Shown: positions 1 through 55,032 of the stretch, piece by piece
Position numbering within the stretch: position 1 is the stretch's first letter
Layout of the letters: the number at the start of each line of letters is the position of its first letter
NCBI GenBank assembly: GCA_003056285.1
Contig: NDWU01000009.1
Coordinates: 1-55,032, forward strand
Source: Candidatus Terraquivivens tikiterensis
Lineage (GTDB): Archaea; Thermoproteota; Nitrososphaeria_A; Caldarchaeales; Wolframiiraptoraceae
Direction: 5' to 3'
DNA length: 55,032 nt
Position numbers and translations under genes: made by a program
Notes under the pieces: generated by a model
Seen by the model: only the letters and a program-made list of their open reading frames with translations
Databases searched by the model: none
Told to the model about the DNA's origin: nothing

Positions 1-2
1 GG

Positions 3-53
3 CATAGGCTAAGGAACGAGCTCGGGATAGAAGTATCGCTGGATAGGTTATAA
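3..53 (+). CDS. C-terminal end of a gene entering from the left edge
   Basis: An open frame runs from the window edge and ends at TAA 51-53, with the peptide tail HRLRNELGIEVSLDRL. It reads like normal coding sequence but is too short to identify. The stop codon lies inside the TTATAAA that begins the neighbouring IS left end, so the insertion may have supplied or replaced the natural stop. Confidence 0.35.
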   Translation, partial: HRLRNELGIEVSLDRL

Positions 54-76
54 ATGGTGCCCAGAAAACCTAAGGT
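47..76 (+). promoter_or_regulatory. TATA box and left end of the tnpB element
   Basis: TTATAAATGGTGCCCAGAAA, followed by ACC, also occurs at two other places in the window: on the minus strand near 7993-8022 and at 47537-47560. All three share TTATA followed by (G)GTGCC(C)AGAAAACCTA. I read the GGTGCCC segment as the transposon left end and TTAT as the probable target tetranucleotide. The TATAAA lies about 60 bp before the tnpB start and could serve as its promoter. Confidence 0.45.
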
Positions 77-1352
77 TTAAAAATGTAGCTTAATAGATTT
101 AGCTAAGATGTTCCCTTGCAAAAGGATGCTCAGGTGACGGTCGTAGGGAAAGTTTTCAGGCCTAATAGGCTGAAGGTTCTAGCGTTAAACAGGGTGCTCG
201 GTGAATACTTTAGGCTTGTCAAGTGGTATCTTGGCTTTAACTCTAAGTCTAAGAGTTTTCTCCACGAAAACGGCTATGAGGGGGCTAAGAGGCTCTTCAA
301 CCTAAACACGGCACTAATTCAAACAGCAAGGGACAAGGCTGTTGAGATACTGAAAAGCTTTGAGGAAAACCGAAATGAGAACAGCATTTTGAGGCTTAAG
401 CGTATATCCATACGCTTTGACAAGAGGTGCTACGGCTTCTCAAAGACGACGAACGTCCTAACACCATACTGGCTAACTTTAAGCCTGAACAGAAGGGAGA
501 GAATAAGCTTGCCAATAATCTTTGGAGAGAAGCAGAAACAGAGGATTGAAGAAGCCTTCAGAGGAGAATGGAAGTTCACGACTGTTGAGATGGTCAAGCG
601 GAACGGAGAGTGGTACGCCCATTTTGTCCTATCGAAAACCATTGAACTACCAGACGAAGCAGAGACGATAATAGCAATAGATAGGGGAGAACATACCCTA
701 GCCACAGCAGTGGCTATCTTAAAAAGCAATCCAGAAAAGCCAATGAAGGGACAATTCTGGCGCGGCGGAGAAATTAAAAGAATAAGAGGGCTATACAGCC
801 ACATCAGGAGGAAGCTCCAAGAAAAGTATAGAGTCGGAAAGATTAAGGAGCTTAAGGGCAGAGAGAGGCGTAAGGTAAAACAGCAACTCCACATGATAGC
901 AAACAAAATAATCGCTTACGCCAAGCAGTTCCCAAAGCCATTAATAGTCATGGAGAACCTGAACGGGATAAGGAGAAAATTCAAAAAATCCAAGAACCTT
1001 AACAGGAGGTTCCACAGCCTTCCGTTCAGAAAGCTTCAGGCAATCGTAGAATACAAGGCTTTACTAAATGGAATAGAAGTCAAATATCTAACAAAGAAGT
1101 ATGTGAAGAACACATCTAAAACATGCCACAGATGCGGGCATGTTGCCCAAGTGAAGGGAAGAGAGTTTAGGTGTCCAAGATGTGGGCTAACCTACAACCG
1201 AGACTTAAACGCATGCATAAACATAGCCCATGCCTTAACGAGAGGCATGGGATGGCGGAGCCGTGAGCCCCGCGAACCAGCATATGTGTCTGGAGGCGTA
1301 AAGCTCCAGGCGAACGCTGGAAGCTCCCGGCTTTAGCCGTGGAGTAGCTCAC
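55..1352 (+). mobile_element. IS200/IS605-type element with tnpB only
   Basis: The element runs from the GGTGCCCAG left end to the right-end sequence around 1322-1352, which ends AGCTCAC. The same right-end hairpin recurs, alone or with partial tnpB, elsewhere in the window. No tnpA (Y1 transposase) is encoded, so this copy would depend on a transposase supplied in trans. Flanks TTAT on the left and TCAC at the right tip resemble the cleavage-site arrangement of IS608-type elements. The boundaries are my estimate from sequence shared between copies. Confidence 0.6.
116..1336 (+). CDS. tnpB: TnpB, RNA-guided transposon nuclease
   Basis: 406 aa from a TTG start; no in-frame ATG lies nearer the conserved N-terminus. 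It has the full RuvC-like triad: D189 in IAIDRGE, E280 in VMENLNG and D363 in YNRDLNA. A zinc finger (C337, C340, C353, C356) sits between the last two motifs. By family knowledge TnpB is an RNA-guided DNA endonuclease that uses a right-end-derived omega RNA and helps retain IS200/IS605 elements. All catalytic residues are present, so this copy could be active. The 3 prime end of the gene overlaps the right end of the element, where the guide RNA scaffold is normally transcribed. No tnpA lies nearby. Identification is secure; activity is inference. Confidence 0.93.
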   Translation: MQKDAQVTVVGKVFRPNRLKVLALNRVLGEYFRLVKWYLGFNSKSKSFLHENGYEGAKRLFNLNTALIQTARDKAVEILKSFEENRNENSILRLKRISIRFDKRCYGFSKTTNVLTPYWLTLSLNRRERISLPIIFGEKQKQRIEEAFRGEWKFTTVEMVKRNGEWYAHFVLSKTIELPDEAETIIAIDRGEHTLATAVAILKSNPEKPMKGQFWRGGEIKRIRGLYSHIRRKLQEKYRVGKIKELKGRERRKVKQQLHMIANKIIAYAKQFPKPLIVMENLNGIRRKFKKSKNLNRRFHSLPFRKLQAIVEYKALLNGIEVKYLTKKYVKNTSKTCHRCGHVAQVKGREFRCPRCGLTYNRDLNACINIAHALTRGMGWRSREPREPAYVSGGVKLQANAGSSRL

Positions 1353-1360
1353 GGGATGCC

Positions 1361-1546
1361 CTCAGGAGCAAGGGCTTTCCGTATTTCGGCCTCGCTGCTT
1401 CCTTCTGGCTTTGGTCCATACACCAGATGGTGTGGAGCCATCCTGTCGGCATAGCCCTATTCCTCTCAAACGTATTCGTGGCGGCTTACATCGTTAAGCA
1501 AACTATACAAAAGCCAAAACAGCCCGCGCGATCTACCAACGCCTAA
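1361..1546 (+). pseudogene. fragment of a membrane protein between two IS ends
   Basis: An open frame of 61 codons without a start ends at TAA 1544-1546. It encodes a Trp- and Phe-rich hydrophobic stretch (LAASFWLWSIHQMVWSHPVG, then LFLSNVFVAAYIVKQ), consistent with the last one or two membrane helices of a longer protein, then a basic tail. It begins right after the right end of the tnpB element and ends where an oppositely oriented tnpB remnant starts. I read it as the 3 prime part of a gene broken by insertions. The parent family is not recognised. Confidence 0.4.
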
Positions 1547-1640
1547 AGGTTGTGGGCTCCCAGCGTCCGCCCGGAGCTTTAAACCTTCAGACAAATCTGC
1601 CGATTCACTACCCTGCTATCCCATGCTTCCCGTTAAGGCC
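1547..1640 (-). mobile_element. decayed tnpB 3 prime end and right end
   Basis: Read on the minus strand this stretch matches the 3 prime end of the intact tnpB: GCCTTAACGGGAAGCATGGG, then AAAGCTCCGGGCGGACGCTGGGAGCCCAC. The corresponding intact segments lie at 1232-1333. No left end is found. It is a remnant of an inverted copy of the same IS family, abutting the stop codon of the membrane-protein fragment. Confidence 0.55.
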
Positions 1641-1754
1641 AGAGCGTTATTCGAGATTTTGGAAAAGGATAGCGCTTATATCCCGAAGAGTTACCTCAAG
1701 CCCGATGAAATGTTTCAGAAGAACCAGAGGAGGTACGTGAGGCTCAAGGGCTAA
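1623..1754 (+). other. short open frame, possible gene fragment
   Basis: An ATG frame of 43 codons (MLPVKARALFEILEKDSAY at the start, RRYVRLKG at the end) continues beyond the tnpB remnant. The composition (Lys, Arg, Glu, Tyr) looks coding, but the ATG falls inside the IS remnant. It is more likely the tail of an older gene whose 5 prime part was replaced than an intact small gene. Not recognised. Confidence 0.25.
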
Positions 1755-1801
1755 GCGTGGAACTATACATATCCAAGCTTAGCTCAGAACACCATCTGCT
1801 G

Positions 1802-2410
1802 CTAGACCTTTGCGTATACCTCGATGCCAAGCCTTCCTGATGACTCGACGGCTTTTTCGTCAACGTATGGGGATACCATGATGAGCCTCTTCGGCTTTTT
1901 CCCCGTCTTCTCCGCGTACAGCTCCGCCTTCCTCTTAAACTGGTATACGTCCGATGCCCTAACGTGCGAGGATACCTCGACCAGTATAGGCTCCCCGTCC
2001 TCGACCGTGACGTCTATCTCGACCTCGCTCGGGTATCCGAACACCTTCCCCTCCTCGTCGTACGTCTTCCACTTCTCGACCTTAAAACCCAGCTCCTTCT
2101 CCAAGACGCCCCTCAAGCCCTCCCTAAACGCCTCCTCGGCCATCAGCCCCCACCTAGCGCCGAGGGCGGAAATATGCCGGTTAACGAGCTCAAAGCCCCT
2201 GTTCATGTCCTCCCTGAGCCTGGCGAGCTCCGTGCCATACCTCTCAAACCCTTTAACCATGTCCTCCCTTAACCTCACGAGTTCCTCCTCGTGCCGATCG
2301 AGCCTCTTGAGGACCTCATCCAAACCGATCAAGCCGGCGACGGCGTACCTAAACTCCTCGTCCTCCCTCAACAGCTTTAGGATCCTAGACTTAAGCTCCT
2401 TTAACGCCAT
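1802..2410 (-). CDS. coiled-coil protein with PD-(D/E)XK-like C-terminus (DUF3782 type)
   Basis: 202 aa. Residues 1-30 form a helical head (LLREDEEFRYAVAGLIG) shared almost word for word with the next gene. Residues about 30-75 are a charged coiled coil (RLREDMNRGFE pattern). The C-terminal 100 residues contain VEIDVTVEDGEPILVEVSS, fitting the D...ExS/K core of restriction-endonuclease-like folds, and an LIMVSPY strand. Such DUF3782-like proteins are common and multicopy in hyperthermophilic archaea; their function is unknown. The Lys expected in ExK is Ser here, so nuclease activity is doubtful. It lies in a run of minus-strand genes with its paralogue upstream, separated by 155 bp. Confidence 0.7.
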   Translation of the reverse strand: MALKELKSRILKLLREDEEFRYAVAGLIGLDEVLKRLDRHEEELVRLREDMVKGFERYGTELARLREDMNRGFELVNRHISALGARWGLMAEEAFREGLRGVLEKELGFKVEKWKTYDEEGKVFGYPSEVEIDVTVEDGEPILVEVSSHVRASDVYQFKRKAELYAEKTGKKPKRLIMVSPYVDEKAVESSGRLGIEVYAKV

Positions 2411-2565
2411 TATCCCGTCTCCCTTCTGGCTATGTAAACGAAGTCTCGCCGATTAAATATACTTTGGTTAATGGAATCGTGGAAATCTCGTGGCTTTACG
2501 GCACGCATCCTACAAAACGTACCGTACAAGAAGTCGGCATGCTTGCCGCCGTAAATTGACGCTGC

Positions 2566-3570
2566 TCAGCGCATGTAGGAAGCTATCAGCGTTATCCCTC
2601 TGTTCTTTGCCTCTTTCTCGGCTGATGGGTGTACGTAGTATCCGAACATCAGCTTGTAGACTTCTTCTGCGAAGAGCGGGCTTACCTTATCAACAGCCCG
2701 GCCGAAGTTTTTCACGTCACCCTCGTATATCCTCGCCTTCGCCTCGCCTAGTATTATTACCCTCGAGGCGTTTCTCGTCCCCTCGCCATACAGGTTGACC
2801 TCGACCTCTTCGCCGTCTACCACGAAGAACCTCCTAACCAAGTTATCCACGAGTATCCCCTCATGCCTGTACAGCCATCCTGGTACGACCACCCTCGCTA
2901 TATCTTCTAGGCCGAACCCGATGGTCTCCGAGAGGCTGGTAACATGCCTCGATAGCTCCTGGAGGGCCATCTCTGTCCTAGCCTGAGCCTCAGTAAGTCG
3001 AGTCATCGCCTCCTCGAGCTTACCCTGCCTTTCCTCGAGCCTAGCCTGTCCCTCAATAAGTCGAGTCACCGCTTCCTCAAGCCTATCTTGCCTCTCCTCG
3101 AGTCTAGCCTGAGCCTCAGTAAGTCGAGTCATCGCCTCCTCGAGCTTACCCTGCCTTTCCTCGAGCCTAGCCTGAGCCTCAGCAAGCCGAGTCATGGCCT
3201 CCTCAAGCCTATCTTGCCTTTCCTCGAGCCTAGCCTGTCCCTCAGCCAGCCGTATCATGGCTTCCTCGAGTCTAGCCTGTCTTTCTTCAAGCCTACCTTG
3301 CCTCTCTTCAAGCCTATCTTGCCTCTCCGCGAGCTGCTTCATGGCCTCCTCGAGCTTACCCTGCCTCTCCACGAGCTGAGCTATCGCCTGCTCGGTCCTC
3401 GCTTGCGCTTCAGTAAGCCTTTCAATAGCTTCCTCGAGCCTAGCCTGGCCACTCCTTATATCCTCCACTCCCAGAAGGCCCATCACGGCGTACCTAAACT
3501 CCTCGTCCTCCTTTAGCAGCCTAAGCATCCTCCGCTTGAACTCCACACCGGCTCTGGACATCTTTTTCAC
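2566..3570 (-). CDS. long coiled-coil protein with 21-residue repeats, nuclease-like C-terminus
   Basis: 334 aa. The N-terminus (LLKEDEEFRYAVMGLLGVED) is paralogous to that of the downstream 202-aa protein. Residues roughly 35-195 are an almost pure coiled coil built from repeated 21-residue units such as LEEAMTRLAEAQARLEERQGK, exactly three heptads each. The C-terminal domain has VEVNLYGEG followed by VIILGEAKARI, consistent with a PD-(D/E)XK-like core with E and K positioned as ExK. It probably forms long parallel dimers placing two C-terminal domains at one end. Family function is unknown. The repetitive coding DNA makes the length prone to expansion, contraction or misassembly. Confidence 0.7.
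   Translation of the reverse strand: MKKMSRAGVEFKRRMLRLLKEDEEFRYAVMGLLGVEDIRSGQARLEEAIERLTEAQARTEQAIAQLVERQGKLEEAMKQLAERQDRLEERQGRLEERQARLEEAMIRLAEGQARLEERQDRLEEAMTRLAEAQARLEERQGKLEEAMTRLTEAQARLEERQDRLEEAVTRLIEGQARLEERQGKLEEAMTRLTEAQARTEMALQELSRHVTSLSETIGFGLEDIARVVVPGWLYRHEGILVDNLVRRFFVVDGEEVEVNLYGEGTRNASRVIILGEAKARIYEGDVKNFGRAVDKVSPLFAEEVYKLMFGYYVHPSAEKEAKNRGITLIASYMR
2987..3290 (-). repeat. tandem 63-bp coding repeats
   Basis: About five near-identical 63-bp units encode the 21-residue coiled-coil repeat. Units alternate two variants at their ends, ERQGK and ERQDR, which suggests that duplication also occurred in pairs. They stay in frame throughout. Confidence 0.8.
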
Positions 3571-3830
3571 CGAGCTTTTCGTTAAGCATCATATTAAGCT
3601 TAGCCCCTTGAGCGTGAAGACCCTTGAAAATAGCGGGCTCCGTGAACCGGTGAGCCGACCGAGGCCCCATGGTTTCAGCCGGTCTCAAAGCTACGCGAGA
3701 TGCTCAGGTATGGTTTCGTTCCTTACCGAGGGCCTCTATGGGCGACCGGGTGAAGGGGACAAGGCTTGCATACCTCTACACGATCCAGAACCAATGCATG
3801 CAGCCTTGAAAGAGGGGCGTGGCCCACTGC

Positions 3831-4589
3831 CTAGAGCAGGAAAACCCTGCAGTATACGGCTAAGAAGAAGAGCGCCAAAGACACGAGCAGGGTAGCATAG
3901 TCCTTAGGCCCCATCCTGAGCTCCCTCAGCGATGTCCTCCTCTTCGTGGCGCCGAAGCACTTAACCTCCATGGCCTCTGCCAGCTCGTACGCCCTCCTTA
4001 GGGCGTTGGCGAGGAGCGGCACCAGTATCGGTACGAGCCTCCTTGCCCTTTCTATCGGCCCGCCCCTATCCAGCTCGACCCCGCGCGACCTTTGGGCGTC
4101 CATTATATCCTTGAGCTCTTGGGCTATTATCGGCGTAAACCTTATCGCGGATATGAACGCGAACGTGTATGTGTAGGGCACGCGCCAGCTCGTGAGCGTC
4201 AGGCCTATCTCTTCTGGTGTCGTCGTCAAGAAGAATATCGAGAAAGAGGATAAAAATAGCACGAGCCTGTAAGCGAGCGCTGCCGAGTGGTAAAGCATCT
4301 CCTGAACGCTCCCATAAGCGCCAGTAGATAAGAAGAACGCCGCGTTAAGTAAAAAGACTAGGGCCGCGAGGGGTAACGAGCCCTTCATCGTCTTGAGCCA
4401 GCGGCCAAGGACCTTTGCCGCGTATGCCATCGCCGCCTGGACAGACATGAGCGCCATGAGCACCCATACCTCCGTGTACATGACGACTATGACGAGCATG
4501 AGCACGGATAGAAGGAACTTTACCCTAGGGTCGAGCCTATGTACCGCCGTCTCCCCAGCGTAGAACCTAAGACCCTCGAGTATGCTCAA
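3831..4589 (-). CDS. ecfT: ECF transporter transmembrane protein EcfT
   Basis: 252 aa integral membrane protein, the scaffold (T component) of an energy-coupling-factor vitamin or metal importer. It has an N-terminal GETAVHRLDPRVKFLL motif typical of EcfT/CbiQ, several hydrophobic helices and a cytoplasmic region with AQRSRGVELDRGG, matching the Ala-Arg-Gly coupling-helix signature that contacts the ATPases. It overlaps ecfA2 by 23 bp, so the two are translationally linked. No substrate-binding S component is visible nearby, so the substrate cannot be named. Confidence 0.9.
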   Translation of the reverse strand: MSILEGLRFYAGETAVHRLDPRVKFLLSVLMLVIVVMYTEVWVLMALMSVQAAMAYAAKVLGRWLKTMKGSLPLAALVFLLNAAFFLSTGAYGSVQEMLYHSAALAYRLVLFLSSFSIFFLTTTPEEIGLTLTSWRVPYTYTFAFISAIRFTPIIAQELKDIMDAQRSRGVELDRGGPIERARRLVPILVPLLANALRRAYELAEAMEVKCFGATKRRTSLRELRMGPKDYATLLVSLALFFLAVYCRVFLL

Positions 4590-5403
4590 CAGCCCTCAAC
4601 CTCTCCACTATGCTCTTTACAGCATCCTCGACGGAGATTACCTTTGCATCAAAGCCCAGGTCCCTCAGCCTCGACATCGTGGCAGCCACCTGGGGCATGA
4701 GCAGGGAGCAGCCCTCGAGCAGCCCGGCGTCCGTCAGGATGTCCTCAGCCCTACCGTCCGCGACTATCCTACCCTTCGACATCAGGATAACCCTCGGCCT
4801 TAGCTCCGCGACGAACTCGACGTCGTGCGTCGATATTATCACTGTCCTCCCCTGCAAAACCATCTGCCTTACCATCTCCTTAAGCTTCTCCTTCTGCACG
4901 CTGTCCTGGCCGACGGTCGGCTCGTCCATCGCCACGACCTGAGGGTTCCAGGCTAGGATTATGGCTAGGGCCAGCCTCTTCTTCTCGCCGCCGCTCAGCA
5001 AAAAGGGAGACCTGTTCCTGTAAGCCTCCAGCTCCATGAACCTTAGGGCCCAGTCTACCCTCCTCCGGACTGTTCCCTCGTCGAATCCCAGGTTCCTCAG
5101 GGAGAAGGCAACCTCCTCCTCGACAGTCGGCAAGAAGAACATATCCTCTGCGTTCTGGAAGACTATTCCGACTTTCCTAGAAAGCTGCGCAACGCTGAGC
5201 GACCTCGTATCCTTTCCGTCTACGTATACCCTGCCGCTCGTCGGCTTCAGGAGCCCGTTCAAATGCTTTATGAAAGTCGTCTTGCCGGCACCGTTCTCTC
5301 CCATGAGCGCGACGAGCTCGCCCTTTCCTATCTCGACGCTTATGCCGCTCAGCGCCCTCACGCCGGTAGGATAAACGTACGTTACGCTATCGAACTTTAT
5401 CAA
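4567..5403 (-). CDS. ecfA2: ECF transporter ATPase EcfA2
   Basis: 278 aa ABC ATPase. Walker A GENGAGKTT near residue 35, Q-loop in GIVFQNAEDMF, signature LSGGEKKRLA, Walker B VVAMDEPTVGQD, and H-loop ISTHDVEF are all intact. It pairs with the next ATPase to form the asymmetric EcfA1-A2 motor. It lies between ecfA1 (17-bp overlap) and ecfT (23-bp overlap) in the order A1-A2-T. Which ATPase is called A1 or A2 is conventional here. Confidence 0.9.
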   Translation of the reverse strand: MIKFDSVTYVYPTGVRALSGISVEIGKGELVALMGENGAGKTTFIKHLNGLLKPTSGRVYVDGKDTRSLSVAQLSRKVGIVFQNAEDMFFLPTVEEEVAFSLRNLGFDEGTVRRRVDWALRFMELEAYRNRSPFLLSGGEKKRLALAIILAWNPQVVAMDEPTVGQDSVQKEKLKEMVRQMVLQGRTVIISTHDVEFVAELRPRVILMSKGRIVADGRAEDILTDAGLLEGCSLLMPQVAATMSRLRDLGFDAKVISVEDAVKSIVERLRAVEHTRGS

Positions 5404-6241
5404 GAAGGAACCCCCTGATCCCCCTCTCGAACTCTTCCGGGCTAAGCGGCACCTCGTTGAATACCATAAGGCTCTTGTTCACGCCCTTTGCCATGCTGAC
5501 GACTTTCGGGACTGGTATGCCGTAGGGCTTCATCTCCTCCTGGACGAAGACCTCCCTCGGCCTTCCGTCCCTGATTACCCTACCATCATGCATCACGACG
5601 ACCCTGTCAACCTTATCTGCCAGCAGCTCAACCCTATGCTCTGCAACCACGATGCTCGTCCCGAATTCCTTCCTTATCCTCGAGATCGTGTCGATGACAG
5701 ACTTCGCCGATAAAGGGTCCAGGGAGGATGTCGGCTCGTCGAAGAGCATGAGCTTAGGCATGAGCGCTAGGACAGAGGCTATCGCCACCTTCTGCTGCTG
5801 GCCCCCGGACAGCTCGAAGGGCGACCTCCTCCTCAGCCCCTCTATCCCGACCGCCCTTAGGGCAAAGTCCACCCTCCGCTTGATCTCCTCCCTAGGCATC
5901 CCCAGGTTCTCTAGGGCGAAGGCTACGTCGTTCTCGACCGTCAAGGAGAAGAGCTGATTCTCCGGGTTCTGGAAAACCATCCCGACGTGCTGGGATAGAA
6001 CGTACGTCGGCGTCTTGGAAACCTCCATACCGGCAACCACGACCCTCCCCTCCATCCTTCCGGCATAGAAGTGGGGTATGAGGCCGTTCAGGCACCTGAG
6101 GAGCGTAGACTTTCCGCAGCCGCTCGGCCCGAGGAGGAGGACGAACTCGCCCTCCTCGACGACTAGGTTTATGCCCCTCAGGGCAGGCGCCTCGGATCCG
6201 CTGTACGCGAAGGTTAGCCCCTCTACCCTTACTATCTCCAT
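5387..6241 (-). CDS. ecfA1: ECF transporter ATPase EcfA1
   Basis: 284 aa ABC ATPase with Walker A GPSGCGKST, Q-loop MVFQNPENQLF, signature LSGGQQQKVA, Walker B LMLFDEPTSSLDP and switch His in VVAEHRVE. PENQLF after the Q-loop is characteristic of ECF ATPases. It is the first gene of the ecf set and starts only 6 bp downstream of the DHH gene, so the transporter is probably co-transcribed with the housekeeping run upstream. Confidence 0.9.
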   Translation of the reverse strand: MEIVRVEGLTFAYSGSEAPALRGINLVVEEGEFVLLLGPSGCGKSTLLRCLNGLIPHFYAGRMEGRVVVAGMEVSKTPTYVLSQHVGMVFQNPENQLFSLTVENDVAFALENLGMPREEIKRRVDFALRAVGIEGLRRRSPFELSGGQQQKVAIASVLALMPKLMLFDEPTSSLDPLSAKSVIDTISRIRKEFGTSIVVAEHRVELLADKVDRVVVMHDGRVIRDGRPREVFVQEEMKPYGIPVPKVVSMAKGVNKSLMVFNEVPLSPEEFERGIRGFLLDKVR

Positions 6242-6247
6242 CTTCGG

Positions 6248-7261
6248 CTACACTGTGCTCAGCTTCCCACCGAGCAAGCTTTCTAATAAGCTCAAGCACA
6301 GCTCGATCGCCCTATCGGGCGTCGACCTACAGTAAGCCCTTGCTGCAGTGGAGTGGCCTCCGCCGTATCCTCCGAGCCTCGCGCCTACGACCTGTGCCAG
6401 GTCCCTCCCCAGGTTTATACCTGTTTTGCTGAAGAAGTCCTGCTGGGACCTCATCGATACCGCAGCCCCATCACCGTACTCGCCTGCGACTATGGATACG
6501 TGGCAGCCGAGGGACAGGAGGGCCCTCGCCACGGGCGCCTGGAATGAGCTTACCTTGGATGTTGCGACGAGCCACTCGCCTATCCTGTAGACGCTCATCC
6601 TCATCGCTCCCTTCAGCCTCGCTATCCTTTCTGAGATGTCCATCGGGACCTCTACAGACTGTATGCTCCTGGATGGGTTGACGCCAAGCCTCACGAGCTC
6701 GCAGACCTTTCCCATGACCTCTTGGTCGGCGATCGAAAGCCTTGCCGTGTCGTAGTAAATCCCAAGGAAAAGAGCCTCGGCCTCAGACCTATCCAGCTTT
6801 ACCCCCATGACCTCTGCCACGTCCACCATGAGCTCGCAGACCGACCTGTAGCTCTCGGAGGCGAAGACCATGAAGCCCTTCGGGTAGCCGTCCTTCGGGG
6901 GAGCGTGGTGGTCTACGACGCACACGCTGGCATTAGCCCCCATGACCTCCTCCAGGTATTCTCCGGCCTGCTCGAGCGATCCGATGTCCACCAGAACCAC
7001 GGCATCCACGTCGCCTATAGCCCCGCTCTCGATCTCAAGCTTTAGGTAGCCTGCCATCGCCCTGACCTGGGCCGATAATTCCTCGGGTACGTGTACGCTT
7101 ACTCCAGCGCAGCCTACGATTTCTTCGAGGATCCTTTTGATTACGTAGGCCGCTCCGACGGCGTCGGCATCGCCTCCGACGTGCGTCACTATCGCGACCC
7201 TCTTACCCTTCATGGAGCTGAGGAAGCGGCAGAGCCCCTCAGCTAGCGCCCTGTCCCTCAT
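6248..7261 (-). CDS. DHH-family phosphoesterase
   Basis: 337 aa. The N-terminal DHH domain has THVGGDADAVGAA near residue 28, VVLVDIG, and the eponymous VVDHHAPP. The C-terminal DHHA1 domain carries GGYGGGHSTAARAY, which binds the substrate phosphate. Relatives degrade short oligonucleotides, pAp or cyclic dinucleotides with Mn2+; archaeal copies beside prefoldin beta, as here, are of undefined substrate. The start ATG overlaps the stop of pfdB (ATGA), indicating translational coupling. Confidence 0.88.
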   Translation of the reverse strand: MRDRALAEGLCRFLSSMKGKRVAIVTHVGGDADAVGAAYVIKRILEEIVGCAGVSVHVPEELSAQVRAMAGYLKLEIESGAIGDVDAVVLVDIGSLEQAGEYLEEVMGANASVCVVDHHAPPKDGYPKGFMVFASESYRSVCELMVDVAEVMGVKLDRSEAEALFLGIYYDTARLSIADQEVMGKVCELVRLGVNPSRSIQSVEVPMDISERIARLKGAMRMSVYRIGEWLVATSKVSSFQAPVARALLSLGCHVSIVAGEYGDGAAVSMRSQQDFFSKTGINLGRDLAQVVGARLGGYGGGHSTAARAYCRSTPDRAIELCLSLLESLLGGKLSTV

Positions 7262-7626
7262 GACGGAGCCTGCTGGCCGGACATGAGCCTCTGTATATCC
7301 TTCTGGACGGACTCTATCTGCGCCCTCATCCTGGCGTCCTGCTTCTCCAGGACCTTAAGCCTCGTCTCCGTCAGCTCCTTCTTATCCTTCAGCTCCACGG
7401 CTAGCCTCTCTTTGCTCACCCTTACGAGCACAGGGCCAACGGCCTTGTAAACGACTGCGCCCTCATCCATCTTCTCCAGCTCCTCTAGGGCGCTGTTTAT
7501 CTCCACGAGCTCCGCCTCGAGCCTCTGCTTCTCGGCCAAGAGTGCGCTAAGCGTCTGCTGAAGCTGCTGAAGCCTAAGCAGCTGCTGCTGAACGCTTGGT
7601 GGTATCTCCTTTGACAACCTATTCAC
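7258..7626 (-). CDS. pfdB: prefoldin subunit beta
   Basis: 122 aa, all helical except a central pair of short strands (EEGAVVYKAVGPVLVRV region around residues 53-70). This is the prefoldin beta plan of two long coiled-coil arms joined by a hairpin. With the alpha subunit it forms a hexameric holdase that delivers unfolded proteins to the thermosome. The following gene overlaps by 4 bp. A deleted IS copy separates it from pcc1, its probable former operon partner. Confidence 0.9.
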   Translation of the reverse strand: MNRLSKEIPPSVQQQLLRLQQLQQTLSALLAEKQRLEAELVEINSALEELEKMDEGAVVYKAVGPVLVRVSKERLAVELKDKKELTETRLKVLEKQDARMRAQIESVQKDIQRLMSGQQAPS

Positions 7627-7676
7627 CCCAAAATGCTTTCCAGCATCTCCTAAAGTTCTTCCCCAGAACTCACCTG

Positions 7677-8018
7677 TGACGTCCTCTCCTGACTTAAGCC
7701 AGGAGCTTCCAGCTTTTCCTTCATGTTAGGCTTCATCTGTCACCATCTGGCCCGTTTTGCTGGAAGCACGCCTTTTCGGCGCGAGGTTCCAGCGTTCGGC
7801 CGGGGCTTTTCGCCTCCGGTCACATATGCTAGTTCGGGGGCGTCACACCTCCGCCATCCCATGCCTCCCGTTAAGGCATGGGCTATCCTTAGCGAGCTCA
7901 GAGCACGAGGCTCCGTCATCGGGAACGTCCCAGCTAAAATTTTTCTCTAAAAGCTATATTTAAGTTTTGCCAATTCATCCCAGAGCTAAAGCTCTAGGTT
8001 TTCTGGGCACCCTTTCTA
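7677..8018 (-). mobile_element. internally deleted IS200/IS605 element (MITE-like, about 340 bp)
   Basis: On the minus strand the left end (TAGAAAGGGTGCCCAGAAAACCTA) begins at the pcc1 stop codon. A few bases matching the tnpB 5 prime region follow (TTTTAGCTGGGACGTTCCC). The sequence then jumps to the tnpB 3 prime end (GCCCATGCCTTAACGGGAGG, then AACTAGCATATGTGACCGGA, then CGAACGCTGGA). An extra segment of about 85 bp follows, and the right end AGCTCCTGGCTTAAGTCAGG...GTCAC closes it near 7677. Both ends are present while the nuclease frame is gone, so it could still be mobilised in trans and could still express the guide-RNA scaffold. Confidence 0.7.
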
Positions 8019-8285
8019 TAAACGTGTCCCGTTATGCTTTGCCGAGGCCAGCCAGTAGACGCGTAGCGCGGCGTCTATCCAGCGTAGGAAGGAGTTGACG
8101 CACGCCCTCATGGCCGTCACGTCCCTAGACTCGAGGTCCAAGCCGAGCACGCCCCCTGATGCCTTTAATCTGACCCTGACCCTGCTCGACGGTATGCTCC
8201 CTGCCTCTACGTTGAGCGCACGGGCTATGATCTCGGAAGCCACCCCCATTGGTATGGATACGCTGACCCTTACGAGCCTCTCCAT
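8016..8285 (-). CDS. pcc1: KEOPS complex subunit Pcc1
   Basis: 89 aa. Size, an alternating strand/helix pattern (VRVSVSIPMGVASEIIARAL, VRVRLKASGGVLGLDLESRD, then a long helix ending in Trp-rich sequence) and context match Pcc1. This small dimerising subunit of the KEOPS complex is needed for N6-threonylcarbamoyladenosine synthesis on ANN-decoding tRNAs. It follows the L37Ae gene by a few bases. Its stop codon TAG is shared with the start of the neighbouring IS left end. Confidence 0.75.
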   Translation of the reverse strand: MERLVRVSVSIPMGVASEIIARALNVEAGSIPSSRVRVRLKASGGVLGLDLESRDVTAMRACVNSFLRWIDAALRVYWLASAKHNGTRL

Positions 8286-8291
8286 GCTCCG

Positions 8292-8516
8292 CTACTTCTT
8301 CAAGACCTGGGGCGCGTACGCTCCGCCGGCGAACGTGTAGCCGCACTTTTTGCAGCTCCAAACGCCCAAGAACTTCCTCCTGACGGCAACCACACCGCAC
8401 CTAGGACACTCGTAAGTCGCCTTTTGCTGCTGCTCTATCTCCAGAAGCCTCTTTCTAAGCGTAGCGCCGTACCTCGCACCCAGCCTCTTGACTGTTTTTC
8501 CGACTCCCTTACCCAA
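8292..8516 (-). CDS. rpl37ae: 50S ribosomal protein L37Ae
   Basis: 74 aa with a C4 zinc ribbon: CPRCGVV and CKKCGYTFAGGAY. The tail AGGAYAP and basic N-terminus KTVKRLGARYGATLRK are diagnostic of eL43/L37Ae in the large subunit. The start overlaps the rrp42 stop by 8 bp. Confidence 0.93.
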   Translation of the reverse strand: MGKGVGKTVKRLGARYGATLRKRLLEIEQQQKATYECPRCGVVAVRRKFLGVWSCKKCGYTFAGGAYAPQVLKK

Positions 8517-9330
8517 CGCCTACGACCTCCCTGAACAGCGCCCTCATCTTCCCTATCTGCTCCTCCGCGATGTCTATTATACTTTCCATGAGGTGTAGGG
8601 GTATGTGCCCCGGAGAGTTCTTGTGTATCGCAACGACGTTGGAAGCGCTGTCCATACCGATGACGATGGATGTATCCAACGAGCCCTCCTCTGCCGAGCA
8701 GGGGTCTACCAGAACCTTGTCCTTGATTATGCCTATCGTCGCCGAGAGGGGGACGTCCCTGATGGGCACCCTCATGTACTCGCCCTCGAGCCTCTCCCCG
8801 GCTGCCGAGTACCTTGGTAGAGTACACGTGGCCAGGGCTGCCATGGCTGACATTACAGATGGGTCGAAGTAGTTGCCATCGTAATCGAGCACGTAGATGT
8901 CGATGTAAAGGATGTAGACCATCTTTCCTGGAACGATGCAGAGCTTCTCTAGGTCTATGGCCTTACCTTCGCGCACGCACCTGTCGACAACCCTTGCCAG
9001 CTCGATGCCCCTCTCGTCGGGCGGCCCCGGCTCGAAGCTCTTCGACGCAAGCGGCAGTAGCTCGGCGTTGACTGAGAAGACGCCCTCGTTGGGCCTATCG
9101 CTGTAGGGCGTACCCAGCTCTACCTTTATGCCCGTAAGTATCCTCGTGCTCCCCATGGAAACAAGGGCCGAGCCGTTCGCCTTCTCGACGACGTTCGTCT
9201 GTATCGTTATCTTCCTGAACTCGTAGGGCGACCTCTCGTCTATCCTTTTTCCTTGCTGGAGCAGCTTGTATATCTTGTCGTTCATTATCCTTACGGCGAA
9301 GGACCTTTCCTTGAGCGGAATGAAGGACAT
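8509..9330 (-). CDS. rrp42: exosome subunit Rrp42
   Basis: 273 aa RNase PH-fold protein. Recognisable segments are GKRIDERSPYEFR near the N-terminus, GSALVSMGSTRILTGIK, and DPSVMSAMAALATCTLP. Rrp42 is the non-catalytic partner in the hexameric exosome ring with Rrp41, which degrades or tails RNA 3 prime ends with phosphate. It lies directly after rrp41 with only 3 bp between, the conserved archaeal order. Confidence 0.95.
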   Translation of the reverse strand: MSFIPLKERSFAVRIMNDKIYKLLQQGKRIDERSPYEFRKITIQTNVVEKANGSALVSMGSTRILTGIKVELGTPYSDRPNEGVFSVNAELLPLASKSFEPGPPDERGIELARVVDRCVREGKAIDLEKLCIVPGKMVYILYIDIYVLDYDGNYFDPSVMSAMAALATCTLPRYSAAGERLEGEYMRVPIRDVPLSATIGIIKDKVLVDPCSAEEGSLDTSIVIGMDSASNVVAIHKNSPGHIPLHLMESIIDIAEEQIGKMRALFREVVGVG

Positions 9331-9333
9331 CGC

Positions 9334-10080
9334 CTAAGCCTCCCTCATGCTGGACTCGTACTTCTTCCTGAGGGCCTCGCACTGGGCTTGGTAAATCTTC
9401 TGGATGCCCATCTGGGCAAGCATCAGCCCCTGCCTGAACTCATCCTTCGTCATCTTTCCGTTCAGCTGTAGGAGCACGATGGTGTTCGACCTGGGCGCTA
9501 TGCCGACGGGCATGTCTGCCTCGCCGTACTTGTCCTCAACGTCCGATAGATCCAGGACTATCCTCCCGTCCACCTTACCGACGGCGACGGCGGCTATCAG
9601 CTCCCTCATGGGTATGCCGGCGTCCGCCAATGCGAGCGAGGCGGCAGTCAGGCCAGCTGTCCTAGTCCCACCGTCAGCCTGGACGACCTCTATGAAGACG
9701 TCGATGGCAGACCTTGGGAACTCCTCGAGGAAGACGACAGACTCCAGGGCCTCCCTTATGACCTTGGAGAGCTCCACCTCCCTCCTCGTCATCCCGAGCG
9801 TCTTCCGCTCGTCCGTGCTGAAGGAAGTCATGTGGTACCTGCAGTTGAGTATAGCCCTGTCCGGCAGGGAAAGGTGCTTTGGGTGCGCCTCCTTCGGCCC
9901 ATAGACGGCAGCGAAGACCTTCGTCTTACCGAGCTCGACGTAAGCCGAGCCGTCGCTCTTCTCAAGGACGCTGACCTCGATCCTGAGCGGTCTTAAGTCC
10001 GTCGGCCCCCTTCCGTCCAACCTCCTACCGTTTTCGTCTATGAGCTTAGGCCTTGCCGTCTGCTCCATGCTTAGCCTCAC
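9334..10080 (-). CDS. rrp41: exosome catalytic subunit Rrp41
   Basis: 248 aa RNase PH-fold phosphorolytic exoribonuclease. [14 protein letters not shown], the phosphate-binding segment [14 protein letters not shown], and the [16 protein letters not shown] block with the catalytic Asp are present. Its start overlaps rrp4 by 35 bp, or 20 bp if translation begins at the second Met (MEQTARPK). It forms the active site with Rrp42. Confidence 0.95.
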
Positions 10081-10744
10081 CGCCTACCAGGCTGCTTACG
10101 TGCGCCAGGACCTTATCCGTCAACCCCTGGGAGTGGGCCTCCCTCTCTATGAGCCTTATAGCGGATATCGCCGCGAACTCCTTCGCCGGCGAGGGGCCGT
10201 TTACGACGACGAGGCCGTTCGTGCCGACCATTATGTTGCAGCCGGTAACCTTCTTGAGCATGCTTATCATAGAGCCCCTCTTCCCTATCAACCTTGGAAC
10301 CTTCGTGGGCGTCATCATCAAGAGCACGCCCTCGTTTATCTTCTTAAACTGATCGTTCAGCTCCAGGAAAACCCCCCTAAGCCCGCTGCTGGCTACCTTG
10401 GCGTAGACGACGTCGCCTATCTTCAGGTTAAGCGAGGTAAGCTCCCTTACATTCCTAATCTTAAGCAGCGCGGTTATCCGGCCTCCTAGGTCTACCTCGG
10501 CGCCTATCGGCTTTATGTCCGATACGACGCCGATTACCATGTCCCCAGCAGCAGGCCTGTATGGCCCCTTGAACGTTATTACCTCTACCTTTCCGTCCCT
10601 TATCGTCGCAGCCCCGACTGTGGAAGCGTAGACCTTGCCGTCCATAACGTAAGTTCCCTCACCGGCCCTCCTGCTGTCGTCTGACAGGAGCTGGCCTGGC
10701 AGGACTACCTCCTTCTCGCTGAAGTATATGGGCACGCTGACCAC
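10046..10744 (-). CDS. rrp4: exosome cap subunit Rrp4
   Basis: 232 aa. The N-terminal region is followed by an S1 domain ([20 protein letters not shown], residues about 65-140) and a KH domain ([19 protein letters not shown], about 145-220), the Rrp4 arrangement. It forms the RNA-binding cap on the exosome ring. It abuts SBDS upstream and overlaps rrp41 downstream. Confidence 0.93.
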
Positions 10745-11440
10745 CTACTCTATGGGCCTTGCCTCTGCCCTTCCCGAGCAGAGCCTGTTAAGCTTCTCTA
10801 TCAGGTCTGCCTGGAGGCCTGCCAGCACCTCGACCTCGCCGACCCAGCTCCCGTCAGCCTTGTACTCTTCCTTTAAAATCTTTCCAACGCTCTTCAGGAG
10901 GCCGTATGCCTTGCCTACGAACTCTCCCGGAACCCTTACGTACATCCTCATCAGGCCTACCTTCATCGGGAGTATCTGGCTCAGCCTCTCTATAACCTTC
11001 ATGGCCTGCTCCTTGGCGTCGACGAACGGGTCTATGGATACACCAGCCTGCTCCATCGCCAGCTCAATCCTCTGCGGAGGATGGGGGAGCTTCGTCCTGG
11101 GGTCGACGGCGTTCTTGGATATGAACTCTACTATCTGCCTCTTCTTCTCCTCTATCAACCTACGCCTCTGCTCCGACGTTATCTGCAGCGTGCCCTCTGT
11201 CAGTATCCTGGCGGCTATGGCCAGCTTGTCCTTCGTCTTAAAAGCCTTCATTAGCTGCTCCTCCGATGCCCTTATGCCCTTCTTCGCGTCCGTGTATATC
11301 TCCTCGTAGAGCAGCACCTTTGACATCGGTACCTTCTCACCCATCTTATACCTTAGGGCGCTATCCGGATCTACGATTATCTCGAACGTCTCACCGCGAA
11401 CTAACCTTGCTATCGTGTAGGATCCTTTTTGCTTCGTCAT
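10745..11440 (-). CDS. sbds: ribosome maturation protein SBDS (Sdo1)
   Basis: 231 aa with the three-domain SBDS plan: an N-terminal FYSH domain, a helical middle with RRLIEEKKRQIVEFISKNAV and DPRTKLPHPPQRIELAMEQA, and a C-terminal ferredoxin-like domain. It helps release the anti-association factor aIF6 from 50S subunits. The psmA-SBDS-rrp4-rrp41-rrp42 order is the classic archaeal superoperon. Confidence 0.95.
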   Translation of the reverse strand: MTKQKGSYTIARLVRGETFEIIVDPDSALRYKMGEKVPMSKVLLYEEIYTDAKKGIRASEEQLMKAFKTKDKLAIAARILTEGTLQITSEQRRRLIEEKKRQIVEFISKNAVDPRTKLPHPPQRIELAMEQAGVSIDPFVDAKEQAMKVIERLSQILPMKVGLMRMYVRVPGEFVGKAYGLLKSVGKILKEEYKADGSWVGEVEVLAGLQADLIEKLNRLCSGRAEARPIE

Positions 11441-11452
11441 CCTAAAAACCAG

Positions 11453-12202
11453 CTACTTCAACGCATGGGGCTTGTACTTTTCCATAGCCTCCTTGATGTA
11501 CTTGTCCAGCTCCGAGAGAGGCATGGGCGTGTACTTCTTCGTGGACGTAGGTATCGTGACGAGCCTGATGGTCCAACCCTCGTCCATCTTCTCGGCTTGG
11601 ATTATCAAAGATGCTACCGCCAGCCTTATGGAATCTTCCAGGCTTAGGTCGTTCCTGTAGTTTGCCTCCAAGAACTCCTTTACCTTGTCAGCGCCCCTCC
11701 CTATGGACCACGAAAAGTACTCCAAGACAAGGCCGCTCGGCTCCGTGTAAAAGACGTGCGGGCCGGTCTTGTCGACGCCGCCGATAAGCAGCGCTGCACC
11801 GAACGGCCTAACGCCGGCGTGCTGCGTGTACATCTGCATGATGTCCCCGATCCTCTTCCCTATAGCCTCAACGGTTGCGGCGTCGTCGTACGATAGCCTA
11901 AGTATCTGGGCATATATCCTTGCGTTGTCCACTAGGACCCTCGCATCGGAGTTCAGGCCTGCGGCCGCCGCCCCTATGTGCTCGTCGATCTGGAAGAGCT
12001 TCCAGGAGTATTCCGGGTTCTGGAGCTTTGTGTGCATCCTCTCCTCCACAGCCAACACGACGCCCTCCCTCGACGCTATGGCGACGACGGTTGATCCGGA
12101 ACGGACGGTCTCGAGGGCATACTCTACCTGGTACAACCTTCCCTGAGGCGAGAAGACTGTGATCGCCCTGTCGTAGGCCCCTGCTATACCTAGCGCTGCC
12201 AT
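11453..12202 (-). CDS. psmA: 20S proteasome alpha subunit
   Basis: 249 aa. The alpha signature YDRAITVFSPQGRLYQVEYA lies at residues 10-29, followed by the Ntn-hydrolase scaffold with RPFGAALLIGG. The alpha subunit lacks the catalytic Thr and forms the outer gate ring. It appears to be the first gene of the long minus-strand run. AT-rich sequences at 12229-12241 and 12257-12266 are candidate TATA boxes; I cannot choose between them. Confidence 0.95.
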   Translation of the reverse strand: MAALGIAGAYDRAITVFSPQGRLYQVEYALETVRSGSTVVAIASREGVVLAVEERMHTKLQNPEYSWKLFQIDEHIGAAAAGLNSDARVLVDNARIYAQILRLSYDDAATVEAIGKRIGDIMQMYTQHAGVRPFGAALLIGGVDKTGPHVFYTEPSGLVLEYFSWSIGRGADKVKEFLEANYRNDLSLEDSIRLAVASLIIQAEKMDEGWTIRLVTIPTSTKKYTPMPLSELDKYIKEAMEKYKPHALK

Positions 12203-12322
12203 CCTCTGCCTATCCCCTTACTTCCGGAAAATTAAAAAACATCTAAGCATTAATTAAATATATCTCCCTATTAAATGCTCGCTTTCACGACCAAATTGCC
12301 ACGGTTGCCGATGAAGCCTGCC

Positions 12323-12985
12323 TCAGTCCTCTCTGGTCGGTATCCTAACCTCGCACTTGGCCAGCCTCTTGAAATGCTCGGCGTCCTTTTCCGAGCCTAC
12401 TATGGTGCCGTAGTGCATGGGTATCGCGAGCCTCGGCATGATGGCGTTCGCTGCCGAGGCAGCCTCCTCAGCCGTCATGACGTACGTTCCGCTGACGGGG
12501 ACGAGAAGAACGTCCACCTTCAGCCCCCTCATCTCTGGGATGAAGTCGGAGTCGCCCGTGTGGTATATGCTTATGCCCTTCATGGTTACCACGTAGCCGA
12601 CGCCGCCTGCATCCTTCGGATGGAAGGGCCTTCCGGGCTCCCTGAACTTTGTCGTGTTGTACGCTGGAACTGCCTTTATCCTTATACCTTCGACCTCGAG
12701 CTCGTCGCCCGGCTTCACGTACTTTATCTCCTTGGCCCTAACCCTTGCCAACTGGCCTGCGCAGGGCCTCGCCGCTACTATCACACACCTCTCCGAAGAT
12801 ATCTTGTTGATATCTTCGACGCTGAGGTGGTCGAAGTGCTCGTGCGTTACCAGGATCACATCCGCCGCCTCCTTACCCTTTATCCTGTAAGGGTCTATGT
12901 AGATCGTTTTTTCATCCTTCAGCCTGAAGGCATCGTGGCCGAGCCAGCTTATCCTAACACCCTCAAACTCTATGGGCACGCACAC
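12323..12985 (-). CDS. metal-dependent hydrolase, metallo-beta-lactamase fold (UPF0173)
   Basis: 220 aa. Zn-binding HxHxDH appears as THEHFDHLS near residue 50, with later ligands in YHTGDSDF and the final PMHYGT. Length and order match the UPF0173/UlaG-like family, whose substrates in archaea are unknown. It is a single gene convergent with nothing, 120 bp upstream of psmA on the same strand. Confidence 0.85.
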   Translation of the reverse strand: MCVPIEFEGVRISWLGHDAFRLKDEKTIYIDPYRIKGKEAADVILVTHEHFDHLSVEDINKISSERCVIVAARPCAGQLARVRAKEIKYVKPGDELEVEGIRIKAVPAYNTTKFREPGRPFHPKDAGGVGYVVTMKGISIYHTGDSDFIPEMRGLKVDVLLVPVSGTYVMTAEEAASAANAIMPRLAIPMHYGTIVGSEKDAEHFKRLAKCEVRIPTRED

Positions 12986-13023
12986 CTACCTATGTATCCC
13001 ATGAGGTTTCTGCTTAAAAAAAG

Positions 13024-13899
13024 TTACGCCACCGCGTTAAACTTCTCGAGGAAGGTGAGTATAGCCGTGTAGTCAAGGTCGCCGTACTGCTTAGCCGCTG
13101 CCCTGTAAACCTGCTCGGCCAGCGACGCAAAAGGCAGGGAAACGGAAAGCTCCTTGGCCGTCTCGTTTATGAGGCCCAAGTCCTTCAGCATCATCTCGAG
13201 CGCGAACGTCTTTTCGAAAATTCCCTTAACCATCCTCGGCCCCTTCCTCTCGCTCAGCCCTGTCCTGTAGTCCGTCGAGTTCAGAACCTCTACAAATATG
13301 CCCGGGTCCAAGCCAGAGGCTCTTGACAGCAGTATCCCCTCGGAGACCGCTATAGCCGTCAAGGCTACCTGCAAGTTCAGGGCGAGCTTCAGGGCGTTCG
13401 CCTTCCCTTGCTCTCCTACGTAGAATATCTTGGACGCGATTGCCTCGAGCACTTCCCTGACGCGCTCATAATGTTCCTTGCTGCCGCTAACTAAGACGAC
13501 GAGCGAGCCCTGTTCCGCGAGCTGGGGTCCACCCATGACTGGCGTGTCCAGCATAACGATGCCCTCGTCCCAAAGCCTGCTGGATATCCGGACGGCTTCG
13601 GAGGGGCTTATCGTGCTGACGTTAGCCACGACGGCGTCCTTTCGCGCGCTGTTTACCATCCCATCCTTACCGAAGATAACGCTTTCAAGAGCAGCGGCAT
13701 CCCTCAGAACGGTCAGGACGACGTCAGAGCCCTCGGCTACCTGCCTAGGCGTCTCCGCGACCTTCACGCCAATGGACGCCAACCTTTCAAGCTTGCTCCT
13801 AGTTCTGTTGAACGCTAAGACTTCGTATCCCATCCCGATTAACCTCTTCGCAATCGCGCTACCCATCAACCCTGTTCCCACGATACCTACCTTCCGCAT
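13024..13899 (-). CDS. beta-hydroxyacid dehydrogenase (3-hydroxyisobutyrate dehydrogenase family)
   Basis: 291 aa. N-terminal Rossmann motif GIVGTGLMGSAIAKRL binds NAD(P)H; the substrate motif DTPVMGGPQLAEQGSL and the catalytic Lys in NALKLALNLQ are present. Family members oxidise 3-hydroxyisobutyrate, tartronate semialdehyde, glyoxylate or similar. The exact substrate cannot be read from the sequence. Asn and Arg in FNRTRSK suggest NADP preference. Confidence 0.85.
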   Translation of the reverse strand: MRKVGIVGTGLMGSAIAKRLIGMGYEVLAFNRTRSKLERLASIGVKVAETPRQVAEGSDVVLTVLRDAAALESVIFGKDGMVNSARKDAVVANVSTISPSEAVRISSRLWDEGIVMLDTPVMGGPQLAEQGSLVVLVSGSKEHYERVREVLEAIASKIFYVGEQGKANALKLALNLQVALTAIAVSEGILLSRASGLDPGIFVEVLNSTDYRTGLSERKGPRMVKGIFEKTFALEMMLKDLGLINETAKELSVSLPFASLAEQVYRAAAKQYGDLDYTAILTFLEKFNAVA

Positions 13900-13957
13900 G
13901 ACCTTCTAAAAGGGAGTCCGTGCTTTGCCTTTAACTTTTAGGGCCGGAGCGTAAAAC

Positions 13958-14152
13958 CTAACCCTCTTGCCGTTCCTTGCGTAGCATGAAGAATAAGCCT
14001 AGGCCGCCGGCTAGGATGAGGGAGGAGTACAGCAAGGAAAGGATGAGCACCTCATACCACTGAACGTACTGGAGGAAAACGAGCATCGCTGGCAGGCCTA
14101 CGGCACCGACCGCTATCATCATCAGGTAAAGGAGCGAAAGCCATTTTCGCAT
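13958..14152 (-). CDS. small two-helix membrane protein
   Basis: 64 aa with two predicted transmembrane helices (LLYLMMIAVGAVGLPAMLVF and LILSLLYSSLILAGGLGLFF) and a charged tail RKERQEG. The short loop between helices has aromatic residues QYVQWYE. No family is recognised. It sits alone between a dehydrogenase and an aldolase gene on the same strand. Confidence 0.5.
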   Translation of the reverse strand: MRKWLSLLYLMMIAVGAVGLPAMLVFLQYVQWYEVLILSLLYSSLILAGGLGLFFMLRKERQEG

Positions 14153-14201
14153 GGCTTACCCTTTGGCGATATGCTGTATAAACCTTTACCAAAAAGCCAT
14201 G

Positions 14202-14870
14202 CTAGAGCTTCAGGGTCAATCTCCTTTTTTCTTGCCCGTAATTCCTCAGATACGCCTCCCTAAGCTCCTTCACGTCCTCGGCTCCAAGGGGCTTTGCGTA
14301 CCCCATGGAATTTGCGAGGAAGAAGGTCCTGGCCTCGTCCTCTACAAGCAGGGCGGTCTGGAACGCTTCTTCCAAAGAGTCGCCGACGGCCACGACGCCG
14401 TGGTTCCTCAAGAGGACGGCTTTTCCGCTTCCCAAAGCCCTGACGACCTCCTCGGCGAGGTCCCAAGTCCCGGAGACTGCGTAGCGCGTAACGGGTACCC
14501 TATGACCTACGGCTGAGGCGAACTCGGACGTAAGAACAGGTATTTCCTGCCCCACGACCGCCATGGCGGTTGCGTAATACGAGTGCGTATGCATGACAGC
14601 CTTCACGTCCTCCCTCGCCCTGTAGATCAAGCTATGCATCGGCGCCTCCGAGGATGGCTTCCACCTTCCCCTTAGAACGTTGCCCTGGAGGTCCATCAGG
14701 AGCAGGTCGCTCGGCCTAAGCGCGGCCTTCTCGAAGCCGCTGGGCGTTATGAGCATGCTATCTTTGTTAAGCCTTGCGCTTATGTTCCCCCAGGTCCCCC
14801 GTAGGAGGCCGTACTCGAAGGCCTTCTTTCCGAGGGCTACGAGCTTCCTCCTAAGCTCCTGCTCTGACAT
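14202..14870 (-). CDS. class II aldolase (fuculose-1-phosphate aldolase family)
   Basis: 222 aa. The Zn site is visible as MHTHSYY (two His) and RNHGVVAVG (third His), with the catalytic Glu in SSEAPMH and substrate loop GNISARLN. It cleaves a ketose 1-phosphate to DHAP and an aldehyde, or acts as a related epimerase. In archaea such enzymes serve aldehyde or pentose salvage. The specific sugar is not determinable. Confidence 0.85.
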   Translation of the reverse strand: MSEQELRRKLVALGKKAFEYGLLRGTWGNISARLNKDSMLITPSGFEKAALRPSDLLLMDLQGNVLRGRWKPSSEAPMHSLIYRAREDVKAVMHTHSYYATAMAVVGQEIPVLTSEFASAVGHRVPVTRYAVSGTWDLAEEVVRALGSGKAVLLRNHGVVAVGDSLEEAFQTALLVEDEARTFFLANSMGYAKPLGAEDVKELREAYLRNYGQEKRRLTLKL

Positions 14871-14949
14871 CCTCGCGTCCGCCCATCTTATATGGGCGTA
14901 ATAAGCGTTTCCGCCGATAGGGTTTTGCCGGCATCTGAGGCAAGGTTGA

Positions 14950-15063
14950 TAGCCCGGGCCGGATTCGAACCGGCGTCCGCGGGGTTCTCCTCGTACGAGA
15001 TCCAGAGCCCGCGATCCCTAGCCCGTTACCTGACCAGACGCTTGGCCGCTAGACGACCGGGCT
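14950..15063 (-). tRNA. tRNA-Gln (anticodon CUG) with two introns
   Basis: On the minus strand the acceptor arms AGCCCGG and CCGGGCT pair fully; the T arm is GCCGG-TTCGAAT-CCGGC; the anticodon stem GCGGG/CCCGC encloses CT-CTG-G. Two insertions must be removed to fold it. One is 24 nt at 15017-15040 in the D-stem 3 prime strand: after removal GTCT pairs with GGAT. The other is about 17 nt at 14985-15001 at the canonical position after nucleotide 37. Anticodon CTG and a 5 prime A fit glutamine. No CCA is encoded. Intron ends may shift by one base because of repeated G and A. D-stem introns are known in Thermoproteota. Confidence 0.85.
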
Positions 15064-15110
15064 ACCGTGTAGATTCTCTTTCTTCGTCCTATTTCAGCTT
15101 TCCCTGTATG

Positions 15111-15683
15111 CTACTTTTTAAAGACAGGCAAGATGCCGAGGTGCACGACGTCCTTCCACTCTGAGCCCTCCAAAAGGATCGCCGCCCTCTTCTCGACAGT
15201 TCCACCAGCCTTTGCGACTATCTCCTCCATGGCCCTCAGCGTCTCTCCCGTGCTGACTATATCGTCCACTATGCCGACCCTCTTCCCAGCGATCCTTTCC
15301 CTGTACCTTCCGTCTATGCAGAGCGTCAGCTCTTTGCTTGACGTTATGGGCTTGTAGGATACGACTATCGGTTCAAGCATGAACGGCTTAACCTCCTTCC
15401 TGCAGACCACGTAGAAGCTATGGTTCAGCATGTTCGCCAGCTCGTGAACGAGCGCTATGCCCTTGCTCTCCGTCGTCATGAGGAGGTCGCATGTCGAGAG
15501 GTGGCTGCAGAGTTCTTTGGCGCAGTGGTTTATGAACTCTTTATCGCCCAGGCTATCGAAGTACGCAATCCAGGTATCCGGGGATACCTGGACGAGGGGA
15601 AGCCTCCTTCTGAAGCCCTTCACCTCCAGCTCGTAGTACTTTTGCCCCTCATACCTCAGTACATACTCCAACCCATCCACCAA
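15111..15683 (-). CDS. phosphoribosyltransferase (adenine PRTase-like)
   Basis: 190 aa. The PRPP-binding motif GKRVGIVDDIVSTGETLRAM lies near residues 130-150, with a substrate-side GIALVHELANML segment. It is similar in plan to archaeal Apt/xanthine-type purine PRTases, longer at the N-terminus. The substrate base cannot be fixed. It ends about 50 bp upstream of the tRNA, whose promoter may overlap its 3 prime end. Confidence 0.75.
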   Translation of the reverse strand: MVDGLEYVLRYEGQKYYELEVKGFRRRLPLVQVSPDTWIAYFDSLGDKEFINHCAKELCSHLSTCDLLMTTESKGIALVHELANMLNHSFYVVCRKEVKPFMLEPIVVSYKPITSSKELTLCIDGRYRERIAGKRVGIVDDIVSTGETLRAMEEIVAKAGGTVEKRAAILLEGSEWKDVVHLGILPVFKK

Positions 15684-15869
15684 CTTTTTTGGCGGGCACG
15701 TCTGTGTATAAGTTTTTCAAAGAAACCCCACCGCACGTAGCTTTTGAAGGTACGCTCTGGATGGGCGGGCAGATTCTCCGTTGAATACGTTGGCTTAATT
15801 TAAGAATTATCCGCCAGCCACTTCAGGACCAACAGTTATAGGCTCGGGCCAAAGCCCTGCGACCCTTTG

Positions 15870-17057
15870 ATGGTGAGGTACGTCACGGTTTTAAGTACGG
15901 AGATACCAGACTCTTGGAAGTACGCGGGCGACGGTTGGGGCTCGAGCCTTCACAGGATATGCTCCAGAACCGGTTCGTTCCCACCTGCCCTTGCCCACTA
16001 CTTCGTAAAAAGGTACTCTAGGCGCGGCGAGGTCGTCCTCGACCCTTTCTCCGGAAAGGGAACGCTGCCCCTCGAGGCATGCCTTAACGAGAGGATAGGT
16101 ATAGGGAACGACTTAGCGCCTGAGGCCTACGTGATAACGAGGGCAAAGGTAAACCCTGTTACGTTAGAGGAGGTAAAGGAATGGATAAGCAGGACGAAAG
16201 AAAGGTGGAGGCCGGAGAGCTACGACGTGGATGAGGTTAGCGACGACGTCCGTACATTCTTCAGCAAGTACACGCTCAGGCAGATATTGGCAATAAGGGA
16301 CCTGCTGATGGACGATGACTCTGACCTTGCGAATTTTATAAAGGCTGCGATGTGCGGCATACTCCACGGCCCCACGAGGATTCACCTGAGCGTGCCCTGC
16401 TCCCATGCATTCTCCATGTCGCCGAAGTACATGAGGCGCTTTATCAAGAAGAACGGCTTAAGGAAGCCAAAGAGGGAAGTGCTGAAGTGCCTCCTTTCAA
16501 AGGTGGAGAGGGTTCTAAGGAACGGCCTGCCGAGGGTTAGGGGCGTTGCGACGATGAAGGATGCCAGGAGGCTGCCCTTGGAGGACGGGAGCGTCAGGCT
16601 GATAGTTACGTCCCCGCCCTACTTTAACATGCAGACATACGCATGGGACAATTGGTTGAGGCTGTGGTTTTTGGGTTACGATTACCTGGAGGTGAAGAAT
16701 AAGCTATTCCAATCGGAGTCTAGGCAGAAGTTCGGGTCATTTATGCAGGAATGCCTGAAGGAGATGTACAGGGTTTTAAAGGATGACTCTGCCTGCTTCG
16801 TCGTCGTCGGTGACGTGAAGCTCAACGGCTACTACGTCAACATGGCAGAGATGATAGCGCCGATAGCGGAGAGCGTGGGCTTCACGGTAGCAAGGTTGAT
16901 CTCGGACTCCATACCAAGGTCGAACAAGCACCTTATGTACATAAAGGAAGAAGACGGTGTTAGCCGTGAGAGGATACTGGAGCTCCACAAGGGCAACCCC
17001 GTACAAAACGACGAGCCCGTCGCCTGGGCCAGGGCAACCGTGGAGGTTCCTGCATGA
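15870..17057 (+). CDS. DNA methyltransferase (N4-cytosine/N6-adenine type)
   Basis: 395 aa from ATG 15870. The AdoMet-binding motif VVLDPFSGKGTLPLEA lies near residue 60 and the catalytic motif VTSPPYFNMQTYAWDNW near residue 250, so the order is FxGxG first and TSPPY second, as in beta-class amino-methyltransferases. The middle region (about 110-235) would be the target-recognition part. It ends in ATGA overlap with the next gene, a strong sign of a two-gene unit. No recognisable restriction nuclease lies beside it. Modification target and role (restriction, regulation or defence) are unknown. Confidence 0.85.
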   Translation: MVRYVTVLSTEIPDSWKYAGDGWGSSLHRICSRTGSFPPALAHYFVKRYSRRGEVVLDPFSGKGTLPLEACLNERIGIGNDLAPEAYVITRAKVNPVTLEEVKEWISRTKERWRPESYDVDEVSDDVRTFFSKYTLRQILAIRDLLMDDDSDLANFIKAAMCGILHGPTRIHLSVPCSHAFSMSPKYMRRFIKKNGLRKPKREVLKCLLSKVERVLRNGLPRVRGVATMKDARRLPLEDGSVRLIVTSPPYFNMQTYAWDNWLRLWFLGYDYLEVKNKLFQSESRQKFGSFMQECLKEMYRVLKDDSACFVVVGDVKLNGYYVNMAEMIAPIAESVGFTVARLISDSIPRSNKHLMYIKEEDGVSRERILELHKGNPVQNDEPVAWARATVEVPA

Positions 17058-18151
17058 TCCTGGAGACGCATGGTGACGTTTGTAGGCTTGGTTACATGAG
17101 GCTCATCGCATGCCTTGCGGAGGAGGATACCCCGAAGAGTTTCGACTTCTTGGCATCAACGCTCTACGAGTTTCTACGCAAGATAGGCCCGCCAAGGGTA
17201 ACGATAAAGCCCGTGGGCCTGATCACGAGGCCGGTAAACGCGAAAAACTACGTTTACGTCGCTGCTGAGATGAACATCTTGGACAGGAGGACGCTGGCTT
17301 TAGGGGACGTCGGTAGGCTCTACATAAGGCTCGATTCTGCCGCCAAGTTTATCCAGGAGAGCAAGGAAATAACGCACGAGGATGTGTTGACGCTAAACCC
17401 CGTCGAGAAGGTCTTTTTCCTTACGGTGCTTATCTCTTCAGACTTTCCGTTTTTCCTGAAGACCATGCTCTGGGCCTTGGAGCGTGGAGAGTTCGTTAGG
17501 ATGGAGGCGATGAACTACATGATGGAGGAGATATACCCTTCTGCCTTGAGGAGCGTTTTGACGAAGGTTGATGCGAAGAGAAAGGGCCTGATAGAAAGGG
17601 AGATAGCCGAGGCGGAAAACTTTAGGGCGAACAGGCTCAGCATGGAAGGAAAGGGCGAGTGGATAAAGAGCAGCCAGTACGCCAAGTACAGGCACGTGGC
17701 CCCGCCCAGGCTGGAGTGGCTCGTAGACCTGGGGATCCTCAGGAGGGCAGGGAGGGGGAGGTACTCGGCGGAGGACGACTTCGTTAAGCATAGGGAGGTT
17801 TTCGAGGGTTACCTAAAGGTTCCACTGAAGAGGGTCGAGGAAGAGGTGATAAAGGACGTCGCGCCGCTCATCGTCCCTGGTCTGACGAAGGCCAGCAGGC
17901 TCGAGATAGCGAGCACTATGATCGAGGCGTACAGGAGGCTCGCGCGGGGAGGGAACGCGGTAAACCTCGGCATGCTGGAGAGGCTTTCCGTCTTCCTCTT
18001 GCTGGAGAGACGGATGCTCTCGACGCCAAACCTCGTCCACGACGTATTCAACAGCCTGGCCATCAGGTTTCCGGACAAGATGTTCGTGCAGAGGGGTAGG
18101 GCTGGAGGCGTTGAGGTAGCCATGATGGACATATCCCCATCCGACGTTTGA
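17054..18151 (+). CDS. unknown protein coupled to a DNA methyltransferase
   Basis: 365 aa, start overlapping the methyltransferase stop by 4 bp. Mostly helical; residues about 215-250 (KYRHVAPPRLEWLVDLGIL, then RRAGRGRYSAEDDFV) look like a winged-helix domain with a Tyr/Ser wing. No PD-(D/E)XK, HNH or PLD motif is visible. Plausible roles are a specificity or effector subunit of a restriction-like system, or a regulator. I do not recognise the family; the link to methylation rests only on tight coupling. Confidence 0.6.
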   Translation: MILETHGDVCRLGYMRLIACLAEEDTPKSFDFLASTLYEFLRKIGPPRVTIKPVGLITRPVNAKNYVYVAAEMNILDRRTLALGDVGRLYIRLDSAAKFIQESKEITHEDVLTLNPVEKVFFLTVLISSDFPFFLKTMLWALERGEFVRMEAMNYMMEEIYPSALRSVLTKVDAKRKGLIEREIAEAENFRANRLSMEGKGEWIKSSQYAKYRHVAPPRLEWLVDLGILRRAGRGRYSAEDDFVKHREVFEGYLKVPLKRVEEEVIKDVAPLIVPGLTKASRLEIASTMIEAYRRLARGGNAVNLGMLERLSVFLLLERRMLSTPNLVHDVFNSLAIRFPDKMFVQRGRAGGVEVAMMDISPSDV

Positions 18152-18459
18152 GAAAAAGCGCTCAGGAACACCAGAATAGGCGTTGGCACTACCACGGCCG
18201 AAATTGGTCTTTCATCGCCCTTTTAGGCTTCCAACCAATGCCATTCTACCTTAGGAGCAAAGTGCGCCACCATCCGATGGGCACCTCTCGTGTATAGGGT
18301 CCCGCATGAGCTCTGCCCGGAGCCTTATTTGGCTTTAGGCGTCCAACCGCATGCTCAGAGACTTTATCACCAGACGCAAGGATGGGCTTTCTCGCCGAGT
18401 TTCGGTAACGGATAAAGGCTTATTACGATTAAAATTTTATCTCCGACACGACGCGAGAG
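18152..18459. other. intergenic stretch with a promoter and a short dispersed repeat
   Basis: No convincing coding frame. It holds the motif GGGCTTTCTCGCCGAGT at about 18385-18400, seen again at two other loci, and an AT-rich TATA-like box at 18431-18440 placed about 25 bp before the GTG start of the acyl-CoA dehydrogenase gene, as expected for a leaderless transcript. Confidence 0.45.
18385..18409 (+). repeat. dispersed 25-bp motif, copy 1
   Basis: GGGCTTTCTCGCCGAGTTTC then GGTAA. Near-identical copies occur at 53998-54020 (plus) and 37345-37368 (minus). Two of the three lie 50-80 bp upstream of gene starts. Origin unknown. Confidence 0.5.
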
Positions 18460-19683
18460 GTGCGCGTGCTCTTGGATTTTGAGTTTACGGAGGAGCAGGA
18501 GCTTTTCAGGAAATCTCTCAGGGAATACTGCCAGAAGAACCTAGCCCCGAGGCTCATGGAGATAGAGGAAGGGTGCAGGATACCCTACGACGTAATCGAG
18601 GGTTTGGCGAACCTAGGAGTCCTAGCGATGACCTCGCCGCCGGAGAAGGGCGGGGCTGGAGCTGACGCTGTGACGGCGGGTATAGCTGGAGAGGAGATAG
18701 GCAGGGCAGACGTCTCCTGCGCCACTGCCGTCTTCTACCTCGTTCCAGCAGCCTGGGGCTACATATTCAGCAAGTACGGAAACCCCGAGCTTTCCAGAAA
18801 AGTTCTATCAAAGGTAGCAAGGGGTAGGGCGTTCCTCGGGATAGCGACCACCGAGCCGGCTGCGGGCTCCGACCTCGCTAGCATAAGGATGACGGCCACG
18901 AGGAAGGGTAGCAGTTACGTCCTCAACGGTGAGAAGATATACACTTCCGGTGTGAGGGAAGTGATGGAAATACTTCCAGAGGCCGGAGGCTTCCTAACGC
19001 TGGCGAGGACCGACCCATCGAAGGGGACGAGGGGGATGTCGCTCTTCTACGTGCCAATAAAGGAGGTATCAGGGGAGGTAGGCGTGACCTACCTCAAAGA
19101 GATGGGTAGGAGGGGCATATCGACTGGAGGCTTCTCCTTGAAGGACGTAGAGGTCCCAGAAGAGAACATGGTAGGGCCTGAGAACAGGGGCTTTTACATC
19201 TGCATGGAGGGCTTCGACCTCGCAAGGTCCATAATATCTGTCGTCTGCTGCGGTGCCGCTATGTCTGCCCTGGAGACTGCTATGGATTACATAAAGCAGA
19301 GGAGCGCCTTCGGAAACCCTTTGGCCAAGTACGAGGGTGTGCAGTTCAAGCTGGCGGAGAACTACGCGATGCTTGATGCCGTGAGGCTCCTTGGGTACAA
19401 AGCGCTGTGGATGTTCGACAAGGAGCAGAGGGAGGGAAGGTTCACGAGGTTCGAGGTGACGAGGGTGGCGGCTGAGGCCAAGATGCTAGCGCCATGGGTT
19501 GCGTTCAACGCTGTAAACGACGCCATGCAGTGGTATGGAGCGTATGGGTACATGGCCGAGTGCCCCCTCCAGATAGCGCTTAGGGGAATAAGGTCCTACA
19601 TGTGGGCCGAGGGCGCCACGGAGATAATGAAGATAATAGTGGCAAGGGAGCTTCTCGGAAAAGAGTACGTCGCATACAGGTAG
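18460..19683 (+). CDS. acyl-CoA dehydrogenase
   Basis: 407 aa. N-terminal helical domain (FEFTEEQELFRKSLREY), middle strand domain with GIATTEPAAGSDLASIRMTA and GEKIYTSGV, and C-terminal domain with RSAFGNPLAKYEGVQFKLAE and YGAYGYMAECPLQ, all typical of FAD-dependent acyl-CoA dehydrogenases. It introduces a 2,3 double bond into an acyl-CoA. No beta-oxidation partners are adjacent. Possible starts are GTG 18460, GTG 18466 or TTG 18472; the TATA position favours the first two. Confidence 0.9.
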   Translation: MRVLLDFEFTEEQELFRKSLREYCQKNLAPRLMEIEEGCRIPYDVIEGLANLGVLAMTSPPEKGGAGADAVTAGIAGEEIGRADVSCATAVFYLVPAAWGYIFSKYGNPELSRKVLSKVARGRAFLGIATTEPAAGSDLASIRMTATRKGSSYVLNGEKIYTSGVREVMEILPEAGGFLTLARTDPSKGTRGMSLFYVPIKEVSGEVGVTYLKEMGRRGISTGGFSLKDVEVPEENMVGPENRGFYICMEGFDLARSIISVVCCGAAMSALETAMDYIKQRSAFGNPLAKYEGVQFKLAENYAMLDAVRLLGYKALWMFDKEQREGRFTRFEVTRVAAEAKMLAPWVAFNAVNDAMQWYGAYGYMAECPLQIALRGIRSYMWAEGATEIMKIIVARELLGKEYVAYR

Positions 19684-19685
19684 CC

Positions 19686-20336
19686 TTGGACGAGAAAGTT
19701 TTCGCGAGCATCCTGAGCTTGCTGGCCGAGCGCTACGGCATGCAGGCACCTTCGCACTTGGATAGGCCGGACCCTTTTAGGGTCCTCGTCGGCGCGATGC
19801 TATCGCACAGAACCCGCGACGAGATGACTGACCTGGCGGCAGACAGGCTTCTATCAACATACGGGAGCGTTGAGGAGCTTGCGAGCGCGCCGCTTAAAGA
19901 TATAATGCGTCTGATAAGGCCAGTAGGGTTCTACAGGCAAAAGGCCAAGAGGATAAAGCAGGTGGCAAGGCTTTTGCTGGAGCGCTATGGCGGCCGTGTC
20001 CCGAGGAGGAGGGAGGAGCTCATGGAGCTCCCGGGCGTCGGCTATAAGACCGCCGACATAGTCCTCTCCGTCGCGTACGGCGAGCCTGTCGTGGCGGTAG
20101 ATACGCACGTCGAGACTGTCTCAAAAAGGCTCGGCATAGCGAGGTGGGAGGCGGGCTACGAGGAGACAAGGATGGCCATAGAGGCCGTTACGCCGCCGCA
20201 GATGAGGAGGGCGGTTAACGGCATACTCGTTAGGTTCGGAAGGGAGGTTTGCAGGAAGCGGAGGCCGAGGTGCGACGCTTGCCCCATAACCGCCTACTGT
20301 AGATGGTACGCAAGCATGACCAGTCGGCAACCTTAA
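19686..20336 (+). CDS. nth: endonuclease III (DNA glycosylase/AP lyase)
   Basis: 216 aa from TTG 19686, immediately after the preceding stop. The helix-hairpin-helix LPGVGYKTADIVLSVAY contains the catalytic Lys, VAVDTHVETVSKRLG contains the catalytic Asp, and the [4Fe-4S] motif C-x6-C-x2-C-x5-C (CRKRRPRCDACPITAYC) closes the protein. It excises oxidised pyrimidines. The frame is open further upstream into the acyl-CoA dehydrogenase, so the start is inferred from conservation. Confidence 0.93.
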   Translation: MDEKVFASILSLLAERYGMQAPSHLDRPDPFRVLVGAMLSHRTRDEMTDLAADRLLSTYGSVEELASAPLKDIMRLIRPVGFYRQKAKRIKQVARLLLERYGGRVPRRREELMELPGVGYKTADIVLSVAYGEPVVAVDTHVETVSKRLGIARWEAGYEETRMAIEAVTPPQMRRAVNGILVRFGREVCRKRRPRCDACPITAYCRWYASMTSRQP

Positions 20337-20340
20337 GATG

Positions 20341-20378
20341 GTTAACTTTTAACTTTTATGTTAAAATAGTTAACTTTT
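20341..20378 (+). promoter_or_regulatory. direct repeats GTTAACTTTT, possible operator
   Basis: GTTAACTTTT occurs at 20341-20350 and 20369-20378, centres 28 bp apart, with TTAACTTTTA and TTAAAATA between, in an AT-rich island unlike its surroundings. It lies about 140 bp before the ABC transporter operon and right after the nth stop, so it could be a regulator site or simply AT-rich terminator sequence. Confidence 0.35.
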
Positions 20379-20517
20379 TATTTAGAATAAACTTCTAAGC
20401 AGGTACAAGGGCCGGTGCGTGACGAAAACTGCGTAAATTGCACGGGCGCTTATGCTCCCAACATAATTTGCCACCAAGGATACGCTTTAAGCCGACACTT
20501 CCCCAAACTGTAAAGCG

Positions 20518-21528
20518 ATGAAGCGGCAAAGCGTGCTGGCAATCGCGGCCGTCGTGGTCATAGCGCTCGTCTTAGGCATTTTCCTTATCTACCCGCCTAA
20601 GGAAGAGACCAAGTACAGCATTAAGATAGGAAACGTTCCCGCGATAACGTACGCGCCTACGTACGTAGCCATTAGCCTCTTCATGGATGACGTTGGCATA
20701 AACGCGACGTACGTAGCGTTCCCGAGCGGCACGAAGGCAAGGGAGGCCCTCATAGCAGGCGAGATAGACTTTGCGTCGCTATCGACCGTGCACGTCCCTA
20801 TAGCCAGGCTCAAGGATAGGCCTCTAAAGATAATCCTATCGTTACACTCCAGGGAGATATTCTCGCTGATGGTTAGGTCGGAGCTTAGGGGAGTCGTCAA
20901 GCGTGTCGAGGACTTAAGGGGGATGAAGCTCGGATTCTCTGCACCTGGCTCGGGAAGCTGGGCGTTCGCGGTCTACTTCCTGAAGAAGGCCGGGCTCGAG
21001 CCCGGGAAGGACGTAGAGATGGTGGCAGTCGGGGAGCTTGCCACGATGTACTCTGCCCTGAGGACCGGAAGGGTCGACGCGGCGATCACATGGGACCCGC
21101 TGACGACGCAGCTGATGGAGAGCGGCGAGGCCTACGCCCTGATAGACCTTTACGACCCAGAACAGCACGCGAAGCTTCTGGGAGAGGAGGCTATCTCGCA
21201 GGTCCTGGTCACGAGGGAAGACATCATAGAGAAGAACCCGGAGCTCGTAGAGAGGGTCGTGAGGGCCCACAAGATGGCATTGGAATTCATCAAGAAGGAG
21301 GATGCCAGGAAGGTAGCTGAGGTACTCCAGCAATACTTTAAGGGGATGGATACGTCGCTGCTCGAGAAGGTAGTAAACAGGATAAAGGAGGCAGTGCCCG
21401 ATGACGGTAGCATCAGCGAATCGGCTTACTATGCCGACTTGGCCCCTCTCATCGAAGCTGGCGTTCTCGAGAGGAGCGTTAGCTTCGAGGAGGCAGTGGA
21501 TTGGAGCTTCGCCGGAAGGAGGCCTTAG
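20518..21528 (+). CDS. NitT/TauT-type ABC transporter substrate-binding protein
   Basis: 336 aa. A single N-terminal hydrophobic segment (VLAIAAVVVIALVLGIFLIY, residues 5-24) is a membrane anchor or signal. The periplasmic-binding fold follows: YAPTYVAISLF, GEIDFASLSTVHVPIA, DLRGMKLGFSAPGSGSWA, and RVDAAITWDP, as in SsuA/TauA/NMT1 proteins that bind sulfonates, nitrate or pyrimidine precursors. It is the first gene of a three-gene importer. The substrate is not deducible. Confidence 0.85.
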   Translation: MKRQSVLAIAAVVVIALVLGIFLIYPPKEETKYSIKIGNVPAITYAPTYVAISLFMDDVGINATYVAFPSGTKAREALIAGEIDFASLSTVHVPIARLKDRPLKIILSLHSREIFSLMVRSELRGVVKRVEDLRGMKLGFSAPGSGSWAFAVYFLKKAGLEPGKDVEMVAVGELATMYSALRTGRVDAAITWDPLTTQLMESGEAYALIDLYDPEQHAKLLGEEAISQVLVTREDIIEKNPELVERVVRAHKMALEFIKKEDARKVAEVLQQYFKGMDTSLLEKVVNRIKEAVPDDGSISESAYYADLAPLIEAGVLERSVSFEEAVDWSFAGRRP

Positions 21529-21530
21529 GC

Positions 21531-22319
21531 ATGGCAGCAGAGCGCGTATCCGTCGAGGGCCTGAGCGTGTCCTACCTTTCGCCCACGGGAAGGGTCGACG
21601 CCCTCCAGGACGTATCCTTCAAAGTGCATGACGGGGAGATCGTTACGATAGTCGGCCCGAGCGGCTGCGGTAAGACAACGCTCCTCAACGCCATCGCAGG
21701 CCTGCTGAGCTTCCGGAAGGACGTTCTGATGCGGGGCATTGTTCACGTACGGGATGCTGGAAGCATAGGATACGTATTCCAGAGGGATGCCCTCCTACCT
21801 TGGAGGACAGTCGCAGAGAACGTTGCGCTAGGCTTAGAGGTTAGGGGGGTCCCGAGGGAGAAAAGGATGGGCATAGCATCGAGGTTCTTGAGGATGGTCG
21901 GGCTAGAGGGTTACGGCGGCAAGTACCCGCACGAGCTTTCTGCTGGCATGAGGCAGAGGGTTGCGCTAGCAAGGGCGCTCGCCTACGACCCAGAGCTCAT
22001 ACTGATGGACGAGCCGCTCGGTTCCCTCGACGCGCAAACGAGGGCAAGCCTCCAGGATGAGATTTTGATGGTCCACGAAAGAACCCGGAAGACGATATTG
22101 ATGGTCACGCATGACATAGCCGAGGCCATAATACTCGGCGATAGGGTCCTCGTGATGGGCGGCAGGCCGGGCAGGGTAAACTCGGAGTACAGGGTTGAGC
22201 TCCCAAAGCCAAGGTCTTCACACGGCTCAAGGCTCGAGCCGGAGTTTAGTAGGCTTTATAGGGCCATATGGGACGAGCTAAAGGAAGAGATGCGGGCCAG
22301 ACAGACCGTCCGCCAGTAA
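21531..22319 (+). CDS. NitT/TauT-type ABC transporter ATP-binding protein
   Basis: 262 aa from ATG 21531, 2 bp after the previous stop. Walker A GPSGCGKTT, Q-loop GYVFQRDALLPWRT, signature LSAGMRQRVALARA (Ala in place of the usual Gly after LS), Walker B LILMDEPLGSLD and H-loop VTHDIAEA. FQRDALLPW is characteristic of the nitrate/sulfonate subfamily. Confidence 0.9.
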   Translation: MAAERVSVEGLSVSYLSPTGRVDALQDVSFKVHDGEIVTIVGPSGCGKTTLLNAIAGLLSFRKDVLMRGIVHVRDAGSIGYVFQRDALLPWRTVAENVALGLEVRGVPREKRMGIASRFLRMVGLEGYGGKYPHELSAGMRQRVALARALAYDPELILMDEPLGSLDAQTRASLQDEILMVHERTRKTILMVTHDIAEAIILGDRVLVMGGRPGRVNSEYRVELPKPRSSHGSRLEPEFSRLYRAIWDELKEEMRARQTVRQ

Positions 22320-22337
22320 AAGCGGAAGGTATGCATC

Positions 22338-23117
22338 ATGGGTAGTTGGACGGTCCACGCTAGGCGTTTGATTTTTCTGACAGCTCTCTTGTTCCTTTGG
22401 GAGGCCCTAGCCGGCGGGTTGCATCCTTCGCTATCGCTCCTTGACCCATTCTACTCGAGCAGCCCCAGCCGTATAGCGAGAGAGCTTTACGTACTTTTCT
22501 TCCAGGAGAACATACTTAAGGATGTCCTCGTGACGCTCGGTGAGGCCTTCTCTGGCCTAGCCATGGGCATAGCGAGCGGCGTTGCCCTGGGCCTCCTCTT
22601 CGCCTACTCGGATACCGTCTCCTCGACGCTCGAGCCTTTCCTGTCTGCGCTGAACTCCATCCCCAGGCCGGCCCTAGCCCCGCTTGTCATCTTCTGGTTC
22701 GGGATCGGGATATTCTCCAAGATATTCCTCGCATGGTCTATAGTCTTCTTCGTCATATTCTACAACACCTACCTTGGCATAAGGTCCATAGACCCTGACA
22801 TCCTGAACGTCATGAGGGTCATGGGAGCTAGCAGGCTCCAGACGATGCGGATAGTTATCCTGCCGTCCGTTGCATCCTGGATATTCGCAGGCCTGAGGCT
22901 CAGCGTCTCCTATGCGCTCATAGGAGCGATAATAGGGGAATTCGTGGGCGCAACGGCCGGTGTCGGATACCAGCTGATCTACGCCGAGGGTCTTCTCATG
23001 AGCGATAGGCTTTACGCATTGGTTTTTGTCGTCGGAATCATGGGAGCTACGGTCGTGGAGGTTGCTAAGAGGATCGAGGGTAAGCTGTTAAGATGGAGGC
23101 CAGAGGTCACGCTCTAG
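22338..23117 (+). CDS. NitT/TauT-type ABC transporter permease
   Basis: 259 aa, about six membrane helices. The EAA coupling loop appears as RVMGASRLQTMRIVILPSVA, and NSIPRPALAPLVIFWFGIG is the conserved cytoplasmic segment of SsuC/TauC permeases. Its 3 prime end overlaps the convergent nadC gene by 11 bp. Confidence 0.9.
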   Translation: MGSWTVHARRLIFLTALLFLWEALAGGLHPSLSLLDPFYSSSPSRIARELYVLFFQENILKDVLVTLGEAFSGLAMGIASGVALGLLFAYSDTVSSTLEPFLSALNSIPRPALAPLVIFWFGIGIFSKIFLAWSIVFFVIFYNTYLGIRSIDPDILNVMRVMGASRLQTMRIVILPSVASWIFAGLRLSVSYALIGAIIGEFVGATAGVGYQLIYAEGLLMSDRLYALVFVVGIMGATVVEVAKRIEGKLLRWRPEVTL

Positions 23118-23958
23118 ATATCGGCTTAACGTCCAGGCTCATGTCTATAGACCTCGCAGAGTGCGTAACCTCGCCTATGGAGATTATGTCCACACCGGTT
23201 GCGGCATAATCGGCAGCGTTCTCCTCAGTAATCCCGCCGGATGCCTCGAGCAGCACCCTTTCTCTTAGGCCTGCTGCCTCTAGAGCCTTTATTACGTCTT
23301 TAATCTCGGATGCGCTCATGTTGTCGAGCATGATGATGTCGGCTCCAGCCTTCGCGGCCTCTATGGCTTCCTCCAAGGTCGAAACCTCGACCTCGACTTT
23401 TACGGCGAAGCTGGCGAGCGCCCTCGCCCTTTCGACGGCAAGCTTAACATCCCCCAAGACGGATAGGTGGTTGTCCTTTATCAGGACCATGCCCGAGAGG
23501 TCGTACCTATGGGTATCGCCCCCGCCCACCTTCACGGCCTTCTTCTCGAAAAACCGAAGGCCCGGTAGCGTCTTTCTCGTGGCCGCGACCCTTACCCTCG
23601 GGCTCACAGACCGTACCCTCTCGACGATCCTCCTCGTGAGCGTCGCCACGCCGCACATGTGCGCAAGCAGGTTCAGAAGGACCCTTTCGACGGCCAGTAT
23701 CTTCCTGATGCTTCCCCTAAGTTCCAGCAAGGCCTCGCCCTTGTCGAAGGCCTGCCCGTCCGATTTAAGGGCTTTAAAGCTAAGGCCCATAAGCTCCGCC
23801 AGTTCCCTCGCTTCATCGCAGCCACACATAACGCCGGGCTCCTTCGCCCTTACGGTCCCTACGCCCTCAGCACCCTCTGGGATCAACAGCTCGCTCGTTA
23901 TGTCCCCCCAGCCAAGATCCTCCTCGATGAAGCTGATCAGCTGCCGCCTCGAGGCCAT
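23107..23958 (-). CDS. nadC: nicotinate-nucleotide pyrophosphorylase (quinolinate PRTase)
   Basis: 283 aa from the ATG at 23958 (an adjacent ATG at 23961 is equally possible; the open frame runs on to 24177 but that part is not conserved-looking). Recognisable are EDLGWGDITSELLIP, the RKTLPGLRFFEKKAV substrate loop, GGGDTHRYDLSGMVLIKDNH, and the phosphate-binding barrel strands VEVEVSTLEEA and IIMLDNMS. It converts quinolinate and PRPP to NaMN in de novo NAD synthesis. nadA and nadB are not in the window. Confidence 0.93.
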   Translation of the reverse strand: MASRRQLISFIEEDLGWGDITSELLIPEGAEGVGTVRAKEPGVMCGCDEARELAELMGLSFKALKSDGQAFDKGEALLELRGSIRKILAVERVLLNLLAHMCGVATLTRRIVERVRSVSPRVRVAATRKTLPGLRFFEKKAVKVGGGDTHRYDLSGMVLIKDNHLSVLGDVKLAVERARALASFAVKVEVEVSTLEEAIEAAKAGADIIMLDNMSASEIKDVIKALEAAGLRERVLLEASGGITEENAADYAATGVDIISIGEVTHSARSIDMSLDVKPISRA

Positions 23959-24013
23959 CATAAAACCTGCCTCAGCCAGCTGTTCCGAATAGATGTGTTT
24001 AAATGTTTTCTTG

Positions 24014-24229
24014 ATGGAATACAAGGAGGCTAGGGCTTTACTAAAGGTCAGCGACGAGGCGTTGTGGTCATGGTACAAAAAGGCCGGGCGCCCACAAATC
24101 AACCTCGTCCGAGGTGTACCGCGATGCTTAGCCACGCGTTCAGCCTGTGTAGTGGTAGATGTTCCCCCAAGGGGCACTTCGGAAGGGCTAGGCTATGAAG
24201 AGCCCCAAGGGATTTCATATCCGCTATAG
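24014..24229 (+). pseudogene. possible fragment with a MerR-like helix-turn-helix
   Basis: An open frame from ATG 24014 begins MEYKEARALLKVSDEALWSW followed by YKKAGRP. This resembles the excisionase/MerR-type DNA-binding segment found at the N-terminus of IS607-type serine recombinases. After about 35 residues the sequence no longer resembles a protein. It directly precedes an IS right-end remnant, so I read it as a mobile-element fragment; this is weak. Confidence 0.3.
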
Positions 24230-24239
24230 AATAAAGATG

Positions 24240-24352
24240 AGGGGATGGGCAGCCCTGATTCGCCTGCTGAGGTGAAGCCCTGCTGGTAGAGATACCAGCA
24301 AGCTCCATCTTTGAAGCAGGAAGCCCGATGGCTTTCAGCCGTGGTAGCTCAC
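24240..24352 (+). mobile_element. solitary IS200/IS605 right end
   Basis: GAAGCAGGAAGCCCGATGGC, TTTCAGCC and GTGGTAGCTCAC repeat the right-end hairpin of the intact element, upstream of which lies a palindromic GCTGGTAGAGATACCAGC. It ends with TCAC at 24349-24352, 4 bp from the stop codon of the convergent tetraether synthase gene. No tnpB coding sequence is recognisable in it. Confidence 0.5.
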
Positions 24353-24356
24353 AATT

Positions 24357-25925
24357 TTAGCTTTCAGACGAGCCGACCCGTCTGTACAAATCGTCCTTTA
24401 GCTTGCGCCCCGTCCGCCTTTCCCACTCTTCTATAGGTATCCCGTATTCCTTTTGAATCGAATCACGGTAGATGTGTGGCAGAACGTTAAAAGCACAGAA
24501 CGGGATAATGCGGCCGTCTGGCGTCAGATAATGGATACTACAACGGCGCACCCTTTCCACATCGTAATTGAAGCAATCCTGAAAGTGCATCATGCCAAGG
24601 AAGAGGCTTCTCTTATGCCACTCGCCGACGCTCCTGTAGTCGTGCCTTATTAGCATCTGGAATAGGATCCTGGAAAGGTTTAGCCCGCTCGGCTTCTTGC
24701 TCTCGTTTATGAAGCTCCTTATCTTCATGAGGAGCTTAAGCCCGACTACGTACTTGCTCTTTCCTTGCCTGACCTCCTCCGCCTTCTCAGAAAGGTAGTT
24801 CAGCAGCCCCTCAACGTCGACGAATTCTGTTATCGGCACCAGCCTTTCCCCGTCCTTGAAGACGTACGTTCCGGCACCGCAGACGAAGTGCGGCGTTAGC
24901 TCGTACTGCGGTCTAAGAGTCAAAGCCTCCACAAAGTGCGTCACCGGCGTACAGGTCGGAACAGGAAACCATGCGTCCGCCGGTATCTGGCCTTCCGTCT
25001 GCTCTTCTATGAGGTGTATGCAATCGGGTATGGTTATCCTGTACTTTTCCCTTTCCCTCCTCGGCATCAACCCTGTTAAGGATACGGGTTGAAAGTTCAC
25101 TGACCTTACGATGTCTATGTTCTTGAAACCGAACTTTATTATATCACCGAGCTCATGGTCGTTGACGGACTTTATGATCGTAGGGACGAGCACGATGCCG
25201 ACGTCTAGCTTCCTAGCGTTTTCCAGAATCGCCGGTACCTCCCAATGGTTCTTTGGGTTGGTCTTCGGCGTTACGCCGTCAAAGCTTAGGTAGAGGGTGC
25301 TCACGCCTGCCTCCTTAACTTTTCTGAAGAACTCAAAGTCTCTAGCAAGCCTTATCCCGTTCGTGTTGAGCTGGACGTGGTCGACGCCGTACCTCTTTAT
25401 TATACGGATTATCTCAGGAAGGTCATCCCTCAGGCACGGTTCTCCGCCTGTTAGCTGGACGGAGTTTCCGGGCACTGGCCTCTCGGCCCTAAGCGTCTTC
25501 ACCATCTCCTCTATCTGCTCCAAAGTAGGCTCGTAAACGTACCCTGCCCTCTCGCTGTAGAAGAAGCAGTACCAGCATCTAAGGTCGCACCTGTTTGTAA
25601 CGACGATGTTCGCGAGGGCCGTATGGCTCAGGTGCAGGTTGCACAAGCCGCAGTCCATAGGACAGACTGGCTCCTTGACTTTGACGTTCGGGTTCTCTAT
25701 ACCTTTACCGTCGTGTGCCCATTTGCTGAATCTTCTATACATGTTTGCATCGCCGAAGTAGAGCTCCTCGACGTAACCGTGCTCCGGACAAGATTTCTCC
25801 ATAAAGACCTTCCCGTCTTTCTCGACGAGCAACGCGGGTATTATCGCATTACATACAGGGCAGATGCTTTGGGTGGTAGCGATGACGTTTATTCCTTCCT
25901 CCAGAGGTTTAACTGTCTGAGCCAA
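24357..25925 (-). CDS. tes: tetraether lipid synthase (radical SAM)
   Basis: 522 aa. The N-terminus has a rubredoxin-like segment CPVCNAIIPALLVEKDGKVF and CPEHG. Next come CPMDCGLCNLH (auxiliary cluster), the radical SAM motif CDLRCWYCFFYSERAG with Cx3Cx2C, SVQLTGGEPCLRDDLP and late Cys clusters (CGAGTYVF, CSIHYLTPDGRIIPFCAFN). This layout matches Tes/MJ0619-type enzymes that join two archaeol chains into GDGT membrane lipids through C-C coupling. It is a single gene with an IS remnant after its stop. I rate the family as likely; the other option is another MJ0619-like radical SAM protein. Confidence 0.78.
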   Translation of the reverse strand: MAQTVKPLEEGINVIATTQSICPVCNAIIPALLVEKDGKVFMEKSCPEHGYVEELYFGDANMYRRFSKWAHDGKGIENPNVKVKEPVCPMDCGLCNLHLSHTALANIVVTNRCDLRCWYCFFYSERAGYVYEPTLEQIEEMVKTLRAERPVPGNSVQLTGGEPCLRDDLPEIIRIIKRYGVDHVQLNTNGIRLARDFEFFRKVKEAGVSTLYLSFDGVTPKTNPKNHWEVPAILENARKLDVGIVLVPTIIKSVNDHELGDIIKFGFKNIDIVRSVNFQPVSLTGLMPRREREKYRITIPDCIHLIEEQTEGQIPADAWFPVPTCTPVTHFVEALTLRPQYELTPHFVCGAGTYVFKDGERLVPITEFVDVEGLLNYLSEKAEEVRQGKSKYVVGLKLLMKIRSFINESKKPSGLNLSRILFQMLIRHDYRSVGEWHKRSLFLGMMHFQDCFNYDVERVRRCSIHYLTPDGRIIPFCAFNVLPHIYRDSIQKEYGIPIEEWERRTGRKLKDDLYRRVGSSES

Positions 25926-26271
25926 GCGAGAGCACCGGCTTGTTGCCCTTTTGTCTTTTGCGGCTTTTAAACGTTTCTAACCGAATACTTGGATGAGTGG
26001 TGTTAGTGCCCTCGGATCGGATGTTTCTACTGTGTAGAACGGCCCTTAAGATTTTGGGGCTTTTGTCGAAAGGATCCGGATGCTTCAGCGACGTAGCGCT
26101 CCGGGCCGTCGGCCGATAACCCATGCGTCAACGGGATGCTGCCCCTCGAGCCGTGTAGGGAGATGGCGGAGAGCCTTCCTGGACGCTGGGAGCCATGGCC
26201 TCGGCCACAGGAGGCTTGCACCTCACCCTTAAATTCTAGAGCGACGACTACGCATAAGGGAGTGCTCGGCG
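25926..26271. other. intergenic stretch with an IS right-end remnant
   Basis: No convincing gene. At about 26120-26226 on the plus strand GTCAACGGGATG...GGAGATGGCGGAG, GGACGCTGGGAGCC and a final CCTCAC follow the order of the tnpB 3 prime end and right end seen near 1232-1352, with gaps. The stretch therefore looks like a decayed element separating the divergent tes and hypB genes; AAATT at 26231-26235 may be part of a hypB promoter. Confidence 0.4.
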
Positions 26272-26955
26272 TTGCCGGATGAGATAGAGGTAATAGTGCC
26301 GGAAGAGGGCGAGGTTTTTGACGTAGAGCTCGAGGAGGACCTGCTCGAGGCCAACAGGAGGATAGCCGAGGAGAACAAGCAAATCTTGGAGAGGTACCGC
26401 GTAAAGGCCATCGACGTGATGGGCTCGGTAGGCTCTGGGAAGACGATGCTCATCGAGAGGTTGATAGAGTTGCTAGGCAGCAGGTACAGGATCGCGGTTT
26501 TTGGCGGCGACGTTACGACGACGATAGACGCGGAAAGGGTCAGGAGGCGGGGTGCAAAGACGCTACAGATAAACACAGGTAAGGAATGCCACCTCGATGC
26601 CAACCTCGTGAGGAAGGCTCTAAGCAAAATCGACCTGAACGACGTCGACGTTTTGTTCATCGAAAACGTCGGGAACCTAATATGCCCTGCCGAGTTCCCG
26701 CTCGGGACCGACAGCAGGGTGGTCGTCATAAGCGTGACGGAAGGCCCCTACACCCCCCTTAAGCACCCTTACATATTCATGGAATCGGACGTTGCCGTCA
26801 TCAACAAGATAGATTTAGCGGATGCCATGGGCGTGGACGTCGGCGAGCTGGAGGCAAGGATAAAGAAGATCTCTCCGGATACGACTGTCGTTAGGACAAG
26901 CTGCAAGACGGGCGAGGGTATAGACAGGGTGGCTAGGGCGCTGGGTCTGTTGTAG
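26272..26955 (+). CDS. hypB: hydrogenase maturation GTPase HypB
   Basis: 227 aa from a TTG start. P-loop MGSVGSGKTMLIERL near residue 46, GGDVTTTIDAER, the Zn/Ni site QINTGKECHLDA and NKIDLADAMG are all conserved. HypB inserts Ni into [NiFe] hydrogenases with HypA. It lacks the N-terminal His-rich and CxxCGC extensions, so it has only the GTPase-domain metal site. hypA follows after 2 bp. Confidence 0.95.
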   Translation: MPDEIEVIVPEEGEVFDVELEEDLLEANRRIAEENKQILERYRVKAIDVMGSVGSGKTMLIERLIELLGSRYRIAVFGGDVTTTIDAERVRRRGAKTLQINTGKECHLDANLVRKALSKIDLNDVDVLFIENVGNLICPAEFPLGTDSRVVVISVTEGPYTPLKHPYIFMESDVAVINKIDLADAMGVDVGELEARIKKISPDTTVVRTSCKTGEGIDRVARALGLL

Positions 26956-26957
26956 AC

Positions 26958-27329
26958 ATGCACGAGTTCTCCATGGTATCCCAGCTAGTGGAGAAGGTTG
27001 TAGAGGAGGCTAGGAAGAGGGGTGCGAAGAGGGTAGTCGAGGTCGAGCTGGAAGTCGGCCAGCTGTCTTTCCTTAACCCGGAGCAGATGCTGTTTGCGTA
27101 CCGCATACTCACGAAGGGGACTATCTTGGAAAAATCCCGCCTAACCATCAGGACGGTAGAGGCCCACGTTAGGTGTAGGCTCTGCGGGTTTGACGGGAAA
27201 CCGGAATATGCCGATGATGCCTCTTACCATGTCTCGGCACCTTTGTTCCTGTGCCCCAACTGCGGAGGCCCAGTGGAGGTTCTTGTGGGAACGGGCTGCA
27301 TAATAAAGAGGGTAAGGCTAGAGGTTTGA
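26958..27329 (+). CDS. hypA: hydrogenase nickel chaperone HypA
   Basis: 123 aa. The Ni-binding N-terminus MHEFSMVSQLV is conserved. The zinc loop has two CxxC pairs, CRLCGF and CPNCGG. It hands Ni to the hydrogenase large subunit together with HypB. Confidence 0.95.
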   Translation: MHEFSMVSQLVEKVVEEARKRGAKRVVEVELEVGQLSFLNPEQMLFAYRILTKGTILEKSRLTIRTVEAHVRCRLCGFDGKPEYADDASYHVSAPLFLCPNCGGPVEVLVGTGCIIKRVRLEV

Positions 27330-27375
27330 GGGGCGACGAGGGTTTATTAACAAGGCCCGCCCATCTTCTCGGAGG

Positions 27376-27594
27376 ATGTGCTTAGCAATACCAGCAAGGG
27401 TCGTCGAGAAGGTCGGCAACATAGCAAAAGTTGACTTCGGCGATAACACGCTCAGGGAAGTGGATGTCTCGCTCGTGGACGTTTCCGTTGGACAGTACGT
27501 GCTAGTCCACGCCGGCTATGCCATACAGACGCTCGACGAGGACGAGGCGCTCAGGACGATAGAGCTGCTCTCTGAGCTGCTCAGCGAAGGCTAA
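27376..27594 (+). CDS. hypC: hydrogenase maturation chaperone HypC
   Basis: 72 aa with the essential N-terminal MCLAIPARVVE (Cys2) and the OB-fold strands VGQYVLVHAGYAIQTLDEDE. HypC carries the Fe(CN)2CO unit between HypD and the hydrogenase large subunit. A TATA-like GGTTTATTAAC sits about 40 bp upstream, so hypC-hypD may have its own promoter. Confidence 0.95.
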   Translation: MCLAIPARVVEKVGNIAKVDFGDNTLREVDVSLVDVSVGQYVLVHAGYAIQTLDEDEALRTIELLSELLSEG

Positions 27595-27614
27595 CGGCAT
27601 GGCCGGGAGCACCC

Positions 27615-28700
27615 TTGGACCTCTTGAGGGAGTTCAGGAGAAGGGAGCTGGCTGAGGCGATCGTGCGTAAGATCAGGTCTCTCCCTTTAAAGAGGCCTGT
27701 CAGGATATGCCATGTTTGCGGCACCCACGAGTGGACGATAGTTCACTACGGCCTCCGCTCGCTCCTTCCAGAGAACATAGAGCTCATCGCCGGACCTGGC
27801 TGTCCCGTATGCATAACGCCCGCACTGGACATCGACCAGGCCGCAGAGCTTGCTCTCGAGGGGAAAACAGTAGCCGTGTTCGGGGACGTATCTAGGTCTA
27901 TAGGATCGAGGCATTCCCTGGAAAGCATAAGGTCCGAAGGGGGTAGCGTCAAGGTTGTTTACAGCATACTCGACGCCGTCAGGATGGCAGAGTCGGACAG
28001 TAGCAGGGAAGTTGTCTTCTTCGCCGTTGGGTTTGAGACTACGGCCCCTGCCACGGCGCTGCACATACTCCGGAGCCCGCCGAGCAACTTCTCAATACTC
28101 AGCTCGCACAGGTACGTTCCGTCTGCAGTCATCAGCCTCTACTCGCGCGGCAGGATGGAGATGGACGGCATCATAGCGCCAGGGCATGCGACGACGATAA
28201 GCGGCCTAAAGGCCTACGAGCCTTTAGCCAAGGAGTACGGGATACCGGTCGTCGCCTCAGGGTTCGAGCCGGTCGACGTCTTGATGTCTGTTCTCATGCT
28301 GGTTAAGCAGATATCGGAGGGAAGAGCTGAGGTCCTAAACCAATACTCGAGGTCCGTCACGTGGGAAGGCAACGTCAGGGCGATGCAGACTGTAGCCCGC
28401 GTATTCGAGCTGACGGATGCCCATTGGAGGGGCATAGGGTTGATCGAGCGGAGCGGCTTCGTTCTGAAGGATGAGTTCAGGGATTACGATGCTAGGCAGA
28501 AGTACGGCCTGAAGGGCGTGAATTACGCCGACGAGATGCATCCAGGCTGTAGGTGTGCCGAGGTCATGCTTGGAAGGGTTAAACCTACCCAGTGCCCGCT
28601 CTACATGAAGGCATGCAAGCCGAATAGACCCGTCGGGCCGTGCATGGTATCCGTCGAGGGGTCCTGCAGGATTTGGGCGACGCATAGGGTACTCTCGTGA
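27615..28700 (+). CDS. hypD: hydrogenase maturation protein HypD
   Basis: 361 aa from TTG 27615. Conserved motifs are CHVCGTHEWTI, GPGCPVC, FFAVGFETTAPATALHIL, and CRCAEVMLG and CPLYMKAC for the [4Fe-4S] cluster. HypD scaffolds assembly of the Fe(CN)2CO group. The TGA stop (28698-28700) lies within the GTGA tip of an inverted IS right end, so the insertion may have supplied the stop codon. Confidence 0.94.
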   Translation: MDLLREFRRRELAEAIVRKIRSLPLKRPVRICHVCGTHEWTIVHYGLRSLLPENIELIAGPGCPVCITPALDIDQAAELALEGKTVAVFGDVSRSIGSRHSLESIRSEGGSVKVVYSILDAVRMAESDSSREVVFFAVGFETTAPATALHILRSPPSNFSILSSHRYVPSAVISLYSRGRMEMDGIIAPGHATTISGLKAYEPLAKEYGIPVVASGFEPVDVLMSVLMLVKQISEGRAEVLNQYSRSVTWEGNVRAMQTVARVFELTDAHWRGIGLIERSGFVLKDEFRDYDARQKYGLKGVNYADEMHPGCRCAEVMLGRVKPTQCPLYMKACKPNRPVGPCMVSVEGSCRIWATHRVLS

Positions 28701-28745
28701 GCTACCCACGGCTGAAGCCCGTGGGCTTCCTGCTTCTGCGACCGG
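28697..28745 (-). mobile_element. solitary IS right end abutting hypD
   Basis: On the minus strand GCAGAAGCAGGAAGCCCACG, GGCTTCAGCC and GTGGGTAGCTCAC match the right end at 24320-24352 almost exactly. The tip TCAC touches the hypD stop codon. No left end or tnpB is seen; the rest of the gap to 28960 holds several short inverted GC-rich repeats, such as CCTCGGCGGATGAGACC, but no gene. Confidence 0.6.
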
Positions 28746-28965
28746 ACTCGGTCCCCGCACACCCACAGCGGAGGCCTCGGCGGATGAGACCGTTTCCATG
28801 TAGCCCGTGTAGAAGGCGGGTTACGGAGGTCTCGGTCTCCGCAGGCGTAACTTCGGGCTACCCCATCCCTACGCAAAGAATGTGGGAAGAGGGAAGATGT
28901 AAATGTTCGCTTTCATACCACCCATGAATGGTGTGGGATTTCCCGCCCACAATGTTAAATTAAAG

Positions 28966-28976
28966 CGTTATATACG
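28966..28976 (+). promoter_or_regulatory. TATA box for the lipoyl-assembly genes
   Basis: CGTTATATACG centred near 28971 is about 30 bp before ATG 29002, the spacing expected for a leaderless archaeal transcript. It supports ATG 29002 rather than the GTG at 28996 as the start. Confidence 0.45.
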
Positions 28977-29001
28977 GAATACCCGGCCGTAGCTCGTGGG
29001 C

Positions 29002-29958
29002 ATGCAGCGAGAATCTCCTGAGTACGTGAGGGTAAGCCTCGCGGCGGCCATGACGCTTGGCCTAGTAAAAGGCCAGTTCTTTAGGGGCGCCACCCTTTAC
29101 TGCGTTAACCTCCTATTGACGTACAGAAGCGGCTGCGTAGGGAGGTGCGCCTACTGCGGACTTTCAAGGAGCAGGAGCCTCGGGAAAGCTTGGACGGACT
29201 ACAGCTTCATACGCGTCGATTGGCCGACTGTTAGTTTGGATAGCGTCCTAGAAAGGATGGGCTCATGCCAGCACGTCGAGAGGGTCTGCGTCTCCATGGT
29301 TACGAACCGGAGGGCACCCGAGGACTGCTTAACAGTCGTCAGGAGGCTTCGCGAAAGGATAGACTCGATATCCTGTCTAATCGCGCCTACTATAGTAGAC
29401 CGTGGCTGGCTCGAGGACTTGAAGGTGGCCGGCGCAGACAAGGTCGGCATAGCTGTGGATGCCGCTACGCCAGAGCTCTTCGATAAGCTCAGGGGCAGGG
29501 GGATCGGTGGCCCGCACCGATGGGAGAGGTACTGGAGGACTGTAGAAGATGCAGTGGATGTTTTCGGAAAGTACAACGTCGGCGTCCACCTTATAGTCGG
29601 CCTCGGCGAGACCGAGGAGGAGATGGTCAGGACTATACAAGCGGCCTACGACATGGGTGCCTTGACGCACCTTTTCTCTTTCTTCCCAGAGGAGGGCTCG
29701 GCCATGGAGGGGTACGCTCAGCCACCGATCGGACAATACAGGCGGATACAGCTCGCCCGCTACCTTATTAACAAGGGCCTGGCCGTAGCCGAGAACATGC
29801 GCTTCGATGCCCATGGGAGGTTGATAGACTTCGGGTTGGAAAAAGAAGTACTCGATGAGGTGATAGATAGCGGGCTCCCATTCATGACGTCTGGTTGCGC
29901 AAGCAAGAAAAGGGAGAACGCATGCAATAGACCTTTCTCGGATTATACGCCATACTAA
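29002..29958 (+). CDS. lipS2: radical SAM lipoyl synthase component (LipS2-like), stops early
   Basis: 318 aa from ATG 29002. The radical SAM triad is in YRSGCVGRCAYCGLSRSR (Cx3Cx2C). HLIVGLGETEEEMVRTI and the C-terminal Cys segment FMTSGCASKKRENACNRPFS follow. LipS1 and LipS2 together insert the two sulfurs of lipoate in many archaea that lack LipA. Assignment to LipS2 rests on the late GC...CNRPF segment and on adjacency to a LipS1-like gene, a lipoate ligase and GcvH genes. An in-frame TAA at 29956-29958 interrupts what looks like a longer protein; see the next feature. Confidence 0.7.
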   Translation: MQRESPEYVRVSLAAAMTLGLVKGQFFRGATLYCVNLLLTYRSGCVGRCAYCGLSRSRSLGKAWTDYSFIRVDWPTVSLDSVLERMGSCQHVERVCVSMVTNRRAPEDCLTVVRRLRERIDSISCLIAPTIVDRGWLEDLKVAGADKVGIAVDAATPELFDKLRGRGIGGPHRWERYWRTVEDAVDVFGKYNVGVHLIVGLGETEEEMVRTIQAAYDMGALTHLFSFFPEEGSAMEGYAQPPIGQYRRIQLARYLINKGLAVAENMRFDAHGRLIDFGLEKEVLDEVIDSGLPFMTSGCASKKRENACNRPFSDYTPY

Positions 29959-30102
29959 GCTCTAATCGGCGAGGTGCGGAACTATCCTTTCTTGCCGACG
30001 AAGGAGGACATCAGGCTGATAAGGAGGCAGCTGCAGGATTACTCGAACGTACCGGTTAAAGTATGGGTAAAGGATCTAGAAGGCCTGTCAGGCCTGTGCT
30101 GA
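29959..30102 (+). other. in-frame C-terminal continuation after the stop
   Basis: The same reading frame continues for 47 codons after TAA to TGA 30100-30102 with coding character (ALIGEVRNYPFLPTKEDIRL, then IRRQLQDY). This suggests that the TAA is a nonsense mutation or base-call error within the radical SAM gene, or rarely readthrough, rather than the natural end. Confidence 0.5.
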
Positions 30103-30127
30103 CACGCTTGGTAGCGTCGGTGGTTAG

Positions 30128-31135
30128 ATGGGCAGCGCCTCCCTGGATGCATGCTTCAGCCTGAGACCCGATGAGCTTAGGCCGCTTGTGGAAAGATCGT
30201 GGGAGGTATCTAGGGAGAACTTTCCAGGATATATCCACTTTTACTTTCCTGGAATGGTTCGCATCGAAACGTCTTTCTACACGCCCAAGAACCCCCTCCG
30301 CTTCCCTGGGATATCGATAACGGGCGGTTTCTGCAGGCTAGGTTGCGAGCATTGCAAGGGAATCATCTTGAGGGACATGATACACGCGACGACGCCCGAG
30401 GCCTTATTCGAGGCTTGCGTCAAGGTTAGGGATGCCGGCGGATCCGGCTGCCTAGTCACTGGCGGTAGCCTCGAGGACGGGAGCGTTCCTTTAAAGAAAT
30501 TCATACAGACGTTAAAGAGGGTAAAGGATGAGCTAGGGCTAAGCGTGGTCGTCCACACGGGTTTTGTAGACGAGGAGCTCGCCGAGGGCTTGGCCTACGC
30601 CGGCGTCGATGCCGCCATGGTGGACGTCGTCGGATCGGATGAAACGATAAGGAGCGTCCTGAAGCTGGATAGGAAGGTCGCGGACTACGAGAGGTCCTTG
30701 GATAACCTGAATAGGCACAGCGTGCCCGCCGTACCGCACGTCGTCGTCGGAATACACTACGGCAGGATCTTGGGCGAGAGGAAAGCCTTGGAGGTAGTTT
30801 CTAGACATAAGCCGATGGCCCTCGTGGTCGTCGCCCTGATGCCCCTGGCCGGCACGCCCATGGAAAAAGTCCCCCCTCCAACACCGGTAGACGTAATGCG
30901 CGTAATCCTTTTCGCCAGGCTCTCCATGCCGGATACACCTATCGTGTTGGGCTGCGCAAGGCCGAGGGGAGCGCTTAGGTCTGCGATGGACGTCCTGGCG
31001 TTAAGGGCAGGCATCAACGGCATAGCTTATCCAAGCGAGGAAGCTTACAGGTTTGCGAGGAGGCTTGGTCTTGGAATATCCATCCACGACCACTGCTGCT
31101 CGCTAATCTGGCGGGACATCTCTCCGGGGGCATGA
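30128..31135 (+). CDS. lipS1: radical SAM lipoyl synthase component (LipS1-like)
   Basis: 335 aa. The Cx3Cx2C motif is in ITGGFCRLGCEHCKG; other marks are SGCLVTGGSLEDGSVPLKKF, VHTGFVDEELAEGLAYAGVD, and a late HDHCCSLIW with two Cys for an auxiliary cluster. The protein resembles biotin-synthase-like archaeal LipS1. It lies 25 bp after the extended LipS2 frame and ends 4 bp before the lipoate ligase. The LipS1 versus LipS2 labels follow motif resemblance and could be exchanged. Confidence 0.72.
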   Translation: MGSASLDACFSLRPDELRPLVERSWEVSRENFPGYIHFYFPGMVRIETSFYTPKNPLRFPGISITGGFCRLGCEHCKGIILRDMIHATTPEALFEACVKVRDAGGSGCLVTGGSLEDGSVPLKKFIQTLKRVKDELGLSVVVHTGFVDEELAEGLAYAGVDAAMVDVVGSDETIRSVLKLDRKVADYERSLDNLNRHSVPAVPHVVVGIHYGRILGERKALEVVSRHKPMALVVVALMPLAGTPMEKVPPPTPVDVMRVILFARLSMPDTPIVLGCARPRGALRSAMDVLALRAGINGIAYPSEEAYRFARRLGLGISIHDHCCSLIWRDISPGA

Positions 31136-31139
31136 CGCG

Positions 31140-31625
31140 ATGCGCCAGTGGAGGCTTATCGATACTGGCCTTAGGCCTGCGTCAGAGAACATGGCATTGG
31201 ACGACGCGATCTTGGAGTGCAAGGCCGATGGCCTGGTGCCCGATACCGTAAGGTTTCTGAGGTTCAGCCCACCCGCCGTCCTCGTCGGGTACCACCAGGA
31301 CGTCGAGCAAGAGGTCCGCTTGGAATACGCGAGGGAGAAAGGTATAGAGGTCAACAGGAGGATAACGGGGGGAGGTGCCATATACTTCGACAGCTCAGCC
31401 GTCGGGTGGGAGGTGATAGCATCGAAGCGCTCGCTGTGCGGGGATTACTCTTTGGAATGGGTTTTCAAGAAGATGTGCGAGTGCGTCGTAAACGCCCTGA
31501 AGGTGTTTGGTTTGGACGCCCGCTTCAGGCCTAGGAACGACATAGAGATAGGCGGCAGGAAGATATCCGGTACGGGCGGCGTGGAAAGGGGGAGGCTTTT
31601 CTTTTTCAAGGTACACTCCTCGTAG
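31140..31625 (+). CDS. lplA: lipoate-protein ligase LplA, N-terminal part (frameshifted)
   Basis: 161 aa. Typical LplA motifs: RLIDTGLRPASENMALDDAI, RFLRFSPPAVLVGYHQDVE, NRRITGGGAIYFD and the catalytic Lys in IGGRKISGTGGVERG. The ligase activates lipoate with ATP and attaches it to a carrier lysine. The frame breaks at CTTTTCTTTTTCAAGG (about 31599-31614): moving to the -1 frame gives FQGTLLVDFDVDTMVKALKI, the normal LplA continuation, which is the next feature. A missing T in the run would explain it; programmed slippage is the alternative. Confidence 0.85.
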   Translation: MRQWRLIDTGLRPASENMALDDAILECKADGLVPDTVRFLRFSPPAVLVGYHQDVEQEVRLEYAREKGIEVNRRITGGGAIYFDSSAVGWEVIASKRSLCGDYSLEWVFKKMCECVVNALKVFGLDARFRPRNDIEIGGRKISGTGGVERGRLFFFKVHSS

Positions 31626-31642
31626 ACTTCGACGTCGATACG

Positions 31643-32737
31643 ATGGTGAAGGCGCTGAAGATCCCGATAATAAAGCTAAAGGACAAGGAGCTGGAATCTG
31701 TCAAGAAGAGGGTAACCTGCCTCAAGTGGGAGCTGGGTTACGCGCCGGATTACGATAGGGTCAGGGATGTCTTGGTAAGGGGCTTCGAAGAAACGCTCGG
31801 AATAGAGCTCAAGCCTGGGGAGCTAACGGAGAGAGAGTTAGAGCTTTTCGAGAAGAGGTTACCGTGGTTCAAATCTGAGGAATGGGTATTCATGGACAGG
31901 CGCTCGCCAAAAGGCTCAGCGATGGTCCATGCGGTCGACAAGAAGCCGGGCGGCGTCGTCCGCGTATCCTTGGCCGTGGACAGGGATGCGAACGTCATAA
32001 AAAGCGTCCTGATAACAGGAGACTTCTTCATCTTCCCGCAAAGGGCAATAATGGATTTGGAGGCCGCCCTAAAGTTCATCCCGACGGATGCTGGCAGGAT
32101 AAGGGAGGCTGTCCATAGGGTATTCGAGGAGGGGCGCGTCAGGGTACTCGGAATGGCTGAGGACGACTTCGTGGAGCTCATACTCGAGGCCCTGGAGAAG
32201 GCAGATCTTGAGGCCTTCGGCATAGACTGGAGCGAGGCCAACAACGTATACCCGGTGACGAAGGACATCGTCTCAACGCTGAAGAGGGGCTTCGACTACA
32301 TGCTGCTACCTTACTGCTCCAAAATGACGTCATGCGAGTATAGGAGAAGGGACGGGTGCGCTAAGTGCGGCGGGTGCACTGTTGGCGAGGCTTACACACT
32401 GGCCGAGGAATTCGGCCTAAAGCCCATAACGATTCATAGCTTCGAGCACCTGATGGAAACTCTGAGGGCGATGAGGGCTAACGGAGCGAGGGGGTTTGTT
32501 GGTTGCTGCTGCGAAGCATTCTACGTAAAGCATCGCGACGAGATGAGGGATGCGGGCGTGCCGGGTATAATAATAGATATCGAGGAGAAAACTTGCTACG
32601 ACTTGGGAAAGGCTGAGGAGGCTTACAGGGGAGGCTTCGAGGCCCAAACTAGGCTGAACCTGGAGCTCCTCAGGAAGATCTTATTGGCTGCGTCGAAGGT
32701 TGGTGACGGAAATTGCAGAGGTTTGACGTGGCGGTAG
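31643..32737 (+). CDS. LplA C-terminus fused to LplB and DUF116 domains
   Basis: 364 aa from the first ATG; the conserved frame is open from about 31606. Residues 1-85 complete LplA. Residues about 95-180 are the LplB accessory domain (KPGGVVRVSLAVDRDANVIK, SVLITGDFFIFP). Residues about 200-340 are a DUF116 domain with a Cys-rich site (CEYRRRDGCAKCGGC) and GFVGCCCEAFYVKH, IDIEEKTCYDLG. Joined with the upstream frame this is one LplA-LplB-DUF116 protein of about 530 residues. DUF116 probably binds a metal or Fe-S centre; a role in lipoate assembly is suggested by the fusion. The 3 prime end overlaps the flavoprotein gene by 25 bp. Confidence 0.8.
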   Translation: MVKALKIPIIKLKDKELESVKKRVTCLKWELGYAPDYDRVRDVLVRGFEETLGIELKPGELTERELELFEKRLPWFKSEEWVFMDRRSPKGSAMVHAVDKKPGGVVRVSLAVDRDANVIKSVLITGDFFIFPQRAIMDLEAALKFIPTDAGRIREAVHRVFEEGRVRVLGMAEDDFVELILEALEKADLEAFGIDWSEANNVYPVTKDIVSTLKRGFDYMLLPYCSKMTSCEYRRRDGCAKCGGCTVGEAYTLAEEFGLKPITIHSFEHLMETLRAMRANGARGFVGCCCEAFYVKHRDEMRDAGVPGIIIDIEEKTCYDLGKAEEAYRGGFEAQTRLNLELLRKILLAASKVGDGNCRGLTWR

Positions 32738-33783
32738 TCGGCGGCGGCCCTGCTGGCTCTGCCTGCGCGATAAAATGCGCAGAGATGGGCTTCAAGACTG
32801 CTCTACTGGAAAAATTGACGGGCAATAGTTCGAAGGCATGCGGCGGCGTTACACCGACCGTAACGGGGCATCTTTTGGAGGTCGGGTTAGGGTTAAGCAT
32901 GCCCAAGTCTGTGCTATCGGTACCGGAAAGGCTAGGGCTTTTCTACGTGCCGCCTAGCGGGAAGGGCAACGGCGGTCTCATGAGAAATTACGAGCTACTC
33001 AACCTACGAAGGGTTGCCTTCGACGAGTGGCTTAGAAACGAGACTAAGGCGCGTAGCGTCCATCTCCTTTACGGCTCGGAGTTCATCGGGATTAAGCTAG
33101 GAAAGCAGAACGCTTTGAAGGCTAGGGTTGGCGGTAACCTAGAGACCATAGAATCTACTTACGTAGTCGGCGCGGACGGCGCGAGCTCAAGGGTCCGTTC
33201 CTGCCTATTTCCAGGCCAACGTTTTAGGACGCTTAGCGTTGTTCAGGAATTTTGGCATGCGGAAAGCGATCTCGGAGACAATTTTTACGTGATCCTCAAC
33301 AGTAGAATCGTCCCGACGTACGGTTACGTAATTCCAAAGGACGGAGGCTTCCTCGTAGGCTTCGGCTTTGAAAGGGGTACTGTCAACCCGCTGTCCTGCA
33401 TGGACGGGCTTTTGAGGTTGTTAAGGGAAGAGTTTTCCTTCAGGCCAGTATCTATGGTGAGAAGGGAGGTCGCTGCCATACCGTTTGCAATACCGCCCGC
33501 GGGTCTTGGGAGCGTCGTCCTAGTCGGAGATGCAGGAGGGTTTTGCAACCCATTCTCGGGCGAGGGCATAAGGTTCGCGATAGAGAGCGGCTTGGCCGCA
33601 GCAGAGTCCATCAAGACGTCGGAGGAGGAGGGCTCAGGGCTGCTGCCGGTCTATGGGTCGAGGGTCGATGGGCTTAGGGATTTCTTGCTCAGGATGCACG
33701 CGTTCGTGAGAAACCTCGACGACGGGAAGAGAGAGGGCTTCGTCAAGGAGGAGCTAACCCGCGTTAACGTATTCGGGCTTTAG
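32713..33783 (+). CDS. geranylgeranyl-reductase-like FAD oxidoreductase
   Basis: 356 aa. The N-terminal FAD site is DVAVVGGGPAGSACAIKCAE; GADGASSRVRSCL and VVLVGDAGGFCNPFSGEGIR follow, all diagnostic of the geranylgeranyl reductase/PHBH flavoprotein family. In archaea this family saturates isoprenoid lipids, but here it overlaps the lipoate-ligase gene. Similar flavoproteins have been described beside lipoate-binding-protein assembly genes in sulfur-oxidising prokaryotes. A role in lipoyl biosynthesis is therefore an alternative to lipid saturation. Confidence 0.8.
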   Translation: MQRFDVAVVGGGPAGSACAIKCAEMGFKTALLEKLTGNSSKACGGVTPTVTGHLLEVGLGLSMPKSVLSVPERLGLFYVPPSGKGNGGLMRNYELLNLRRVAFDEWLRNETKARSVHLLYGSEFIGIKLGKQNALKARVGGNLETIESTYVVGADGASSRVRSCLFPGQRFRTLSVVQEFWHAESDLGDNFYVILNSRIVPTYGYVIPKDGGFLVGFGFERGTVNPLSCMDGLLRLLREEFSFRPVSMVRREVAAIPFAIPPAGLGSVVLVGDAGGFCNPFSGEGIRFAIESGLAAAESIKTSEEEGSGLLPVYGSRVDGLRDFLLRMHAFVRNLDDGKREGFVKEELTRVNVFGL

Positions 33784-33784
33784 C

Positions 33785-34852
33785 TCAGCAAATCCTCGGA
33801 ACAGGGTCGCCGATTGGCGGTGGTAGAAGCCTCCTTCCGCCTACTATCGTCTCGAGCACGACGTGCTCGTACCTATCGGTCGCCTCGCCTATTATCTCCG
33901 CGTCCCTACCCTCGGGCGTTTCGCGTACGGCCTCCAATACCGCCTCGGCCATTTGCGGCACGACAGCGATGATTACCTTACCCTCGTTGCCCACCTCGAG
34001 CGGGTCTATTCCGAGCATCTCGCAGGCAGCCCTTACACCTTCCTTTACCGGTATCCTTTCCTCTTTTATGTAGAGCCCTACCCTTGACTTCTGCGACCAT
34101 TCGTTGAGGGCGTTCGATAGGCCGCCCCTCGTCGGGTCCTTCATGGCGACTATCCCGCCGACCTCCAAAGCCTTCCTTATCATCTTGTTAAGGGGCGCGA
34201 CGTCGGACCTTATTGCGGTATCGAACCCGTACCCCTCCCTGGAGGAAAGTATCGCTATACCATGATCGCCTATTGTCCCAGAAACTATTATCTTGTCACC
34301 CGGCCTGACGTTAGAGTCAAGGAGCCACCTTGCCCCAAATTCCCTATAGCGCCTGACGACGCTCAAGTTGTAATCCAAAGCCTCCTGCCTCCTTCCGATC
34401 CCGGATGAGTTTATGACGAACTTGTCCAGAGCACCCCTCTCGACGACCTTCGTATCGCCCGTCGCCACGAACACCCCAGCCTCCATGCACGTCTGCTTTA
34501 TGCTCAGGACTATCCTTTCAAAATCCGATAGCGGAAGCCCCTCCTCTAAAACAAAGCCCATGGCGAGCGCAACCGGCTCTGCTCCCAGCACGGATATGTC
34601 GTTTACGGTCCCCGAGACCGCCAGCCTCCCTATGTCGCCGCCCGGAAAGAACAATGGCTTGACCGTGTAAGAATCTGACTTTATCACGATGCCGTCCACG
34701 ACGGCCGCATCGTCTAGCGCCTCCAGGGGAACTTCGGCGTTTCCCCAGGCTAGGTTCTTGATTATGAAATCCTTAATCAGGGATTGCATCAGGACGCCGC
34801 CTGCGCCATGGGCCATCGTTATCCTTTCCAAAGACCGACACCCTCGTATCAA
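33785..34852 (-). CDS. hypE: hydrogenase maturation protein HypE
   Basis: 355 aa AIR-synthase-like fold. The N-terminal AHGAGGVLMQSLI, AVSGTVNDISVLGAEPVALA, and ATGDTKVVERG are conserved. The protein ends exactly in PRIC, the Cys that receives the carbamoyl group and is dehydrated to cyanide. hypF, which would supply the carbamoyl group, is not in the window. It is convergent with the lipoyl cluster and lies apart from hypBACD. Confidence 0.94.
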   Translation of the reverse strand: MIRGCRSLERITMAHGAGGVLMQSLIKDFIIKNLAWGNAEVPLEALDDAAVVDGIVIKSDSYTVKPLFFPGGDIGRLAVSGTVNDISVLGAEPVALAMGFVLEEGLPLSDFERIVLSIKQTCMEAGVFVATGDTKVVERGALDKFVINSSGIGRRQEALDYNLSVVRRYREFGARWLLDSNVRPGDKIIVSGTIGDHGIAILSSREGYGFDTAIRSDVAPLNKMIRKALEVGGIVAMKDPTRGGLSNALNEWSQKSRVGLYIKEERIPVKEGVRAACEMLGIDPLEVGNEGKVIIAVVPQMAEAVLEAVRETPEGRDAEIIGEATDRYEHVVLETIVGGRRLLPPPIGDPVPRIC

Positions 34853-35205
34853 CGTCCGTGGGCTACTATTTTATTCTATTTCATAGGGGGATAAAAACCG
34901 GCTTCCAGCCTCCTCGATGGAGGACTGCCAATGCGTTAACGCCGCGTATGGGAGTCCAGATTTCTCCGCGGCGGAACTTTGCGAATAAAGCTTATCTGTG
35001 CTTTTGCGAAGGCTGGGACGGTCATAGGATAAACCTGCTGAGGACAAAGACCTCGTAGCCGGCCGTGCCTCGCCAAAAATGCACCCAAAGCGGATTGGGA
35101 TAAGCCCGGTTGAAAAAGCAGAAAACCACTGGCTTACAGCCTTTGGCAGCTCATGGGCCTGCCTTAGCTTATCTTGTATATATGTATTCGTACGATTTCA
35201 ACAAA
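34853..35205. other. intergenic stretch with an IS right-end remnant
   Basis: No gene is supported. At 35097-35153 on the plus strand GGATAAGCCCGGTTGAAAAA, GCAGAAAACC, ACTGGCTTACAGCC and TTTGGCAGCTCAT repeat the IS right-end layout in degraded form. Just upstream of the hypE start lies TTTTATTCTATTTCATAGGG, a possible hypE promoter region. Confidence 0.4.
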
Positions 35206-35217
35206 AGTATATATTTG
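35206..35217 (+). promoter_or_regulatory. TATA box of the first AbrB-PhoU regulator
   Basis: AGTATATATTT is about 30 bp upstream of ATG 35241, consistent with a leaderless transcript. Flanking ATTCGTACGATTTC and GACGAAATACG share the CGTACG/CGAAAT words seen around the operator of the paralogous regulator at 40651-40704. Confidence 0.45.
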
Positions 35218-35240
35218 GAAGACGAAATACGTTGCTTGAC

Positions 35241-36323
35241 ATGCGCCCACACCTCCGTAAGGTCATAAAACTTGGCAGGTCTGCCCTGGCCGTTACGCTA
35301 CCCAAAGAGTGGACCTCCTCTGTCAAGTTAAAGGAGGGCGACTACGTCCTCATCGACGATGCCGAAGAAAACTGCATCAGGATAAAGAAGGCCGATAGCG
35401 AGTTTGAGGTCCCTCCAGACGTCTGCGTCATTAACGCAGACGTCTGCACTTCACAGAATATGTTATGGAGGATCATAATCGGCGCGTACATGGTCGGTCA
35501 CAAAATCATATGGATACAGTCTAAGAATGGCTTTAAGCCCAGCGACGTCGAAGGGATAAGGGCCCTGACGGAGATGCTCGTGGGGCTTCACGTGACGGAG
35601 CAGACAGATAACATAATCATACTCCAGAGCCTTGCTGATCCCTCTAGACCTACGATCGATAGCTCCATCCGCAGGCTCCACCTAATATCTTCCAGCATGT
35701 ACGAGGTGGCACTGGGCGTACTTTTGGGCGAGGAAGAACCAAGGCGGCTTGAGGACATCAGGGCGCTCGGCGTAGAGTGCGACAAAGTTTACTGGCTTGT
35801 AACTAGGCAGCTACTACTTTCGGTCAACGACAGGGCTTTGGCAAGGGAGCTTGGTATAAGGTCCCACCTTTGGCTTCTAGGGAACAGGGCTGTCGTCAGG
35901 ATGTTGAAGAGCATAGTCACAGATAGCAAGTACATATGCAGGTACGTCGAAAACCTGCTTAAGCTTGGATACAGACCTGACATAGAGACTTCCCGCTGGT
36001 TTGCCAACGTACGCGACGAGGTCAGGAGCATATCCAACACGGCGATAGACTCGCTCATCACAAAGGACCTGGTAGGCGGCAACAACACAATAGAGTCTGC
36101 GAATAAGCTCGCTAGGGTTCTCGAGGCTGCAGAGATGTCGGCCCCAAAAAAGTTTGACGTTAACGTCTGCCCTTCCCTCTCAGGCATAGTCAGGTCTTTA
36201 AGGAACATAGTCCTAAACTACAGATACATAGCCGAGGTTGCGATCAACAGGTCGGTCGAGGAGTCTGGCGAGTACGTGAGCATAGATACTGGTGGCTTTG
36301 AGGAGAGGGCCGTTAACCTTTAA
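35241..36323 (+). CDS. AbrB-like/PhoU-domain transcriptional regulator
   Basis: 360 aa from ATG 35241 (the frame is open upstream but runs through the promoter). Residues 1-45 are a SpoVT/AbrB-like DNA-binding fold (LRKVIKLGRSALAVTLPKEW). The rest is helical with two PhoU-like units ending YRYIAEVAINRSVEESG. It is paralogous to the protein at 40730-41827. Both adjoin gcvH/hdr genes, so I infer they control the redox modules, perhaps sensing a metal or phosphate through the PhoU part. Confidence 0.75.
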   Translation: MRPHLRKVIKLGRSALAVTLPKEWTSSVKLKEGDYVLIDDAEENCIRIKKADSEFEVPPDVCVINADVCTSQNMLWRIIIGAYMVGHKIIWIQSKNGFKPSDVEGIRALTEMLVGLHVTEQTDNIIILQSLADPSRPTIDSSIRRLHLISSSMYEVALGVLLGEEEPRRLEDIRALGVECDKVYWLVTRQLLLSVNDRALARELGIRSHLWLLGNRAVVRMLKSIVTDSKYICRYVENLLKLGYRPDIETSRWFANVRDEVRSISNTAIDSLITKDLVGGNNTIESANKLARVLEAAEMSAPKKFDVNVCPSLSGIVRSLRNIVLNYRYIAEVAINRSVEESGEYVSIDTGGFEERAVNL

Positions 36324-36342
36324 AATAAATGGGTGCAAACGC

Positions 36343-36798
36343 ATGAGCGGCGAGACAGATCTGAACTCCTTAACGTTCAACGTAAGGTTGCGCTGGGATC
36401 GTTCCACGGGCGCCGAGGCCCTTACAAAGGGGGGCAGCGTTCGCCTGGATATGCCCAAGGATTTCGGCGGCCTGGGAAGGTATCCGTGCCCGGATGAGCT
36501 GTTCCTTTCAGCCCTAGGGGGCTGCATGATAACCACATTCATTTACTTTCAGCGGAAGCTGAATGTGAGGATAAACGGTATGGAGGTTGATGTCGAGGGG
36601 GATGTTAAGCTGGATGGCAAGGGATACAGGATGACAGACGTAAGGATCAAGTTAAAAGTCTTGGCGGATGACCCAGAGCTTGAGAAGGCCACAAGATGCG
36701 CAAAGTTGGCCGCAGAATACTGCCACCTAACCAGGTCCATAAAACCCTCGATCGCCGTGAAGACAGAATACGAGGTAGTTACTCCAAGCCATTCTTGA
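36343..36798 (+). CDS. OsmC-family peroxiredoxin-like protein
   Basis: 151 aa from ATG 36343. CPDELFLSALGGCMITTFIY and the second Cys in AEYCHLTRSI match the OsmC/Ohr two-Cys layout, which reduces organic hydroperoxides. Many OsmC/Ohr proteins are regenerated by lipoyl proteins, a known link that fits the neighbouring lipoyl-type GcvH 93 bp downstream. The electron donor here is inference. Confidence 0.85.
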   Translation: MSGETDLNSLTFNVRLRWDRSTGAEALTKGGSVRLDMPKDFGGLGRYPCPDELFLSALGGCMITTFIYFQRKLNVRINGMEVDVEGDVKLDGKGYRMTDVRIKLKVLADDPELEKATRCAKLAAEYCHLTRSIKPSIAVKTEYEVVTPSHS

Positions 36799-36890
36799 GC
36801 GCGAGCAAATTATTCAGAGAGTTTTTAAAAAATGGACAACGTTTATTTGCAATTGAGCATTAAGGATTGCCAAAGAGGGTGCGGTAGTTT

Positions 36891-37319
36891 ATGGTGAAGC
36901 TGTTTGATAAGTACGAGTTCCCAGAGGGCTTGTACTACTCCAAGGACCACCTATGGTTAAAAATCGAGGGAGACGTCGTAAGGGTCGGTGTAACAGACTT
37001 GGCACAGCAAGCGGCAGGTCCGATAGTCTATGTTAGGCTCATGCCGAAGGGTAAGACAGTGGAGGCAGGGAAGCCCATAGGGACCATGGAAACCGGAAAA
37101 TGGGTCGGGCCCCTGAAGTCTCCAGTATCCGGAACTATAGTCGAGGTCAACGAGGCCCTGAAGTCCCAGCCTAAGCTTCTAAACGAGGACCCGTACGGAA
37201 AGGGGTGGTTAGCCATCATAAAACCATCAAAGCTTGAAGAAGAGCTGAAAGGCCTATTCTCTAAGGTTGAAGACATGATCCCGTGGTTGCAGGAGGAGAT
37301 ACCGAAACTCATCAAGTAG
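36891..37319 (+). CDS. gcvH: GcvH-like lipoyl carrier protein with intact lipoyl-lysine
   Basis: 142 aa. The H-protein fold is clear: SKDHLWLKIEGDVVRVGVTD, then METGKWVGPLKSPVSGTIVE with Lys at the lipoylation position (8 residues before the Pro of PVSG), then NEDPYGKGWLAI. The C-terminus is extended by about 20 residues (FSKVEDMIPWLQEEIPKLIK). TTTTTAAAAAA at 36822-36832 may be its TATA box and GAGGGTG at about 36875 a ribosome site. No glycine-cleavage P, T or L genes are nearby, so it is probably a lipoyl carrier for another pathway and the likely target of the ligase at 31.1 kb. Confidence 0.88.
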   Translation: MVKLFDKYEFPEGLYYSKDHLWLKIEGDVVRVGVTDLAQQAAGPIVYVRLMPKGKTVEAGKPIGTMETGKWVGPLKSPVSGTIVEVNEALKSQPKLLNEDPYGKGWLAIIKPSKLEEELKGLFSKVEDMIPWLQEEIPKLIK

Positions 37320-37344
37320 GTGAGCTTAAAAATAATCTTTTGTC

Positions 37345-37368
37345 GTTACCTAACCCGGCGAGAAAACC
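37345..37368 (-). repeat. dispersed 25-bp motif, copy 2
   Basis: On the minus strand GTGGTTTTCTCGCCGGGTTA then GGTAACG. It matches the copies at 18385 and 53998 at 19 or more positions. It lies just after the gcvH stop. Confidence 0.45.
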
Positions 37369-37387
37369 ACACCATTCGGGCAGGGAT

Positions 37388-37605
37388 GGATCGCCGACAA
37401 GGGTTAAATATGTAATAAAAGTTTTGAGCACGTGCCTGGACGTCCAAAGGACCAGATAGGGCTCCGGCCTAAAGGCGAAGGTGGTTCGGCAAGCGGGCTA
37501 TATGTCCATAAAAGGTGCTGGTTGGCACGGCCCAGAACCCGGTAGGATGGGGGCTAAGCCCTGAAGAACCGAGAACCTTCCTGCTTCAGCCGTTGGTGTG
37601 TGTCA
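37388..37605 (+). mobile_element. decayed tnpB-derived element, second lineage
   Basis: From GATCGCCGACA...TTAAATATG to about 37530 this stretch matches 46573-46772, including GGACGTCC, AGGGCTCCGGC, GGTTCGGCAAGC and GGTTGGCAC. The second copy continues into recognisable tnpB zinc-finger coding sequence. The end (CTTCCTGCTTCAGCCGTTGG then TGTGTGTCAG) resembles the IS right end and abuts the stop of the convergent hdrCB gene. Confidence 0.45.
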
Positions 37606-38772
37606 GATTAGGCCTATTTGCTCAGCCACAAGCTCCGATATGTCGACGACGCGCTTTCCGTTTTGCGTCGCCGTGGCTGCTTGGGCAAGCGTCTGAACGC
37701 ATGTCGGACATGCTGATACGATAACATCGGCACCAGTGGAGGCCAGCATTCCATACCTCCTCCGAGCAAGGCTTTCAGCCAGGGAAGGGTTAACGGCCTT
37801 CAGCAAACCTCCAGAACCGCAGCATATCGACTCTTTCCCAGAATACTCTGGCTCGACGAGAGCATCCGCGATGGTTTGCAGGACGGCTCTTGGCTCCCTT
37901 ATAACGCCCGATATCCTTCCCAGCTCGCATGGGTCGTGGTATGTTAGCGTCACGTCTGCCTTGGGAACTGTAAGCTTTCCTGAAGCCATGTAGACGTCAA
38001 GGAGTTGGCTCGAGTGGAGTACCTCAAACCCTGGCTTTCTCCCTAGGAGTCTCGGATACTCGTGCTTAAGCGCAAGGTAGCAACCAGGACAACCAGTCAC
38101 GACCTTCTTAGCACCGATAGACTCTACCATCTCGACGTTATGCATTGCCAAGGCCCGTGCTTCTCTCGTGGCGCCGGAAAGAACGAGCGGGTGGCCGCAG
38201 CACCACTCATCCTTCAATAGCGTCCAATCCTCGTTCGCAGAGTTTAGGATGGATGAGATTGCCTGAGCGACTGTCTGAACCCTGCCAGAGAAAGACGTTA
38301 CGCAGCCTACAAAGTATACGACCTCTGCCGAGTCCTTAAAGCTTACGTCAGCACCAGTATAAGCTACCCAGTCCGTCCTTGATGCGTTGTCCATCATGTA
38401 GATGTTCTTTGAAAGCCTAAGCGCCTCGGACAGCCTGACGACGTTCTCGGGCACGAACCCATGGTCGTACAGCATCTCCCTGACCCTTGACCATAATTCC
38501 AGCAAATCGATCTCTACGTGGCAGACCTCCCTGCACAGCCCACAAAACGTACAGTTGAAGAACCTTTTGGAGAGGAGCCTTCCGAGCCTGTGTATTCTCT
38601 TCTCATCCACCCTGCCGTCGTTCTTTATGAGTTCTTTAATCGCGAATACCTTGCCCCTTGGCGATTCGGATTCCCATCCCAAAAAGTAATGAACGGGGCA
38701 CCTCTTCATGCAATAGCCGCACTGCGCGCACGCGAAGACGTCCTCCAGCTGTAGCTTCGGCAGGACGAGCAC
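37603..38772 (-). CDS. HdrC-HdrB-like iron-sulfur/CCG protein, copy 1
   Basis: 389 aa from GTG. The N-terminal HdrC/GlpC part has two [4Fe-4S] motifs, CAQCGYCMKRCP (near residue 15) and CTFCGLCREVCH (near residue 74). Two CCG domains follow: VGCVTS...EWCCGHPLV...GCPGC and DPCELGR...SICCGSGG...ACPTC. Those of HdrB hold noncubane Fe-S clusters that cleave disulfides. It is the last gene of the gcvH(Met)-glcD-hdrCB operon (2-bp gaps). The GlcD plus CCG arrangement resembles GlcD-GlcF glycolate or lactate dehydrogenases, so oxidation of a hydroxyacid is one plausible role. Confidence 0.85.
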   Translation of the reverse strand: MLVLPKLQLEDVFACAQCGYCMKRCPVHYFLGWESESPRGKVFAIKELIKNDGRVDEKRIHRLGRLLSKRFFNCTFCGLCREVCHVEIDLLELWSRVREMLYDHGFVPENVVRLSEALRLSKNIYMMDNASRTDWVAYTGADVSFKDSAEVVYFVGCVTSFSGRVQTVAQAISSILNSANEDWTLLKDEWCCGHPLVLSGATREARALAMHNVEMVESIGAKKVVTGCPGCYLALKHEYPRLLGRKPGFEVLHSSQLLDVYMASGKLTVPKADVTLTYHDPCELGRISGVIREPRAVLQTIADALVEPEYSGKESICCGSGGLLKAVNPSLAESLARRRYGMLASTGADVIVSACPTCVQTLAQAATATQNGKRVVDISELVAEQIGLI

Positions 38773-38773
38773 C

Positions 38774-40201
38774 CTAAACCACCTTCCTTAAAAACCACAC
38801 GCCGTCCATGAGCATGCCGTAAAGCCTTCCTGGAAGGGGCAGGCCCAGGGCAAGCTCAGCACCTATCGTTTTACCCGGGTTTAGCACGCCCTGCGGGTCC
38901 AGCGCCCTTTTCAGGCTTTCAAGCTCCCTCTTTTTCTCAGGCTCGGCCGCTTCCATGAACGGGAAGTTCCATAAACCGTAACCATAGGGTTTACCTCCGG
39001 CCTTTATGGCAGCTTCCAGCACTTTCTTAGTTATTGCGGCCTCCGTGAGGTACCTTATGGATTTTCTCTCATCGCAAAGGAAAAGCTGGAACATCAGCGC
39101 CCTATCCCTTGATACGAACATTACCTCAACCTCTACGTCTAAACGTGCTAGGCTGCCTAGTTGCCAACAATACCCGACCATGTCCAGTATCTTAGGTACC
39201 GGTATTATGAACTCGTTGCCTAGTATGCTCGGGCCCCATTTCTTAACCCTCAACGTATAGAACCTCTCTTCCCACTCACGCCCCGCCTCGTCTTCTGGGG
39301 CAAGGTATCCACGGTACCGGTTTACGACCTCCTCCAGCGTAAGGTAATACTTATCGACAGCATGCTTGTAACCCGTGAAGCATCCGAAGAAGTACGCGTC
39401 AGGATTGACGTAGTCCTTCGTCCTGGTAAACCCAAAGGTCCTTAGGACGAGGGAATGCGGGCTCGTTAGCCTAAGGACCTCCTGAGCTGCCATTAGGGCG
39501 TTGGCCAAGCTGCTAAAGCTTGCCATAAACGGCCTCTCCGCCTCGCTCTTTGGAACAAGCTTCAAAGTTAGATCCGTGAATACGCACAGGATGCCCTCGG
39601 ACCCGAACAATTGCGATAGGCTAGGATCGCTGTTATCGTCAAGCATGACGGCCCTTCCGTCCGGAAGGACGGCGGTTGCCTTAACAACGTTCTTAATGAA
39701 CGGGCCATGCTTAAGGGAGCCGTAACCTATTCCGCCAGTAGCCGCCCAGCCTCCTACCGTCGAGCTTAGGGCGCTCGAGGGGTAGACCGGTAGCTCCCAG
39801 CAGGTCTTCTGCAAAAAGCGCATGATGTCTTCCCACACGATCCCACACTCGACCGTCAGCAAACCATGCTCTTCATCCAGATGGACTATCCTGTTAAGCC
39901 CCGTCAGATCCAAAACTACGCCACCTCTCACTGGAACCGTTCCCCCGAATCCCCATGTAGCGCCGCCCCTGGGTATAACTGGGATTTTGTACTCGTTCGC
40001 CAGCCTAATGACCTCTGCCACATGCTCTGCGCTCTCCGGCCGTACTATAGCATCAGGGGTAGTGTCGAAGAGCAGCTTCACGGATTTGGGTAAGGCCGCC
40101 AGGTCGTGCGCGTAAACTAGCTTTTCTAGCGGATCCACGGAGACGTGCTCTTCTCCTAGCTTGTTGATGAGTACGTTCAAAAAATCGTTAGGTATCGCCA
40201 T
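38774..40201 (-). CDS. GlcD-like FAD-linked oxidoreductase
   Basis: 475 aa. The FAD-binding PCMH domain (DAIVRPESAEHVAEVIRLAN, PVIPRGGATWGFGGT, YPSSALSSTVGGWAATGGIG) occupies about residues 40-220. The C-terminal FAD-linked oxidase domain ends with ALDPQGVLNPGKTI. Family members oxidise D-lactate, glycolate or other 2-hydroxyacids. It sits between gcvH(Met) and hdrCB in one operon, so electrons from FAD probably pass to the Fe-S/CCG protein. Many archaeal homologues are annotated only as glycolate oxidase-like; the substrate is unknown. Confidence 0.88.
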   Translation of the reverse strand: MAIPNDFLNVLINKLGEEHVSVDPLEKLVYAHDLAALPKSVKLLFDTTPDAIVRPESAEHVAEVIRLANEYKIPVIPRGGATWGFGGTVPVRGGVVLDLTGLNRIVHLDEEHGLLTVECGIVWEDIMRFLQKTCWELPVYPSSALSSTVGGWAATGGIGYGSLKHGPFIKNVVKATAVLPDGRAVMLDDNSDPSLSQLFGSEGILCVFTDLTLKLVPKSEAERPFMASFSSLANALMAAQEVLRLTSPHSLVLRTFGFTRTKDYVNPDAYFFGCFTGYKHAVDKYYLTLEEVVNRYRGYLAPEDEAGREWEERFYTLRVKKWGPSILGNEFIIPVPKILDMVGYCWQLGSLARLDVEVEVMFVSRDRALMFQLFLCDERKSIRYLTEAAITKKVLEAAIKAGGKPYGYGLWNFPFMEAAEPEKKRELESLKRALDPQGVLNPGKTIGAELALGLPLPGRLYGMLMDGVWFLRKVV

Positions 40202-40207
40202 CGTGGC

Positions 40208-40606
40208 TCACTTGGCTACTTCACCGAAGTACCGTGCGTCTTCTTCATAGTTAATCGGCCTAAGCACGGCGATCCAGCCCTCTCCGTACGGGTCCTCGTT
40301 TATGAGCTCAGGCCTTCCCCTAAGCCTCTCGTTGACCTCAACGATCCAGCCGGATACCGGGCTTCTTAGGAGCATAACGCGCATGCCGTGTTCAACGGAG
40401 CCGAATGGGTGCCCCCTAGTAACCAGGCGGCCTTTTGGGAGGACCCTAACGAACTCTATCGTACCGACGGATTCCGCTGCTTCCTTCAAAAGACCGACGC
40501 GGGCGAGTATCTCGGAAACGTCGTCACCCTGCTCAAACCTTACCCACATACCATGGCTGGCTTTTGATGTGAAAAGCTTTCCTACGAGTGCAGAAACTGC
40601 TGCCAT
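40208..40606 (-). CDS. GcvH-like protein lacking the lipoyl-lysine (Met)
   Basis: 132 aa from ATG 40606; the open frame runs to 40678 but that extension covers the inverted repeat. The H-protein core is clear: FGSVEHGMRVMLLRSPVSGW and ELINEDPYGEGWIAVLRP. Counting 8 residues back from PVSG, the lipoyl-lysine position is Met (codon ATG; AAG would be Lys). It starts the glcD-hdrCB operon. It may serve as a non-lipoylated structural subunit, or the change could be one base error, but the third copy also lacks Lys. Confidence 0.82.
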   Translation of the reverse strand: MAAVSALVGKLFTSKASHGMWVRFEQGDDVSEILARVGLLKEAAESVGTIEFVRVLPKGRLVTRGHPFGSVEHGMRVMLLRSPVSGWIVEVNERLRGRPELINEDPYGEGWIAVLRPINYEEDARYFGEVAK

Positions 40607-40650
40607 TTTCCATACCACCTCCAAAAGATGCTTGGTTACGGTGCAATATG

Positions 40651-40704
40651 ATTCGTGACGTAGTATTTCATATGCCAAACAAATGTTACGTATACGTCAC
40701 GAAT
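40651..40704. promoter_or_regulatory. 12-bp perfect inverted repeat in a divergent promoter
   Basis: ATTCGTGACGTA (40651-40662) and its exact complement TACGTCACGAAT (40693-40704) flank the region between gcvH(Met) on the minus strand and the AbrB-PhoU regulator on the plus strand, centres 42 bp apart, about four helical turns. AATAAATAC at 40702-40710 is the likely TATA box of the regulator, 20-28 bp before ATG 40730. The right arm overlaps it, so binding there could repress. I infer an autoregulatory operator. Confidence 0.6.
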
Positions 40705-40729
40705 AAATACTAGACGTACGCGTTTTTGT

Positions 40730-41827
40730 ATGGAGTTGAGCATACAGGGCAGCCGTCTGCACGGCCGCACGCTAAGAAAGGTAATGAGGCTCGGCCGCTC
40801 AGCTTTATGCATCACGTTACCGAAAGCTTGGGTTGATGCCGTTGGGATAAAGGAGAACGATTATTTAAGCGTTAGGCAGAACGGTGATTCGTTGGAGTTA
40901 AGCAAAGTTGAGCGGGAAGGCGATGCCGGACCGCCAGTCTGTATAATAAACGTGGACGCGTGCGTAGAGCCCCATTCCATCACTAGGGTTTTGATAGGGG
41001 CTTACGTAGCCGGTCACGACACGATTTGGCTACAATCCAGAAGGCCGTTCACGCAGAGACAGATCGAGGAAGTTAGCGCGGTGACGAGAAAGCTCATTGG
41101 GGTCCACATCGTGGACAGCTCTGAGAACATCATAATAATCCAGAACCTCTCGAATCCCGTAAGACCTTCGATGGACAGCTCCATCAGAAGGTTTCATAGC
41201 CTCGTGGTGGACATGCTCGAGAACGCCCTGAGCATGCTCTCGAGCGGTAACCAGGAAACCATCAGGCGCATCATGAGCATAGGTGAGGAGTGCGACAGGC
41301 TTTACTGGTTAACGGTAAGACAGCTTATGAGGGCTGTAAGAGACCCGGGCGTAAGGGAGGCCCTCGGCATAAGGTCAACCATGTGGTTGCTTGGAAATAG
41401 GCTGGTCTTAGTTCTGCTTAAGAGGGCTGTGAAACTGAGCGAATCGATCGCTCTTTCAACGTACGAAATATTCACGAGCGGGTGCGGTATTGAGAGGCGT
41501 ATCGTAGATCTGTGCACGGATTTTTGCGCGGCGTTAAAGCGCACATCCCAAAACGCTATAGACTCCCTCCTCTCGAGGGACCTTTTGCTGGCAAATAGGG
41601 CAATAGCCCAGATTAACGCCTTAGTTGAGGAGAAGATCGAGAACGGTGAAAAGTTGGCCAGCAACAGCAAATCGCTCAGGCACCACCTCTTTAGGATAAT
41701 GAACGCCCTTAAGGAAATCGGTTTGTGCTACCGTCAGATAGCAGAGGTTGCGATAAACAGGTCGCTGGAGGAGTCTGGAAAATTCGTTACCATAGAGTGT
41801 CCTCCAAAGGACTTGGGCGAGGGTTAA
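40730..41827 (+). CDS. AbrB-like/PhoU-domain transcriptional regulator, paralogue 2
   Basis: 365 aa. The same plan as 35241-36323: an AbrB-like head (LRKVMRLGRSALCITLPKAW), then PhoU-like helices ending YRQIAEVAINRSLEESGKF. Internal matches such as DSSIRRFHS, WLLGNRLV and IDSLLSRDLL show a clear gene duplication. It is flanked by two minus-strand hdrCB operons, the obvious regulatory targets. Confidence 0.75.
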   Translation: MELSIQGSRLHGRTLRKVMRLGRSALCITLPKAWVDAVGIKENDYLSVRQNGDSLELSKVEREGDAGPPVCIINVDACVEPHSITRVLIGAYVAGHDTIWLQSRRPFTQRQIEEVSAVTRKLIGVHIVDSSENIIIIQNLSNPVRPSMDSSIRRFHSLVVDMLENALSMLSSGNQETIRRIMSIGEECDRLYWLTVRQLMRAVRDPGVREALGIRSTMWLLGNRLVLVLLKRAVKLSESIALSTYEIFTSGCGIERRIVDLCTDFCAALKRTSQNAIDSLLSRDLLLANRAIAQINALVEEKIENGEKLASNSKSLRHHLFRIMNALKEIGLCYRQIAEVAINRSLEESGKFVTIECPPKDLGEG

Positions 41828-41830
41828 AAT

Positions 41831-43066
41831 TCATAGTAGGTTACTCTGCTGAGCGATCAGCTGGCTCAAGTCCAGTACCTTGACCCTTCCATCCGTTTTC
41901 GGAGCAACGGAAGCAAAGGCCTGCACGCAGGTCGGACATGCCGAGAGCACGTACTCGGCCTCCGTACCCATCAACATCTTCAACCTTTGAATGGCGAGCC
42001 GCTCCGAGAGCTCAGGGTTCGTCGCCCTCAGCATCCCTCCGGAGCCGCAGCATATGCCCTCCGTACCGTGACCGTATGGTTCGGCGAGCTCCCGGGTAAC
42101 CTGCCTGATAACCTTCCTAGGTTCCTCGATGATCCCTCCGAGCCTACCCAGCTCGCATGGGTCGTGGTACGTAACCCGAGCCTCCAGGACTGGGACCTTT
42201 AATCTGCCTTCAGCCATGTACCTGTTTAGCAGCTCAGTAAAGTGTAGCACCTCGATGCCGAGCTCATGGCCAAGCAGCCTCGGCCACTCGTGCTTCATCG
42301 CAAGATAGCAACCTGGGCAGCCTGTCACGACAGCCTCGGCACCTACCGATACCATCTGTTCCAGGTTGTGCCTTACCAAGTCCGCTGCCCTCCTAATACC
42401 GCCGCTCACGGCGAGCGGGTGGCCGCAGCAGACCTCGTCCTTCAATAACGTCCAATCCTCACCCACGTAATTTAATATAGAAGTTATGGCAGCGGCTATG
42501 TCCTGCGCCCTGCCCTGGTAGGACGATATGCAGCCTACAAAATACACGACCTTAGCATTATCCTTAACGTTAACGTCCACTCCAGTGTATAAGGACCAGT
42601 TGGTCCTAGCTGAGTTATCCACGCCAAAGACGTTCTTCGTCTCCTTTACGATGTTGTGCAGGTTGCTCAAGAACTCAACGGCACAGTGAACGTTTCCGAG
42701 CGTCTCCACGAAGTACTCCCTCATGGAGGATATGAGCGATGGCGTATCTATTCCGATCGGGCAGAATACGCTGCACCTGCCGCACAGCGAGCAGTTCAGG
42801 AAGAGGGCGTCGGCAAGCTCCCACACCTCCTCATCCGACGGCGACCTTATCCCGAAAAGCTTCGCCTTCAGGCTGTAGTCCTTACGGACCAGGGGCCTGA
42901 ATCTTCTGATCATCCCGCCGCAGCTCGTGGGGAAGCCCAAGGGATGCGGATTAGAGTTCAGGAGCTTGTACAGCGAGCACTCTTCCCTGCATATCTCGCA
43001 CCTGACGCAGCCATCGAGCTCGATCATCTGCTTGACGCTAAGCGTCAAGCCTCTCGCCCTTGCCAT
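41831..43066 (-). CDS. HdrC-HdrB-like iron-sulfur/CCG protein, copy 2
   Basis: 411 aa. N-terminal [4Fe-4S] motifs are CVRCEICREECS and CSLCGRCSVFCP, with an insert of about 30 residues (LNSNPHPLGFPTSCGGMIRR) carrying another Cys. The two CCG units are VGCISS...EVCCGHPLA...GCPGC and DPCELGR...GICCGSGG...ACPTC. It follows the NarI-like membrane gene by 3 bp. By analogy with HdrED, DsrMK and related complexes, the pair would exchange electrons between membrane heme or quinone and a cytoplasmic disulfide or dithiol. Confidence 0.85.
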   Translation of the reverse strand: MARARGLTLSVKQMIELDGCVRCEICREECSLYKLLNSNPHPLGFPTSCGGMIRRFRPLVRKDYSLKAKLFGIRSPSDEEVWELADALFLNCSLCGRCSVFCPIGIDTPSLISSMREYFVETLGNVHCAVEFLSNLHNIVKETKNVFGVDNSARTNWSLYTGVDVNVKDNAKVVYFVGCISSYQGRAQDIAAAITSILNYVGEDWTLLKDEVCCGHPLAVSGGIRRAADLVRHNLEQMVSVGAEAVVTGCPGCYLAMKHEWPRLLGHELGIEVLHFTELLNRYMAEGRLKVPVLEARVTYHDPCELGRLGGIIEEPRKVIRQVTRELAEPYGHGTEGICCGSGGMLRATNPELSERLAIQRLKMLMGTEAEYVLSACPTCVQAFASVAPKTDGRVKVLDLSQLIAQQSNLL

Positions 43067-43069
43067 ACC

Positions 43070-43912
43070 TTACTTCACGCTCCTTACAGTTTTAGGTACG
43101 GAGTTGACCAGCATCGCCATGGGGCCAGCGAACGCGTGCCAGAGCCTTCCGGAGTGGGGTATGGCGCCGACGAAGACCCCCAGGAAGAATCCGGAAGTCG
43201 GCCAGAGGACGTTGTAGAGCAGCTCTATTTGTGCAGGGCTTAGACCTGCCATTAGCTGCGCTATACCGTATGCTATGAACATGAACTTACCAGATTCCGG
43301 AAAGCCAAACTTCACGATGGTTGCCGCCTCGGCCATGTACCTGAAGAGGAACCATACGACGGGCATGAAAAGACCGACGGCGTCTTCCCTCGTCCCGAAC
43401 ATGAATTTCTTCTTGACGAACCTCCTATGTATAGCAAGGGCCTCTGCGAAGAACAACACGACGGCCATCGAGAGGTTATCAACAAGAAGGAAGACCGCCC
43501 AGATCAACGGAAGCTCGGTACCTAGCTCGTGGAATATGTAGCCGGGAAAGAATGGAGACCTGAAGAACTCGGCTACCAGCTCTTGAACGCTTGAGACGCC
43601 CGCGGCTATGTCGGCAGCTATATGGTTCGAAAGTATCAACAAAACGTAAAAAGAAACGAAGGATGCTTTCTCCAACCCCCTAAGCCTCTCGTACTTATAT
43701 AGCCTATGCTGACCAAAGACCTTGACGAAGAAAGCCTTGACGATCGCCGCTAAAGAGCGGGGATTTAGGACTGTTAAGAGCGCACCCTTGATTGTTCCGG
43801 CAACGCTCTCTGCTCCGAGGAACCATATCCTGATGTTCCACAGGGCACCGACGATCAGGGACAACGTCCCTATTAGGAAAAAAGTCGACGCAAGGAGTAT
43901 CGCATCCGGCAT
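43070..43912 (-). CDS. NarI/DsrM-like membrane redox subunit
   Basis: 280 aa with about six membrane helices. Candidate heme ligands are the His in LILSNHIAAD, HELGTELPL and the pair in IPHSGRLWHAFAGP. The last motif is typical of the cytochrome b-type gamma subunit of nitrate reductase and of DsrM/HdrE proteins. It precedes hdrCB copy 2 by 3 bp and follows gcvH(Arg) by 32 bp, so the three form one operon. Heme binding is inferred. Confidence 0.7.
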   Translation of the reverse strand: MPDAILLASTFFLIGTLSLIVGALWNIRIWFLGAESVAGTIKGALLTVLNPRSLAAIVKAFFVKVFGQHRLYKYERLRGLEKASFVSFYVLLILSNHIAADIAAGVSSVQELVAEFFRSPFFPGYIFHELGTELPLIWAVFLLVDNLSMAVVLFFAEALAIHRRFVKKKFMFGTREDAVGLFMPVVWFLFRYMAEAATIVKFGFPESGKFMFIAYGIAQLMAGLSPAQIELLYNVLWPTSGFFLGVFVGAIPHSGRLWHAFAGPMAMLVNSVPKTVRSVK

Positions 43913-43944
43913 GCGGCCTCACCGTAAAAGGGCGGCGTCTCTAC

Positions 43945-44313
43945 TTAAAGCAGAGCGTTCAACTCCTCGATGTTGTTCGGCTTCAGAACCGCTATCCAGC
44001 CCTTACCGTAAGGGTCCTCGTTTATCAGCTGTGAGTTTTTGATGACCTCTTCGTTTACTTCTACGATCGAGCCCGTGACTGGGCTGCGCAGTATGATTAT
44101 CTTTCTTCCGTGCTCTATGGACCCGAACGGGTATCCTTTGTTAACGCATCTGCCCTTCGGTAGGGCCCTGAATGCCTCTACCTGGCCTATCGTCTTGAGG
44201 ACCGTATCCTTTATGCCTACCCTTATCATCGGCGTCGGAGATCTTTGCTCGATCTTGACCCAAAGATTATCGTACGTTAAAAGCCGTTCTTGGACTGACC
44301 TTCTCTCCGACAC
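43945..44313 (-). CDS. GcvH-like protein lacking the lipoyl-lysine (Arg)
   Basis: 122 aa from GTG. The H-protein core reads YPFGSIEHGRKIIILRSPVT and QLINEDPYGKGWIAVLKP. The lipoyl position (8 before Pro of the SPVT turn) is Arg, with a Lys one residue later. It shares FGS-[VI]-EHG with the Met variant, so the two are sister paralogues distinct from the METGK protein. It starts the operon with the NarI-like protein and hdrCB copy 2. A shifted lipoylation on the next Lys cannot be excluded. Confidence 0.82.
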   Translation of the reverse strand: MSERRSVQERLLTYDNLWVKIEQRSPTPMIRVGIKDTVLKTIGQVEAFRALPKGRCVNKGYPFGSIEHGRKIIILRSPVTGSIVEVNEEVIKNSQLINEDPYGKGWIAVLKPNNIEELNALL

Positions 44314-44441
44314 GATCTTTCACCACGGATAAAGATAAAAAGTATAGAGAAGTATAACCCACGTCGTATAAAGACTTAGCATGCTATGTTGATTTATGTA
44401 TGTATATACCTGTTGAACGGAAAAACGGTAATATATAATAA

Positions 44442-45659
44442 CTAGATCAGCCCGAGCCTTCCAGCAAACAGCTCTACAACATCCAGGACCCGTATCTTTG
44501 CGCCTATCCTCTTCGCACCGTCCATCAACGTTATCTTGCAGGCTGGGCATGCAGAGGTAAGGATTTCGGCCCCAAGGGCCTGCGCTTGCCTAACCCTTTT
44601 TTCCGCTATGCTTAGCCTCAGCTCGTCGTTCACCGCCTGAAGGATCCCTCCGCCACCGCAGCAACGGACATCCCTCTTGCTCTCCGGCATCTCCCTGAAG
44701 GAGCTCGCTACCGCGAAAATAACCCGCCTCGGCTCGTTTATAACGCCGCTTAGCCTCGCGAGCTCGCACGGGTCATGGTACGTTACTAGTGCGCTCTCCT
44801 TTTCTACACCATCTACGCTTATGCGCTCCCTTCGGATGCATAGGTCGAGCAGCTCCACGATGTGCACAACGTTAAACCTTAGGGGCCTGCCTATCAACGA
44901 AGGATACTTCTGCTTGATAGTCCTTGCGCACCCAGGGCACGCAGACACCACAAGCTTAGCTCCCAACCTCTCTATTGCCCCAACGTTATGCTCCGCCATC
45001 TTCCTAGCGCCCTCCTCGTCACCTATCATGAGAAGGGGCGCGCCGCAGCACCACTCATCCTCTCCGAGAAGCGTCCAGCTTACACCCGCACGGTTTAACG
45101 CCAAAGACGCTGCATAGGCTATATCCTGCGCAACGGCCTTAAACGAGGAAGTGCAGCCGACGAAATACACGACCTCGGAAGGTTCGTTTATCCTTGCGTT
45201 ATCGAGGCCCAAGTAGTCAACCCACATCGGCCTCGCGTCGTTCCCCACGCCGTACGCGTTGTGCGTGTCGAGTATGAAGCCATCGACCTCCTTTAGCACA
45301 GGCGGGTGCTTTCCGAGTCCATAGACGATCTTCCTGAGCGCTTCCCAGAGCCTGTCAGTCTGTATCCCGAACGGGCATACGGCCATACACCTGCCGCAGA
45401 GTGCACAGTCGTAAACGCTCTCGACGTAGCTCTCAACCTCCTCCGGCTTGCCAGCGCCTACCCTATATAGAGCGAGCGACGAGCCCATACCGCTCCTGAT
45501 AACCCTAAGCATAGCCGAGGCCCTGCCACCCGGCATGACCTGAGGCTTCTTCAGAACCTCGTAGACCGGGCAGTAGTCCGCGCAGTGGGCACACCTCGCG
45601 CACGTCTCGAGCTGCAGCATCGTAAGCGGCGATACCTCTTTAAGGACCTCCAGCTTCAT
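44442..45659 (-). CDS. HdrC-HdrB-like iron-sulfur/CCG protein, copy 3
   Basis: 405 aa. [4Fe-4S] motifs CARCAHCADYCP and CALCGRCMAVCP; CCG units VGCTSS...EWCCGAPLL...ACPGC and DPCELAR...VRCCGGGG...ACPAC. Its start overlaps the NarI-like gene by 4 bp (ATGA), so the two are coupled. No gcvH is attached to this copy. It is the most divergent of the three in the first CCG unit. Confidence 0.85.
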   Translation of the reverse strand: MKLEVLKEVSPLTMLQLETCARCAHCADYCPVYEVLKKPQVMPGGRASAMLRVIRSGMGSSLALYRVGAGKPEEVESYVESVYDCALCGRCMAVCPFGIQTDRLWEALRKIVYGLGKHPPVLKEVDGFILDTHNAYGVGNDARPMWVDYLGLDNARINEPSEVVYFVGCTSSFKAVAQDIAYAASLALNRAGVSWTLLGEDEWCCGAPLLMIGDEEGARKMAEHNVGAIERLGAKLVVSACPGCARTIKQKYPSLIGRPLRFNVVHIVELLDLCIRRERISVDGVEKESALVTYHDPCELARLSGVINEPRRVIFAVASSFREMPESKRDVRCCGGGGILQAVNDELRLSIAEKRVRQAQALGAEILTSACPACKITLMDGAKRIGAKIRVLDVVELFAGRLGLI

Positions 45660-46219
45660 GCCTTCATACCCCCGTAGAGCCTGCCGTGCCTGATGCTGTA
45701 GGCTAGGACCGTGAAGGGCGATGCTATTACATGGAAAAGCTTGCTGAAGGGCATGTACATTATCAGAATCTGGGCCGCAAGCCCGTGAACGGCAAGCCAG
45801 ATCTGCGAGGGCGTTTCCTTGAGCTGCATCGCTATGCTCGGAGAGATCTTGAGCGTGAGCGGTTCGTGAACGTAGGGCGAAACCCTCATCATGTTCCCGG
45901 CTAGGAATACCGTGATCAAGATGGCAAGCAAGAAATAATCGTCGAACCCTGATATGCTCCTAACGGAGCCGTCGACTACCCTCCTTACCAGCAGCAGGCT
46001 AAAGCCGCCGAGAACTACCCAGCCGAGGTAGAATGGCAAATCCCTCGTCAAAAATTCCTCCGGCGCTATCCACGCAAACCATGAGGCCGACCAAACGCCT
46101 ATGGGCCTTAGGTGACCGAAAAGTATTAGAAAAAGCGAGACGTGTGCCGAGAAGGACATGAGCCAGAGGCCAAAGGATCTGGCCCTCCTCTTTATGAAAC
46201 GCCCCTGAAATACCAGCAA
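45656..46219 (-). CDS. NarI-like membrane redox subunit, main frame
   Basis: 187 aa from the first usable codon (TTG), four or five membrane helices. Candidate heme ligands are His in SFSAHVSLFLILFGHLRP, SPYVHEPLTL and MYMPFSKLFHVIASPFT; the last is the characteristic C-terminal NarI/DsrM motif. The N-terminal helix is in another frame upstream (next feature), so the gene is probably frameshifted. The frame is open upstream of the chosen start (IGLAIGQFVYL continues the first helix pair). It is coupled to hdrCB copy 3. Confidence 0.7.
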   Translation of the reverse strand: MLVFQGRFIKRRARSFGLWLMSFSAHVSLFLILFGHLRPIGVWSASWFAWIAPEEFLTRDLPFYLGWVVLGGFSLLLVRRVVDGSVRSISGFDDYFLLAILITVFLAGNMMRVSPYVHEPLTLKISPSIAMQLKETPSQIWLAVHGLAAQILIMYMPFSKLFHVIASPFTVLAYSIRHGRLYGGMKA

Positions 46220-46269
46220 ATAGACAAACTGCCCTATCGCAAGGCCTATGGACTTTGCCGATATTGGCC

Positions 46270-46422
46270 CTCCGGAGGATGGGTCCTGCCGGCCGATGAC
46301 GTCGAGAGCCAGGCGTATAGCTTTAAAGAGATGCCGAACAAGAAGACTGCATACGTAACCCAGGGCAGAGCCCCAAAGATAAGATCCATCAACGGCGTTA
46401 GGCTGGCGTCCAAACCATTCAC
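46270..46422 (-). pseudogene. N-terminal helix of the NarI-like gene in a shifted frame
   Basis: From GTG 46422 the minus strand encodes NGLDASLTPLMDLIFGALPW, then VTYAVFLFGISLKLYAWL, an obvious first membrane helix, before hitting a stop. The downstream 187-aa frame supplies the rest. The shift lies between about 46270 and 46300, in a run of CCTCCGGAGG/GGCCGGC. Confidence 0.55.
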
Positions 46423-46572
46423 CCTTCCTACATGTATAGCCGACTAAGGCGATTTAAGTTTGTATATATTTTTAAACAAGCCATATAATAGTTTTTGCCT
46501 TTTAGGTTTTGTTAACTTTGCAGCGGTTTAAAAGTTACCAAATCTGCGAGAAAGCCGCGTCTTTCAAGCGTT

Positions 46573-46830
46573 GGACGATCGCCGACAGTATTTAAATACG
46601 GTTGATGACGAAAGTCCTGAGCGTTTTTGCTCGTAATGTGGCCCGGATGTCCAAAAAGCCGAATAAGGCTCCGGCAGAAAGGAGAGGTTCGGCAAGCAGG
46701 GCCTGCCCTGGATGCGGGCATTTGTCCAAAGTTATGAGACCAATAGGCACCTCGTGGCATGCATAAACATGCCCAGGATGTGGGGACATGGGCTCGCCCG
46801 AAGGCCCTCTATGGAATAATCAAGGGGGGT
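46573..46830 (+). mobile_element. decayed tnpB fragment, second lineage
   Basis: GATCGCCGACAGTATTTAAATACG begins a block shared with 37388-37530. Downstream it encodes RRGSASRACPGCGHLSK and, in another frame, YETNRHLVACINMPRMWGHG, the zinc finger and final RuvC segment of a TnpB with deletions; the second Cys pair is lost. GCATGCATAAACAT matches the intact tnpB at the nucleotide level. Confidence 0.55.
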
Positions 46831-46931
46831 TAGGTAGAGATGAGAGAAACAGAAGCTTACATATATCTACCTAATCCAGAACCCTTAATACGGGTATCAT
46901 CCGTGCCCACCTGCGGGCCTATAAGCTTTCA

Positions 46932-46955
46932 TTTCCCCACAAATTTGTGTGGAAA
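46932..46955. repeat. 24-bp palindrome P1
   Basis: TTTCCCCACAAATTTGTGTG then GAAA, symmetrical except one base pair. It bounds the 3 prime side of the intact zinc-ribbon cassette. Confidence 0.75.
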
Positions 46956-46965
46956 CGAAAATTAG

Positions 46966-47064
46966 TTACTGCTTAGATTTTTCCCTTTTTGTTCTTCTTA
47001 TAGCTTCCTTAAGCTCTTTTAGAAGTTCTATAATTTCCTTCTTTAGCTCCTCATTCTTTTCCAA
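46966..47064 (-). CDS. small charged coiled-coil protein downstream of the zinc-ribbon gene
   Basis: 32 codons from TTG 47064: MEKNEELKKEIIELLKELKE and AIRRTKREKSKQ. It overlaps the end of the zinc-ribbon gene by 14 bp, as in a coupled pair, and ends just before palindrome P1. Composition is that of an amphipathic helix. No family is recognised and translation is unproven. Confidence 0.4.
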   Translation of the reverse strand: MEKNEELKKEIIELLKELKEAIRRTKREKSKQ

Positions 47065-47434
47065 CGCTGGCCCCCTCCAAGAGCTTCCTGCCCAACTCCG
47101 TAAACTTAGCGCCCAACGTCCTCCTAACCCCGTCGTTCAGATCGGTATTAGTTATGTAGCTAATTAATGAATCTATGTAAGCTACAGCCCTATCACTATC
47201 AGCCAAACCCCTCAAAATAAGGCCCTCTCTAAAATGTGTTCTAGAAACGTATTCATAGCTTTCAGCAGGCCCCAGATAACACTTACTAACCTTCTTCCTT
47301 ACCTTCCTGCCTACCTTGGTATATCCCTCATAGTGAGCTGCATAAACGTAGATACGGCCAGTTCTAGCGTCTCTTCTCCTCTCATAGTATGAGATCCTGC
47401 CGCCACACCTAGGGCAGACATCTTTTTCGCCCAT
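47051..47434 (-). CDS. zinc-ribbon protein of a palindrome-bounded cassette
   Basis: 127 aa. N-terminal zinc-ribbon pair CPRCGGRI only (one CxxC), then an aromatic/basic strand region (SYYERRRDARTGRIYVYAAH, YEGYTKVGRKVRKK, KCYLGPAESYEYV) and a helical C-terminus. The YVYAAHY...KCYLGP pattern is seen in uncharacterised archaeal and viral zinc-ribbon proteins; nucleic-acid binding is likely. Its promoter is bracketed by palindromes P2 and P3. A degenerate paralogue lies at 47867-48151. Confidence 0.7.
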   Translation of the reverse strand: MGEKDVCPRCGGRISYYERRRDARTGRIYVYAAHYEGYTKVGRKVRKKVSKCYLGPAESYEYVSRTHFREGLILRGLADSDRAVAYIDSLISYITNTDLNDGVRRTLGAKFTELGRKLLEGASVGKE

Positions 47435-47439
47435 ACGCG

Positions 47440-47463
47440 TTTCCCCACAAATTTGTGGAGAAC
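47440..47463. repeat. 24-bp palindrome P2, between TATA box and start codon
   Basis: TTTCCCCACAAATTTGTGGA then GAAC, 6 bp before the start of the zinc-ribbon gene. The core CCACAAATTTGTGG is perfectly symmetrical. Confidence 0.75.
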
Positions 47464-47480
47464 GGAAATTTATAAATATT
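47464..47480 (-). promoter_or_regulatory. TATA box between two palindromes
   Basis: AAATATTTATAAATTT on the minus strand is the only strong TATA element before the zinc-ribbon gene. It sits exactly between P2 and P3, whose centres are 41 bp apart (about four turns), so one dimeric protein bound at both could occlude or loop the promoter. Confidence 0.5.
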
Positions 47481-47504
47481 TTTCCACACAGATTTGTGTG
47501 GAAA
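47481..47504. repeat. 24-bp palindrome P3
   Basis: TTTCCACACAGATTTGTGTG then GAAA, symmetrical except one base at the centre. It bounds the 5 prime side of the intact cassette. Confidence 0.75.
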
Positions 47505-47536
47505 AGATTAAAACCTTAGGGGTCTCCTATGAGGGC

Positions 47537-47575
47537 TTATAAAAATGGTGCCAGAAAACCTAGGACTTTAACTCT
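47537..47575 (+). mobile_element. solitary IS left end
   Basis: GGCTTATAAAAATGGTGCCA then GAAAACCTAGG repeats the left end of the tnpB element (one C fewer in GTGCCC), including the TTATA flank. No tnpB follows. It lies between the two palindrome cassettes. Confidence 0.5.
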
Positions 47576-47649
47576 GATATGGGTGGCAACCATTAATTTA
47601 TTTAGGAATAATAAATAAAGCGAGGGCTAGGAAAACTAAATCAGTTTTA

Positions 47650-47673
47650 TTTCCACATAAATTTGTGTGGAAA
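47650..47673. repeat. 24-bp palindrome P4
   Basis: TTTCCACATAAATTTGTGTG then GAAA. It lies 6 bp after the stop of the 60-aa gene and bounds the 3 prime side of the degenerate cassette. Confidence 0.75.
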
Positions 47674-47679
47674 AAGAGC

Positions 47680-47862
47680 CTATTTCGATCCAGCCCTCGC
47701 TTTCTCGGCCACAGATATACCCTTGAGCTTGCATAGGATGCCGATTAACTCCTCCTTTTCCCAAGCCTCTCTTTCTGGCTCATATTCCACGAGCCTCAAC
47801 GCTGGGCTAACCATCCGGCTATATTCTTGCAACGTATCCTTTTGCTTGGCCGAGAGCCTCAC
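47680..47862 (-). CDS. 60-aa helical protein of the second cassette
   Basis: 60 aa from GTG. MRLSAKQKDTLQEYSRMVSP, then a Glu/Lys-rich helix (EREAWEKEELIGILCKLKGI). It begins 4 bp after the end of the zinc-ribbon pseudogene and ends beside palindrome P4, the same place as the small coiled-coil gene in the other cassette, though the sequences differ. Function unknown. Confidence 0.4.
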   Translation of the reverse strand: MRLSAKQKDTLQEYSRMVSPALRLVEYEPEREAWEKEELIGILCKLKGISVAEKARAGSK

Positions 47863-47866
47863 GCGC

Positions 47867-48151
47867 TCAAAGTAGGGTTATTAACGCATCGAGGTATTCA
47901 AGGATCCTTTCTGTGCCGCGCATGCCTCTAAAGTATCAAACCTTCCCTAATGTGGGCCCTCGTTACGTAGTTGTAGCGATCCTTGGGGCCGAGGTAGCAC
48001 TTGGATACATTGTATTTTTATCATAACCCCAATAGTGAGCGGCCACCACGTATTCCCTATCACCTTGCCTGACCGTTTCGTACCATGAGGTTACCCTTCC
48101 GCACCTCAGGCATCTCCCGCCCTCAGTCTTCTTCTTGGAATGTTTCCACAT
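47867..48151 (-). pseudogene. degenerate copy of the zinc-ribbon gene
   Basis: The reading frame starts inside palindrome P5 and encodes CLRCGRVTSWYETVRQGDRE and YVVAAHYWGYDKN. The copy then lacks about eight residues relative to the intact gene and shifts frame to SKCYLGPKDRYNYVTRAHIR with EGLIL. It later returns to the first frame for RGMRGTERILEYLDALITLL. Each piece aligns with the 127-aa protein at 47051-47434, so this is a doubly frameshifted relic. Confidence 0.65.
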
Positions 48152-48166
48152 AAATTTGTGTGGAAA
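48143..48166. repeat. 24-bp palindrome P5
   Basis: TTTCCACATAAATTTGTGTG then GAAA, identical to P4. It bounds the 5 prime side of the degenerate cassette and contains its putative start codon. Confidence 0.75.
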
Positions 48167-48211
48167 ACAAGGCATAAATAACCTACCTTAAGATTCATTA
48201 CGACGACAGGC

Positions 48212-49336
48212 TTAGTTCCCTTTCTCGAGCGCGCTCAACAACTCCCCGATTTCGCCCTTGAACCTTCCGTAGCTGAACCTCTCCGCGGCCGAAGATAGCT
48301 CTTTGGCAAGGGCCGGGCTCCAATCGCCGAGCCACCTCCTTATCAGGCAGGCGGCCTCCTCGAGGCTTCCGTACACGAACTCGCCCGAGGGTACGACCTC
48401 AAGCTGACCCCCGCCGTTCGGAACCACTGGAGCGATGCCCGCGGACATCGCCTCGGCTATCGCTATCCCGAAGTACTCATCCCTACGCGTGTTGAGGTAA
48501 ACCTTAGCCCTCGACATCAAAACCATCTTCTCCTTTAGCGGTACGTCGACATGAACATGAACCCTATCCGATACGCCCAACGCCTCGGCCTTTGACTTTA
48601 TTGACGCTATGACGTCATGCGCGTACCCCATGGCAGTACTGCCGACTATGTGGAAATCAGCCTCCGGTACGAGTGCTGCCAGCTCGGGTACGAGCTCGAG
48701 CTTCTTCTCCCACGTATACCTGCCGACAGTCAGGACGATGTCCTCCCTGGCCTCGTTGGTCGCAAGCTTTGAGTAAAGCTCCGTATCTACGGGCGGGTAG
48801 ATTACCCTGGAGTCTATGCCGAGCGTCTCCTTTATTATCCTCCTCGAGTACTCGCTGTTCGTAAGCACCCTCGTCTTGAGCTTCCTCAGCCTTCTACCGG
48901 CTAGGAGCTCGTAGACCCTGTAATAAAGCCTAGCATGCACGCTCCTTGAATACTTCGCGTCGAGTTCGTCCCTCGTCGGGGGCGTGTGCAAATAAGCCAC
49001 GTCCAGGTCCCAGAGAATGTTTAAGCCGTACGCGTCGAATGTTACGTCGCAGTCCTTCTTCAGCTTTCTAACGAGCGGCGCCGGTAGCAAATTCCTGTAG
49101 AGCCTTAGGCCGCCTACGTCGGGCATTACCGTCAGCCTCCTCTCCTCGTCAGGTTTAAAGACCCATCCCAAGCTCCTTCGGATCGCATCCCATTCTGTCG
49201 GCTTTGTCGTAGCAAGAACCACCTCGTGCCCAAGCTCCTTCAACGCCCTGAGGAGGTAGACGACGAAGACGTCTCCGCCCCCAGCCGGGCCGCTCTTAGT
49301 GACCACTATGTCTCTGTACACGAGGCCTACCCTCAT
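48212..49336 (-). CDS. glycosyltransferase, GT4-like
   Basis: 374 aa, GT-B fold. The N-terminal domain begins MRVGLVYRDIVVTKSGPAGG with GDVFVVYLLRALKELGHEV. The C-terminal domain has ILTVGRYTWEKKLELVPELA-like sequence, VYLNTRRDEYFGIAIAEAMS and GIAPVVPNGGG, the ExE-type nucleotide-sugar site of GT4 retaining transferases. It overlaps the next gene upstream by 4 bp. It probably acts at the membrane in glycolipid or N-glycan assembly. Confidence 0.85.
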   Translation of the reverse strand: MRVGLVYRDIVVTKSGPAGGGDVFVVYLLRALKELGHEVVLATTKPTEWDAIRRSLGWVFKPDEERRLTVMPDVGGLRLYRNLLPAPLVRKLKKDCDVTFDAYGLNILWDLDVAYLHTPPTRDELDAKYSRSVHARLYYRVYELLAGRRLRKLKTRVLTNSEYSRRIIKETLGIDSRVIYPPVDTELYSKLATNEAREDIVLTVGRYTWEKKLELVPELAALVPEADFHIVGSTAMGYAHDVIASIKSKAEALGVSDRVHVHVDVPLKEKMVLMSRAKVYLNTRRDEYFGIAIAEAMSAGIAPVVPNGGGQLEVVPSGEFVYGSLEEAACLIRRWLGDWSPALAKELSSAAERFSYGRFKGEIGELLSALEKGN

Positions 49337-50124
49337 GCCGTCAGCGCTCCGGCACCGTAAGCCGCGCTTGCCAGGGCCATGAATATTGGCAAGACAGGAT
49401 GCAGCCTAGCCTTTGGAAGGTTCCTGACGAGCAGGAGGGGGGTTGCGAAGAGCAAAGCACGCTGCCTCCACGTACTCATGCCGTGAATCTTCCTAGCCTT
49501 GGCCGACCATTTGCCGAAGTTGTACTGCTGCCTAAGCAGCTCCGACATATTCTCCCTGTGGGCATGGTACACGACAGCCCTAGGCTCGAAGCCTATTTTC
49601 CTTCCGGTCTTCAGCACCCTCCAGGCCAGCTCGACGTCCTCTGCCATCTGAAGCCTCTCGTTGAACATGCCCACCTCCACTATCGCACCCTTCTCATACA
49701 TTATGTTACCGCCGCCGTAGTGGGGCTTGTTAGCCGTAGCCAGCTCGAGCAACTTGGCTGCCAGCCTATCCGGGTTAAGGGCCCTTATGCTTCCTGCGAC
49801 GCCGGCCAGGCCCCCTTTCTCGTAGCGCCTCACGAGCCAAGAAAGCCAGCTTGGGTCTGCTACCGCATCGGCGTCTATGAAGGCAACAAGTTCGCCCCTA
49901 GATTCCTCCAGGCCCCTATTCCTGGCCCTCGACCTACCCACGACGGGCTCATGGACGACCTTCGCTCCGAGCTCCGCCGCTATCTTTCCTGTAGAATCTG
50001 TTGAGCTATCGATGACTATGATCTCCGTAGGCTTGAATGTCTGGGCGAGTAACGATGATACGCAGCCCGCTATGGTCCTCTCGGCGTTTCTCGCGATGAC
50101 GATTACTGAGCACGATGGGCTCAT
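49333..50124 (-). CDS. glycosyltransferase family 2
   Basis: 263 aa from ATG 50124, which overlaps the epimerase stop (ATGA). The longer open frame upstream is an unconserved Arg-rich shadow of the epimerase. GT-A motifs: SVIVIARNAERTIAGCVSSL, AFIDADAVADPSWL (DxD-like), MAEDVELAWRVLKTGRK. A C-terminal hydrophobic pair (ALLFATPLLLVRNL, LPIFMALASAAYGAGAL) suggests membrane association. Confidence 0.85.
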   Translation of the reverse strand: MSPSCSVIVIARNAERTIAGCVSSLLAQTFKPTEIIVIDSSTDSTGKIAAELGAKVVHEPVVGRSRARNRGLEESRGELVAFIDADAVADPSWLSWLVRRYEKGGLAGVAGSIRALNPDRLAAKLLELATANKPHYGGGNIMYEKGAIVEVGMFNERLQMAEDVELAWRVLKTGRKIGFEPRAVVYHAHRENMSELLRQQYNFGKWSAKARKIHGMSTWRQRALLFATPLLLVRNLPKARLHPVLPIFMALASAAYGAGALTA

Positions 50125-51182
50125 GGCTTTCGGCCGAAGATCTCTATGTTTTCCCTGACCCACCTCACGAGCCTCGATACGCCCTCGGCTGGCTTGACCC
50201 TTGGGCTCCAGCCCAGCTCGCGGCCTATCTTGGATATGTCTGATACGTAGACCTTTTGGTCTGCCGGCCTCCAGTCGGCGAAGGATACCTGGGGGCTTAT
50301 GCCGGTCATGGACCTGAGCATGTCCAACAGCTCTAGCAGGGATAGCGTGTTCCCCGGACCGCCGCCCACGTTGTAAACCCCGTGCTTTACCCTGCTCTTC
50401 AGAAAAAGGTCTAGGGCGTTCACGAGGTCGCTTACGTGCAGCACGTCCCTTACCTGCTTTCCGTCGCCGTAGATCGTTATCGGTCTGCCTGTTAGCGTCG
50501 CTATCGTGAACCAAGCGACCCATCCCTGGTCCTCGACGCCAAACTGCCTCTCACCGTAGATGCAGCTCATCCTAAATACTCCAGTCCTCAAACCGTAAGT
50601 GTGATGGTAGTCTTGGCAGTACAGGTCGCCTGCAAGCTTTGAGCAACCGTACGGGCTATGCCCGCACCCATCTATAGAGAAGTCCTCGGGTATTCCGGAT
50701 GCGTACCTCGTATCCGCAAAAGCGTACCGTTTATCTCCCTCCTTTACGGGTATCTTGTTAACGTTCTCGCCGTATACCTTGTTGGTCGAGAGGTAGACAA
50801 AGTCTGCGTCGTTCTTCCTGGCTATCTCGAGCATGTTGAACGTCCCTAGGGCATTCACCTCAAAGTCCGTCCTAGGGTCGATCACGGAAGCCGTCACGGC
50901 AACTTGGGCGGCTGCGTGTACTATGACGTCCACGCCTTTCATGTGCTTTTCGAGCTCCTCCCTTTCCCTTATGTCGTGCTGCAGGAACGTTACGTTGCCG
51001 TAACGCCTCAGGTAGTTTAAGTTGTACATGGGGTCTCCGATGATCTTCCCGAGGAGCGTGGACCTTGATAGGTTGTCTACTACTATGACCTCGTTTCCCG
51101 TGCTCGCATAGAACTCCGCTACGTGCGAGCCCACGAAGCCAGCACCGCCCGTGACCGCTACTCTCATACAAGATTTTTCCAT
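50121..51182 (-). CDS. NAD-dependent sugar epimerase (CDP-paratose 2-epimerase-like)
   Basis: 353 aa. Rossmann motif VAVTGGAGFVGSHVAEFYAS near the N-terminus. The extended SDR YxxxK site is SPYGCSKLAGDLYCQDY, and RMSCIYGERQFGVEDQGWVA closely resembles CDP-paratose/UDP-glucose-type epimerases. It starts the three-gene glycan operon (epimerase, GT2, GT4). Start could be M1 or the Met at residue 6 (MRVAVTGG). Confidence 0.87.
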   Translation of the reverse strand: MEKSCMRVAVTGGAGFVGSHVAEFYASTGNEVIVVDNLSRSTLLGKIIGDPMYNLNYLRRYGNVTFLQHDIREREELEKHMKGVDVIVHAAAQVAVTASVIDPRTDFEVNALGTFNMLEIARKNDADFVYLSTNKVYGENVNKIPVKEGDKRYAFADTRYASGIPEDFSIDGCGHSPYGCSKLAGDLYCQDYHHTYGLRTGVFRMSCIYGERQFGVEDQGWVAWFTIATLTGRPITIYGDGKQVRDVLHVSDLVNALDLFLKSRVKHGVYNVGGGPGNTLSLLELLDMLRSMTGISPQVSFADWRPADQKVYVSDISKIGRELGWSPRVKPAEGVSRLVRWVRENIEIFGRKP

Positions 51183-51290
51183 AGGCGTTGATTAAATACG
51201 TTTGCATGAAGGTCGGAGAATTCTGATGCATCGTCGCTAACGTGAAAGATTTAAATAACATACGACCTCCTTACAGGCCGATAAAGGATT

Positions 51291-51962
51291 ATGAGCGACG
51301 CCACTTATGGTTTTGAGCCTAGCGGCTTTCTTAACGCTTTGATCGCAGGCTTTTTTGATTGGGCGCCCAGGCTGATAGTTTTCGCGGTAACTTTGCTAGT
51401 CGGGTGGATAGTCGGCAGGCTTCTTTACTCCGCAGTATCCAGGATCGTCGGGAGGATGGGCTGGGAGCACTACATGCGAAAGACCGTGATAGGCAGGGCC
51501 ATACTGAGCTCAGGGTACACTGCGGGAACTTTTTCAGCATCCGTCGTCAAATGGTTAACTTACCTGGTCGCCATACTCTACTCAATATACGCGCTGAACA
51601 TCCCGGAGCTATCGGCAGGGGTTTCGCAGGTGCTCGCGTACCTTCCGAGCCTGGTCACGGGCATAGTCATCCTCGTCGTTGGGCTGATACTTGCAGATTG
51701 GACTGCCGAGCTTGTGAGGCAGGGTCAGCCTAAGAGCGAGCTATCGACCTTAGCCTCGGACGTCGTCAGGGTATTCTTGTACTTCATCGTAATCACTGTG
51801 GCGCTTGCGAACATGCGTATCGACATTACGATAATCTACATATTCGCCACGCCCATAGCGTGGTCAATTGCTATAATACTCGGGATAGTCGTTGGCTGGA
51901 CCCTTAAGGACAGGGTTAAAGAGCTTATCGAGAGGGTGCTGAGGGGAAGCGAGGGGCGATGA
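51291..51962 (+). CDS. small-conductance channel-like membrane protein (MscS TM-helix type)
   Basis: 223 aa with four or five membrane helices. Two segments repeat the MscS-associated TM-helix pattern: LIVFAVTLLVGWIVGRLLYS and LVTGIVILVVGLILADWTAE; the C-terminal helix ends GWTLKDRVKELIERV. It lacks the MscS beta domain, so it is not a complete channel by sequence. It overlaps the following phosphatase by 4 bp. TTTAAATAAC at 51250-51259 is a candidate TATA box. Confidence 0.7.
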   Translation: MSDATYGFEPSGFLNALIAGFFDWAPRLIVFAVTLLVGWIVGRLLYSAVSRIVGRMGWEHYMRKTVIGRAILSSGYTAGTFSASVVKWLTYLVAILYSIYALNIPELSAGVSQVLAYLPSLVTGIVILVVGLILADWTAELVRQGQPKSELSTLASDVVRVFLYFIVITVALANMRIDITIIYIFATPIAWSIAIILGIVVGWTLKDRVKELIERVLRGSEGR

Positions 51963-52717
51963 GGCTGTCCGGGATATTCGCGGACTACGACGGGACGCTG
52001 GCACCGAAGGACGTGACGCGTGCGGAATCAAAGCCATTGGACGGGATCCTGCAGAGCGTCGACGGCATCAGGGAGCGTGGAAAGTTCGCCGTGGTAAGCA
52101 CGAAGGACTTCTGGTTTCTCGCGAGCAGGCTGCCAAGAGTTGATGCGATCGGGTGCATAGGCGGAATAGAGGTCGTCGTAGGGGATAGGGCATGGGTAAG
52201 GAGGGGCGTGCTCAAGAAGCTTGAACGGGTCTGTGAGCTGTTTGATGCATCTGCTCGGATGATCGCGGACCCAGAAGTCGTTTTCGAGGTGAAGAGCCTG
52301 AGGAACGGAATGGCTGCCGGCTTATGCATCGACTGGCGCCATGCCAGGCCTCCTGCTGAAGATGTCGTAGAGAGGATAAAAGAGGCGGCCATCGGGTTTG
52401 GGCTGTACTTCGAAAAGTACGAGCACGAGCCGTTCTTGGACGTCTTCCCAGCCAGGCCCGATAAGGGAGCCGCCGTATCTTTCATCAAGGACTTCCTCCG
52501 TATGGACGGGCCAATAATGTACATAGGCGACAGTAGAGCCGATAACCCTGCCTTCAGGGTAGCTGACGTATCCGTTGGCGTAGTCCACGGGCGCGAGGCT
52601 CCAGCTCTTGAATGCCAGTACTTCATTAGGTTCGAGGAAGTACCGAGGCTTCTCTCCGAGCTGGTTAACCTAGGGTTGGATTTTGACCCGAGCCGCCTAC
52701 CGCTCTCCAGGGTTTAA
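51959..52717 (+). CDS. HAD-family sugar phosphatase (trehalose-phosphatase-like)
   Basis: 252 aa. HAD motif I FADYDGTLAP (nucleophile and acid Asp), motif II in FAVVSTKDF (Ser/Thr), motif III Lys in RPDKGAAVSF and motif IV MYIGDSRADNPAF. A C2-type cap lies between. This matches Cof/OtsB-like phosphatases acting on sugar phosphates; trehalose 6-phosphate or mannosyl-3-phosphoglycerate are possible substrates. It is followed by a GT4 gene 12 bp later, suggesting a compatible-solute or glycan pathway. Confidence 0.82.
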   Translation: MRLSGIFADYDGTLAPKDVTRAESKPLDGILQSVDGIRERGKFAVVSTKDFWFLASRLPRVDAIGCIGGIEVVVGDRAWVRRGVLKKLERVCELFDASARMIADPEVVFEVKSLRNGMAAGLCIDWRHARPPAEDVVERIKEAAIGFGLYFEKYEHEPFLDVFPARPDKGAAVSFIKDFLRMDGPIMYIGDSRADNPAFRVADVSVGVVHGREAPALECQYFIRFEEVPRLLSELVNLGLDFDPSRLPLSRV

Positions 52718-52729
52718 GGGTGGAGGGTA

Positions 52730-53950
52730 GTGAGGGTTGCCGTCCTGATGTACCAGACTAGCCTGACAAAGGGCCAGGAGCTTGTCGCTCTCCGGATGAC
52801 GAGGGAGCTGCGCAGGCAGGGAAAGGATGCCTTTCTTTTGTCAACGCCGTTCCACGACGGGAAACGCGTCGCCTGGCAGGAGCAAGTCCTTAGGAGCTTA
52901 AGGGGCTACGTGGTTAAAGAGGAGTTTGGCGTTCCCGTGATAAGGATGGACGGGTACTTGTCTACTTGGCCCCCGAGGAGGATCATGCTAAGGGACGCGC
53001 AATCTACCTTCAGGCACATCGTCGAGGACATGGGGATAGAGTGCTTCATAGCGCATAGCACGCTATGGAACGGCCCGGAGGAGCTGGCCCGCTTCAAGCT
53101 ATGGAACGACATGATGCTCAGGGAGGGGCTTAGGAGTAAAAGGCTGATAGCATGCTTCATGCCCCACTACCAGCCTCCGAGCCCCATACACTACGCGCCG
53201 ATCGAAAGGCTGTACAGGGAGGCATGGAATAGCACGGTATTTCCTGTATTGTTCAGGACGATGGATTTGGTACTATGCACAACGCCCGTAGAGGTCGACC
53301 AGATGGTCGAGCTGGGCGCCGAGGCTGGAAAGTGCCACCTTTATCCCGGAGGCGTAGATGAGGAGGCCTTCAAAAACCTTGGTAGGACGGACGTGCATTC
53401 AAGGTTTAACATACCGGAAGGCGCCAAGATAATAAGCTTTATAGGGACTGTGGAGAGGCGAAAGAATCCTGCCGCCATAGCCAAAATAGCAGCGAACTTG
53501 CTCGACAGGAAAGACATAGTATTCGTCGTAGCAGGCTTGCCATCCGACCAGGCGGATGCCTTAACCAAAGCCACGCGTGCCCTTCCAAACTTCAAGTACG
53601 TCGGCGAGGTCAGCGAGGATGAGAAGGTATCGCTGATAAAGGCTTCCTACGCCAACATAATCATGAGCAGGATGGAGGCGCTTGGGATCACGCAGCTCGA
53701 GTTCATGTACGCAGGCAAGCCTGTGATCACCTCTGCCGTCGGCGGCCAGCGCTGGCTTGTCAGGGATGGGATAGACGGCATACACGTCAACGGCCCGGAG
53801 GACATAAAGGGCGCGACGGAGGCTGTCCTGAGGTTGGTCGATAACGAGGAGCTTGCAAGAGAGATGGGGAAGAACGCGGCAAAAAGGGCATCGGAGTTTA
53901 CGCTGAGCAGGATCACCAAAAGCTTGATCGAGCGCTTAGAAAGCTTGTGA
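52730..53950 (+). CDS. glycosyltransferase, GT4-like
   Basis: 406 aa from GTG. N-terminal GT-B domain (VAVLMYQTSLTKGQELVALR), C-terminal domain with ISFIGTVERRKNPAAIAKIA, SRMEALGITQLEFMYAGKPV and ITSAVGGQRWLV, the acceptor and nucleotide-sugar site. With the phosphatase upstream it could make and dephosphorylate a sugar-phosphate conjugate, as trehalose or mannosylglycerate synthases do; this is inference from order only. Confidence 0.85.
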   Translation: MRVAVLMYQTSLTKGQELVALRMTRELRRQGKDAFLLSTPFHDGKRVAWQEQVLRSLRGYVVKEEFGVPVIRMDGYLSTWPPRRIMLRDAQSTFRHIVEDMGIECFIAHSTLWNGPEELARFKLWNDMMLREGLRSKRLIACFMPHYQPPSPIHYAPIERLYREAWNSTVFPVLFRTMDLVLCTTPVEVDQMVELGAEAGKCHLYPGGVDEEAFKNLGRTDVHSRFNIPEGAKIISFIGTVERRKNPAAIAKIAANLLDRKDIVFVVAGLPSDQADALTKATRALPNFKYVGEVSEDEKVSLIKASYANIIMSRMEALGITQLEFMYAGKPVITSAVGGQRWLVRDGIDGIHVNGPEDIKGATEAVLRLVDNEELAREMGKNAAKRASEFTLSRITKSLIERLESL

Positions 53951-53997
53951 AGGCTTTCACGAAGGTTTTCTTGACATTCCCACGCCTAAAGGACGTT

Positions 53998-54020
53998 GGC
54001 TTTCTCGCCGAGTATGGTAA
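53998..54020 (+). repeat. dispersed 25-bp motif, copy 3
   Basis: GGCTTTCTCGCCGAGTATGG then TAA, 43 bp before the start of the glycosyltransferase gene. TTTAATTATT at 54024-54033 is probably that gene's TATA box. Confidence 0.45.
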
Positions 54021-54062
54021 GCTTTAATTATTGAAACGGTAAGGCACACACTGCAAGGGTAC

Positions 54063-54777
54063 ATGCCGAAGGTCTCCGTCATAATTCCAGCGCATAACGA
54101 GGAGGGTAGCCTGGAGGAGGCCGTAAGAAGGGTAGAGAGGGTGCTGAGCGAGAACCGTATAGATGGTGAGATAATAGTTGTTGACGACAACAGCCACGGA
54201 TGCTACGCCAAGGCTGGCGGACATGCTTGCAGCCGATGTCGGAATCGTAAGGGTAGTCCACAGGATGGACGGCATGAGGGGGTTCGGCATGGCTATAAGG
54301 TCTGGAATAGAGGCGGCCAGGGGCGATTACGTCGTGCCCTTCATGGCAGACCTCTCGGACAACCCTGAGGACATACCCAAGCTGCTCCGGAAGGCCGAGG
54401 AGGGGGCGGAGGTTGTCGTGGGTTCCAGGTTTATCGGTGGCATGAGGGCATACGGCTACTCTTCTACGAAGCTCGTTTCAAACAGGCTATACAACGCATT
54501 CCTCAGGATGCTCTTCGGCTTGAAGGTAAAGGACTGTACCAACGCGTTCAAGCTTTACAGCAGAAGGCTGCTGTCGGGCATGAGGCTCGAATCAAAAGGC
54601 TTCGAGATAAACGCAGAGATGATAATAAAGGCGCACATGATGCATGCCAGGATAGCCGAGGTGCCTACGGAGTGGAGGGAAAGGAGGGCCGGTAGGTCGA
54701 AGATGAGGCTCCTGAATGTCTGGAAGGACTACGGTCTTGTGGCGATCAGGTTATTCCTACGCCGCCTCTTCCGGTAA
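54063..54777 (+). CDS. dolichol-phosphate mannosyltransferase-like GT2, frameshifted
   Basis: About 237 aa if repaired. The first frame encodes VSVIIPAHNEEGSLEEAVRR and GEIIVVDDNS (first Asp site). It then fails at AACAGCCACGGATGC near 54192, where removal of one C gives DDNSTDATPRLADML in the frame that continues to 54777. That frame contains FMADLSDNPEDIPKLL, VVVGSRFIGGMRAYG and KDCTNAFKLYSR, typical of Dpm1-like transferases that load mannose or glucose onto polyprenyl phosphate. Either a one-base insertion error or a recent mutation. Confidence 0.78.
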
Positions 54778-54797
54778 GAACCTAACGGCAGATCGTC

Positions 54798-55032
54798 TCA
54801 TGCCGACGTCAGGCCACGAGCCCTAAGCTCCTCCAAAGATTTTTCGAAAAGGTCGACGGCCGACCAACCGTGAAGCCTACCCCATTCTGCTAACTCGCTA
54901 AGGCCGCTTCGAAGGTCACGCTCAGCCCTGAAGCCCAGCAGCCGCTCTGCGTTGGATGTATCCGCATAGCAGTGCCTAACGTCGCCCTTCCGAAACTTCC
55001 CAGATACGTACGGCCTAGCCTTTCCACCCATC
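54798..55032 (-). CDS. C-terminus of a sugar-nucleotide epimerase/dehydratase (cut by window end)
   Basis: The last 77 residues of an extended SDR protein: VSGKFRKGDVRHCYADTSNA, ERLLGFRAE and LSELAEWGRL are the usual C-terminal features of UDP-glucose 4-epimerase-like enzymes. The N-terminal NAD domain lies beyond the window. Convergent with the frameshifted GT2 gene. Confidence 0.75.
   Translation of the reverse strand, partial: MGGKARPYVSGKFRKGDVRHCYADTSNAERLLGFRAERDLRSGLSELAEWGRLHGWSAVDLFEKSLEELRARGLTSA

Follow-up and report, generated by a model that had tools for sequence, protein, structure and literature searches.

Lipoylable and arm-less H-protein homologues beside HdrD-type iron-sulfur proteins in Terraquivivens

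Introduction

What do homologues of the glycine-cleavage H protein do beside three iron-sulfur proteins of HdrB type? The question is raised by a gene block of Candidatus Terraquivivens tikiterensis, a heat-loving archaeon of the Caldarchaeales, that lies in the window analysed here, the whole 55,032-nucleotide stretch of DNA. A sequence-only reading of positions 36891-46422 had proposed a modular membrane redox system, distinct from the sHdr system because HdrA is absent, in which a lipoyl or GcvH-fold protein is a dedicated partner of fused HdrC-HdrB proteins. The partnership holds up, while several of its details do not, and the block is larger than that reading described.

Results

The single GcvH with its lipoyl lysine, the two operons that contain GcvH genes, and the NarI3-HdrD3 pair, as described earlier, were confirmed in the window. 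Within 36891-46422, the genes and the residues at the lipoyl positions are as first described, apart from one of the two putative NarI-like subunits (see below). The earlier description left out the lipoate-assembly genes at 28996-33783 and the OsmC gene at 36292. The features of the block are as follows:

28996-29958 (+): LipS2-type lipoyl synthase (radical SAM); NCBIfam NF053743, 222 bits (cut-off 270), the best match by far
30128-31135 (+): LipS1-type lipoyl synthase (radical SAM); NF053742, 226 bits (cut-off 230)
31140-32737 (+): LplA-LplB-DUF116 lipoate/octanoate-protein ligase, frameshifted; PF21948, 124 bits; PF01976, 38 bits
32713-33783 (+): LipT-like FAD oxidoreductase (geranylgeranyl-reductase superfamily); TIGR02032, 141 bits
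35079-36323 (+): Reg1, AbrB/MazE-type DNA-binding regulator; PF04014
36292-36798 (+): OsmC/Ohr-family peroxidase-like protein; PF02566, 66 bits
36891-37319 (+): GcvH_K, lipoylable KW-type (LbpA-like) H protein; PF01597, 133 bits
37603-38772 (-): HdrD1, fused HdrC-HdrB-type Fe-S protein, partner of GlcD; CCG PF02754, 113 bits, two domains
38774-40201 (-): GlcD, GlcD-type FAD 2-hydroxy-acid dehydrogenase-like protein; PF01565, 129 bits; PF02913, 27 bits
40208-40678 (-): GcvH_M, H-protein homologue with Met replacing the lipoyl Lys (Thr in congener G003); PF01597, 84 bits
40730-41827 (+): Reg2, regulator with AbrB/MazE and PhoU domains; PF04014, PF01895
41831-43066 (-): HdrD2, fused HdrC-HdrB-type Fe-S protein; CCG, 110 bits, two domains
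43070-43912 (-): NarI2, hydrophobic multi-helix protein; no family match
43945-44313 (-): GcvH_R, H-protein homologue with Arg replacing the lipoyl Lys; PF01597, 84 bits
44442-45659 (-): HdrD3, fused HdrC-HdrB-type Fe-S protein, partner of NarI3; CCG, 102 bits, two domains
45656-46425 (-): NarI3, NarI/DsrM-like cytochrome b subunit; PF02665, 46 bits; DsrM model, 44 bits

GcvH_M, GlcD and HdrD1 make up one minus-strand operon and GcvH_R, the membrane protein NarI2 and HdrD2 a second, followed by the NarI3-HdrD3 pair on the same strand (44442 to about 46425). The block is syntenic in congeners; thus, its arrangement is not due to chance. Two genes are split by frameshifts in this assembly: NarI3, near 46279, is intact in congeners G004 and G005, and lplA, near 31600, is an uninterrupted ORF of about 530 amino acids in four congeners. 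Orthologues of Reg1 adjoin the same genes in loci L143, L145 and L099.

The LipS2-LipS1-LplAB-LipT operon sits 3-8 kb from the GcvH and Hdr genes. All of LipS1, LipS2 and LplAB of the sLpl(AB)-LipS1/S2 lipoate-assembly pathway (PMC10332631) are present and, here too, clustered in one block, with LipS matches that miss the curated cut-offs yet lead by a wide margin; the LipT-like gene lies beside lipS/lpl, in the position described for lipT. Among 44 Caldarchaeales genomes, LipS2 (>200 bits) occurs in exactly the seven that have a GcvH of the KW type described below, and both are missing from congener G002. Genome-wide statements of presence or absence rest on family searches, which detected no GcvP, GcvT or lipoyl E2 in this genome (controls for GcvP and GcvT were positive); hence, no classical lipoyl consumer is present. 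The lack of glycine-cleavage P and T genes noted earlier for the locus therefore extends to the genome, and neither a complete glycine-cleavage set nor a complete sHdr set was found elsewhere in it. Despite the match of the three GcvH proteins to the Pfam GCV_H family (all above the PF01597 cut-off), it is hardly conceivable that they are parts of a glycine-cleavage system: GcvP is missing, GcvT is absent from all six Terraquivivens genomes, and a GCS-like GcvH is encoded by a separate gene on another contig. We rejected glycine cleavage because the genome has no gene for the P or T protein.

GcvH_K carries the lipoyl lysine, as LbpA requires, in the motif ETGKWVG, is 89-96% identical across four congeners, and contains no cysteine in its translation. 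Within Thermoproteota, where loci were picked by GcvH similarity alone, KW-type GcvH adjoins Hdr CCG proteins in 14 of 19 cases, as against 1 of 22 for other lipoylable GcvH (p=6.8e-6); counted per family, the figures are 11/14 and 1/13 (p=3.4e-4). Matches to the KW pattern in G002, G007, G022, G024, G031, G040 and G041 were set aside, being at places other than GcvH. Together with the adjacency kept within the genus, where gcvH and hdrCB homologues are neighbours, this supports the proposed partnership: a GcvH-fold protein is a recurrent partner of HdrB/HdrD. The phrase "lipoyl or GcvH-fold protein" was nevertheless incomplete, for one GcvH is lipoylable and the two encoded in operons lack the lipoyl lysine.

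Each of the three HdrD proteins has two 4Fe-4S motifs and two complete CCG domains (PF02754, 102-113 bits), and their best NCBIfam match is TfrB, below the TfrB cut-off. GlcD-HdrD1 combines an FAD subunit with a CCG Fe-S subunit, as do GlcD-HdrD/GlcF and TfrB-type hydroxy-acid/fumarate enzymes, but differs from them in that its operon includes an arm-less GcvH (one without the lipoyl lysine) and lipoate assembly is encoded nearby. NarI3-HdrD3 resembles the DsrMK, HmcEF, TmcBC and EtfD(FadF) modules in joining a NarI-like cytochrome b to a CCG Fe-S protein. However, all model scores of the window proteins fall far below the cut-offs for these modules, the carrier here is GcvH rather than DsrC or Etf, and the second membrane partner has no family match. 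That partner, NarI2, had been taken for a second NarI-like subunit. It shows no PF02665 match and none in Pfam, NCBIfam or PDB profile searches, nor any profile similarity to NarI3 by hhalign, and on these four negative results we rejected it as a NarI homologue; only NarI3 is NarI-like. NarI2 has two invariant histidines (His97 and His259) in an alignment, occurs among 398 genomes only in Terraquivivens, plus L143 and L145, and gave an unusable AF2 model (pLDDT 44.7). The membrane location implied by the term "membrane redox system" is supported for NarI3-HdrD3 and probable for NarI2-HdrD2, but finds no support for GlcD-HdrD1.

The nearest known system is that of sHdr and LbpA (Cao et al. 2018, PMC6067878), in which a lipoyl protein of GcvH fold is likewise encoded beside HdrB-type proteins, with sLpl(AB), LipS1, LipS2 and LipT adjoining; an Hdr-like system depends on LbpA as an essential part (PMC6067878). 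LbpA and KW-type GcvH are relatives, with a signature common to GcvH_K and the LbpA of Sulfobacillus and of Actinomycetota sHdr-like clusters, and the KW type adjoins HdrA in some other genomes, although most KW neighbourhoods have none. The locus is a variant of the lipoyl-Hdr (LbpA/sHdr) kind. The differences are that the Terraquivivens block has neither HdrA nor the sHdrC1B1-C2B2 set, that its HdrD proteins fall outside the sHdr/FadF clade in the HdrD tree, and that GcvH_K lacks the N- and C-terminal cysteines found in LbpA, except some archaeal ones (PMC6067878). Moreover, all 95 LbpA studied have the lipoyl Lys (PMC6067878), whereas two arm-less paralogues occur on the Terraquivivens side. 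The absence of HdrA holds for the block but not for the genome, where an HdrCBA-Mvh hydrogenase cluster lies on another contig; the proposed distinction from sHdr is only partly right, given the kinship of KW-type GcvH with LbpA, though the HdrD tree speaks for it. A pathway of sulfur oxidation or reduction, with GcvH_K bearing sulfur on its lipoyl arm as LbpA and the HdrD proteins processing persulfide rather than electrons, would suit the shared signature, the lipoate-assembly genes known from sHdr organisms, and the HdrB-type CCG proteins. We consider it unlikely, as no sHdrA-sized HdrA, DsrE or TusA was seen within the block, the HdrA encoded elsewhere in the genome is a full-length protein that belongs with the Mvh hydrogenase, and the clade of the HdrD proteins and the cysteine-free GcvH_K also speak against it.

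The OsmC gene is adjacent in the window and in congeners G001, G003, G004 and G005, and is a recurrent neighbour in L101, L110, L143, L145 and L099. Because lipoylated proteins reduce Ohr (PMC5962072), the block might mainly be an antioxidant or thiol-repair module, in which OsmC and further thiol enzymes draw on lipoyl-GcvH_K, itself reduced by the HdrD proteins at the expense of hydroxy acids or quinol. This is quite improbable: OsmC adjacency is not enriched for the KW type (2/19 versus 2/22 for other types), and a set of three separate HdrD modules, two of them with a membrane partner, resembles energy metabolism more than repair.

In alignments, the hairpin-tip lysine of lipoylated H proteins is replaced by Met or Thr in GcvH_M and by Arg in GcvH_R. 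The AF2 model of GcvH_R (pLDDT 88.8; TM 0.82 to the Thermus H protein 1onl) indicates that the H-protein fold is kept. Lipoylation at the +1 Lys of GcvH_R was rejected as a general solution, given Arg at that place in GcvH_M and Arg-Arg in Scotarchaeum R1. Both genes evolve under purifying selection, as measured by dN/dS (0.09-0.20 for GcvH_M, 0.11-0.15 for GcvH_R). It is very improbable that they are functionless, degenerating duplicates, even though the HdrD2-NarI2-GcvH_R operon is broken in G001, most of the block is lost in G003, and the residue at the lipoyl position varies. Against decay, the values lie well below 1, both genes keep their reading frames open within tight operons, the surroundings of what was once the lipoyl loop retain conserved residues (GS.E.G(R/M/T)(K/R)(I/V)..LR), and in a tree built with that loop left out the non-Lys GcvH form one old clade (support 100/99) that spans Caldarchaeales and Geothermarchaeota. 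Pseudogene status was rejected on dN/dS and the single clade.

Within this clade, the branch of Terraquivivens GcvH_R and Scotarchaeum R1 (Terra_R, Scot_R1) matches the HdrD branch of Terra_HdrD2 and Scot_HdrD2, and the branch of Terra_M, G319_R and Scot_R2 matches the GlcD-linked HdrD1 branch of Terraquivivens and G319. In the trees, two arm-less GcvH branches thus pair with two matching HdrD branches, those of GlcD-HdrD1 and NarI2-HdrD2. The pairing has exceptions. In G003, GcvH_M persists beside GcvH_K though the adjoining GlcD and HdrD1 are gone, so that it may act without them, or both have moved. In L143, GlcD-HdrD1 and NarI2-HdrD2 adjoin only a KW-type GcvH, and an arm-less GcvH is thus not obligatory for either. 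A search of the open-access literature found no earlier description of GcvH with HdrD, or of GcvH without its lysine; in the literature searched, the arm-less clade is unreported.

Discussion

The reading that we prefer, and hold with about even confidence, is that the locus encodes a dithiol/disulfide redox hub based on a lipoyl protein, with the arm-less GcvHs as fixed HdrD subunits. The neighbouring LplAB-LipS1/LipS2(-LipT) enzymes would lipoylate GcvH_K, which would serve as a mobile dithiol/disulfide carrier; the HdrD proteins would handle its lipoyl disulfide at their CCG iron-sulfur centres. Through GlcD-HdrD1, a 2-hydroxy acid may serve as electron donor for lipoyl-GcvH_K, and NarI3-HdrD3 and NarI2-HdrD2 may oxidise dihydrolipoyl-GcvH_K at the membrane, probably towards quinone. 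This dithiol could also serve OsmC in dealing with peroxides. GcvH_M and GcvH_R would form complexes with HdrD1 and HdrD2, respectively, as docking or gating subunits.

More tentatively, and with a good deal of doubt, arm-less H proteins can be seen as a new protein class: former lipoyl carriers turned into lasting components of CCG-type HdrD enzymes, where every branch has evolved together with its own HdrD and imitates or gates the place at which the true lipoyl carrier docks. On this view, the redox system would depend on lipoate and conserve energy, with no relation to sulfur oxidation, glycine cleavage or 2-oxoacid dehydrogenases. If so, an H-protein scaffold that gave up its supposedly defining residue has found a second use as a fixed part of an enzyme.

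Among archaea with LipS1/S2, sHdr is present in only 8% and missing from the other 92% (PMC10332631). Beyond that study, the Terraquivivens locus suggests a candidate acceptor and its partner in archaea without sHdr. Carriers linked to Hdr (K-W) can for the most part be told from those linked to flavoprotein disulfide reductases (K-A) by the residue that follows the lipoyl lysine. This signature can guide annotation, as all such proteins are now labelled "glycine cleavage H protein". The locus hints at redox chemistry of lipoic acid outside its known uses, and neighbourhoods of KW-type GcvH and Hdr are a concrete candidate use of the LipS1/S2 pathway in Thermoproteota, Asgard archaea and some bacteria.

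Conservation and gene content of the lipoyl-Hdr block

The genome of Candidatus Terraquivivens comprises 1.54 Mb in 39 contigs, and the genus has been placed in the Wolframiiraptoraceae, a family within the Caldarchaeales (PMC9246946). Every gene named in the sequence-only reading was found in the window; its claim of two NarI-like subunits held for NarI3 and failed for NarI2. The lipoate-assembly genes and an OsmC gene, which lies immediately ahead of GcvH_K, were absent from its list.

Features of the window
28996-33783: LipS2, LipS1, LplA-LplB-DUF116 and a LipT-like flavoprotein, with hypothetical genes on the flanks
31560-31660: lplA frameshift relative to congeners
35079-36323 and 40730-41827: regulators of the AbrB/MazE type, of which one has a PhoU domain
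~46279: NarI3 frameshift relative to congeners

The minus strand carries NarI3-HdrD3, then GcvH_R-NarI2-HdrD2, then GcvH_M-GlcD-HdrD1, with intergenic gaps of 1-32 bases within the latter two operons. The plus strand encodes GcvH_K, which is convergent with HdrD1. Each of the fused HdrC-HdrB-type proteins HdrD1, HdrD2 and HdrD3 has two full CCG (HdrB-type) domains and two 4Fe-4S motifs. One of the two regulators precedes GcvH_K and the other lies between operons; they are likely dedicated transcription factors of the lipoyl-Hdr system. Such regulators recur near lipoyl-Hdr genes in the window and at loci L143, L145 and L099. Gene arrangement at the lipoate-assembly locus is similar to that of described clusters (PMC10332631). 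The single frameshifts in lplA, within a T-rich stretch (ttttctttttc), and in NarI3 are missing from congeners and represent either sequencing error or real damage. Elsewhere in this genome (C38, L065:2570-5452), an RtcB-like protein of 961 aa appears to contain a candidate intein (GVGYDIN-CIPAGTRI...VVSN-CGVRL).

Two congeners (G004 and G005) keep the entire 22-kb block in unchanged order. A third, G001, also keeps the block, with HdrD2-NarI2-GcvH_R disrupted by frameshifts and a small inversion; this decaying operon (C7, L035:16506-18784) is flanked by intact HdrD1, GlcD, GcvH_M and GcvH_K. G003 retains the lipoate genes, GcvH_K and GcvH_M; the neighbouring HdrD1-GlcD is missing, and no other HdrD module lies next to the regulator Reg2 within the stretch read. 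Among 44 class genomes, all from a single order, LipS2 exceeded 200 bits in exactly the seven with a KW-type GcvH, defined by Lys-Trp at the lipoyl site (G000, G001, G003, G004, G005, G023 and G026), a match uncorrected for relatedness. G002 has only canonical GcvH and lacks LipS2, a joint absence inside the genus. Family searches found no GcvP, GcvT or E2. Occurrence of the lipoate pathway thus follows GcvH_K rather than glycine cleavage. The source genome, without GcvP or GcvT, also has an orphan canonical GcvH near pyrimidine-biosynthesis genes (C1, L068:9392-9850).

KW-type GcvH genes lie near CCG-protein genes

The lipoyl motif of GcvH_K is ETGKWVG; in canonical GcvHs, and in others, the usual sequence is ESVKA. 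A search across the phylum, with hits ranked solely on similarity to GcvH, supplied the 42 GcvH genes (40 loci) whose neighbours were tallied. A CCG protein lay within 5 kb of 14/19 KW-type genes but of only 1/22 other lipoylable genes (p=6.8e-6), or 11/14 versus 1/13 when counted per family (p=3.4e-4). Conversely, a CoA-disulfide-reductase-like flavoprotein adjoined 13 of 22 non-KW genes and one of 19 KW genes (p=2.9e-4). Loci pairing this flavoprotein with an ESVKA/ESLKA-type GcvH (L043, L108, L113, L114, L117, L119, L122, L124, L127-L129, L133, L137 and L138) are a possible second lipoyl-redox pairing in many Thermoproteota.

A scan of named genomes found the KW motif in Bathyarchaeota, Thorarchaeota, Baldrarchaeota, Desulfurococcaceae and Bacillota. 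Within 5 kb of 73 KW genes, a biased, Thorarchaeota-rich sample, 42 had CCG without HdrA, 10 had CCG plus HdrA and 21 had no CCG. Bacillota bacterium Soudan_17 (L197:6672-16673) encodes LplAB-GcvH(KW)-GlcD-HdrD-GcvH(KW)-LipS2-LipS1, without HdrA. The same scan found the motif in GcvH-like genes of Sulfobacillus and Actinomycetota sHdr-like clusters, and the GcvH_K/HdrD system may itself have a sulfur-carrying, sHdr-like role. In the HdrD tree, the three HdrDs of the window and their close counterparts form one clade (support 98), separate from sHdr/FadF proteins and from the genome's own GlcF and FadF. Among 398 Thermoproteota genomes NarI2 is limited to Terraquivivens; elsewhere it occurs at L143 and L145, and it marks a rare NarI2-HdrD2 module.

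A clade of H proteins without the lipoyl lysine

At the lipoyl position of GcvH_M, four species have Met and G003 has Thr; that of GcvH_R is Arg in three species. Genome G319 (L099) has an arm-less GcvH with Arg in a GcvH-GlcD-HdrD1 operon, and Ca. Scotarchaeum otlingeri (Geothermarchaeota, L145) has two, both Arg, adjoining NarI2-HdrD2. A tree of 83 GcvHs that excludes the lipoyl loop places these 11 arm-less proteins in a single clade (100/99), which splits into Terra_R with Scot_R1 (98/92) and Terra_M with G319_R and Scot_R2 (98/89). The HdrD tree pairs Scot_HdrD2 with Terra_HdrD2 (100) and G319_HdrD1 with Terra_HdrD1 and L143_HdrD1 (88); therefore, arm-less GcvH branches match HdrD branches. 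Rough dN/dS values, with several dS above 1, were 0.09-0.20 for GcvH_M, 0.11-0.15 for GcvH_R and 0.01-0.10 for GcvH_K. The AF2 model of GcvH_R has a good H-protein fold (pLDDT 88.8; TM 0.82 to 1onl), in which Arg70 occupies the turn of the lipoyl lysine. In the Arg-type branch that accompanies NarI2-HdrD2, position 56 of GcvH_R is an invariant Cys (GRCVN), where other arm-less proteins have none; this could be a redox thiol in place of the lipoyl arm. A further GcvH homologue, in G023 (L041:7411-7821), groups with the canonical GcvHs in the tree and has Asp-Ser at the expected Lys-Ala, an independent loss of the lysine. Arm-less GcvH is not obligatory, because L143 has HdrD modules with only KW-type GcvH.

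A proposed lipoyl hub as the simplest assembly

HdrB-type CCG centres form or cleave disulfides, lipoyl proteins alternate between dithiol and disulfide, NarI-like subunits exchange electrons with quinones in either direction, and GlcD-type proteins oxidise 2-hydroxy acids. The simplest assembly of GcvH_K, the HdrD modules and OsmC is a lipoyl hub, each functional step of which we infer. GlcD-HdrD1 would pass electrons onto lipoyl-GcvH_K, and NarI-HdrD would carry them from it to the membrane. OsmC would tap the same pool; Ohr, of the OsmC family, receives reduction from lipoylated proteins (PMC5962072). The arm-less GcvHs, each co-encoded in one operon with one HdrD, would most plausibly be fixed subunits holding or gating the carrier-docking site.

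The lipoyl lysine is present in 95/95 LbpA, the lipoyl protein of the sHdr system (PMC6067878). Literature searches turned up neither a GcvH-HdrD pair described outside sHdr nor any conserved GcvH clade that lacks this lysine. The lipoyl-Hdr arrangement in Terraquivivens is real, conserved and partly new, and the arm-less H-protein clade is its most surprising part.
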